Positions 1 to 36,616 of a DNA stretch of 36,616 nt are shown in pieces. The notes beneath the pieces are model-generated. The model saw only the letters and a list, made by a program, of their open reading frames with translations. It searched no databases and was not told the origin of the DNA. The translations under genes and the position numbers were made by a program. Every line of letters starts with the position of its first letter. Within the stretch, counting starts at the first letter, position 1. Source of the DNA: Candidatus Zhuqueibacterota bacterium (GTDB taxonomy: Bacteria > Zhuqueibacterota > Zhuqueibacteria > Residuimicrobiales > Krinioviventaceae); NCBI GenBank assembly GCA_016929295.1, contig JAFGJB010000114.1, forward strand, positions 1 through 36,616, in the 5' to 3' direction.

Positions 1-1097
1 TCATCGCCGCCGTCTCCCGACAGACAGACAGTCACTTTTTCGCGCGCCGCCTGCGACACATAATAGGTGGGCACCATCGACGAATCGGCAAAGGGTTCAT
101 CAAAATACCAGGCCAGGTCGTCAATGATTTTTGCCGCATCGGCGTGCACAATTTTTTCGTGCGCATTGGTTTTGTATATTTGCGCCACCCGTCGGGCGTA
201 GGGCAGCTCATCAAATGCGGACTCTTTGAAGCCAATCGAAGCGGTGTTGATGGGCTGCTTTGACAGACCGGCCATGATGCCGACGACGGCGCTCGAATCG
301 ATTCCTCCGGACAAAAATGCGCCCAGAGGCACATCGCTGATCATCCTCACCCGGACGGCGTCCTTCATCTGCTCCACTATTCCTTCCATCATGTCGCTCT
401 GACTGATTTTAGCCGTCGGCGCAAACGAGATATCCCAGTATTCCGACTCTCTCGTGCCGCGACCATCGACCATGAGATAATGGCCGGCAGCGAGTTTGCG
501 GATCTTTTTAAAAATGGACTTGGGCGCCGGGATGTACAGATAGGTCAAATAGTCATCGAGCGCCTGGTAATCGATGCTGCGATCGACCGCAGGATGGAGA
601 AGAATCGCTTTTATTTCCGACGCAAAAAGGAAGGTAGAGTCATCCAGGTAATAATAGAGCGGCTTGATGCCGAGCCTGTCGCGCGCCACGAACAGCTCGC
701 TCTTTCGGCCATCCCAGACGGCAAAGGCGAACATGCCGCGCAGGTGATTCACCAATTCCACGCCCCACTGCTCATAGCCGTGCAGCAGCACCTCGGTGTC
801 TGAACGGGTGCTGAAATCGTGTCCAAAAGCGGACAATTCCCTTTTCAGCTGCAGGTAATTATAAATCTCGCCATTGAACACGACGGCCAGAGAACGGTCT
901 TCGTTGAACATCGGCTGCACACCACCGGCCAGATCAATGATCTTCAAACGTCTGTGTCCCAGGCCTATCCGCCCATCGATGTAGAGTCCTTCAGCGTCCG
1001 GGCCACGGTGCGTGAGCGAATCGGTCATCTTTTTTATGATCGTCGTCTCGACAGCGGCGAGAGAGTGATAATTTAATTGTCCGCAGATGCCGCACAT
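1..1097 (-). CDS. asnB: Asparagine synthetase (glutamine-hydrolysing) homologue, partial: C-terminal part lies beyond the window start
   Basis: The reverse strand from ATG at 1097-1095 reads MCGICGQLNYH... and stays open to the window edge, ending in ...LSGDGGD, typical of the AsnB synthetase domain. Not listed in the ORF track because it runs off the edge. Confidence 0.88.
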   Translation of the reverse strand, partial: MCGICGQLNYHSLAAVETTIIKKMTDSLTHRGPDAEGLYIDGRIGLGHRRLKIIDLAGGVQPMFNEDRSLAVVFNGEIYNYLQLKRELSAFGHDFSTRSDTEVLLHGYEQWGVELVNHLRGMFAFAVWDGRKSELFVARDRLGIKPLYYYLDDSTFLFASEIKAILLHPAVDRSIDYQALDDYLTYLYIPAPKSIFKKIRKLAAGHYLMVDGRGTRESEYWDISFAPTAKISQSDMMEGIVEQMKDAVRVRMISDVPLGAFLSGGIDSSAVVGIMAGLSKQPINTASIGFKESAFDELPYARRVAQIYKTNAHEKIVHADAAKIIDDLAWYFDEPFADSSMVPTYYVSQAAREKVTVCLSGDGGD

Positions 1098-1101
1098 TTT
1101 T

Positions 1102-2304
1102 TCAATTTCCCACGTTCATATATTCATAAGCGCCGATGTCTATTGTCCCAACGGCCAGCCGCTTTTGCCCCTTCAACGGATGAATGTACTGGGCGACCGG
1201 TTTGAGATCATAGCCATCCACCTTTCCCGGATCGATGCCCTTATTGATCGCGCTCGATTCCGCGGTCAACCGATAATCATAATGAGCGACATCGACGAAT
1301 GCCGCCGATTTTCCGGAGCTCGCATCTCGGTTTTTCGCGACAGCCAAGTTGGCTAGGAGTAGCGCCTGTCCGTTTACAAGCTGGCCATCGCCATAGAAAA
1401 TATTATTGATGACTCTGGCAACAAAAGTGCCTTCAGCAATGCGCATAAAGATGCCGGAATCCAGATCATTGACAAAAGTGTTATTGATCACATAGAGTTC
1501 ATTTTGCTGGTGGTGCAAACCTTCCGCACCAAAAGATAGTGCGTGATCGTTATCCGTATCCGGCCCCTGTTGAATGAGATTGCCGATGACGAACCCTTGT
1601 CCGCCGCTCGGCAAATCAATGGCAAAACTGGATGTCCCGTCCGCTTCGTCCATGATCCGATTATAGGTGATATAGCTCGCTCTCGCCCGACTCTTGATAT
1701 TATGACCAATTTTGGCATGATGAATATAGCTGAATTGAACAGTCAGGCTATTGATGTGTCCCACGTAGATATTGTGCGTCTGTCCGTCTCCGGCGCCATT
1801 GTTGGCGAATTCGCAGCTCTCGATTCGCACATCACTCTGGTCATTCTCGCCGCACATAAAGCCGTTCTCGTTATCGTGGATATAGCAGTCCCGCAAGGTT
1901 ATCGATGTGCCTTCAAAGCGGATGGCGGCGCCGTTGCCATCCGGAACCCGCGAGCCCGAGAGCTCGATATTTTCGATAACAATATTATCGCCAGTGAAAA
2001 CCCACGTGCCTTTTCCCAGCACCTGCGAGCCGTTAGCGGCAATGTGAGGGCGATCTATGCCGCGTATGAAAAGATTGCTCTGCGGCCATACAGCGACATC
2101 GCCGTTATATTCGCCCGCGGCGATCTCGATGACATCACCATCGCGTGCGACAGCGGCGACAGCGCTCGGCGCTGCGTAGAATTGATCGCGACCGACATGC
2201 AGGACTCCCACTGTCCGGCTCTGACCAAAAACGGCATGAACATGGCAAAACAGCCAACAGGAGAGGATTAATTTGCAAGTCTCTTTGCGCATCTGCCACA
2301 TCAT
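1102..2304 (-). CDS. Secreted right-handed parallel beta-helix protein (pectate-lyase-like fold), ending in a DIGAYEY motif
   Basis: ORF 1102..2397. The internal ATG at 2304 gives a signal peptide (MMWQMRKETCKLILSCWLFCHVHAVFGQ) and overlaps the upstream stop (TGATG). Beta-helix-like repeats (IVIENIELSGS..., DCYIHDNENG..., ESCEFANNGAGDGQTHNIYVG). Confidence 0.8.
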   Translation of the reverse strand: MMWQMRKETCKLILSCWLFCHVHAVFGQSRTVGVLHVGRDQFYAAPSAVAAVARDGDVIEIAAGEYNGDVAVWPQSNLFIRGIDRPHIAANGSQVLGKGTWVFTGDNIVIENIELSGSRVPDGNGAAIRFEGTSITLRDCYIHDNENGFMCGENDQSDVRIESCEFANNGAGDGQTHNIYVGHINSLTVQFSYIHHAKIGHNIKSRARASYITYNRIMDEADGTSSFAIDLPSGGQGFVIGNLIQQGPDTDNDHALSFGAEGLHHQQNELYVINNTFVNDLDSGIFMRIAEGTFVARVINNIFYGDGQLVNGQALLLANLAVAKNRDASSGKSAAFVDVAHYDYRLTAESSAINKGIDPGKVDGYDLKPVAQYIHPLKGQKRLAVGTIDIGAYEYMNVGN

Positions 2305-2912
2305 CAGTCCGAGATCTTTTTCAGCCACGCTTCTTTCCAAAAGAGAAAGCAGGCTCTGTCGCAGCCCTCGGCTGAAAACATACCTTCTCCGGAGCAAATG
2401 ACGCCTTCGAGCAGGACGACATTTTTGATTTTCCGCATGACTCTTGCGCGCTCATCAAACATATAGTTCACTCTTCGCATCACTCGTGCCTGCACGCCGT
2501 AAAATTTTTCCATTTCCGGTAAAAACGCCAGGCCTTGTGTTTCGTTTTTTTCATTCAAAAGCTTGCCGATTTCTTCCCGTGACAAGACTTGCACGAGATC
2601 CCCGGCCTTCAATGATTCGCCCACGCTTGACATACCGCCACCTTTCGAAATGTTGTGTCCATGCCCAACCTTGATTTTCGCTGTATCGCTTCCTGTTATC
2701 CTGGCTATCCTTCGGTCAAAGGCCGATCTCAATCGTCGCCATTTCAACAATATTTTGTCAAAACTGTTGAGAGGAAGAGCCGCCCCGCTGAAGAGCCTGA
2801 TGAGCTGGCACTTGTAATAATAGTCACTGTTTTCGACAGATGAATCGTCGTGCGTGATGCGGTTTCTCTCCGCGGCATTGGATGGCATTTGTTGTTGCTC
2901 CATAACATTCAC
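2304..2912 (-). CDS. Conserved uncharacterised protein (about 200 aa) with a Cys-containing C-terminal region
   Basis: ORF with C-terminal block GDLVQVLSREEIGKLLNEKNETQGLAFLPEMEKFYGVQARVMRRV...LLEGVICSGEG...GCDRACFLFWKEAWLKK. It resembles small proteins of unknown function I recall from polysaccharide loci (from memory). Confidence 0.65.
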   Translation of the reverse strand: MNVMEQQQMPSNAAERNRITHDDSSVENSDYYYKCQLIRLFSGAALPLNSFDKILLKWRRLRSAFDRRIARITGSDTAKIKVGHGHNISKGGGMSSVGESLKAGDLVQVLSREEIGKLLNEKNETQGLAFLPEMEKFYGVQARVMRRVNYMFDERARVMRKIKNVVLLEGVICSGEGMFSAEGCDRACFLFWKEAWLKKISD

Positions 2913-2941
2913 TCCTGATTATAGCAGTTCATAGACTGACT

Positions 2942-4300
2942 TTAATTTTCAAACTGTACAGAATCCTCGTGCTGCAGTTCCGGCGTGGTGACAGCATCCA
3001 CTTCTTCATATTGAGGCGATTCTTCCAGCCACGAGCCGGACATCACGACCGACTTGAGACATACACCGGCGCCAAAGATCGCCCAGAACAGATCAAAAAA
3101 AGCGAGGGTGAGAAACGCACCGGAGGTCAAAAAGCCAATCATGCTGCCGATGAGACCTCTGCTCACATATGAAATCCACTCCTCTCCGGGAAGGGATTTG
3201 CCGATTTTATCAAGCCGCAACAATGAAAAAAGCAGGGAAAATACGGCCACGAGATATACGGCAAGACCGCCAAAACCATGCATGGCGATGAGCTCAAAAT
3301 AGACGCTATGCGCCGTGCTGCCGAAAATCTCATCCGGATTCGAACCGGAAAAACCCAGGTCAGGATTCGGAGCATATTTTTGGTAATTTTCACGGGTGAA
3401 ACAATTGAATCCTCCGCCCAGAGGATTCTCCAGCGCCAGATTGACCGCCATCTGCCACGAATTCAGACGCATGTTGGCCGATTCATCTTCCTGATAGTCT
3501 CCGATGGTCGTCATGCGATCAAACCATTCTTTTGGCAAGACACTAAAGGCAGTGGCCCCGATGACGATCCCCAATATGGCTATTCTGAGTTTATGTTTGG
3601 CAAAAAGAAAATAGTACAAGAACACCATCACCAATCCGACAAGTGCGCCGCGAGAATAAGTCAGCACAGCTGAAACCGCCAGGCCGCCGGCAATGCCCAG
3701 CATTCCCCATCTCAACCACTTTTTCGTAAAAAGATCTTTGAGAAACAGACTGAGTGGTAAAAGCATGACCATGCAGAGGCCCAGGCCGTTGTTATCTTCG
3801 AGAAATGACTCGGGTGGTCCCCACACCTTGTATTTTCCGCCGGTCAAGAATCCAAAAACGGCGCCTTTTATTCCAACTGAGCCAATGAAAAGTATGATCG
3901 CAAAGAGAAAGATAATGATGCGATTCTTTGTATTGATTATCAACATGGAAACAAAGGTCATGAGAAGAATTTTATTGACGATACTCCATTTTTCCCATGC
4001 CCATGGCGGGTACATTGAAAAAATGGTCGTGATGGTGATGAACAGCCACAGCAGGAAAAAAAAGTACAGTTCGCGAGTCCGCGGCCATTTAAGCTGGTTG
4101 AATTGCAGTGCCATGGTCGCAAAGGTGATTGCGACCGAGCCCATGGCCAAAGGGAGGCTGTAGGCGAATCCCCATGAATAGCGGTGGGGATTCATAAAAC
4201 TTATCCAAAAAAAGACCAGAATGGCGATGAAAGCATTTCTCTTCCAGAGAGCGTAACCGAGAGCTGCAGCATAGACAAGGACAATGACAAGATCACGCAT
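2942..4300 (-). CDS. Putative O-glycosylation ligase, exosortase A-associated type (O-antigen ligase/Wzy-like membrane protein)
   Basis: N-terminus MRDLVIVLVYAAALGYALWKRNAFIAILVFFWISFMNPHRYSWGFAYSLP is typical of the PEP_O_lig_1 family; about 10 hydrophobic segments; O-antigen-ligase loop region. Confidence 0.85.
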   Translation of the reverse strand: MRDLVIVLVYAAALGYALWKRNAFIAILVFFWISFMNPHRYSWGFAYSLPLAMGSVAITFATMALQFNQLKWPRTRELYFFFLLWLFITITTIFSMYPPWAWEKWSIVNKILLMTFVSMLIINTKNRIIIFLFAIILFIGSVGIKGAVFGFLTGGKYKVWGPPESFLEDNNGLGLCMVMLLPLSLFLKDLFTKKWLRWGMLGIAGGLAVSAVLTYSRGALVGLVMVFLYYFLFAKHKLRIAILGIVIGATAFSVLPKEWFDRMTTIGDYQEDESANMRLNSWQMAVNLALENPLGGGFNCFTRENYQKYAPNPDLGFSGSNPDEIFGSTAHSVYFELIAMHGFGGLAVYLVAVFSLLFSLLRLDKIGKSLPGEEWISYVSRGLIGSMIGFLTSGAFLTLAFFDLFWAIFGAGVCLKSVVMSGSWLEESPQYEEVDAVTTPELQHEDSVQFEN

Positions 4301-4309
4301 GAGAGTGCA

Positions 4310-5344
4310 CTAGAGATTAAAGATTCCTTCGAGTAAAAGGCGGCCATAAAAACGATATGGATTTCGTTCCCATGCTGCCGTACGATTTAATGCATAAACA
4401 TCCTGAGAGCGATCGTTGAGTCCCCGGTCGGTAGTTACAGCGCATTGAAATCCGCTTTCTCGCAGAATTTTTTTTGCGCGTTCGTCAAAATCGTCCTTTC
4501 GGCCGTTTGGATAGGCAAAAGAGGTGACAGGTGACGGCAAATGGCGTTCGATGGCCTTCTTGGAGCCGACAATTTCTTCCTCGAGCGCCTCATCGTCGAG
4601 GGTCGAAAGAATGACATGTGATTTCGTGTGCGCCCCAAATGTCATTCCCAGATCGCTCATTTCGCGAATGTGCTGCCAATCGAGCATATAGGAGGCCTGC
4701 GGCCGAGAGTTGACAGCCATCCTGTCATATAGCATGGTGATCAATTCATCCCGTCGCGCCGTGGTGACGGTTTTCAATTTTTCCAGCACATACACCGCCA
4801 CCTTTTCACGATCCTCCTGCTCCACCAGGCGCGCATCTTGCAGGCCGAGTTCATCAAAGGTCATGCACTCCATCGTTGTCACCTCGAACGCCCATAAAAC
4901 CAGATCGTGCCACAAAAATTTCTGTGCGCCGATAAAGTCCGTCGTCAAAAAGACAGTTGCCGGCACGTTGTATTTCACCAGAACCGGAAGAGCATACTCA
5001 TAGTTGTCTCTATAGCCATCATCAAAGGTGATGCACACCGAATTCGGCGGCAGCTCTCCTCGTTGCAGTGCAGGAATGGCAGCTTCCAGACTGCACACAT
5101 TGAAACAAGAGGTTAAAATCTTTACTTGCTGCTCAAACTCTTGTACATCAATGGCATCGATGACAAAACGCGGGCGTCCGGGTAAAACACGATGATAATT
5201 GAAAATCCGCAAACTCGAATGCCCGTGCTTTCCCTTGCCCCTGCCGCCACGCTTGTTCATCATCTTGACAAATTGTTGTCCGGGTTTCGACATTGCCGTA
5301 AAACCTGTCAGCCATAAAACACTATTTTTGATGGCACTCATCAC
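4310..5344 (-). CDS. Polysaccharide deacetylase (NodB homology domain)
   Basis: VCITFDDGYRDNYEYALPVLVKYNVPATVFLTTDFIGA, then GAHTKSHVILSTL (HxxxH metal motif) and SFAYPNGRKDDF. Confidence 0.88.
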   Translation of the reverse strand: MMSAIKNSVLWLTGFTAMSKPGQQFVKMMNKRGGRGKGKHGHSSLRIFNYHRVLPGRPRFVIDAIDVQEFEQQVKILTSCFNVCSLEAAIPALQRGELPPNSVCITFDDGYRDNYEYALPVLVKYNVPATVFLTTDFIGAQKFLWHDLVLWAFEVTTMECMTFDELGLQDARLVEQEDREKVAVYVLEKLKTVTTARRDELITMLYDRMAVNSRPQASYMLDWQHIREMSDLGMTFGAHTKSHVILSTLDDEALEEEIVGSKKAIERHLPSPVTSFAYPNGRKDDFDERAKKILRESGFQCAVTTDRGLNDRSQDVYALNRTAAWERNPYRFYGRLLLEGIFNL

Positions 5345-5377
5345 CGCCTCGAAGAGGAATATAACGGTCGCATGACT

Positions 5378-8300
5378 TTATTTGACAAGAATCATCTTGC
5401 GATGCACCGCCGCCGAACAACGGTCATCAGCATAAATGACATGCAGTCTCACAATATAGATGCCGCTGGGGAGGTGCGCACCATTCCATACCAGCTCATG
5501 CCGGCCAGCCGCCAGTTTCTCAGCGGTCAACAGTTCAATGCGTTGTCCGCAGATCGTGAGAATCTCAATTGTAGCCAGACCCGCATGCGGTAGCGCAAAA
5601 ACAATCGTTGTTCGGCCATTGAAGGGATTCGGGTAATTATGATATAATGTCAGCTCATCCGGCACGATTTCATTCGCCTGTGGCGTTGTGATCGAAATTG
5701 GACCAAACTGAGCGCAGGCGCCATCAAAATCCAGCTGCTGCAAAAGATAATAGTAGGTCGTGCCGGTCTCAACATCGCTGTCGGTATAGTGATATGCACG
5801 GCTTTCCACACTTGTGCCGGACGCCCTGATCAAGCTGTCATTGAGTTGCAGAAAACTGCTCTCCTGATCACTTTTTTTTTGCAGATTATAGCCCAGCGCC
5901 TTCATTTCACACTCGGTTGTCCAGGCGATATCAACGACGCCGCTCTGCCAAAGTGCTGTAAAGGATGACAATTCGACGCCAACCTGACCGGCATAAAATG
6001 TAATGACGGTGTTGTCGGCGATCATATTCGGATTGCGCGCACAATCAGTTATATTGGAAACTGTGAGGGTGTACTCCGTATGCTCTTCAAGGTCGGATGT
6101 CGCTAAAGTGACTTTACGACTGCTTGAATCCAATGTCGCTGAAAATATAGTTACGCCTTTGTCGATATGATAATTCGCTGTGACTTCTGCCGATTGACTG
6201 ACGGCTTTAGAAAAAAAAACCTCGACGATGAATGGATCCAGGTGGGCTGATACGGACAGAATAGTCGGTGGTGTGAGATCCGGCGTGATGGTGAAAAGAG
6301 CACTGGCAATTTCGCTTGGCGTCATCCCCTGCTTGCAGGCAATCGCTTGCAGCGTCGTTGTTTGCGTCAATTCGAATGGCCCTGTATAGTAAACGGACTG
6401 TTCAGTCGGCGCACTGCCATCGAGCGTATAGTAGATATCTGCACCCTCAAGGCTGCTCAAAGTCACTGTCACCGATTCTTCAAAGACGCCGCCAATCGGA
6501 GATATCGTCGGTGGCGGCAGCACGTCCGAAGATTGCTCCCGCGGCACAAGGGCAAATTGCGGAGAAACGCTGTAATCTTGTTTCGGTTCGCGGCTCTCAT
6601 AACGAGACCACGCGAGTTTGGCGCCGGATAGATCGGCTTCGGTCACAAGAGCGAGTGCCGGCTGCATATCCGCGCCAAAACCGGTGGCACTTTCGGGATA
6701 GCCGAGCATTTCCAGGCCTGCGCACGGTGAATTGCCAAAGTTTGCTTGCTGAACCTGGGCAAAAGTGGTGAAAGGCGTGTGGTTACTGGCGCCAACCTGC
6801 AAAGCATAGGCAGAGGCATTCAGCCAGCAGTAGTCATCGCTCGCCATCCTTCCCAGGACAAATTTTGCCTTCCAGACGAAAAGTGGGCGAGCATCTGCAA
6901 ATCCCAGCTCAACAAGGTGACCCACGGCCCAGGTGAAAAAGTCATCTTGCCAGGGCGCCAGACCATAGTCGCCATAAAGGAGTGCGCCTTCTTCAAGATA
7001 ACCCAACTGGTTCGCCTGAGGATTTTCGACCAGCGTGGTGCGATAATATTGAATGTTGTTCTGGACGCGCGTGACAAAATAGTCTTTCAGTGGATGAGCA
7101 TCCGGCGTGATGTAAGCGGCATGCCCGAGGGTGCGCAACGACCATGCCTGGCCACGCACTTGCGTCCACCGTAAAAGCCCCTTTTCCAGATCACGATAAT
7201 AGGGATTGGCGAGGATCATATTCCAGTTGGCCCAGAATTGCAGCTCCTCCAGAAAATAATAATCACCTGTCACCAGATAAGGTGCATAGGCCAGCGATGG
7301 CTGATGGGCGTCATCCGGCGAATATCGGTTCATATCATTTATAACTTCTGGAAACGATTCATATTTGCCAGTGTTGGGATTGTATGTATCAATTTCATTC
7401 CCCATCAACGTCATATAGGGGTAATCATCAAGTGTCACCGGCAGATCGGTGTTCTTGTCACGATAATGAATTGCATAACTGCCTGCCGCATCGCCATTTG
7501 CCAGGGTGTTCAGCTTGGCTTCCGGCGCCATGGTTAGCAGGTATAAAGAAACCCATCTGGGCAATGGTCCGATGCCATCCTGCGCCCCGGTAGCCGGCAT
7601 ATAGTCACTGATGTCCAGATTTTCCATTGGTTCGCAGGCCGTTCGCATAGAGGAGGTCACGGATGTCGGGATGGTCAATCGTCGGTCGTAATTCGGTATG
7701 GCTTTCGTACGAACCAGATAATCCAGGTTGTGCTTGACAAATATGTTTGGATCCTGGCGCCACCAGAACACCTTTCGCCAGCGAGCATGAACGGTATGCT
7801 CAAGCCCGGCTTTTGAATAGACCTGTACGCCCCCGATCGAGATGGAAACATCGTAACGAAATCCGGACGGCTGCGGTTCATATGCCCAGTTGTTCTCGAT
7901 GATGACATCGGTGCGGACATAGTTATAATCCTTATATGCTCGTACATGAAATCGAGCGATGAGGTGCGGATGCTCTTCACCCGATGCTGACCTGAGCGGC
8001 GCGCGAATGAGCCATTCTGTAACCAGTTCTCCGGACAACCATTCGTGTGCTGTCTGGGATCGATCCTGCTGCAATACATCCCTGACCGAGGCGGTGAAAA
8101 GCTGGCCATCGACGAGCAGGCTCACGTGCGCATCGTATTCTGTTTCCAAAAGCTCGTCACAACTCAAAGATGGCGAAGGAGTGCTGTTTGCCACTTGCAG
8201 CAGCACTCTTTTTGTTTCGCCGGCGATCAATCTGGGCACCATAATGGTGATGACGGCATGTCGCAATGATCCGTCCGCATGCGTCGCCTTGGCATCGACT

Positions 8301-8509
8301 TGCGTCGGCAAGTGTGTGCCGCTGCTGTAAACAGCGTCAATGCTGGCGCCCGTCGGAACATCGCCGGGAGCAAATACATGGCCAAATGTGACCGGAACGT
8401 CAGTGAACGACATGTTGTTTTGCTCGACAAGCCAAATACTGGTGACTTGTGCCTGGCCGGTTACAAGCATTCCGAACAGTAGTACTATTAAGGAGAATCC
8501 ATATTTCAT
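5378..8509 (-). CDS. Large secreted multidomain protein: possible glycan-active N-terminal module, chitobiase-C-terminal-like and Ig-like domains, T9SS-type C-terminal sorting domain
   Basis: Internal ATG at 8509 gives signal peptide MKYGFSLIVLLFGMLVTGQAQ. PTISPIGGVFEESVTVTLSSLEGADIYYTLDGSAPTEQSVYYTGPF (CHB_HEX_C-like); TPPTILSVSAHLDPFIVEVFFSKAV (Ig-like); C-terminus ELTLYHNYPNPFNGRTTIVFALP...GIYIVRL...KMILVK. Confidence 0.82.
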   Translation of the reverse strand: MKYGFSLIVLLFGMLVTGQAQVTSIWLVEQNNMSFTDVPVTFGHVFAPGDVPTGASIDAVYSSGTHLPTQVDAKATHADGSLRHAVITIMVPRLIAGETKRVLLQVANSTPSPSLSCDELLETEYDAHVSLLVDGQLFTASVRDVLQQDRSQTAHEWLSGELVTEWLIRAPLRSASGEEHPHLIARFHVRAYKDYNYVRTDVIIENNWAYEPQPSGFRYDVSISIGGVQVYSKAGLEHTVHARWRKVFWWRQDPNIFVKHNLDYLVRTKAIPNYDRRLTIPTSVTSSMRTACEPMENLDISDYMPATGAQDGIGPLPRWVSLYLLTMAPEAKLNTLANGDAAGSYAIHYRDKNTDLPVTLDDYPYMTLMGNEIDTYNPNTGKYESFPEVINDMNRYSPDDAHQPSLAYAPYLVTGDYYFLEELQFWANWNMILANPYYRDLEKGLLRWTQVRGQAWSLRTLGHAAYITPDAHPLKDYFVTRVQNNIQYYRTTLVENPQANQLGYLEEGALLYGDYGLAPWQDDFFTWAVGHLVELGFADARPLFVWKAKFVLGRMASDDYCWLNASAYALQVGASNHTPFTTFAQVQQANFGNSPCAGLEMLGYPESATGFGADMQPALALVTEADLSGAKLAWSRYESREPKQDYSVSPQFALVPREQSSDVLPPPTISPIGGVFEESVTVTLSSLEGADIYYTLDGSAPTEQSVYYTGPFELTQTTTLQAIACKQGMTPSEIASALFTITPDLTPPTILSVSAHLDPFIVEVFFSKAVSQSAEVTANYHIDKGVTIFSATLDSSSRKVTLATSDLEEHTEYTLTVSNITDCARNPNMIADNTVITFYAGQVGVELSSFTALWQSGVVDIAWTTECEMKALGYNLQKKSDQESSFLQLNDSLIRASGTSVESRAYHYTDSDVETGTTYYYLLQQLDFDGACAQFGPISITTPQANEIVPDELTLYHNYPNPFNGRTTIVFALPHAGLATIEILTICGQRIELLTAEKLAAGRHELVWNGAHLPSGIYIVRLHVIYADDRCSAAVHRKMILVK

Positions 8510-8552
8510 AGCAGGGCCTCGCCGTGGCAAAATAATAGTAATATGGGCAGCT

Positions 8553-11297
8553 CTATTTGAGCAAGAGCATCTTCTCAGTCTGTGCATAATCGCCCACGCG
8601 CAGACGATAGAAATAGGCGCCATTGCTGACTGCTACACCGCATGAATCTGTGCCATGCCACTGAACAGTGTGCTCTCCGGCTTGCTCATATTGGTGCACC
8701 AGGGACGTGATCAACCGGCCCGAAACATCATAGACATCCAATCGTGTGAAAGACTCACTGGGAAGGCAAAATTTGATCAGCGTGCCGCAATTAAAAGGAT
8801 TGGGATAATTCTGATATAAATTGATCTGCGTCGGGGATGAGCTTGACACCTCGGCAGTGACCGAGACGGGGCCGTATTGCGATAACCGCCCCTCAATATC
8901 CAGCTCCTGCAGAATATAATAGTACGTTTGCCGCTCTTCAATCTCTTCATCGACAAAATGATAGGTATGCTGTTCGCTGCTTGTGCCGGCCGCTGTTATG
9001 AGCGTCGCGTTCAATTTCACATAATCGTTTTCCCGGTCACAGCTTTTCAATATATTAAAGCCGAGGGACAATGACTCACTCTCGGTCGTCCACATGAGAT
9101 CAATAGCGCCATCACGATATGTCGCATTAAAAGTTGAGAGCTCGACGGCCAGGAGATGGTTATATTCATAGGCGCCGACGTCAATTTCGTCGTCATGTGG
9201 TCTGAGCTCCACATCGGCCGGGTGCATATATTGATACATCGGCGTCAGGAGGTAGCCGCCGCTGCTGCCCGGTTCTGTGCCGGCGTCCACGGCCGGTGAG
9301 ATATCGGTAATTCGATAGTCATAATTCGCCCGATCGACAAAAATCGGCGAGTCCGTTTGCAGATTCGAATGCGTTTCGCCATCGCCGCTCACCATCGTGC
9401 CCGGCCCTACGCACAAATTATTGATGAGCGTAAAGGGCTGCACGGATGGTGCGTTCAAAAAAAAGATGCCGTCCTCGTAATCATTCACCAGGGTGTTGTT
9501 CACAGCATAGAATTCGTTTTCAGAATAAGCAAGACCTTCGGCGCCATAGGAGACCAGGGTAGAATTGTCGTTATTCGGACCCTGCTGAATCACATTGCCG
9601 ATGATGAACGCCTTGCCGCCATTCGGCAGATCAATGGCATAGCTGGACGTGCCGTCGTCCTCGTCCATGATGCGATTGTACAGGATCTCATTTTCGCGCG
9701 CGCGGCTCTTGATATTATGGCCAATCCTGGCGTGATGAATATAGGATGATCTGATAGTGAACTTGTCGATGAGTCCTATATACATATTATGAGTCTGACC
9801 ATCTCCATAACCATTAGAAGCGAACTCGCAGTTTTCAATCACGAGTTCGCCTTCGTTGGGGCCGAGGATGCCGTTCTCATTATCATGAAAATAGCACTGG
9901 CGGATGGTGAGGCCGTTTCCTTCCGCTCTGATGCCGGCGCCGTTTTCATCCGGCACTGATGCGCCGGAAAATTCAATATTTTCAATGACGACTTTATCGC
10001 CTTTTATGATCCAGATACCTTTCCCTTCCGCATGCTGACCATTGACTTTCATATGAGCTTTGCCGCCGATGCCTTTAATTGTGAGATCATTTGCATACCA
10101 GCTTGCGACGTCACCTGTATATAATCCGGCATCAATTTCCACCGTGTCCCCCTTGGCGACGAGAGTGGAAACCTGGCTGGGCATTTTGTAGGTCCTGTTG
10201 GCGCCGACCTGGTATGTCTTTGGCGTCTCGCTGCTTCCCCCTCCTGCGGAGAGCTTGTAAAAGTGCACATTGACTTCAGCATCGGTGATGGCGATGAACA
10301 CATCCTCTCCTGGAATATATTGCCAGCGGCCAAATATGCCATTCAGCGTCGGTGACGGTGCTCCCGAGGCCGTTCTGGTCGTCCATATTTTTGTCTCCGG
10401 ATCGAGAATATAAACCGGACCCCCATTCCAGGCGACAATTCGATCCGACTTGCTGTCGTACGCCAAGCCAAAGTGATCGCTGCCGCTATTCAATATTTGC
10501 GTGCTGCCCGTTGTCGTCCAGATGACGCGATCGAAATTTTTGTTCGCCAGGTCATAGGTAAACAGATATCCGTCGCCGATGACAAACAACAATCGCCGCT
10601 TGGTATCGATCGTCATCGGGTATAGATAGAAATAGTCTGAATTCAATCGCGTCCAGACATTCTCATCATAGTCATAGGAATACAATCCGCTGTTTGGATC
10701 GTTGCAGCCGAAATAAACCAGGTTATCCACCGAATCATAAACGCATGAATTGCCGAGAGCGCCGCTCGCCAAATATTGATTTTCACTCATGTCATACCAC
10801 ATTTTCTCCTCAAAACTATAGGTCCATGTTTTGAGTACTTCCCAGCCATCCCCGGCTCGAGAGCCGCCGCGCGCAAAAAATCGATTTGCCGCTGTCAAAT
10901 AGGCAAGGCCGCCATATGTATGGCGAGAAGTCGGAGTACCATCACTATTTCGCTCGACGCTGAGTGAAGGTTGTGAGGGATCATTGACGCGTTCCCAGGT
11001 GAGGTTGGCAAGTTTGAAGACATAGAGCTCGTTGCCGTAATAATCTTCGTGCCCGCCACCCCAGAGGATCATTTGATGATGAATCGGATCGTAGGTCCCG
11101 CCACCCCAGGCGCCAATGATGGCATTGGCGCCGGTGTTTCCGCCAGGATCCACATTCGGAAAAACTCGCGCCATCTCTGTATTCGGAGCACTATACCATG
11201 AGTTTTCCGGCAAGTTTGTCAAGGTTTTGTTTTGCGAGTACAGCGTCAACTGAAAAACAAAGAGCAATAAAAGGACGAGTCTCATTTTAACAGCCAT
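8553..11297 (-). CDS. Secreted kelch/beta-propeller-like plus right-handed beta-helix protein with T9SS-type C-terminal sorting domain
   Basis: Signal peptide MAVKMRLVLLLLFVFQLTLYSQ; N-terminal half GGGTYDPIHHQMILWGGGHEDYYGNELYVF...YDSVDNLVYFG; central beta-helix closely similar to the 1102..2304 product and ending IDVGAYEY; C-terminus NLYQNYPNPFNCGTLIKFCLP...GAYFYRLRVGDYAQTEKMLLLK. Confidence 0.85.
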   Translation of the reverse strand: MAVKMRLVLLLLFVFQLTLYSQNKTLTNLPENSWYSAPNTEMARVFPNVDPGGNTGANAIIGAWGGGTYDPIHHQMILWGGGHEDYYGNELYVFKLANLTWERVNDPSQPSLSVERNSDGTPTSRHTYGGLAYLTAANRFFARGGSRAGDGWEVLKTWTYSFEEKMWYDMSENQYLASGALGNSCVYDSVDNLVYFGCNDPNSGLYSYDYDENVWTRLNSDYFYLYPMTIDTKRRLLFVIGDGYLFTYDLANKNFDRVIWTTTGSTQILNSGSDHFGLAYDSKSDRIVAWNGGPVYILDPETKIWTTRTASGAPSPTLNGIFGRWQYIPGEDVFIAITDAEVNVHFYKLSAGGGSSETPKTYQVGANRTYKMPSQVSTLVAKGDTVEIDAGLYTGDVASWYANDLTIKGIGGKAHMKVNGQHAEGKGIWIIKGDKVVIENIEFSGASVPDENGAGIRAEGNGLTIRQCYFHDNENGILGPNEGELVIENCEFASNGYGDGQTHNMYIGLIDKFTIRSSYIHHARIGHNIKSRARENEILYNRIMDEDDGTSSYAIDLPNGGKAFIIGNVIQQGPNNDNSTLVSYGAEGLAYSENEFYAVNNTLVNDYEDGIFFLNAPSVQPFTLINNLCVGPGTMVSGDGETHSNLQTDSPIFVDRANYDYRITDISPAVDAGTEPGSSGGYLLTPMYQYMHPADVELRPHDDEIDVGAYEYNHLLAVELSTFNATYRDGAIDLMWTTESESLSLGFNILKSCDRENDYVKLNATLITAAGTSSEQHTYHFVDEEIEERQTYYYILQELDIEGRLSQYGPVSVTAEVSSSSPTQINLYQNYPNPFNCGTLIKFCLPSESFTRLDVYDVSGRLITSLVHQYEQAGEHTVQWHGTDSCGVAVSNGAYFYRLRVGDYAQTEKMLLLK

Positions 11298-11348
11298 AGT
11301 TGGTATCCTCAGAGGTGCCTTGGTTATTCTTAAAAGAACATTGCTCTT

Positions 11349-14300
11349 TCATCGTCTTAAAAGCAATACCTTTTGTTGATGAGTCTTGATCGGCGTCAGT
11401 TTACTGTCAGGATCGAATATCTCCAGGCGTATGATATATGTGCCGTTCGGCGCTGCAACATTTTGCATGTCCATGCCGTTCCAGTGAAATATTTTCCAGC
11501 CATTCGTCACAGATTCATCGGGTCCGCTGTAGATGATCTGGCCGAGGAGGTTATAAATATAATATCGAACGAGCGCATTCTGCCTGGCCCGCAGAACGAG
11601 CTGCAAATCATCATGAAATGGATTTGGATAGGCCGGATACAAGGTGAAATCATTGACAATTGTCTCATCAGCTGTCAGCTCGTTTTCCTGAACCACATGT
11701 CCGGCTGCATCATAGAGTGACAATCGATAGCGCTCGTGCTGCCATGGTCGGGGATCGCTGAAAATATAAACGGGATTGTCGACACGAGAGTGCTGGGAGA
11801 TTTGTTCGCCCACCTTCTCAACCTGATCATCTACAGTGATCCCTGCCAGCTGGATGCTGCGAACATCCACTCCTGCATGCAGTTCGACCGATATGATGCG
11901 CCTGTTATTCGACAGCGAAAACTGCGTATCCCTGATATAGTCCGGCGTTCTGCCGACGGCTGTCATTTGCGGACCTTTCACCTTCAGGTTACGGAAACCA
12001 GCGGCAGAGTTTTTCCAGGTGTAAAATGCAAATGCACCCTTGGGGATGACGGTGTCCGTTATGCTCAGAATTCGCTCACCGTCGATGACGAGTTCAAAAT
12101 GCGAATCGATAGCCGAAACCCGCACTTTATGCCAGTGTCCGAGCTCGTAATCAAAATCCTTCTCTATCAGGACGTCGTAGCCGCCATCAGCAAACCGTAT
12201 GCACCACACCTTTTTCAGCTCCTTGCTGAGCGAAAAGCGATAGTAATTCCTTTCATCCACATAACGAAACATGATGCCCAACGCGTCGTCGTCATCAGAA
12301 AGCATCTCAAACTCGATGATATAATGTTGCCAGGTTTTCTCCCCTGACCAGATAAAAGTGCCCAGCATGCTCAGATCAGCGGGATCTTCAGGCGCCAGAG
12401 AACCAAAAATATTGCTGAGCTGCACCAAAACATTATCGACGACCAGCCAGTCAGAAGGACCTTCTATCGTCCCATCATCGACAACGGTCCAGCCCGGCAG
12501 GCTCGCGTCCGAAAATGCGGTTTCGTACATTAGCAGCAAAAGTGACACGCTATCGCGATCGAGTGGATCGGTGCCGAGATTGACCTCGTCGCCATCCGAC
12601 ACACTGTCACCGTCGCTGTCCCAGTTAAGCGGATCCGTTTCACCTTCATCCTGTTTGCCATTCGCATTGATGTCTTCATCGCCGTCTATGCGGCCATCTT
12701 CATCAGTGTCTTCCCGGCGAGGATCTGTCTGACTCTCGTGCTCGCTGTCAGCCATAAAGACCGTAGAATCGGTGCCCCGCAGAATCCCTGCACCATCCGA
12801 ATCTGCAACACCCTGTGTCCTGCCAAGCTCGAGCCCGTCCGACAACTTGTCGCCATCTGTATCAAACAGAGAAGGAGAGGTTTCTCCAGGATCGAGCACG
12901 CCATTCCTGTTTCGATCTTCTTCACCGTCGGCGAGGCCGTCATCATCCGAATCCAGATCCAGCGGACCGGTATTTCCCCTCAATTCAATGCCATCGAGCA
13001 GTCCATCAGAGTCGGTGTCAGGATTCAACGGATCGCTTTCATTGTCATCGAATCGGCCGTTGCCGTTCACATCTTCCTGTCCATCGAGCGCTCCATCCTG
13101 GTCTGTATCAGCCACGGTCGGCAGCGTGACGGTTGCGGGATCCAGATCAGCGACAAATAGGGCGAGATCGGTGCCGAGGAGCTTGCCGGCGCCATCCGGA
13201 TCGTTGATCGGCGCGGTGACGCCAAGCTCGACCCCGTCCGAAACGCCGTCATCGTCCGAATCCAGGGACAGCGGATCTGTCTCCCCCGAATCGACGATGC
13301 CGTTTCTATTTTTATCTTCTGCACCATCTGCCAGTCCATCATCATCAGTATCGACATCGAGCGGCTTCGTGCCAAGCGTCCCTTCAACGCCATCCAGCAA
13401 TCCATCGCTATCTGTATCCGGATTGAGCGGATCCGTTTCATCAGCATCACTGCGGCCATTCTTGTTGAGATCCTCCTCGCCATCGCTGAGGCCATCAGCG
13501 TCAGAATCGGCGACGAGATTATTGGTGACAGTGCCGGGATCCAGATCAGGTGAGAATTTTGTCATATCCGTACCGAGAATATCCCCTGAAGCAGAGATTC
13601 CTCGCGTTCGACCGACTTCCAGGCCGTCGGACAGTCCATCGCCGTCCGTATCAAACTTTAACGGGGCGGTTTCGTCCGCGTCGACAATGCCATTCTGATT
13701 TTTATCTTCTTCTCCGTCGCTCAAGCCATCGTCATCCGTATCGGTATCCAGCGGGTTTGTGCCGTTCAAAACCTCGAGGTAATCCGGAATGAGATCCGTA
13801 TCCGTATCCTCCGGAGGTGTCGGACTGGAGATGGCGATTTTCAGGAAACGATTTGTCGCGTCCCAATAACTGATTGCCGGAGATCCTGCCGCCGTAAGAG
13901 CGAGGGATGCCCAGCCGCCAACATAGCCGGCAGAATCGACAATGTCGCTCCGCCACGCGCCATTATATTTATAGGCGATTTTCAAGTCGCCATTGTCAAC
14001 ATCATGGTAGGCGATATAAGGATTGGAATTATTATCGACAGCAATCGGCATCGGAGACTCAAAAAAGTTCAAGCTGCCAAGATTGACGACATCCTCGACA
14101 TCCCAGCTTCCTCTTCTGCCGGTCGCCAGTCTCATGACATCCCGGCCGGTGTGGTAGAAACTTATGAAATAGTTATTTCCGCCTCTGGCGATCGAAGTGT
14201 ACCAGCCCTGTAAATCAAGAAAGGGGCCGGGGGTTACGTCCTCGATCAACCACTTGTTATTCTCCCAAAATGCCACTTTGACATATTCACCGTTATTCCA

Positions 14301-14948
14301 ATAAGCGACGACAGGTTGCTCATTCTCATTGAACGTAAGTGAATTCCATTTGCCATTGTACTGAAACTCAACATAGTTCGAAACCGCCGGCTTTGCATCA
14401 GTGTGTCGATCATAACGTAAATACTTGAGCGAACTGGGGAGAATCTGATTGCCCGCCTGGTCCAGAATATGTTTGGGGTAAATGATATGGAGTCGATTTT
14501 GCGAATCCACTTTCATGGAAAGCGTATAACCGTCGGAAGGCCGCAGACTATCGGAAATCGTTCTCGTCACCCAGCTTTCTCCTTCTTTATAAGCCAGGGC
14601 GCAAGACGTGCCGTTGTAATTAGAATGAAATAATATATACGGTCGATCATCCGGCCCGATGGCCATCTGAATTCTGCCGAACAACCAATCCGAATAAATC
14701 GTCTCTGTAGTCCACTTAATCCCATCAAATTTCGCGTATTTCAGATAATAGTTGCCCGCCCCTCTGTAGGCAATGCTCGGCAATCCTTTCGAATCATAGG
14801 CAAGACTTGTGTTGGTGGGGCTGACATCATTTTTATCGACGACATAGTAGTACCAGAAAAGGGATGGCTCATCTTGTCCGCGCAGCAGGCCGCACAATAA
14901 AAAAGAAAGATGAAAAACGAGCACTTTAACGTATCTGTGTGATTTCAT
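11349..14948 (-). CDS. Large secreted protein: propeller-like N-terminus, Asp-rich thrombospondin-type-3-like repeats, LamG/concanavalin-like domain, T9SS-type C-terminal sorting domain
   Basis: Signal peptide MKSHRYVKVLVFHLSFLLCGLLRG; many DTDxDGLxDGxE units; region around ETAFSDASLPGWTVVDDG...KTWQHYIIEFEMLSDDDDALGIMFRYVD; C-terminus TLYPAYPNPFHDDLQLVLRA...GTYIIRLEIFD...KVLLLRR. Confidence 0.85.
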   Translation of the reverse strand: MKSHRYVKVLVFHLSFLLCGLLRGQDEPSLFWYYYVVDKNDVSPTNTSLAYDSKGLPSIAYRGAGNYYLKYAKFDGIKWTTETIYSDWLFGRIQMAIGPDDRPYILFHSNYNGTSCALAYKEGESWVTRTISDSLRPSDGYTLSMKVDSQNRLHIIYPKHILDQAGNQILPSSLKYLRYDRHTDAKPAVSNYVEFQYNGKWNSLTFNENEQPVVAYWNNGEYVKVAFWENNKWLIEDVTPGPFLDLQGWYTSIARGGNNYFISFYHTGRDVMRLATGRRGSWDVEDVVNLGSLNFFESPMPIAVDNNSNPYIAYHDVDNGDLKIAYKYNGAWRSDIVDSAGYVGGWASLALTAAGSPAISYWDATNRFLKIAISSPTPPEDTDTDLIPDYLEVLNGTNPLDTDTDDDGLSDGEEDKNQNGIVDADETAPLKFDTDGDGLSDGLEVGRTRGISASGDILGTDMTKFSPDLDPGTVTNNLVADSDADGLSDGEEDLNKNGRSDADETDPLNPDTDSDGLLDGVEGTLGTKPLDVDTDDDGLADGAEDKNRNGIVDSGETDPLSLDSDDDGVSDGVELGVTAPINDPDGAGKLLGTDLALFVADLDPATVTLPTVADTDQDGALDGQEDVNGNGRFDDNESDPLNPDTDSDGLLDGIELRGNTGPLDLDSDDDGLADGEEDRNRNGVLDPGETSPSLFDTDGDKLSDGLELGRTQGVADSDGAGILRGTDSTVFMADSEHESQTDPRREDTDEDGRIDGDEDINANGKQDEGETDPLNWDSDGDSVSDGDEVNLGTDPLDRDSVSLLLLMYETAFSDASLPGWTVVDDGTIEGPSDWLVVDNVLVQLSNIFGSLAPEDPADLSMLGTFIWSGEKTWQHYIIEFEMLSDDDDALGIMFRYVDERNYYRFSLSKELKKVWCIRFADGGYDVLIEKDFDYELGHWHKVRVSAIDSHFELVIDGERILSITDTVIPKGAFAFYTWKNSAAGFRNLKVKGPQMTAVGRTPDYIRDTQFSLSNNRRIISVELHAGVDVRSIQLAGITVDDQVEKVGEQISQHSRVDNPVYIFSDPRPWQHERYRLSLYDAAGHVVQENELTADETIVNDFTLYPAYPNPFHDDLQLVLRARQNALVRYYIYNLLGQIIYSGPDESVTNGWKIFHWNGMDMQNVAAPNGTYIIRLEIFDPDSKLTPIKTHQQKVLLLRR
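12550..13806 (-). repeat. Coding Asp-rich DxDxDG (thrombospondin-type-3-like, Ca-binding) repeat array with a higher-order repeat of about 130 aa
   Basis: Repeated DTDxDGLxDGxEDxNxNGxxDxxETDPLxxDTDxDGLxDGxE...GTD; two full super-units plus partial flanking units. Confidence 0.85.
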
Positions 14949-14970
14949 CGAATTATCTCATTTCATCCAT

Positions 14971-16203
14971 CTAGACAATGATCTCCCCGGGTTCCTCATG
15001 ACTCAAAAATCTCAACGGACTTGCCGAGAAACCATAGGCCCCGGAATTGAATACTACGAGGATATCGCCCTCCTCGGCATGCGGAAGCTCGACATTCATG
15101 CCGAATGTATCCAGCGGCGTACACAAGGGTCCGACGACATTCACCTTTTCCAAAGGTTTATCCATGGCCGTGGCGATGGTCATGGGCATCGGCCGATGCA
15201 CCAATCTCTGGCCCATATTTCCGGATGCAGCAAGATGCTGATGCATGCCGCCATCGATGATGATAAAAACCTGATCGCGCGATATCTTGCGATATAATAC
15301 TTTGGCCGCATATATCCCGCATGGCCCAATCAGATAGCGTCCAAGCTCAATCTTGAATAGCGTATGAGGTAGGCTTTTTCGGTATTTTTCAAGCAGAGAG
15401 ATGATGCCGGCGCCGACCGCCTCGATATCCAGCTCATCATCCATAGCAAAATAGGGAATGCCAAAGCCGCCGCCCAAATTCAAAATATCCATTTCAATTG
15501 CCGTCGTGCGAGTCAACTCGATGGCATAGGCGATAATTTTCTCAAAAGTTGCGATGATGTCATCGCCACTCAGGTTTTGCGATCCGGCGTAAATGTGAAC
15601 GCCGCGAATATGCACCCTTTGATCGTCGCAATATTTGTGCAGGAGCGCTGGAAGGCGTTCGCTATCCACGCCAAACTGTTTGGCGCCGCCACCCATTTTG
15701 AGTCCAGATTTGGACAATTCAAAATGCGGATTGATGCGGATCAATACATTGACCGATTTGTTCAAATCAGTGCAGATGCGGCTCAACCGGGCAATTTCCT
15801 GTTCACTTTCAATGCTGATCGATCCAATTCCCAGCATGACAGACCGGGTCAATTCTTCATTACTTTTTCCTGGACCGGCGAAGCTCATTCGGCCGGGCGC
15901 GACGCCGGCTTCCATGGCCCTGGCGATTTCACCAGCGGATGCCACATCAAAACCATCGTAAAGCGTGCCGAGCTCTCGCAGCATTTTCACATTGGGATTT
16001 GCTTTCACCGCATAGTCAATCCGCAGCTCTGCCGGCAAATTTTTGCGCAGCAGACCGTGGCGCCGGCGGAGTAGGGACAGGTCATAAATATAGGCTGGGG
16101 TGCGGCTTTCTGCCACTATTTCCTGAACCGTTCGTCCTCCAACGACAAGATCATTGCCATTCTTGCTAAAATTCGCAACACAGGAGCTCAATGCTTTGTT
16201 CAT
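14971..16203 (-). CDS. Pyridoxal-dependent decarboxylase, exosortase A-associated type (LysA/ornithine decarboxylase fold III)
   Basis: TPAYIYDLSLLRRR...IDYAVKANPNVKMLRELGTLYDGFDVASAGEI...NLGGGFGIPYF...VVGPLCTPLDTFGMNVELPHAEEGDILVVFNSGAYGFSASPLRFLSH. Confidence 0.9.
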   Translation of the reverse strand: MNKALSSCVANFSKNGNDLVVGGRTVQEIVAESRTPAYIYDLSLLRRRHGLLRKNLPAELRIDYAVKANPNVKMLRELGTLYDGFDVASAGEIARAMEAGVAPGRMSFAGPGKSNEELTRSVMLGIGSISIESEQEIARLSRICTDLNKSVNVLIRINPHFELSKSGLKMGGGAKQFGVDSERLPALLHKYCDDQRVHIRGVHIYAGSQNLSGDDIIATFEKIIAYAIELTRTTAIEMDILNLGGGFGIPYFAMDDELDIEAVGAGIISLLEKYRKSLPHTLFKIELGRYLIGPCGIYAAKVLYRKISRDQVFIIIDGGMHQHLAASGNMGQRLVHRPMPMTIATAMDKPLEKVNVVGPLCTPLDTFGMNVELPHAEEGDILVVFNSGAYGFSASPLRFLSHEEPGEIIV

Positions 16204-16329
16204 GTCTGTCGTCCCTTGGGCAGAATCGTTTGAGGATTTTCCATCATTGTTAAATACCTAAAAAATGCAAGATAGCAGAAGATTTTCTCGATCGCAGAGG
16301 TCACCATCAAATCACCGTGATTTATTTTT

Positions 16330-17940
16330 TCAAAAGGCGCCTTTTTCCACCCCAAGGCTCGCATAGACAGTCTTTTTTATCAGCGCCCGGTCTATCTTGC
16401 CGTTCGAGTTTCTGGGCAGTTCATCCCATATTTCGATATCGCTTGGGATCATATAGGGAGGCAGCATCGCTTTGCAATGCGTCATCAACTCCTCACTTGA
16501 GAGCGAGCCATCCCTGTGCGCAACGACGGCCTTTATGGTCTGCCCATAGACCTCATCCGGAATGCCGAGGACCATGGAATCTTTAACTTTTGGATGTTTA
16601 TACAGAACCTCCTCGACTTCAGTCGGGCTGACCCGGTTGCCGGCATATTTGATCATCTCATCCCGGCGGCCGATAAAATATAAAAATCCTTGCTCATCGA
16701 TCTTGACCTGATCGCCCGAGAAAACGACGATCTCGCGTAGGGGGACATCGGCCGGTTGCATGGGATTAGGCCGGAAACGAATGTTGGTGTTTTCAGCGTC
16801 ACCCCAATAGCCCTGGGCGACCAGAGCGCCGCGGTGCACCAATTCGCCAACCTGGCCTGGTTTGACGGGCTGATTATTTTCATCCAGAACCATAATCTCT
16901 TCCCCGGGAATTGCCTTGCCCATCGAGGTTGGCCGTTCTCTGACCAGAGAAGGATCAAGAAAAGTCGAACGAAAGGCCTCAGTGAGTCCGTACATCAAAT
17001 AGACCTCGGCGTGCGGCAGTCTGTTGACCATATCGAGCACATAATGTTGCGGAATCGCGCCGCCGGAGTTGGTCATATAGCGCAGGCTCGCCAGTTTTTC
17101 TGCATCCCATGGGATCTGCAGCAATTGTATCCAGGTGGCAGCAACTGCCGCCAGTCCGGTCACTTTATATTTTGCAACTATCTGCAAGACATCCTTGGGG
17201 AAAAGAGGATCAAGGAGCACAATACTGGCGTGGTGCAGAAAGGCGGTTGTGAGCTGGTTCAATCCGTAATCAAAATTAAAGGGCAAAATACTCAAAAGAC
17301 GATCCTTTTCAGTGATCTTGAGATATTCGGACACCGTATATGCGCCGGCGACAATATTCCTGTGCGTCAGGACCACGCCTTTGGGCTTGCCAGTGGACCC
17401 TGAGGTATAGAGAATGGCGGCGAGATCGGTCTCGACAATTCGCGGATAATCGACATACGTCGCATTGACGCTCTCTAGCGCCTGTTGCCAGGTGACGTGC
17501 TGAATTGCGGATGTTTCTCCGACCTGACGGGCGTCCATATCACCGATACAGATGATCAGCTCCAGAGTAGCCAGTTCATGATGATGATCTCTCATCTCGT
17601 GCATCCTGGAATGGGTGGTTATGAGGATTTTGGAACCGCTGTCATTGAGAATATGAACAACCTGCGCCGCTGTTGACAATCGCCTGATGGGCACGTTCAC
17701 GGCGCCGGCCATGGAAATGCCAAAAATGGCAATGACCTCTTCGAAACATTTCTCCATCCAGAAGGCCACCCGGTCGCCCTTGTGCAGCCCCTGCGCAATC
17801 AGGTACGACGAAAGCGCAAAAACGCCTGTCCCGACCTGATCATAGGTCAATGCGCGTTCTTTAAAGAATACCGCCTCCTTTTGAGACCCTCTGGCAATAC
17901 TCTCTGTCAGGATCTCGTGCACCACTCTCACCATAGACAC
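16330..17940 (-). CDS. Acyl-CoA ligase (AMP-forming), exosortase A-associated type
   Basis: ANL superfamily motifs: AILYTSGSTGKPKGVVLTHRNI, YGLTEAFRSTFLDP, IGRRDEMIKYAGNRVSPTEVEEVLYKHP, LPRNSNGKIDRALIKK. Confidence 0.92.
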   Translation of the reverse strand: MSMVRVVHEILTESIARGSQKEAVFFKERALTYDQVGTGVFALSSYLIAQGLHKGDRVAFWMEKCFEEVIAIFGISMAGAVNVPIRRLSTAAQVVHILNDSGSKILITTHSRMHEMRDHHHELATLELIICIGDMDARQVGETSAIQHVTWQQALESVNATYVDYPRIVETDLAAILYTSGSTGKPKGVVLTHRNIVAGAYTVSEYLKITEKDRLLSILPFNFDYGLNQLTTAFLHHASIVLLDPLFPKDVLQIVAKYKVTGLAAVAATWIQLLQIPWDAEKLASLRYMTNSGGAIPQHYVLDMVNRLPHAEVYLMYGLTEAFRSTFLDPSLVRERPTSMGKAIPGEEIMVLDENNQPVKPGQVGELVHRGALVAQGYWGDAENTNIRFRPNPMQPADVPLREIVVFSGDQVKIDEQGFLYFIGRRDEMIKYAGNRVSPTEVEEVLYKHPKVKDSMVLGIPDEVYGQTIKAVVAHRDGSLSSEELMTHCKAMLPPYMIPSDIEIWDELPRNSNGKIDRALIKKTVYASLGVEKGAF

Positions 17941-17989
17941 CTCAAAAAATAGTCAACTCGCAAAATATTTTTTTCACTCGAAAACAAAG

Positions 17990-18850
17990 CTACCCTTTTA
18001 TATGAGCGCTCTCGATGATTGCCGTCAAGCTCTTTTGGAATGCCTTTTTCTTTATCTGCGGATCAGTAAAGGTATGATCTCCGCCTTTGATAAAGCTGAT
18101 TTTAATTCTTCCAGCTCTGATCGATTTCCTGCAATGAGGATCTTTACGAATCAAATTGTAGAATTGCAGACCTTGTATATCATTTGTGCTGACGAGGACA
18201 TGGATTGATTTGGGGTAAGCATTCAGTCCCTCCAGCACCCATTGAGAGAGAGATTTTCCTGTTTGCAGCCAATCATCCTCCGCAGTCGCTGCGGATGTCT
18301 TCATCATAGTGGATAACGAATTCGCCGATTCTTTGATGTCAAAATGCAAGGTGAGGATCTTGCGCCAGAATTCCGGCTGCATGAGCCGTTTGACGTAATA
18401 GTGCTTGAGAATGGTTTGGGCTTTTTCGGTCTCCGATTCCAGAAAAGGATTCGCCAAAACCATGCTGCTGATGCGCTCGCCATCCTGGGGAGCGTAGAGA
18501 ATGCTCGCCGTCGCCCCATCGCACAAAGCCCAGACAATCAAATGCCGCAGCGCTGAGTAGCGAGAATAGAGCGCATCAATTGCCGCCCGAATTGACGGCC
18601 CGGCATATTCAAAGCCGACGAAATCACCTTCACTATCACCCTGCCCTTCGTAATCAAAGCGCATCACCGGCAGACCATGGCTGCATAGAAATCGCGCCAG
18701 CTGAACATAGTTACGATGGCTGCCGATGCGAGTCTGCGCGCCACCGATAATCATGAGCACAAATTGAGTGACAGGATCGTCATTGTCCGGCAAGTGCACC
18801 ACGCCGTACAGCTTTTTGTGCTCAACGGAAAAATTGATCGTTCTCTCCAC
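17990..18850 (-). CDS. Exosortase A system-associated hydrolase 1-like alpha/beta hydrolase (GTG start)
   Basis: PVMRFDYEGQGDSEGDFVGF and LIVWALCDGATASILYAP; its GTG start immediately follows the TGA of the upstream hydrolase gene. Confidence 0.82.
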   Translation of the reverse strand: MERTINFSVEHKKLYGVVHLPDNDDPVTQFVLMIIGGAQTRIGSHRNYVQLARFLCSHGLPVMRFDYEGQGDSEGDFVGFEYAGPSIRAAIDALYSRYSALRHLIVWALCDGATASILYAPQDGERISSMVLANPFLESETEKAQTILKHYYVKRLMQPEFWRKILTLHFDIKESANSLSTMMKTSAATAEDDWLQTGKSLSQWVLEGLNAYPKSIHVLVSTNDIQGLQFYNLIRKDPHCRKSIRAGRIKISFIKGGDHTFTDPQIKKKAFQKSLTAIIESAHIKG

Positions 18851-19678
18851 TCATCCACCCTGGCTGGCCAACCATGCTTGTGTATTCTCGATCGTGCGCC
18901 TGGCATCCCATCGCCAATATCTGTCCCAGAAGGGCTCTTCGACCGTGTGCACATAACTGAAGGAAGGGCACTTTTGCCTCAGCTGGTCAATTTTCTGCAC
19001 GAGATGAGCGGATGCCGCTGGCATATTTGATATTGTCGATATATAGACCAGATGCCGTGTCGTGAGTTGAGGATGGTCATGATCCATTGCTAAAAAGCTG
19101 CCATAGAGAGGATTCGACAGAGGATAACCGTTGACGTGCACGGTCTCACCGGCGGTTATTTTTTGCAGTAATGTCTGCAAAGAGCTGCTCTGACGTTCAT
19201 GGGAAAAATCCGAGACCAGTTTTTGCCGGACAAATTGCTGGATGTAATCCTTAAAGTGGAAAACAGGCTGCCACAGGACGAGGGCGGCGATATCCTCATG
19301 GTGCTGGGCATAGACCATCGCCAGCGCAGCTCCCAATCTCACTCCCCATAGCATGATGTTTTCAACACGAGTCCGGCGCTTCGCCTCACTGATCGCAGCG
19401 CTGATGTCATCCAGCCAGTTGTGCAAACTAGAGCTGTTGAATTCACCCTGACTATCGCCGCAGCCGTTAAAATCAAAACGAAACACCGCGAATCCTTGAC
19501 GAGCGAAAGCGCGCGCCGCTTTAACGGTCACTGAATGGCAACAATTTTTTTCTTCGGCAAAGGGATGACAATAGACAATGGCGCTGGTTCGCATCATATC
19601 TTTCGGGATATGGACAAAACCCATCAAATCAACGCGACTGCCCTTGAAAAAGAACATCTCTTCCTGCGTTTTAGACAT
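18851..19678 (-). CDS. Exosortase A system-associated hydrolase 2-like alpha/beta hydrolase
   Basis: FVHIPKDMMRTSAIVYCHPFAEEKNCCHSVTVKAARAFARQGFAVFRFDFNGCGDSQGEF...NIMLWGVRLGAALAMVYAQ; paired with the hydrolase-1-like gene and the ACP gene. Confidence 0.82.
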   Translation of the reverse strand: MSKTQEEMFFFKGSRVDLMGFVHIPKDMMRTSAIVYCHPFAEEKNCCHSVTVKAARAFARQGFAVFRFDFNGCGDSQGEFNSSSLHNWLDDISAAISEAKRRTRVENIMLWGVRLGAALAMVYAQHHEDIAALVLWQPVFHFKDYIQQFVRQKLVSDFSHERQSSSLQTLLQKITAGETVHVNGYPLSNPLYGSFLAMDHDHPQLTTRHLVYISTISNMPAASAHLVQKIDQLRQKCPSFSYVHTVEEPFWDRYWRWDARRTIENTQAWLASQGG

Positions 19679-19934
19679 CCTGCATTTCTAATTTTCGATG
19701 AACAACAGCAGAGAGTGATTCGAGGGTGCTAAAAGTTTCCAGAGACAGCTCTTCGTCGCTGAAGGTGAATCCGAAATGCTCTTCCAGTGCCAGTATGAGA
19801 TTTGTCACAGCCATTGAATCCAGCAGATCGCCGGCAATTTTGAAATCATCCGCGAGTTTATCGGGAGTCAGGTTCATATCGATTGTGTGCTGAATCAGAC
19901 TTTTAATCTCACGTTTTGTCGTTTCTCTGTCCAT
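19671..19934 (-). CDS. Acyl carrier protein
   Basis: 87 aa; DLLDSMAVTNLILALEEHFGFTFSDEEL contains the phosphopantetheine attachment-type DSM motif; 8-bp overlap with the hydrolase-2-like gene. Confidence 0.88.
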   Translation of the reverse strand: MDRETTKREIKSLIQHTIDMNLTPDKLADDFKIAGDLLDSMAVTNLILALEEHFGFTFSDEELSLETFSTLESLSAVVHRKLEMQDV

Positions 19935-20015
19935 TCACCCATCCTATCGTTTAAATTGTTACAAGTTTCAAATGCACTTTATTCCGCATGAATCATTCCG
20001 TGAATGCCGACGCCA

Positions 20016-21257
20016 TTAGTCGGTTTGCACTAGCGACTGAAAAATTCTGGCGAGTGATTCCGTCTGTTTTTCTCTGCTGTGATCATGGATGTTTTTCAGA
20101 TGATTTTTCCAGTTGCCGGGTGCACTGGCGATTTGGCGAAGCCATGGCGCAAACCTGGCCGCGATCACAGCCGGATCATTGTCCGATATGATGAGACCGG
20201 CGTTGTTTGAGGATAAAAGTTGACCCGTGTCGCCGTTTTCCGTCGCAAACGCCAGTATGGGTTTGCCGGTGCGCAGGTATTCGTACACTTTTGCCGGAAT
20301 TTGATGGTCGCAGGCATTTCCCTGGTAAAGCAGTAGAATATCAGAATTCAGCATTTCAGCCAATATATCATGATACGGAAGCCCCGGCTTTACCTCGACA
20401 ATGTCCTGGAGGTGCAAATCAGCGACGCATTTTTTATAATAGTCGTCACTCCCGGGCGCGTACAATTCCACTTTGAATGACAATTCAGCAAACAGATTTT
20501 GCGCTTTTAAAATTTGCAGCGAGTGAAAGAAAGGCAGTGGATTGCGATAGTCCTGGTCCAACAGTCCGGCGTGAATGATGCGTATATAATTCCGCCCTCG
20601 CGGCCCGGGAGGGGAAAGTTGAGCAAAATCGTGTTCATCATAGCCGTTGGCGATGACCGAGATTTTTTCCGCGGGCAGATTCGGATATCGCGTGCGAAAA
20701 AGCGTACGTGTGCCCGGCGTCGTCACCACCACATGATCACAGCGCGTCACCGCCGATGCCTCGATCGCCTGTCTCGCCCTTAACGCCTTGCCGCTCAGTT
20801 GCGTATAGTCGTCGTACATGGGATCGCGGAAATCAGCGACGAACGGCTTTCCGGTCAATCGGCTCACCGTCGTCCCAACGACCATGGCGCTGGCGATGGG
20901 ATAGGTTGTAAAAATGACATCAATGTCGTATTTCTTGACCAATCGGCAGCCGGCAAGAATAGCAAAGGGTATCCATGAGGCATAGCGGTCCGGCGTAGCC
21001 AGCGGCTCCCAGTATTTCCCTTTGATGGAGAGATGCTTTTTTGTATCCAGTGCGAAAACGCGATGAACATGCACGTCACCTGGAATCTGGCTGACCAATG
21101 CATGATCCAGTTTTTCATAGGCGCGCGTATGAATGGTCAGGACTGTCGGCCGGAAACCATATTTCCCCAGATAGCGGACGAATTTCAGCGTTCGCAACAA
21201 TCCGCTGCTGCCATGCTGTGGCGGGAAATGATAAGCAATGAGGAGTACATTTTTCAT
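20016..21257 (-). CDS. Glycosyltransferase (GT4-like)
   Basis: MKNVLLIAYHFPPQHGSSGLLRTLKFVRYLGKYGFRPTVLT...LLLYQGNACDHQIPAKVYEYLRTGKPILAFATENGDTGQLL. Confidence 0.88.
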   Translation of the reverse strand: MKNVLLIAYHFPPQHGSSGLLRTLKFVRYLGKYGFRPTVLTIHTRAYEKLDHALVSQIPGDVHVHRVFALDTKKHLSIKGKYWEPLATPDRYASWIPFAILAGCRLVKKYDIDVIFTTYPIASAMVVGTTVSRLTGKPFVADFRDPMYDDYTQLSGKALRARQAIEASAVTRCDHVVVTTPGTRTLFRTRYPNLPAEKISVIANGYDEHDFAQLSPPGPRGRNYIRIIHAGLLDQDYRNPLPFFHSLQILKAQNLFAELSFKVELYAPGSDDYYKKCVADLHLQDIVEVKPGLPYHDILAEMLNSDILLLYQGNACDHQIPAKVYEYLRTGKPILAFATENGDTGQLLSSNNAGLIISDNDPAVIAARFAPWLRQIASAPGNWKNHLKNIHDHSREKQTESLARIFQSLVQTD

Positions 21258-21333
21258 AGGAATTCAGGAAACCATTTTAATGATCAGATGCAGAAATGGC
21301 CACATTTATTTTTCGACCTCGCAGTGTCGAAAT

Positions 21334-22209
21334 CTAGTCAAAATAGTCTTTCATCTGCGGCCGCTGGAAAGGTCTACTGATAAAGTTGTACACTGTGCGA
21401 TTGAAAAGATCAGGATTTTCAACCGGCACCATATGCGTTTCGCCGGGGAAAATACACAACTGCGCCTGCGGGATATTCTGATAGATAAGAATAGTGTGTT
21501 CTTCGCGGATGGCGTCGCTGTCCCCGGCCAAAATGAGTACCGGAGAAGAAATCCTGTGCAAGTCCGTCAGCGAGATATCGGGTTGTTTTTCCAGCAGCTG
21601 CAGATGTTGCTGCAGTAAAGTCCAGTTTTTGCTCGTGTCATTCCTGGCGAGCATGCTATCAACCAATTGTGTTTGCCTTTTCACCCAGCTCACGGCCCAG
21701 GGATAGACAGCGGATGTATCGGGCTGCAAGTTTGCGCCCATGGCCGCCAGCTTTTTCACTTTTTCAGGATGATGAATGGCGAGCAACAGACCGATGATGC
21801 CACCGTCGCTCCAGCCGATGACATATGCCGAATCAATTTTCAGTTGGTCGAGCAATGTAGCCCAGTCATCAGCTATTTGCTGATAAGTCAGAGTGCCGTT
21901 TCCGAGTTCAGACTTGCCGTGTCCGCGGCTGTCGGCTGCAATGACGCGATAGTGACGGGAAAAAAAGCGTATCTGGCGCCGCATGTCCCAGATACAATCG
22001 CTGTTTCCGTGAATCAATATCACATCTTCTCCACGACCATAAATCTCGTAATACATTTTGATGTCGTTGAGCTGGGCATATTTGCCCCGTTTATTTGCTC
22101 CATAAAGATCGTCGTTGTAAAAATGCTGTCGAGCATACAGGATAAATAAGAAAACGCCTGCCAGAATGATGATGACGAGGCGCCATTTGAGTCTGGAAAT
22201 TGTCATCAT
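21334..22209 (-). CDS. Alpha/beta hydrolase with N-terminal membrane anchor
   Basis: N-terminal hydrophobic segment; MYYEIYGRGEDVILIHGNSD...RVIAADSRGHGKSE...YVIGWSDGGIIGLLLAI (canonical GxSxG elbow). Confidence 0.88.
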   Translation of the reverse strand: MMTISRLKWRLVIIILAGVFLFILYARQHFYNDDLYGANKRGKYAQLNDIKMYYEIYGRGEDVILIHGNSDCIWDMRRQIRFFSRHYRVIAADSRGHGKSELGNGTLTYQQIADDWATLLDQLKIDSAYVIGWSDGGIIGLLLAIHHPEKVKKLAAMGANLQPDTSAVYPWAVSWVKRQTQLVDSMLARNDTSKNWTLLQQHLQLLEKQPDISLTDLHRISSPVLILAGDSDAIREEHTILIYQNIPQAQLCIFPGETHMVPVENPDLFNRTVYNFISRPFQRPQMKDYFD

Positions 22210-22300
22210 AAAAAACTCTCGTTGCCTAGAGTCATCGCAAACACCGGATGCAGCATTTTATATTCCTTTTGCCTTCTGCCAGCTTCAACAGTTGTCTTTT

Positions 22301-24166
22301 TTAACAATGTGATTGATGCCATGCCTCGAGCATGATCAATTTCCACAAAATTGTCCCATAATAGGGTGTGTTATCCTGCAAATGCAGACGCCACAGTTTT
22401 TCAACAAAGTCCGGTTTTACGTAGCCGCGCTGCAAATGGTCCCGACTGAACAGCAGATCGCGGGCGAAATCCTGCACATCCGGCTGTTTGCGCAGCCACT
22501 CTGATATGGGCAGCCCAAAGCCATGCTTTTTCTTTTGAATGATCTCCACCGGCAGCAGATCGCGAAAAGCATATTTAAAAATATAGCGCAATCCGTAAGT
22601 GCCTTTGAGTTTCAGCGACGTTGGAATGCGAAATGCCAGATCGACGAGCGGATGATCCAACATCGGATAGCGGACGTGCACGCCGGCCAGTTCCGTCATG
22701 CGCGTCACCTTGACCAGATCGTTATCCGTAATGGTCATCTTCATATCAAGATAAAGATGTCGATCCAGGAGCTCGGCATCTTTCAGGCGCGCAAAATGGC
22801 TCTCCGCTATATTGGCGGTTTCCTTCATCATATTCGAATCCAAAAAAGCGGGATCGAACAGCTCTTCATCTTGTACATATCGATAGGAATCGATGCGTTC
22901 GACCTCGCCCATTTTTGCGCGGCGTATGTAACTGCCGGCCTTTTGAAAAAGTGTCAGAGGCAACCTTTCCAGTCGATTGAGCAACAGAGGTTCCAGCAGG
23001 CTGCGCCTGACCAAACCAGGCAGTTTGAAATAGTTTCGAAAGACCTGCTGCTCGCTATAGCGTTGATTGCCGCCAAAGATTTCGTCGCCGCCGTCTCCCG
23101 CCAGCATACAGGTGACGCCACTTTCGCGCGCGTTCAGCGCACAAAAATAGGCCGGAATAATTGACGAATTGCCATACGGCTCATCATAGGCGTGCAGCAG
23201 TTTGGGAAAGGCATGCATGACATCCGCGGGTTTGACATAATACTCGTTATGGTCAAGATGAAAGGCTTTTGCGGCGATGCGCGCGTACATCATCTCATCA
23301 TAGCCATTTTCAGGAAAACCGATCGAATAAGCCTTCACTTTATCGCCGTTCAGCCTGCTCAGCAAGCCGCAAATAGTGCTGCTGTCAGTGCCGCCGCTCA
23401 AAAAGCAACCGAGTTCAGCCTGATTTTTCACGCCGTTCCTCGTGAGATCAACGGCCTTGGAGAGAGTCTCGTAGACATGCTCGGCAATCTCATCCTTATT
23501 TTGCAGCTTGGGCTGGTTAGATATATCCCAATAATGATCGATATCATAACTATCTTGACGAGCGCACATCTGATAGCCCGGTTCCAGTTTGTGAACATTT
23601 TTATAGATCGTCATGGGCGCCGGAATCATCTCCAGTTGAATATAAGCATAGACAGCCGCATTATTGACATCCAGTGGGCGAACAAGTTCAGCAATGGCAT
23701 TCATTCTGGATGCAAAATAGAACGTGTTGCCCCTTTTGTGCCACACGAGAGGGCGGACACCGAAGCGATCGGTGATGGCAATCATCTGATTTTTTTTGAC
23801 ATCAAAGAGAATGATCGCAAAGTTGCCGCGAATTTTTACCGCCCACTCTCTGCCGTTCTTCTTGTAGCATGCTGCCAGCACTTTGCCGATTTCGCTCTTC
23901 TCGCCGTCATATTCCGGCGCCAGTTCGGCCGCATTGTAAATGTCAGCTACAGCGACGAGCGACAGTTCAGCATCGTGATAGAGAAAAGTTTTTCGGCAGG
24001 TCGTTTTCCCGGGACAGTAAGAGCGCGCCATAGCCCAATTGGAATTCATCGTGAATTCATAGTCCAGCGTCTCGCCATCAGAGAGGCTGTGAGCCATTTC
24101 TTGTATCGATATTGGAATATCAACGAGCGCACGATCAAATGAAATAAATCCGCAAATACCTTCCAT
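22301..24166 (-). CDS. Asparagine synthetase homologue with degenerate N-terminal glutaminase domain (Cys2 replaced by Glu)
   Basis: Starts MEGICGFISF behind a clear RBS (AGAGGAAACCTGATG); intact synthetase motif GCFLSGGTDSSTICGLL and AGDGGDEIFGGNQRY. Confidence 0.88.
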   Translation of the reverse strand: MEGICGFISFDRALVDIPISIQEMAHSLSDGETLDYEFTMNSNWAMARSYCPGKTTCRKTFLYHDAELSLVAVADIYNAAELAPEYDGEKSEIGKVLAACYKKNGREWAVKIRGNFAIILFDVKKNQMIAITDRFGVRPLVWHKRGNTFYFASRMNAIAELVRPLDVNNAAVYAYIQLEMIPAPMTIYKNVHKLEPGYQMCARQDSYDIDHYWDISNQPKLQNKDEIAEHVYETLSKAVDLTRNGVKNQAELGCFLSGGTDSSTICGLLSRLNGDKVKAYSIGFPENGYDEMMYARIAAKAFHLDHNEYYVKPADVMHAFPKLLHAYDEPYGNSSIIPAYFCALNARESGVTCMLAGDGGDEIFGGNQRYSEQQVFRNYFKLPGLVRRSLLEPLLLNRLERLPLTLFQKAGSYIRRAKMGEVERIDSYRYVQDEELFDPAFLDSNMMKETANIAESHFARLKDAELLDRHLYLDMKMTITDNDLVKVTRMTELAGVHVRYPMLDHPLVDLAFRIPTSLKLKGTYGLRYIFKYAFRDLLPVEIIQKKKHGFGLPISEWLRKQPDVQDFARDLLFSRDHLQRGYVKPDFVEKLWRLHLQDNTPYYGTILWKLIMLEAWHQSHC

Positions 24167-24206
24167 CAGGTTTCCTCTGCTTCTATAGTGTCGATAAAAT
24201 CATCAA

Positions 24207-26075
24207 TTAAATCCGTCGCGTCTGCGGATCCATAAATGTCTGAAACCACAATTCAAGCATCAGAAGCATATAGATCCATTCGCCAAAATCACGCCGGCCT
24301 TTTGTGTGCAGATCGAGAACATTTTCAACAACGGCAGGTTTAAAGATGCCGCGAGCTTTGCTGCGATCATCCAGCAGCATCTCCTTCACATAGCTGTTGA
24401 GCGAACTTTTGAACCACTTGCCGACAGGGATGGCAAAGCCCTGTTTTGATTTTTTCAGTATATGCTCAGGCACATATTTTTTTAAAACCTGTTTCAAAAT
24501 ATGCTTGCTCACGCCGTCCTTCATCTTGTAATCGACCGGGAGCGTTGTCGCGAATTCGATCAGTCGATAATCGAGCAGGGGAGCGCGCGTCTCCAGAGAG
24601 TTCGCCATGCTCATGCGATCGACTTTGACGAGGATATCGCCCGGGAGATAGTATTGCAAATCGATGAGCTGCATGCGCGTGAGTTTGTCGTGATTTTTAT
24701 ACTGCATGACCAGGTCGCGACGAGACCGCATGGGATCCGAGGCACGAAATTCGTGCAACATGTGAGGGTCGAGAATATCTTCTTTAATATACGGATAAAA
24801 GCCCGGAGCGCCCTGTCCTTCGTCCTGCGGCACGCTGGCGATATACTTGAGCATATTTCGCATGGGCGCCTGAATCGGCAATAAACCGGCGACCGCACCC
24901 GCTATATTTTTTCTGAGACCATAAGGCAAGGCAAAAAAGAGCTCATATTTATCACGATTGAAATAATTTCGATAGCCGGCGAACAGCTCATCACCACCGT
25001 CTCCGGACAAAATGACCGTGACATGCTCGCGAGCCATTTTTGACACATAATAGGTTGGTATTGCGGATGAATCGGCAAAGGGCTCATCAAAATGCCAGGC
25101 GATCTGCGGCAGGACAGCGACCGAATCTGTCGACACTTGCAAAATTTTGTGATTTGTCGCGCAGTGCCTGGAGACACTGCGGGCATCTTCGAGCTCGGAA
25201 AAAGTCTTTTCAGCAAAATCGATTGTAAATGTATTGACGTGGGCTGATGACCTGGCCATCATGGCCACAACAGCGCTCGAATCAATGCCGCCGCTTAAAA
25301 AAGCTCCCAGCGGCACGTCGCTGATCAGACGGCTGTCGACAGCTTTCTGCAAGAGGATTTCAAGATTTGCTACTGACTCCTCTTCCGTTTGTCCGTCAGA
25401 GCCGGGTTCTGGCAGCGTCCAGTATTGGCGTTCCTGACATTGATTATCTTTATAGACGAGGATGTGCGCTTCACCCACCTGGCGAATATTTTTAAAAATG
25501 GTCATCGGCGCATGGATATAGCCAAAAGTCAGATATTCATTCAACGCCTCCGCATCCCAGTCGCGTGCGATAGCGCCCATGGCGAGTATGGCTTTGATCT
25601 CGGAGGCAAAGACAAACTGATCACCTTTGTGATAATAATAGAGCGGTTTCTTGCCGACCCGGTCGCGGCCCAGCATGAGCGTGCGCTCTTTTTTGTCCCA
25701 GAGAGCAAAAGCAAACATCCCCTGAAAATGACGAACGCACTCCTCACCGTATATTGCGTACGCGGCCAAAATGACCTCTGTATCCGAACGAGTTCTGAAG
25801 CGAAAACCGGCGCTTTTCAGCTGCGCCCGCAGTTCCTGAAAATTGTAAATTTCGCCGTTGAATGACACCACATAACGCCCCAGCCAGTCCTCCATGGGTT
25901 GAGCGCCGCTGTTCAGGTCGATGATGCTGAGGCGTCGATGTCCCAACGCCATATGGTCATCAATGTAGGCGCCGCAGCCATCCGGACCACGATGGAATAA
26001 TACTTCCCCCATGCGGTCGAGGAGAGCGCGACTTTCATTTTTGCCTGCAGTGGTAAAGCCGTAAATTCCGCACAT
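24207..26075 (-). CDS. asnB: Asparagine synthetase (glutamine-hydrolysing)
   Basis: MCGIYGFTTAGKNESRALLDRMGEVLFHRGPDGCGAYIDDHMALGHRRLSIIDL...SFNGEIYNF...GAFLSGGIDSSAVVAMM...LSGDGGDELFAGY. Confidence 0.93.
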   Translation of the reverse strand: MCGIYGFTTAGKNESRALLDRMGEVLFHRGPDGCGAYIDDHMALGHRRLSIIDLNSGAQPMEDWLGRYVVSFNGEIYNFQELRAQLKSAGFRFRTRSDTEVILAAYAIYGEECVRHFQGMFAFALWDKKERTLMLGRDRVGKKPLYYYHKGDQFVFASEIKAILAMGAIARDWDAEALNEYLTFGYIHAPMTIFKNIRQVGEAHILVYKDNQCQERQYWTLPEPGSDGQTEEESVANLEILLQKAVDSRLISDVPLGAFLSGGIDSSAVVAMMARSSAHVNTFTIDFAEKTFSELEDARSVSRHCATNHKILQVSTDSVAVLPQIAWHFDEPFADSSAIPTYYVSKMAREHVTVILSGDGGDELFAGYRNYFNRDKYELFFALPYGLRKNIAGAVAGLLPIQAPMRNMLKYIASVPQDEGQGAPGFYPYIKEDILDPHMLHEFRASDPMRSRRDLVMQYKNHDKLTRMQLIDLQYYLPGDILVKVDRMSMANSLETRAPLLDYRLIEFATTLPVDYKMKDGVSKHILKQVLKKYVPEHILKKSKQGFAIPVGKWFKSSLNSYVKEMLLDDRSKARGIFKPAVVENVLDLHTKGRRDFGEWIYMLLMLELWFQTFMDPQTRRI

Positions 26076-26084
26076 AATTCTCTC

Positions 26085-28265
26085 TCACCCGCGATGCAAA
26101 CGATCCGCCACGCCATTCATCTCGATGATCGCCTTTGCTCGGGAAAACAGTAAATCTTGCGTGAGGTAGCCAGCGTCTTTTCGTTTGAGCGCATAGGGAT
26201 TTGAATTTTCGTCATTCATGCCTTCGATGGTCGTAAAGGCCACATGGTATCCGCACTGTTTGCACAGTCTCTGGCAGTCGTCATTGAATCGCCCCCAGGG
26301 ATAGGCGAGTGAAGTCACCTGAACTGAGAGCTCTTTTTCGATGAGCTCTTTAGAGTTGGCGATCTCATATTCAAGCTCTTTCGGCTGCAGACAATCCAGG
26401 TAAAGATGCTGCATGGAATGCGATCCGACGGTCAGCAAACCACTCTTGAGCATCATCTGTATATCTTGTGCTGACGCCAATTTCATATCGGAGGATATCA
26501 ACAATCCGGCGGTTCGCCGCTGCAAATCATCGCGCATTCTGCTGCGGAACTGTTCATCCCGGTAATTGAGATCACGGAGCAGATGTTTCAGGAGATGATG
26601 AATATCAAGACTATCGGCATAGCCATTTTGAGAAAAGAACCAGTCATTGCTTTTGATGAAATCGTTCCAGCCTTCAATGTCCTGATGGAACAAGGCGTGA
26701 ACATATTTGAAAACATCGTTGCACCAGATCCCCTCCTGCTCGGCGAATGGTTTTGCCACAAGAAAGATAAAAAATGGCACGTTGTTACGGAGTAAAAAGG
26801 GGAATGCATGATCAACCACATCCTGATAACCGTCATCAAAAGTGATTGAAAAGCATGGCTCATCAAAGCCATAGTGACTTGCCAGGCGGTCGGCAATCTC
26901 CTCGGCGCCGATTGGTCTGGCATTTTCCAGCAGAAAGAGCACCTCTTTCTCGAATGTTTCACAGGGGATGGCCTGGCTCGGCTGCATCACCTGAAACCAG
27001 CGATCGAAAGGGACCACCTGATGCGATGTCAGGACGTGCAATCCGGATTTAATCCGTCTCTTTGCACGATGGACAAATGGAGAGGCAGTATTGAGCGCGA
27101 CTTTTTTCATCGCTGTTTTCAGCAGACCATTCTTTAGCGATGATTGCGAATAGGACGAGCTGTACAGATGCGCGTAGGAATAGATCGTCTTGCGAATGTC
27201 ATGATGACTTTCAATGGTCTGTCGCCCGTGTGCGCCCAACGTTGCCGCGAGTTTGGCATCATTTAGTAAAAGATCGATCGCACCGGCGAGTTTTTCCGGT
27301 GATTTGCTGGGAACGAGCAGGCCGTTCCAGCCGTTTTCGATGATGAAAGGTGTTCCGCCAACCCGGGTGGCGATGACCGGTTTGGCCATGGCCATCGCTT
27401 CGAGCAGTGTATTGCTCATTCCCTCATAGATTGATGAATTGACATAGATGTCAAAAGCCTGCAGGACGCACTGGATATCCTTGCGCTTGCCCATAAAGGC
27501 GATCTGTTCTTTGATGCCAAGTTTAGCCGCAAATTTTTGCATTGATTCAATGTCGTCGCCATAGCCGACAACAGCCAGATGAAGATCACGATGTGCGCCC
27601 AGCAGCGCATGAAAAGCCAAAATGAGCGTTTTTAAATCCTTGATTGGCCTGATTAAACCTATGACCGTGCCGATGACAGTTTTATCCTGCGGAAGCCCTG
27701 TTTTTTTTCGGCATTCTGTCTTGTCGATATCCAGCCGAAACGAATCGAGATCGACGCCATTTTCAATGGTCAAAATTTTCCACGGCGCCAGGACATTCTC
27801 CTTTTGCCAATCTTGTGCGATATCTTTTGATACAGTCGTCATCCGGTCACAGAGGGCAAAAAGCAGCTTGTTCATGATCAAGCGCTTTTTGCTAAAGAGA
27901 TATTTCTCGCTCTCCCGGCCGTGCTCGCCATGAATGACGACCGGCACTCTGGCCATTTTAGCAGCAAGAACCGAATAGGCAAGCGTGCACCAGTTATGAG
28001 AATGCAAAATATGAAAATCGTGTTCTTTCAGCAACGCTCGCAGGCGAAAGATGAGTCTCCAGTCAAATCCGGGTTTGCGATCAAGTGGCAATATTTTAAT
28101 ATCATCCGGTATAGGCGGCAAAGAATCCGGGTGCCATTTAAAACAGATGATGCTGATATCAAATCCCTGTTTGCTGAGCAAAATCGATTGGCGAAGAACG
28201 CCGAGTTCAAGCCCGCCGATCCCCAAATAATTCAATATATGCACAATTCTCAATTTGTTCTTCAT
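26085..28265 (-). CDS. Bifunctional fusion: N-terminal GT4 glycosyltransferase, C-terminal polysaccharide deacetylase
   Basis: N-terminus RIVHILNYLGIGGLELGVLRQ...YVNSSIYEGMSNTLLEAMAMAKPVIATRVGGTPFIIENGWNGLLV; C-terminus CFSITFDDGYQDVVDHAFPFLLRNNVPFFIFLVA...VGSHSMQHLYLDCL...SLAYPWGRFNDD; one uninterrupted 726-aa ORF. Confidence 0.9.
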   Translation of the reverse strand: MKNKLRIVHILNYLGIGGLELGVLRQSILLSKQGFDISIICFKWHPDSLPPIPDDIKILPLDRKPGFDWRLIFRLRALLKEHDFHILHSHNWCTLAYSVLAAKMARVPVVIHGEHGRESEKYLFSKKRLIMNKLLFALCDRMTTVSKDIAQDWQKENVLAPWKILTIENGVDLDSFRLDIDKTECRKKTGLPQDKTVIGTVIGLIRPIKDLKTLILAFHALLGAHRDLHLAVVGYGDDIESMQKFAAKLGIKEQIAFMGKRKDIQCVLQAFDIYVNSSIYEGMSNTLLEAMAMAKPVIATRVGGTPFIIENGWNGLLVPSKSPEKLAGAIDLLLNDAKLAATLGAHGRQTIESHHDIRKTIYSYAHLYSSSYSQSSLKNGLLKTAMKKVALNTASPFVHRAKRRIKSGLHVLTSHQVVPFDRWFQVMQPSQAIPCETFEKEVLFLLENARPIGAEEIADRLASHYGFDEPCFSITFDDGYQDVVDHAFPFLLRNNVPFFIFLVAKPFAEQEGIWCNDVFKYVHALFHQDIEGWNDFIKSNDWFFSQNGYADSLDIHHLLKHLLRDLNYRDEQFRSRMRDDLQRRTAGLLISSDMKLASAQDIQMMLKSGLLTVGSHSMQHLYLDCLQPKELEYEIANSKELIEKELSVQVTSLAYPWGRFNDDCQRLCKQCGYHVAFTTIEGMNDENSNPYALKRKDAGYLTQDLLFSRAKAIIEMNGVADRLHRG

Positions 28266-28295
28266 CGATACATCCTTAAAACAGCAAGCCTGAGG

Positions 28296-29399
28296 TTAAT
28301 AATTCTTGTGACGAACCAATTTTTCAGTCAGCGGCAGCAGTTTAAATTTTACCATATAGGCAATTTTTGCCCGTAAAGAGTTTGAAAAAAGGAAGATGAT
28401 GGACGAATCCAGGGAATCGGCAATGAAGCGATTTTTGTACGGATCATATCCATCATTGATATACAAGTCGTGCTGTCCATCAAACAGATCGCGAATGAGC
28501 ATGAGATTCACCAGATTTCCCGGCGAATTTTTGTTAAATTCATCCAGATAGGCCGTATCGATGGCGTAGTAACGATTCTCTGTGCAGAGCCCGAAAAGGT
28601 AGGCAACAGGCTTGTTGTCAAAATAGAGTAGCGCCAGATCGAGCTCACCTTTACGATTAAATTCTCGTGCGATCTGTCGGTAAAATCCTTCTACATGCGC
28701 ATTGGAGCTGATCGCCGAGTCCGTATCATTCTTCCAGCTCTTCCTGGCGATGCCAACGATCATATCAACACAGGATTCCACATCGTCTTCATCAATAGCC
28801 CTGAGCCTTTTGAATTCAACAGAATAAAGCTTGTTCACCTGGTTTTGTTTGTTGTTGTAGGTATGCTTCAGCTTTTGGCCAAATCCTTTCAGGTAATCTT
28901 CCCAGGCGCCCTGCAGCTTGATCACAGGTATATCATAGGGTTCGATCATAGCCGCATATTTACTCGTTCGCAGCCATTCACTAAAAATAGAAAATTGTGC
29001 CGATGCTCGCAGCATGCCTTTCAATACAATGACATCCCATTTTCGGCCAAAGCGCCGGGTGAGATAATTCATCAGCTCGGGTACAACCTCATTGATGCGC
29101 TCTGATACAATAAAGCTGCCGACGCCGAGATTGTAGCCCGCGAAATCGATTCTTTTCACCGCAATTTTGCCCAGCGTTCCCTTCCAGACATAGAGAGGGG
29201 CAAATCCAATCTCTTTTTCTTCATCATAGATGACCAATACCAGCGGCATACCCGAAAATGAGTACCATTTATACCAGCTGGTCACCCATTCAAAAGCGGT
29301 GAAGGCGGAGCCGCTGCATCCTGCAGAATTTAGCTTGTTCCAGACATCGCGATAGTCCGCAAGCTCTTCCAGAGTCGTTATTTCCCGAATCGTCATCAT
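28296..29399 (-). CDS. GNAT/FemAB-like transferase (CelD/BcsL-type, acetyltransf_6-like)
   Basis: ORF 28296..29618. The likely ATG at 29399 begins MMTIREITTLEELADYRDVWNKL...FTAFEWVTSWYKWYS...; WEDYLKGFGQKLKHTYNNKQNQVNKL...LDLALLYFDNKPVAYLFGLC. Confidence 0.78.
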   Translation of the reverse strand: MMTIREITTLEELADYRDVWNKLNSAGCSGSAFTAFEWVTSWYKWYSFSGMPLVLVIYDEEKEIGFAPLYVWKGTLGKIAVKRIDFAGYNLGVGSFIVSERINEVVPELMNYLTRRFGRKWDVIVLKGMLRASAQFSIFSEWLRTSKYAAMIEPYDIPVIKLQGAWEDYLKGFGQKLKHTYNNKQNQVNKLYSVEFKRLRAIDEDDVESCVDMIVGIARKSWKNDTDSAISSNAHVEGFYRQIAREFNRKGELDLALLYFDNKPVAYLFGLCTENRYYAIDTAYLDEFNKNSPGNLVNLMLIRDLFDGQHDLYINDGYDPYKNRFIADSLDSSIIFLFSNSLRAKIAYMVKFKLLPLTEKLVRHKNY

Positions 29400-29442
29400 C
29401 GTTCGAATCCCTTCCGCCAATGCTTTCCAGTCCAAAGTGCAG

Positions 29443-30339
29443 CTAAAGCAAGCTGGTGCTAAAATACCTCTCCGCCCGGTCCACCAGCACGGTGACGATA
29501 TTTTTATCGCTTGCAGCGGCCAGCTTTTTCGCTGCCCACACATTAGCCCCCGACGACGTGCCGACCAGCAGTCCTTCTTCTTTTGCCAACATTCTTGTGG
29601 TGCTGATCGCATCTTCATCCGTAACCGTGATCACATCATCGATCAACGACACGTCCAGCACAGATGGAATGAAGCCGTCGCCGATGCCCTGAATTTGGTG
29701 CAGGCCAGGCTCCCGACCGAGAAGTGCGGCGCAATTTTCAGGCTCGACAGCGATCACTTTGATGTCACGATTTTTCTCCTTCAAAAATTTGCCAACCCCG
29801 CCGATGGTGCCGCCGCTGCCGACGCCGGCAACAAAGGCATCAATATGGCCATCCATCTGCGACCAGATTTCCTGCGCCGTGGTCAAATAATGAATTTCAG
29901 GATTGCGCGGATTTTCAAACTGTTGCGGCACAAAAATAGAGCTGTCCATTTCTTGCAGCTCTTTGATCTTTTGTATGCTGCCCTGCATGTTGTCTCTGGT
30001 GGGCGTGTAAATGATCTCGCCGCCAAAAGCACGGATGATCTTTTTTCTTTCCTCACTCATATTTTCCGGCATCACAATGATGACGCGGTAACCCTTTTGC
30101 ACGCCGACCAGTGCCAAGCCAATTCCGGTATTCCCGGAACTCGGTTCTGCAATGATCGACTCTTTTGTCAAGTGACCGTCGCTTTCAGCCTGTTCGATCA
30201 GATACTTGGCAACCCTGTCCTTGATGCTGCCACCAGGATTGAGAAATTCTGCCTTGGCAAATATATTGCCCGCGCTGATCTTGTGCAATTTCACCATGGG
30301 AGTATTGCCAATGGCGTCCAATATTTTCACTGCGTGCAT
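29443..30339 (-). CDS. cysK: Cysteine synthase family PLP enzyme (O-acetylserine sulfhydrylase-like)
   Basis: MHAVKILDAIGNTPMVKLHKISAGNIFAKAEFLNPGGSIKDRVAKYLIEQAE...EPSSGNTGIGLALVG...VAGVGSGGTIGGVGKFLKEK...GIGDGFIPSVLD...GTSSGAN. The ATG at 30339 is chosen because the longer ORF overlaps a tRNA. Confidence 0.92.
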   Translation of the reverse strand: MHAVKILDAIGNTPMVKLHKISAGNIFAKAEFLNPGGSIKDRVAKYLIEQAESDGHLTKESIIAEPSSGNTGIGLALVGVQKGYRVIIVMPENMSEERKKIIRAFGGEIIYTPTRDNMQGSIQKIKELQEMDSSIFVPQQFENPRNPEIHYLTTAQEIWSQMDGHIDAFVAGVGSGGTIGGVGKFLKEKNRDIKVIAVEPENCAALLGREPGLHQIQGIGDGFIPSVLDVSLIDDVITVTDEDAISTTRMLAKEEGLLVGTSSGANVWAAKKLAAASDKNIVTVLVDRAERYFSTSLL

Positions 30340-30363
30340 GGGTCTGTGCTTTCTTTTTATGAG

Positions 30364-30434
30364 AGGCGGCAACTGGAGTCGAACCAGTGAATACGACCTT
30401 GCGGGCCGCAGCCTTACCACTTGGCTATGCCGCC
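30364..30434 (-). tRNA. tRNA-Cys (anticodon GCA), copy A, with C33
   Basis: Folds as GGCGGCA/TA/GCC-AAGTGGTAA-GGC/T/GCGGC-CCGCAAG-GTCGT/ATTC/ACTGG-TTCGACT-CCAGT/TGCCGCC/T; U73 discriminator; CCA not encoded. Confidence 0.9.
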
Positions 30435-30516
30435 TTGTTTTCCACCTTTAATTTGTATTCGCGATGGCTTTTTACATGTTTGAGGACGAACAAGAGCTTT
30501 TTTCGCATTTCATAAG

Positions 30517-30587
30517 AGGCGGCAACTGGAGTCGAACCAGTCCGTACGGCCTTGCGAGCCGCAGCCTTACCACTTGGCTATGCCGCC
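30517..30587 (-). tRNA. tRNA-Cys (anticodon GCA), copy B, with C33
   Basis: GGCGGCA/TA/GCC-AAGTGGTAA-GGC/T/GCGGC-TCGCAAG-GCCGT/ACGG/ACTGG-TTCGACT-CCAGT/TGCCGCC/T; 5 differences from copy A by eye; U73; CCA not encoded. Confidence 0.9.
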
Positions 30588-30597
30588 TTGTTTTTCG

Positions 30598-31821
30598 TCA
30601 TTCAATGATGCCTGGAGATCGCGAAGCGGCCACTTCAGCGTCTCTCGAGAGTGAAATTGGCGCGTTTCGCTGAAGGGATTCGATCTTTCCGAGCATGCGT
30701 TTGGCTATCTTTTTACACGAGCGCATGGTTCTGGTGATCCAAAATGTCGTTTTTCCCACAATGTTATTTTTAAAGATCATTATGGAATAGAGCGTTGTCG
30801 ATCTGTTGGCGAACTTGAACTTGTAGGATTCATCTCCGCGAAGCATGCTAAAGTTGACGCCATTTTTCTGGATGCAGTATAGAATTACATGAAAGAGGTG
30901 CACAATGCCGATGCTAAATTTTGAAAATTGCGGTTCCCAGCCATTTTGATAAAAGAAATAGTTGTCCTGAAAATGAAAGATGAGAATGATCGAAACGATC
31001 TTGTCATTCACCTGCACAAGCGAGAAAAAGCCGCCATCCTTATTCAGCACAGCGTTCAATTTGCGATGAAAATCTTTGCGAAAATCATTGTTAAATGTGC
31101 TCGCTTTATCCTCGATGCTCTCCCACCTCGTTTCATGCAGCTGGAACAGCGTATCAACCAGTTCGTCACTGCGGTTGAATTCGATAAATTTAAATTCAAC
31201 ATGATCAAATTCTTTGCGCAACTGCTTTTCCCGTCTTTTCAGATTATAGCGCGTATTTGAGCTCAATTGATCGAAAAATTCATCTTCGCTGCCGGGCAAA
31301 ACGATTTCCGGACAGTTGTTGGCCGGGTAAACCAAAAAATGACTGGAGCGCCTTGACAATTCGGGAATAGCATATTGATGAAGAATTGAATCTTGAGAAA
31401 AACCGGCCAATCCTGTTGCAGAAAATGAAGAGCTGGTTAACAACTCATCGACAAAAAGCCGCACGCACTGGCGCTCGCAGCCGGGCTTTATGATAAAGTC
31501 GAGATAGTCACTCGCAACATCTTCACCGAGAAATTTTATTTTCCATATCGGAAATCCCAGTCGGGGCCGCCGGCAGCAATAGAGCGGCGCCAGGCCGACG
31601 AGATCCGCATTGTTTTCGACGGCTAGAATGGCGAGCCTGTTGCTGCCATTTTTGATGCTCAGCCAATAGCTGTACAGCCACTCCCATTTTAAAAAGAACG
31701 AGTGAGAGCGCGCCTGCACCAATAATGCATTCCAGACGGTCTGCATCCCTGCAAACTCTGTTTCATCAACGGCTCTTAATTTATAATCCAGGGACATCTG
31801 AGCTATACTCACACTCATCAT
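30598..31821 (-). CDS. GNAT/FemAB-like transferase (CelD/BcsL-type)
   Basis: FFLKWEWLYSYWLSIKNGSNRLAILAVENNADLVGLAPLYCCRR...EDEFFDQLSSNTRYNLKRREKQLRKEF...FSLVQVNDKIVSIILIFHFQDNYFFYQNGWEPQF. Confidence 0.82.
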   Translation of the reverse strand: MMSVSIAQMSLDYKLRAVDETEFAGMQTVWNALLVQARSHSFFLKWEWLYSYWLSIKNGSNRLAILAVENNADLVGLAPLYCCRRPRLGFPIWKIKFLGEDVASDYLDFIIKPGCERQCVRLFVDELLTSSSFSATGLAGFSQDSILHQYAIPELSRRSSHFLVYPANNCPEIVLPGSEDEFFDQLSSNTRYNLKRREKQLRKEFDHVEFKFIEFNRSDELVDTLFQLHETRWESIEDKASTFNNDFRKDFHRKLNAVLNKDGGFFSLVQVNDKIVSIILIFHFQDNYFFYQNGWEPQFSKFSIGIVHLFHVILYCIQKNGVNFSMLRGDESYKFKFANRSTTLYSIMIFKNNIVGKTTFWITRTMRSCKKIAKRMLGKIESLQRNAPISLSRDAEVAASRSPGIIE

Positions 31822-31827
31822 TATCGT

Positions 31828-33315
31828 CTACGACCTGTTCACCGACAGATACTTACTCAGAAAATGACTCGCATATGAAAGTTCTTTGCCATCAAAATAC
31901 CCGACGATATAAAGAAGAAGCGGCAGCGTCAGCAGGATGAGAGATTTGACCGCTATACTGGCAAAAAGACTGTCGATGTTGACGGCGGTCGTGGCAAAAT
32001 AGACCAAGAGACTCAGGGTGAACAGCTTGAGCAAAGCGACCAGGTCATATTTAAGACGATAGTAACGCTGCGAAATCACATACGCCAGCAAGGGACAGAT
32101 GGCGAACGAGATGGCCGTCACAGCTGCGGCACCCATCACGCCCCAGATGGGAATCAGCAAGAAATTGAGCCCGATGTTCGCCAGCGCCGCAATGGCGTTG
32201 ATGATCACATAATAATAGGTCTTGTTATGAACGTAAAAACCGATATCGACAAAATTATACATGTTGTAAAACGTATAGCCCAAAATCACCAGCGGGACGA
32301 CGCGGTAGGCCGACCAAAAATCGGGCGCCGCCACAATCTTGACAATATCCTGGATCAGCACCGAAATGATCAATCCTGTCACCACCAGCACCAGAGTGAA
32401 ATATTTAAACACGCGCGGGAAAATGTCATCTCTGTTCAGCCTGTCTTCATAAATCTCGACCCGTTTGGGCGCCCAGATGGAGGCGAACGGCGCGCCGATG
32501 AACGTGCTCAACAGCATGCCGAACTTGTAACCCAGCGCATAGATCCCCACATCCCCCAGGCTTAGCAGTCGGTTCATGATGAACCTGTCGCCCATGTTCA
32601 GGGTGAAAATCAGAATGCCGGCCGGCACCAGCGGCAGGCTGAAGAAAAAAAGCTTTTTGAGCATCTGGAGGTTAAAATGAAATTTTACGCGAGCATAAGT
32701 GTACAGCGAGAGGACGATGCAGGCGACCCCGTTTGACAAAATCATACTATACAAAATGCCGCTGACACCCCACTGTAGCACGACGATGAAATAGATATTG
32801 AATCCCAGACCAAGCAGCAGTTGCATGATGGATATAGTGATGAAGATGATTGATTTTTCCAGTATCCTCACATAGGCGTAACCGATCGCCGTGGCCAACT
32901 CAAATGCCAGTGAGATGAAAATCAGGATGAAATAAAAAGTATAATCCGTTCTGGAAAAGACGAGCCTGGAAAAAAAGTTGCTCTGGGAGGAGAGCAAAAT
33001 CCCGGCGATGAGGGACAGAATGGCGACAAAATTGAGCGATGTCGAGACGAGCTGCTGCTTTTCTTCCGCCGATTTATAGATGAAATAGTAGCGCGCCAAC
33101 CCCGAGCTGATCCGCAGCGCCAGCACCGTGGCTAACACCGATGACACCAGGGTCAGCAGTTCCAATATGCCATAATCGGCTGGCGTCAAATAGGACGTAT
33201 AAACGGGTATCATGACAAAGCCGATCAATTTGCTCAGGATATTGCCAAGAGAATAAATAGAACCGTGTTTCAATATATTTTTTAAATCAGCTATCATGAT
33301 CTGATCGGCTTTCAT
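31828..33315 (-). CDS. Wzx-like oligosaccharide flippase / polysaccharide biosynthesis membrane protein (MATE/MOP superfamily)
   Basis: Multi-TM; ILKHGSIYSLGNILSKLIGFVMIPVYTSYLTPADYGILELLTLVSSVL is typical of the polysaccharide flippase N-terminus. Confidence 0.9.
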   Translation of the reverse strand: MKADQIMIADLKNILKHGSIYSLGNILSKLIGFVMIPVYTSYLTPADYGILELLTLVSSVLATVLALRISSGLARYYFIYKSAEEKQQLVSTSLNFVAILSLIAGILLSSQSNFFSRLVFSRTDYTFYFILIFISLAFELATAIGYAYVRILEKSIIFITISIMQLLLGLGFNIYFIVVLQWGVSGILYSMILSNGVACIVLSLYTYARVKFHFNLQMLKKLFFFSLPLVPAGILIFTLNMGDRFIMNRLLSLGDVGIYALGYKFGMLLSTFIGAPFASIWAPKRVEIYEDRLNRDDIFPRVFKYFTLVLVVTGLIISVLIQDIVKIVAAPDFWSAYRVVPLVILGYTFYNMYNFVDIGFYVHNKTYYYVIINAIAALANIGLNFLLIPIWGVMGAAAVTAISFAICPLLAYVISQRYYRLKYDLVALLKLFTLSLLVYFATTAVNIDSLFASIAVKSLILLTLPLLLYIVGYFDGKELSYASHFLSKYLSVNRS

Positions 33316-34264
33316 AAATCGAGTGTAATTTCTGTTGAGTTTTATTGAACGATTGTTTCACGTTTTGCAGCGGCGCAAAGTAGGACTTGCATATATGAAA
33401 ATTTATTTTTTCACCAACGCAAGGCGCCCAATGTCTTTTATAATCCGAATATTCTCCACCCATATCAAATTTACTGAAACCCGATGCTTTTGCCCAGGAT
33501 AGTGAGAGATCTATCAGATAAGTGCCGACACTACACTTTTCGTATTCAGGCGACCTGAAAAAATGAGTCGCCACGAGATTGTTCTGGTGAACTATAGATG
33601 ACAATCCTGCTATGAATTCCCCTTTATCCATCAACATGACAGAATAATGTCGATTTATTTTTTCGAGATAATTCACCACCAGCAATTTATCCGATAAATT
33701 GCCATGCTCTGACTTGTCACCAGCGTTCCATTTCGAATTGCAGTTTTTTATAATCCACTCGGCACTTGCAGGAGGATTGACGATGCTGGCGAATTCACAG
33801 CAATGTCGCCGCGCCTGTTTTACATGTCTCATGTGACTTTTTGTCCAGTTTTTCTCATAGTCTTGTGATAAATCCACCATATAGGTTGGAATTCTCTCGA
33901 CCGTTATAATATGCTGACACTCTGGCATCGGCGTACTATTTCTCCACAAGGAGATCCATAAATTTATTTCAAGAGCATTTAAAACAGGCCCTAAATATCC
34001 CTCTTGAACGGGAAAGAGACATCCGGGCAACAGATAATGCGTCACAGGCACCCAGTTGCCAGCTCTTTTTCGAAGTCCGATGAGCGCGATCGGCATATCC
34101 TTCGCCGTGACAAGAGCTGTCCTTTTGCTATTGGTCATATTGTTCTGTATGAGTGATTTGTACAAACTATGAGGGCACCCGCTCATCTCGGGCAGCATAT
34201 TCAGGGCATTGTCCAGCTTATCGACCCACTTGTTAAACCAGCGAACAGATAATTTTGTTTTCAC
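33287..34264 (-). CDS. GNAT/FemAB-like protein, tandem paralogue 1 (GTG start)
   Basis: Shares WFxxWxxxLDxAL..LPEMxxCPHxLYKxLI, KRTALV, PVTHYLLPGCLFP, DLSQDYEKNWTKSHMRHVKQARRHC and DMGGEYSDYKRHWAP with the next two ORFs. Confidence 0.78.
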   Translation of the reverse strand: MKTKLSVRWFNKWVDKLDNALNMLPEMSGCPHSLYKSLIQNNMTNSKRTALVTAKDMPIALIGLRKRAGNWVPVTHYLLPGCLFPVQEGYLGPVLNALEINLWISLWRNSTPMPECQHIITVERIPTYMVDLSQDYEKNWTKSHMRHVKQARRHCCEFASIVNPPASAEWIIKNCNSKWNAGDKSEHGNLSDKLLVVNYLEKINRHYSVMLMDKGEFIAGLSSIVHQNNLVATHFFRSPEYEKCSVGTYLIDLSLSWAKASGFSKFDMGGEYSDYKRHWAPCVGEKINFHICKSYFAPLQNVKQSFNKTQQKLHSIYESRSDHDS

Positions 34265-34436
34265 TCCTCTCTCTCCGCTTTCTGCAAGGCCATTTGCTCT
34301 TGAGAATTCTTGTACTTTGCCTCGTCATCGACTCCGCTGTCCAAAATGTGCTGCAACCATTTGTGGATCGATTATCAAATTTGCTTCTCTTTGTTGCACG
34401 CGGGATTCAAGCCTTCCCGGAAATCAATCTTGACAT

Positions 34437-35369
34437 TCAAGGCACTCGATTGAATGAATGTTTAATTTTATTGATAAAGAATTTATGAGGTGGACAAATA
34501 TGGATGTTAATTTTTTCACCCTTGCACTGCGCCCAGCGCTTTTTATAATCCGCATAGTCGCCACCCATATCGACGTTATGGAATCCAGCATCTTTTGCCC
34601 ACGAAAATGTGAGATCCATAATGTACGTGCCAATACTAAAATTATCATACTCGGCACGTCTGAATGTTTTCACCCCGACAAGATCGCTTCCATGAACGAT
34701 CAGGTTCGAACCAGCAATAAACTCTCCCTTGTCCATTAATATTAAAGAGTAATGACGGTTCATTTTTTCGAGATAATTGATGATTATTTGCTCGTCTGAC
34801 TGCTCAACATCCTGGGCATCAGCATTTTCTTCCCATTTCATATAGCTGTTTTCGACCACCCATTCCGCACTTCCTGGTGGATTGACGGCAAAGGTAAAGT
34901 CCTGACAATGCTTTCGCGCTGATCTTACATTTTTAAAATGCTTTTTTGTCCAGGTTTGTTCATAATCCTGTGTGAGGCCCAGCATATAGGTCGGAATTTT
35001 TTCGATATTTATGATATATCGACTCTGCGGGACGGGGATATTGTTTCTCCACCATGACATCCACAGATTAACATTGAGACTCTCCAAAATTGATCCCAAA
35101 CAGGCTTCTTGCATGGGGAAAAAAAAGCCCGGCAATAAATAGTGGGTCACCGGCACCCAATTGTCAACTCTCTTGCGAAGCCCGACCACCGCGACAGGGG
35201 CATCGTCTTTTGTCACCAGCGCAGTCCGTTTGCCGGGCACAGAGTCGTTTTGTACGAGCTGTTTGAACAACTCGTGCGGGCAACTCTTTTTTTCAGGCAG
35301 AAGCAAGAGCGCTGCGTCCAGGTCGGGATGCCACTTTTCAAACCAATGAACAGTTAAATTTGCTTTCAT
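34437..35369 (-). CDS. GNAT/FemAB-like protein, tandem paralogue 2
   Basis: MKANLTVHWFEKWHPDLDAALLLLPEKKSCPHELFKQLV...VTHYLLPGFFFPMQE...DLTFSWAKDAGFHNVDMGGDYADYKKRWAQCKGEKINIHIC. Confidence 0.78.
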   Translation of the reverse strand: MKANLTVHWFEKWHPDLDAALLLLPEKKSCPHELFKQLVQNDSVPGKRTALVTKDDAPVAVVGLRKRVDNWVPVTHYLLPGFFFPMQEACLGSILESLNVNLWMSWWRNNIPVPQSRYIINIEKIPTYMLGLTQDYEQTWTKKHFKNVRSARKHCQDFTFAVNPPGSAEWVVENSYMKWEENADAQDVEQSDEQIIINYLEKMNRHYSLILMDKGEFIAGSNLIVHGSDLVGVKTFRRAEYDNFSIGTYIMDLTFSWAKDAGFHNVDMGGDYADYKKRWAQCKGEKINIHICPPHKFFINKIKHSFNRVP

Positions 35370-35405
35370 TTATTTATTCTATATTGCTACAGCTTCTGGC
35401 TGCAA

Positions 35406-36374
35406 TCAAAATTCAAATTTTGCCGAAAAACGTCCAACTCGGGTGTTCATGCTCGTGAGAAATGTCTTGAGATTTTTCAATAGCAGTTTGCTCGGCGGAC
35501 ATATATTGACGTTAATTTTTTCTCCAGCGATGGGCGCCCAGTTTTTTTTGTAATCCGAATAGTCTCCTCCCATATCGATGCTCTTGAATCCCGCTTCCTT
35601 TGCCCACGAAAAAGTCAGATCCATCAGCCGGGCGCCAACGCCGTATTTGTCATATTCATGGAGTCGATACATGTATTGGCCGACGAGATCCTGGCCATGA
35701 ACAATCAAAGTCGAACCCGCAATAAATTTATCCTCATCCGACAGAATCAAAGAAAAGTGGCGATCCCTCATCTCGAGATATTTGACCGCTATAAGCTGGT
35801 TCTTCACATCAAGAAATCGCATGTCGGAATTCTCGTTCCATTTTTCGCTGCTATTCTTTATGATCCACTCGGCACTTCCGGGGGGATTGACGGCGAATGT
35901 AAAATTAGAACATCGATTTCTCGCTGCCCTGACGTTTTTTCGCTGCTTTTTTGTCCACTGACTCTCATAGTCCTGAGTCAGATCCAGCCTGTAGGTTGGG
36001 ATGGTCTCGATCTTTCTTAAATATCGACAATCAGGAATGGATTTGTCATTTCTCCACCATGAGATCCACAAGTTGACACGGATATCATCTAGAATTGAGC
36101 GAAAATGTCTTTCATCCATAGGGAAAAAACAGTTCGGCAATAAATAATGCGTCACCGGCACCCAACTGTCACTCCTCTTTTTGAGCCCAATGAGAGCGAC
36201 GGGCGTATCTCCTTTTTTTGCAAGCGCCACTCTTTTGTTGGCGCCCATATCGTCCTTAATGAGTCGCTTGTACAAGTCGTGCGGGCAGTTATCCATTTCA
36301 GGCAGAGATTCGAGCGCCTTGTCAAGTATCGGGTGCCATTCCCTAAACCAGTCAAATGATATTTCTCTTTTCAT
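35406..36374 (-). CDS. GNAT/FemAB-like protein, tandem paralogue 3
   Basis: MKREISFDWFREWHPILDKALESLPEMDNCPHDLYKRLI...VTHYLLPNCFFPMDE...DLTFSWAKEAGFKSIDMGGDYSDYKKNWAPIAGEKINVNIC. Confidence 0.78.
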   Translation of the reverse strand: MKREISFDWFREWHPILDKALESLPEMDNCPHDLYKRLIKDDMGANKRVALAKKGDTPVALIGLKKRSDSWVPVTHYLLPNCFFPMDERHFRSILDDIRVNLWISWWRNDKSIPDCRYLRKIETIPTYRLDLTQDYESQWTKKQRKNVRAARNRCSNFTFAVNPPGSAEWIIKNSSEKWNENSDMRFLDVKNQLIAVKYLEMRDRHFSLILSDEDKFIAGSTLIVHGQDLVGQYMYRLHEYDKYGVGARLMDLTFSWAKEAGFKSIDMGGDYSDYKKNWAPIAGEKINVNICPPSKLLLKNLKTFLTSMNTRVGRFSAKFEF

Positions 36375-36515
36375 TTATGAAATCCTCCTGTACGACGTCC
36401 TCACGATGCTGTAACTTTGCTGGCTGATACTTTTTATTCTATCATCTTTCATCAGATAAACAGCTTGAAATATTCATGACCTCCGTGATTTAAACCTAGT
36501 GCAGCATAGCTGCAA

Positions 36516-36605
36516 GTCAAAAGTGAAACGTGAAAAGTGAGATGTTTTATCTCCTGGAACGAGCCTATTTGTAACGTCTCACGTTTGACGTTTCACTCTT
36601 TTGAC
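36516..36605. repeat. Imperfect inverted repeat with internal 7-bp periodicity (GTGAAAC/GTGAAAA/GTGAGA)
   Basis: Left arm 36516-36542 gtcaaaagtgaaacgtgaaaagtgaga; right arm 36577-36605 tctcacgtttgacgtttcactcttttgac (revcomp gtcaaaagagtgaaacgtcaaacgtgaga); loop about 34 nt. Confidence 0.85.
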
Positions 36606-36616
36606 TGTTCAAAAGA

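Follow-up and report, generated by a model that had tools for sequence, protein, structure and literature searches.

Dedicated tRNAs for the synthesis of surface polymers are already known for glycine in staphylococci, where non-proteinogenic tRNA-Gly species serve together with FemX, FemA and FemB in the formation of the pentaglycine bridge (PMC4052509, PMC9976931). The cell-wall tRNA-Gly of S. aureus carries A51-U63 in place of G51-C63 (PMC4052509), one of the three T-stem pairs (49-65, 50-64 and 51-63) that set the affinity for EF-Tu (PMC11231383). Aminoacyl-tRNAs are also used by double-GNAT-fold enzymes of antibiotic pathways (Orf11, Sbb17, Sba18, VlmA, PacB and DhpH-C), for which the review describing them mentions no dedicated tRNA genes, and Cys-tRNA is used off the ribosome by the TglB-type PEARL enzymes in peptide extension (PMC12945691).

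The locus described here, from a bacterium of candidate division KSB1, resembles the staphylococcal system in its extra isoacceptors with a weakened EF-Tu T-stem pair, and it would also resemble it in supplying GNAT-fold transferases that act on a lipid-linked surface precursor. It differs from that system in the amino acid, which is cysteine instead of glycine, in the enzymes, which belong to PF13480 and not to PF02388, and in the tRNA change itself, which consists of C33 and U51-A63 with the GG of the D-loop kept; moreover, the KSB1 tRNAs lie inside a polysaccharide operon, adjoining cysK. With the antibiotic-pathway enzymes the locus may share the fold, the low-confidence model of one of its proteins matching Sbb17 and Sba18, but the context is that of a polysaccharide and not of an antibiotic. 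PEARL is more distant, being a LanB-like enzyme that acts on a peptide scaffold, with no GNAT and no polysaccharide.

The window analysed is the whole stretch of 36,616 nucleotides (contig JAFGJB010000114.1). All the window genes given below lie on the minus strand, and the preliminary description had placed those of the block correctly, together within a polysaccharide locus. The block comprises GNAT1 (28296..29399), a cysteine synthase (cysK) paralogue (29443..30339; TIGR01139, 395 bits against a cut-off of 351), two tandem tRNA-Cys(GCA) genes of 72 nt each (copy 1, 30363..30434; copy 2, 30516..30587), GNAT2 (30598..31821), a Wzx-like flippase (31828..33315; PF13440/PF01943) and the paralogues GNAT3 (33287..34264), GNAT4 (34437..35369) and GNAT5 (35406..36374). 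The open reading frame of GNAT1 extends to 29618; since the longer version overlaps cysK, position 29399 is the most likely start. The ATG of cysK lies 23 bp past the end of tRNA copy 1, and the stop codon of GNAT2 is 10 bp upstream of copy 2.

The block sits within a locus of the exosortase A (XrtA) type, known from PEP-CTERM exopolysaccharide systems. Three of the characteristic families score above their cut-offs, namely TIGR03097 (O-ligase, 2942..4300), TIGR03098 (acyl-CoA ligase, 16330..17940) and TIGR03100. Three others were matched below theirs: TIGR03099 (PLP decarboxylase, 14971..16203) just so, with 471 bits against 478, TIGR03101 with 166 against 203, and TIGR03108, to which two asparagine-synthase-like amidotransferases correspond, one of the XrtA type (24207..26075; 609 bits against 817) and a second one (22301..24166; 293 bits). 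The locus also encodes an acyl carrier protein (19671..19934; PF00550) and a glycosyltransferase fused to a polysaccharide deacetylase (26085..28265). No exosortase match turned up among the window genes scanned, and a promoter and terminator scan yielded nothing informative. What the KSB1 locus adds to the described exosortase A loci is the cysK, the tRNA-Cys pair and the GNAT block.

Uridine at position 33 is near-universal in tRNAs. Both locus tRNA-Cys genes have C33 instead (anticodon loops CCGCAAG in copy 1 and TCGCAAG in copy 2), and T33 is found in every other tRNA that the genome yielded. The anticodon is positioned by a turn to which U33 lends stability, and G33 has been reported to curtail decoding (PMC11415595); from C33 alone, the locus tRNAs are predicted to be poorly used in translation. 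Their D-loop and variable loop are shorter than those of the ordinary tRNA-Cys of the genome, although G18G19 is kept (D-loop GTGGTAA). Both copies carry the weak T-stem pair U51-A63 (ACTGG/CCAGT in copy 1); the ordinary tRNA-Cys, like the other tRNA-Cys of the phylum that were examined, has C51-G63. The known determinants of bacterial CysRS are U73, G2-C71, C3-G70 and the GCA anticodon (PMC9976931), and all of them are retained in the locus tRNAs, which are complete and stably folding. With a 7-bp acceptor stem and a 5-bp T-stem they are distinct from the selC* tRNA-Cys, the 8/4 cloverleaf of which has an 8-bp acceptor stem and a 4-bp T-stem with a bulge. The genome also encodes an ordinary U33 tRNA-Cys, located in a Gly-Cys-Leu-Val cluster, a second, better-scoring cysK on another contig (C287) and one CysRS above cut-off, so that the locus tRNAs and cysK are extras. 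The pair thus shares with the staphylococcal non-ribosomal tRNAs both the presence of an extra isoacceptor beside the ordinary one and, judging by the base pair, the weakened position 51-63. The preliminary description had called the two tRNAs unusual, giving no reason, and specialised; the features above provide the reason, and the specialisation is well supported.

The arrangement GNAT1-cysK-tRNA-GNAT2-wzx-GNAT is shared with a second species of the genus (G001, locus L059), in which the spacing between the tRNA and cysK is nearly the same and the stop codon of GNAT2 overlaps the first base of the tRNA. The latter species has a single C33 tRNA-Cys, also with U51-A63, which is identical to copy 2 at 70 of 72 positions, while fourfold sites of the flanking genes are only 51–73% identical between the two species. 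As read from these alignments, the tRNA is under selection, and the synteny together with a tRNA far more conserved than the surrounding silent sites argues that the block is more than a chance assemblage. An assembly artefact was rejected, given that the block recurs in a second species whose genome was assembled independently. Among 82 genomes of the phylum, the C33 tRNA and orthologues of GNAT3–5 and GNAT1 occur only in those of these two species; the evidence from relatives comes from two species of one genus. The related XrtA loci of four other genomes (G050, G069, G070 and G076) contain no tRNA gene within the stretches read, the G050 contig stopping before the corresponding part. The recurrence of cysK, tRNA-Cys and GNAT genes, proposed earlier as a check, was accordingly found in the congener, and the special tRNA was not encountered apart from these genes in close relatives. 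None of the outcomes that the preliminary description listed as refuting its idea was observed.

All five GNAT proteins match PF13480 (Acetyltransf_6), and none matches the FemAB family PF02388 at E-values up to 10. In the earlier label 'FemAB/GNAT-like', 'FemAB' would denote a resemblance of fold, not a match of sequence family. In a fold search with the GNAT5 model (pLDDT 50), FemX ranked first (E 9e-8, probability 1.00, TM 0.37), and nine of the best ten PDB matches bore the name of FemX or of an aminoacyl-tRNA-dependent peptide synthase, while the remaining one was again Sbb17; the model also matches Sba18, MprF and the L/F-transferase. Aminoacyl-tRNA-dependent transferases such as FemX and Sbb17 were ranked ahead of acyl-CoA enzymes, a ranking that is indicative only, because the model has a pLDDT of 50 and the TM-score is about 0.4. 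On this low-confidence model, GNAT5 looks more like the aminoacyl-tRNA transferases than like acyl-CoA GNATs. The best fold matches of GNAT2 were to the acyl-CoA enzyme VipF, and neither GNAT2 nor GNAT1 discriminated between the donor classes. Searching the sequences of solved structures with the GNATs retrieved nothing relevant, and profile comparison detected no relation between GNAT3–5 and GNAT1/2, the alignments being shallow. The interpretation given in the preliminary description is overall partly supported.

The altered-base spare tRNA-Cys pair, the adjoining spare cysK and the FemX-like transferases in one locus suggest a direct transfer of cysteine from tRNA onto the polysaccharide. 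We consider the odds to lean slightly towards the two tRNAs being dedicated non-ribosomal cysteine carriers that serve the polysaccharide locus and feed a FemX-like transfer of cysteine to its glycan. The locus cysK would supply cysteine and the single CysRS of the cell would charge the special tRNAs, which would be kept from translation both by C33, as a poor base for decoding, and by U51-A63, as a weak pair for EF-Tu. At least one of the FemX-like GNAT3–5 would then take cysteine off the tRNA and pass it to a lipid-linked precursor of the glycan; the acceptor could plausibly be a free amine generated by the fused deacetylase. The thiol-bearing precursor would be flipped by the Wzx-like protein, and the resulting surface polymer could be disulfide cross-linked, bind metals or anchor proteins. 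If true, this would be a cysteine version of the staphylococcal arrangement, inside a polysaccharide operon and with a changed decoding base, extending aminoacyl-tRNA chemistry to thiol-bearing glycans, and the combination of C33, a weak 51-63 pair and an extra copy would offer a simple signature for spotting further non-ribosomal tRNAs in genomes.

The short and nearly retained distance between tRNA copy 1 and cysK would also be expected if the tRNAs were co-transcribed with cysK in order to raise or sense Cys-tRNA, either as extra decoders or as a tRNA decoy or leader controlling cysK, with the GNATs as unrelated passengers of the operon. We regard this as unlikely: C33 would make a poor decoder, Rfam recognises two whole tRNAs and no leader element, in each of the two species GNAT2 adjoins the tRNA on the opposite side, and within the phylum GNAT1 and GNAT3–5 are limited to the genus just as the tRNA is.

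The GNATs might instead be acyl-CoA- or acyl-ACP-dependent acyltransferases that decorate the glycan, the special tRNA having a role in stress or for some other user of Cys-tRNA. The annotation of PF13480 is that of an acetyltransferase domain, GNAT2 is closest in fold to acyl-CoA enzymes, and an acyl-CoA ligase and an acyl carrier protein that would feed the GNATs are at hand in the locus. However, the ligase, the decarboxylase and the hydrolases belong to the usual equipment of exosortase-A-type loci and are present also in the syntenic core of G050, which is devoid of GNAT3–5 and GNAT1 orthologues, and the best matches of the GNAT5 model, low in confidence as it is, are aminoacyl-tRNA enzymes; this alternative seems to us quite improbable. 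Least probable by far is that the tRNAs are decayed duplicates, phage-derived genes or scars of integrative elements. C33 tRNA-Cys genes do occur in prophage-like and tRNA-array settings elsewhere, but the locus tRNAs are intact and conserved with C33 kept, they have the same neighbours on either side in the two species, and their 3' halves do not match the genomic tRNA-Cys, which they would if they were attachment-site duplicates of that gene.

To our knowledge, neither a cysteinylated surface polysaccharide as a kind of polymer nor its donor chemistry has been described, and our literature searches returned no report of C33 tRNA-Cys or of cysK together with tRNA-Cys and FemAB. Among 84,980 species genomes, the C33 tRNA-Cys pattern matched 17 DNA stretches. 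In other phyla these genes are often extra to a U33 gene, and none was seen adjoining a relative of the GNATs described here. A tentative and rather doubtful extension of the carrier reading is that C33 tRNA-Cys constitute a recurring class of non-ribosomal carriers dedicated to cysteine, of several origins in bacteria and each with a different Cys-tRNA-using enzyme, the KSB1 locus making a cysteinylated surface polysaccharide. In the KSB1 genus the partners would be the GNAT transferases; two CPR lineages would use a PvcA/DIT1-like protein, and a Paenibacillus would use an LPD16-domain protein together with a cysteine-desulfurase-like enzyme. The weak 51-63 pair is present in 9 of 14 C33 tRNA-Cys lineages, against none of eight for U33 genes. 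Two of the C33 genes in other bacteria are situated in a prophage-like region (L072) and in a tRNA array (L074), respectively.

Both special tRNA-Cys(GCA) genes of the window (copy 1, 30363–30434, and copy 2, 30516–30587, minus strand) are complete, 72 nt long and score 54–56 bits (Rfam), with a 7-bp acceptor stem and a 5-bp T-stem. Their anticodon loops, CCGCAAG and TCGCAAG, place a C at position 33; all other tRNAs recovered from the genome carry T33. U33, a strongly conserved base, lends stability to the anticodon turn; G33 has been reported to curtail decoding (PMC11415595). The determinants for bacterial CysRS, namely U73, G2-C71, C3-G70 and the GCA anticodon (PMC9976931), are retained in both copies. 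The 51-63 T-stem pair, which together with two others determines how tightly EF-Tu binds (PMC11231383), is U-A in the special tRNAs versus C-G in the ordinary tRNA-Cys of the genome; a parallel change, G51-C63 to A51-U63, is found in the cell-wall tRNA-Gly of S. aureus (PMC4052509). U51-A63 may alter EF-Tu binding in the window organism.

The window spans an entire contig of 36,616 bases. The genome it belongs to (4.34 Mb, 96% complete) encodes an ordinary 74-nt U33 tRNA-Cys inside a Gly-Cys-Leu-Val cluster and a second cysK that outscores the locus cysK (460 versus 394 bits); the tRNA-Cys and cysK of the locus are therefore extra copies. One cysteinyl-tRNA synthetase scores above the cut-off.

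The surrounding minus-strand genes form an exosortase-A-type polysaccharide locus, with an O-ligase (TIGR03097), an acyl-CoA ligase (TIGR03098), a decarboxylase (TIGR03099), hydrolases (TIGR03100 and TIGR03101), two TIGR03108-like amidotransferases, an acyl carrier protein and a glycosyltransferase-deacetylase fusion. Upstream of these, on the same strand, lie GNAT5, GNAT4, GNAT3, a Wzx-like flippase, GNAT2, the two tRNA-Cys genes, cysK and GNAT1. Spacing is tight, with GNAT2 separated from the first tRNA-Cys (copy 2) by 10 bp and the second (copy 1) from cysK by 23 bp, so a single transcript is likely. The window also encodes a secreted-looking 1199-aa protein (11349–14948) with Asp-rich calcium-binding-like repeats and a sorting-domain-like C-terminal end.

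The same gene order (glycosyltransferase-deacetylase, GNAT1, cysK, one C33 tRNA-Cys, GNAT2, flippase and one GNAT3–5 homologue) is found in G001, a second species of the genus recorded as candidate division KSB1 bacterium (RQOI01000001.1). Its C33 tRNA-Cys is identical to copy 2 at 70 of 72 positions, compared with fourfold-site identities of 51% (GNAT1 and GNAT2), 53% (glycosyltransferase), 64% (cysK) and 73% (flippase); judged by this sequence comparison, the special tRNA-Cys, C33 included, therefore appears to be under selection. Among the 82 phylum genomes searched, the C33 pattern and orthologues of GNAT3–5 and of GNAT1 are each confined to these two, apart from one distant match (24%) to GNAT1. 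This shared restriction, in one lineage, is consistent with a single module. GNAT3–5 (33287–36374) are three tandem paralogues, 48–57% identical to GNAT5; the window has two special tRNAs and three such paralogues, and the G001 contig one of each.

All five GNATs match PF13480 at the sequence level. For the GNAT5 model (pLDDT 50), the ten best PDB matches were FemX (Weissella and S. aureus) together with Sbb17 and Sba18, aminoacyl-tRNA-dependent synthases of the streptothricin pathway; the acyl-CoA enzyme VipF ranked 12–13, followed by MprF/L-PGS and L/F-transferase. For the GNAT2 model (pLDDT 46), VipF ranked first and FemX sixth, a ranking that favours neither type of donor. Aminoacyl-tRNA-dependent GNAT enzymes share a double-GNAT fold and a catalytic Lys, Lys305 in FemX (PMC12945691); in GNAT3–5 a candidate counterpart, an invariant Lys (K276 in GNAT5), lies close to the PF13480 domain end.

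Our strongest claim, which we consider quite probable, is that the pair represents specialised, non-standard tRNA-Cys maintained by selection within a polysaccharide locus. That Cys-tRNA serves as donor to GNAT3–5, acting on the locus glycan, is favoured by a narrow margin. The deacetylase would then make the amine acceptor, and thiols would end up on the surface polymer. Such a system would work like the staphylococcal tRNA-Gly/Fem system, although the window GNATs are not PF02388 members and the special tRNA-Cys lack the D-loop change of their staphylococcal counterparts.

A single scan of 84,980 species genomes retrieved the C33 tRNA-Cys pattern in 17 stretches. A U33 tRNA-Cys was also found in 8 of the 13 other C33-bearing genomes, and the patterns may miss one in the rest. 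A weak 51-63 pair occurs in 9/14 C33 genes versus 0/8 U33 genes (one-sided Fisher p 0.004; one gene per lineage); because the comparison was post hoc and covers few lineages, the association is only suggestive. A ninth U33 tRNA-Cys, found after this count, likewise has C51. No relatives of the window GNATs adjoin C33 tRNA-Cys in the neighbourhoods of the pattern matches elsewhere; some of these genes adjoin plausible users of Cys-tRNA.

In L068 (2855–3887) and L076 (2348–3437), CPR stretches of which one is from Nomurabacteria and the other from Levyibacteriota, a DIT1_PvcA-like gene (weak match, E about 1e-3) begins directly next to the C33 tRNA-Cys. Paenibacillus caseinilyticus (L149, 9423–13060) carries a tandem pair, each with a C51-A63 mismatch, preceded by a MerR-like gene and followed by an LPD16-domain protein, a cysteine-desulfurase-like class V aminotransferase and an EamA exporter; the pattern was found in none of 24 other genomes searched in its genus. 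In another CPR genome (L061, 1267–2558), which also has a U33 tRNA-Cys elsewhere, the gene is flanked by murG/ftsW-like genes and gltX. In Chitinispirillaceae (L077, 2669–6764), the C33 tRNA-Cys is followed, after a gap of about 155 bp, by an operon for a GFO/IDH/MocA oxidoreductase, glycosyltransferases and a UDP-GlcNAc 2-epimerase. A single Chloroflexi bin (L064, L065, L066 and L075) contains four scattered C33 tRNA-Cys genes and one U33 tRNA-Cys, and a tRNA-Ala(TGC) comes after three of the four.

Follow-up and report, generated by a model that had tools for sequence, protein, structure and literature searches.

Why would a bacterium keep, in addition to a normal tRNA-Cys gene elsewhere in its genome, two tRNA-Cys genes with C instead of U at position 33, embedded in what looks like an operon for cell-surface polysaccharide? 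Few positions of elongator tRNAs are as strongly conserved as U33 and, to our knowledge, only for a few amino acids have tRNAs withheld from translation been described. The stretch of DNA analyzed here (36,616 nt, referred to as the window) corresponds to contig C223 in a genome of 4.34 Mb, 96% complete, from the candidate phylum KSB1. An earlier note had described the tRNA pair and proposed for it a non-ribosomal or regulatory role.

The tRNA pair and its canonical counterpart

Both genes are on the minus strand, copy A at 30363..30434 and copy B at 30516..30587, and both are recognized by ARAGORN and by the full Rfam model RF00005 (56.1 and 54.5 bits, respectively), confirming that they are complete tRNA-Cys(GCA) cloverleaves with U73. 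These cloverleaves have a normal size, with a 7-bp acceptor stem beginning at G1-C72, a 4-nt variable loop, and intact pairs throughout the acceptor, anticodon, and T-stems, including U51:A63, while the D-loop AGTGGTA keeps its GG, so that G18G19 has not been lost. The anticodon loops read CCGCAAG in copy A and TCGCAAG in copy B, which places C at position 33 and G at position 38, as originally noticed. The copies differ at 5 of 72 positions, namely 32, 40, and three variable-loop bases. Copy B is the nearest to the single tRNA found in a sister species of the same genus (L086; in GTDB, candidate division KSB1 bacterium isolate Zgenome_0027), and the U33 of the U-turn is replaced by C33 in all three. 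The idea that residues 32 and 38 pair and shrink the loop did not survive the comparison: position 38 is A in the sister and A, T, or G at other loci, which rules out this pair as a selected feature. As far as these alignments go, C33 is conserved, and G38 and the 32-38 pair are not.

The host genome yields 28 tRNA matches and encodes a canonical tRNA-Cys with U33 (C37:28797-28869; loop CTGCAAA) within a Gly-Cys-Leu-Val cluster. The C33 pattern occurs in 2 of 82 genomes of the phylum, the window's own counted, both being species of the host genus; the other tRNA-Cys retrieved from relatives have U33, and those inspected sit in Gly-Cys-Leu-type clusters. Since the relatives carry U33 and the genome has its own canonical copy, C33 is not the norm of the lineage, being shared by the sister alone, and the pair is not the only source of tRNA-Cys. 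A sequencing error hiding a T at position 33 is not credible, because C33 is found independently in the sister, in a tRNA gene at the equivalent point of the operon.

The change had been regarded as maintained rather than decaying, and this part of the earlier interpretation stands. Copy B and the sister tRNA share 97% identity, versus 58% for the adjacent upstream 72 nt and 64% for the third codon positions of the neighboring cysteine synthase gene. Among the C33 tRNAs of Opitutales, mean identity reaches 94.6%, against 58-60% in the flanks, and pair 27-43 is A-U, G-C, or C-G depending on the copy, with C33 constant. Judged from these sequences, the C33 pair can be regarded as real and selected.

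The operon and the C33 tRNA-Cys of other bacteria

On the minus strand, the genes upstream of the pair encode three tandem GNAT (PF13480) paralogues (35406-36374, 34437-35369, and 33287-34264), a polysaccharide flippase-like protein of the same operon (31828..33315), and a FemAB-like GNAT (PF13480; 30598..31821), with 10 nt between its end and tRNA B. The tRNAs are separated by 81 nt, and 24 nt downstream of tRNA A lies the ATG of a second cysteine synthase A copy, CysK (29443..30339; above the cut-off of NCBIfam TIGR01139). It is followed by another FemAB-like GNAT (PF13480; 28296..29399), whose sister homologue weakly matches LPG_synthase_C, by a glycosyltransferase carrying a fused polysaccharide deacetylase domain (26085..28265), which adjoins this GNAT in the sister too, by two asparagine-synthase-like amidotransferases of the AsnB and XrtA/PEP-CTERM type (22301..26075; below the curated cut-off), and by more polysaccharide-locus genes. 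The fused protein combines a GT4 glycosyltransferase and the deacetylase domain in a single ORF. The sister keeps the order flippase-GNAT-tRNA-CysK-GNAT-GT-AsnB with one tRNA; this tRNA begins on the last base of the GNAT stop codon, and CysK follows about 30 nt downstream. The tRNAs, CysK, and the upstream GNAT share one strand, and a search of the minus strand from that GNAT to the CysK start revealed neither promoter- nor terminator-like sites, an absence that would fit their co-transcription.

The other CysK of the host genome, on C287, is 47% identical to that of the window and has no tRNA nearby. In the genomes searched, the CysK outside the genus most closely related to that of the window belongs to a Sedimentisphaerales MAG (L139, G128:C129:1490-2359; 66% identity), whose C33 tRNA-Cys lies elsewhere, more than 1.5 kb from that CysK. 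Farther along the window, positions 5378-11297 encode two large, secreted-looking proteins that terminate in similar domains of the NYPNPFN type, like those of sorting-signal proteins, and ORF 1102-2397 resembles part of ORF 8553-11297.

When 85,488 species genomes were scanned once with the pattern, 64 stretches were returned, about 50 of them true tRNA-Cys with C33, from Opitutales, Chloroflexota, Acidobacteriota, Bacteroidota, Paenibacillus, Clostridia, and others. CysK adjoins the C33 tRNA-Cys in KSB1 (2 species), Opitutales (L049, L050, L084, L087, L094, L106, and L199), and Clostridia (L046 and L077), whereas none of 44 U33 loci (30 from Opitutales, 14 from KSB1 and relatives) has CysK within 1.5 kb. 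With roughly 20 C33 lineages and a chance of 0.15-0.4% per locus, both assumed values, the probability of at least three independent CysK neighbors would be approximately 1e-6 to 1e-4. The link is not universal, as many C33 loci have no sulfur gene. Its recurrence in unrelated bacteria suggests that cysteine is carried for a non-standard use, or sensed; no description of a C33 tRNA-Cys beside cysK in such an operon was found in the open-access literature.

The Opitutales locus L084 has the order cysT-cysW-cysA-cysK-tRNA-sulfate-binding protein (sbp), and the Opitutales genomes searched have further CysK copies elsewhere. In a sample of this order (132 genomes, 113 with a match), C33 was present in 2 genomes, each alongside its own U33 gene; whole-locus Rfam scans missed the Opitutales tRNAs, one of which was recovered by a short-range scan with 51 bits. 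The Clostridia order is CysK-tRNA-NifB-like-NifX-NifH-CysK-like-NifD/K-like, resembling, by gene content, a nitrogenase-like sulfur-salvage cluster. In L077 (1136-7998) this cluster has the tRNA, with C33 and G73, embedded among genes that include two of the CysK family and one for a NifB-like radical SAM protein, and L046 (5669-7752) has a similar CysK-tRNA-radical SAM start. The tRNAs of both loci have G73 and lack U73, G2-C71, and C3-G70, so they may not be cysteine acceptors and this branch may differ from the others.

Further C33 tRNAs deserve mention in their own right. Chitinophagaceae (L061, L073, L076, L081, L092, L093, and L102) have a conserved C33 tRNA with a GCA anticodon, A1:U72, and G73 or A73, without the CysRS determinants and away from CysK, possibly a separate tRNA-like class. 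In Chloroflexi bin_27 (L052, L056, and L058), several contigs have a C33 tRNA-Cys gene with tRNA-Ala(UGC) after it, and an integrase gene near that of L058 suggests a mobile origin. Tandem tRNA-Cys genes, C33 beside C33 or U33, are found in Bacteroidota, Paenibacillus, and Embleya (L082, L069, L051, and L065).

Charging, translation, and possible uses of the pair

A second mark accompanies C33. Of the unique sequences among all the tRNA-Cys collected, 28 of 51 with C33 and none of 28 with U33 have U51:A63, the U33 sequences having C-G (25) or G-C (3) instead (Fisher 2e-7, uncorrected for relatedness); about 290 U33 strings read by eye had no U51 either. In the host, 51:63 is U-A in the C33 pair and C-G in the U33 copy, so this T-stem pair of the EF-Tu site is altered with respect to the normal tRNA. 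Such a contrast within one genome, with C33 accompanied by U51 and U33 by C51, is seen in KSB1, Opitutales, three Chloroflexota, a Sedimentisphaerales genome, and Aquiflexum, and is absent in L048, L059, and L065. Pairs 49:65, 50:64, and 51:63 determine the affinity of a tRNA for EF-Tu (PMC11231383), and C33 and U51:A63 both point to a predicted lower use by EF-Tu and the ribosome. The suggestion that the pair is poor at decoding fits C33 and gains support from U51:A63, even though C33 alone need not abolish decoding. It is a serious possibility, if somewhat short of probable, that these tRNAs represent an undescribed class, scattered among bacteria, with C33 and often U51:A63, CysK-linked in at least three phyla, and withheld from translation for cysteine or sulfur metabolism or for non-ribosomal cysteine transfer.

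Copies A and B contain U73, G2-C71, C3-G70, and GCA, i.e., the bacterial CysRS identity set (PMC9976931). Because this set is kept, and because the host genome, like the Opitutales genomes with C33, encodes one full CysRS, charging of the KSB1 and Opitutales C33 tRNAs is likely. No dedicated CysRS for the C33 tRNA was found in the genome.

The CysK, sulfur-operon, and FemAB-like contexts make the proposed non-ribosomal or regulatory role plausible. The explanation that we tentatively prefer, without granting it the greater part of the probability, is that of a conserved, operon-embedded extra tRNA-Cys that is chargeable, partly kept from translation, and served by its own CysK, the user in KSB1 being the FemAB-like GNATs. 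The pair would be charged by the only CysRS of the cell, the weakened U-turn due to C33 and the altered EF-Tu site due to U51:A63 would bias it away from the ribosome, and the co-transcribed second cysteine synthase would supply the cysteine. The resulting Cys-tRNA would most likely act in KSB1 as cysteinyl donor to the GNATs of the two flanking genes, and these would link the cysteine to the cell-surface polysaccharide or a precursor.

GNAT-fold enzymes of the FemABX type take aminoacyl-tRNAs (PMC12945691). The homologues of these GNATs show weak affinity to FemAB_like, FemAB, and LPG synthase; both flanking GNATs of the window match PF13480 only, with no match to the FemAB Pfam model above its cut-off. 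A profile search of the PDB gave sub-significant matches, including one aminoacyl-tRNA-dependent peptide synthase (E 2.6), and the AlphaFold model is too poor to use (pLDDT 47). A GNAT gene also follows the C33 tRNA-Cys of a Dehalococcoidia genome. However, related genomes encode about 20 homologous GNATs with neither a tRNA nor CysK at 1.5 kb or less, so the family needs no private tRNA; no GNAT lies near the Opitutales and Clostridia C33 loci, though CysK is present; and an HMM of the KSB1-phylum GNATs found none at other C33 loci except in the sister and, weakly, in L063. A FemAB link as common denominator of the C33 loci is hence ruled out.

Since similar GNATs occur elsewhere without the tRNA, and other CysK-linked loci lack GNATs, cysteine sensing is nearly as likely as the donor role, although by itself it is still rather doubtful. 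Here, the tRNA would be charged and barely consumed by translation, so that its charging state would report free cysteine and feed back on the sulfur or cysteine operon that contains it. What the three CysK-linked lineages have in common is indeed cysteine or sulfur supply and not GNATs, and tRNA and CysK are adjacent on the same strand; on the other hand, the KSB1 operon makes surface polysaccharide rather than taking up sulfate, and searches of these loci at Rfam gathering scores gave no T-box and no regulatory RNA of another known kind. T-box control was accordingly discarded.

The complete cloverleaf would also suit an additional decoder of the ordinary sort, a tRNA-Cys, slightly weakened, that rises along with cysteine synthesis and restores the decoding of Cys codons under sulfur limitation. 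C33 is milder than a purine at this position in some systems, and some C33 copies lie in normal tRNA clusters or in tandem with a U33 copy (L048, L082, and L065). We consider this unlikely, given that U33 is otherwise near-universal, that C33 has persisted over long times in genomes that also have a U33 copy, that U51:A63 is absent from the U33 copies of the main set, and that yeast tRNA-Gln with U33C has a phenotype ascribed to poor decoding or charging (PMC3664417).

A relic, i.e., a duplicated tRNA gene caught in the operon and drifting, would account for the rarity of C33 tRNA-Cys and for the many loci without sulfur context; it is very improbable and already largely refuted by the excess of tRNA identity over the flanks in both KSB1 and Opitutales, and by the exchange of pair 27-43 around an unchanged C33. 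Least probable of all is that C33 is edited or modified in the RNA to a U-like base giving a normal loop, for even though C-to-U editing of some tRNA positions occurs in other lineages, the canonical tRNA-Cys of the same genome encodes T33 directly.

The neighborhood of CysK, sulfur operons, and FemAB-like proteins, new with respect to the earlier note, makes the pair more interesting than first described. If the preferred cysteinyl-donor reading or the sensing one is true, the pair, with C33, a changed EF-Tu pair, its own CysK, and a normal tRNA-Cys alongside, would provide a directly testable example of how a tRNA is recruited into metabolism, and would hint at a new cysteine-dependent chemistry or sensing, in KSB1 within a surface-polysaccharide operon.

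Comparison with known systems

The tRNA-Ser(CAG) of Candida is likewise a natural elongator without U33 kept by selection, but it has G33 rather than C33, is eukaryotic, and decodes a reassigned codon. Use of Cys-tRNA-Cys outside the ribosome is known from PEARL enzymes such as TglB, which extends a peptide with Cys-tRNA, no dedicated tRNA gene being described in the sections of the source available (PMC12945691); no LanB-like gene was recognized among the family matches here. The selC* tRNA-Cys are also extra bacterial tRNA-Cys with U73, GCA (UCA in some), and coupling to accessory genes (PMC7609411). They have, however, an 8-bp acceptor stem and a long variable arm like that of tRNA-Sec, together with SelB* or CysRS* partners (PMC7609411), in contrast with the 7-bp stem and 4-nt loop found here.

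The non-proteinogenic tRNA-Gly of Staphylococcus (FemXAB) carries glycine instead of cysteine and has lost the G18G19 that is kept here and, in the portions of the sources available, neither a U33 change nor a paired amino acid biosynthesis gene is described for it. Nonetheless, these tRNAs are, like the pair, extra isoacceptors beside normal ones with an altered T-stem pair 51-63, their changes at 49-65 and 51-63 are consistent with weak EF-Tu binding, and their users are enzymes of the FemABX type (PMC4052509, PMC9976931).
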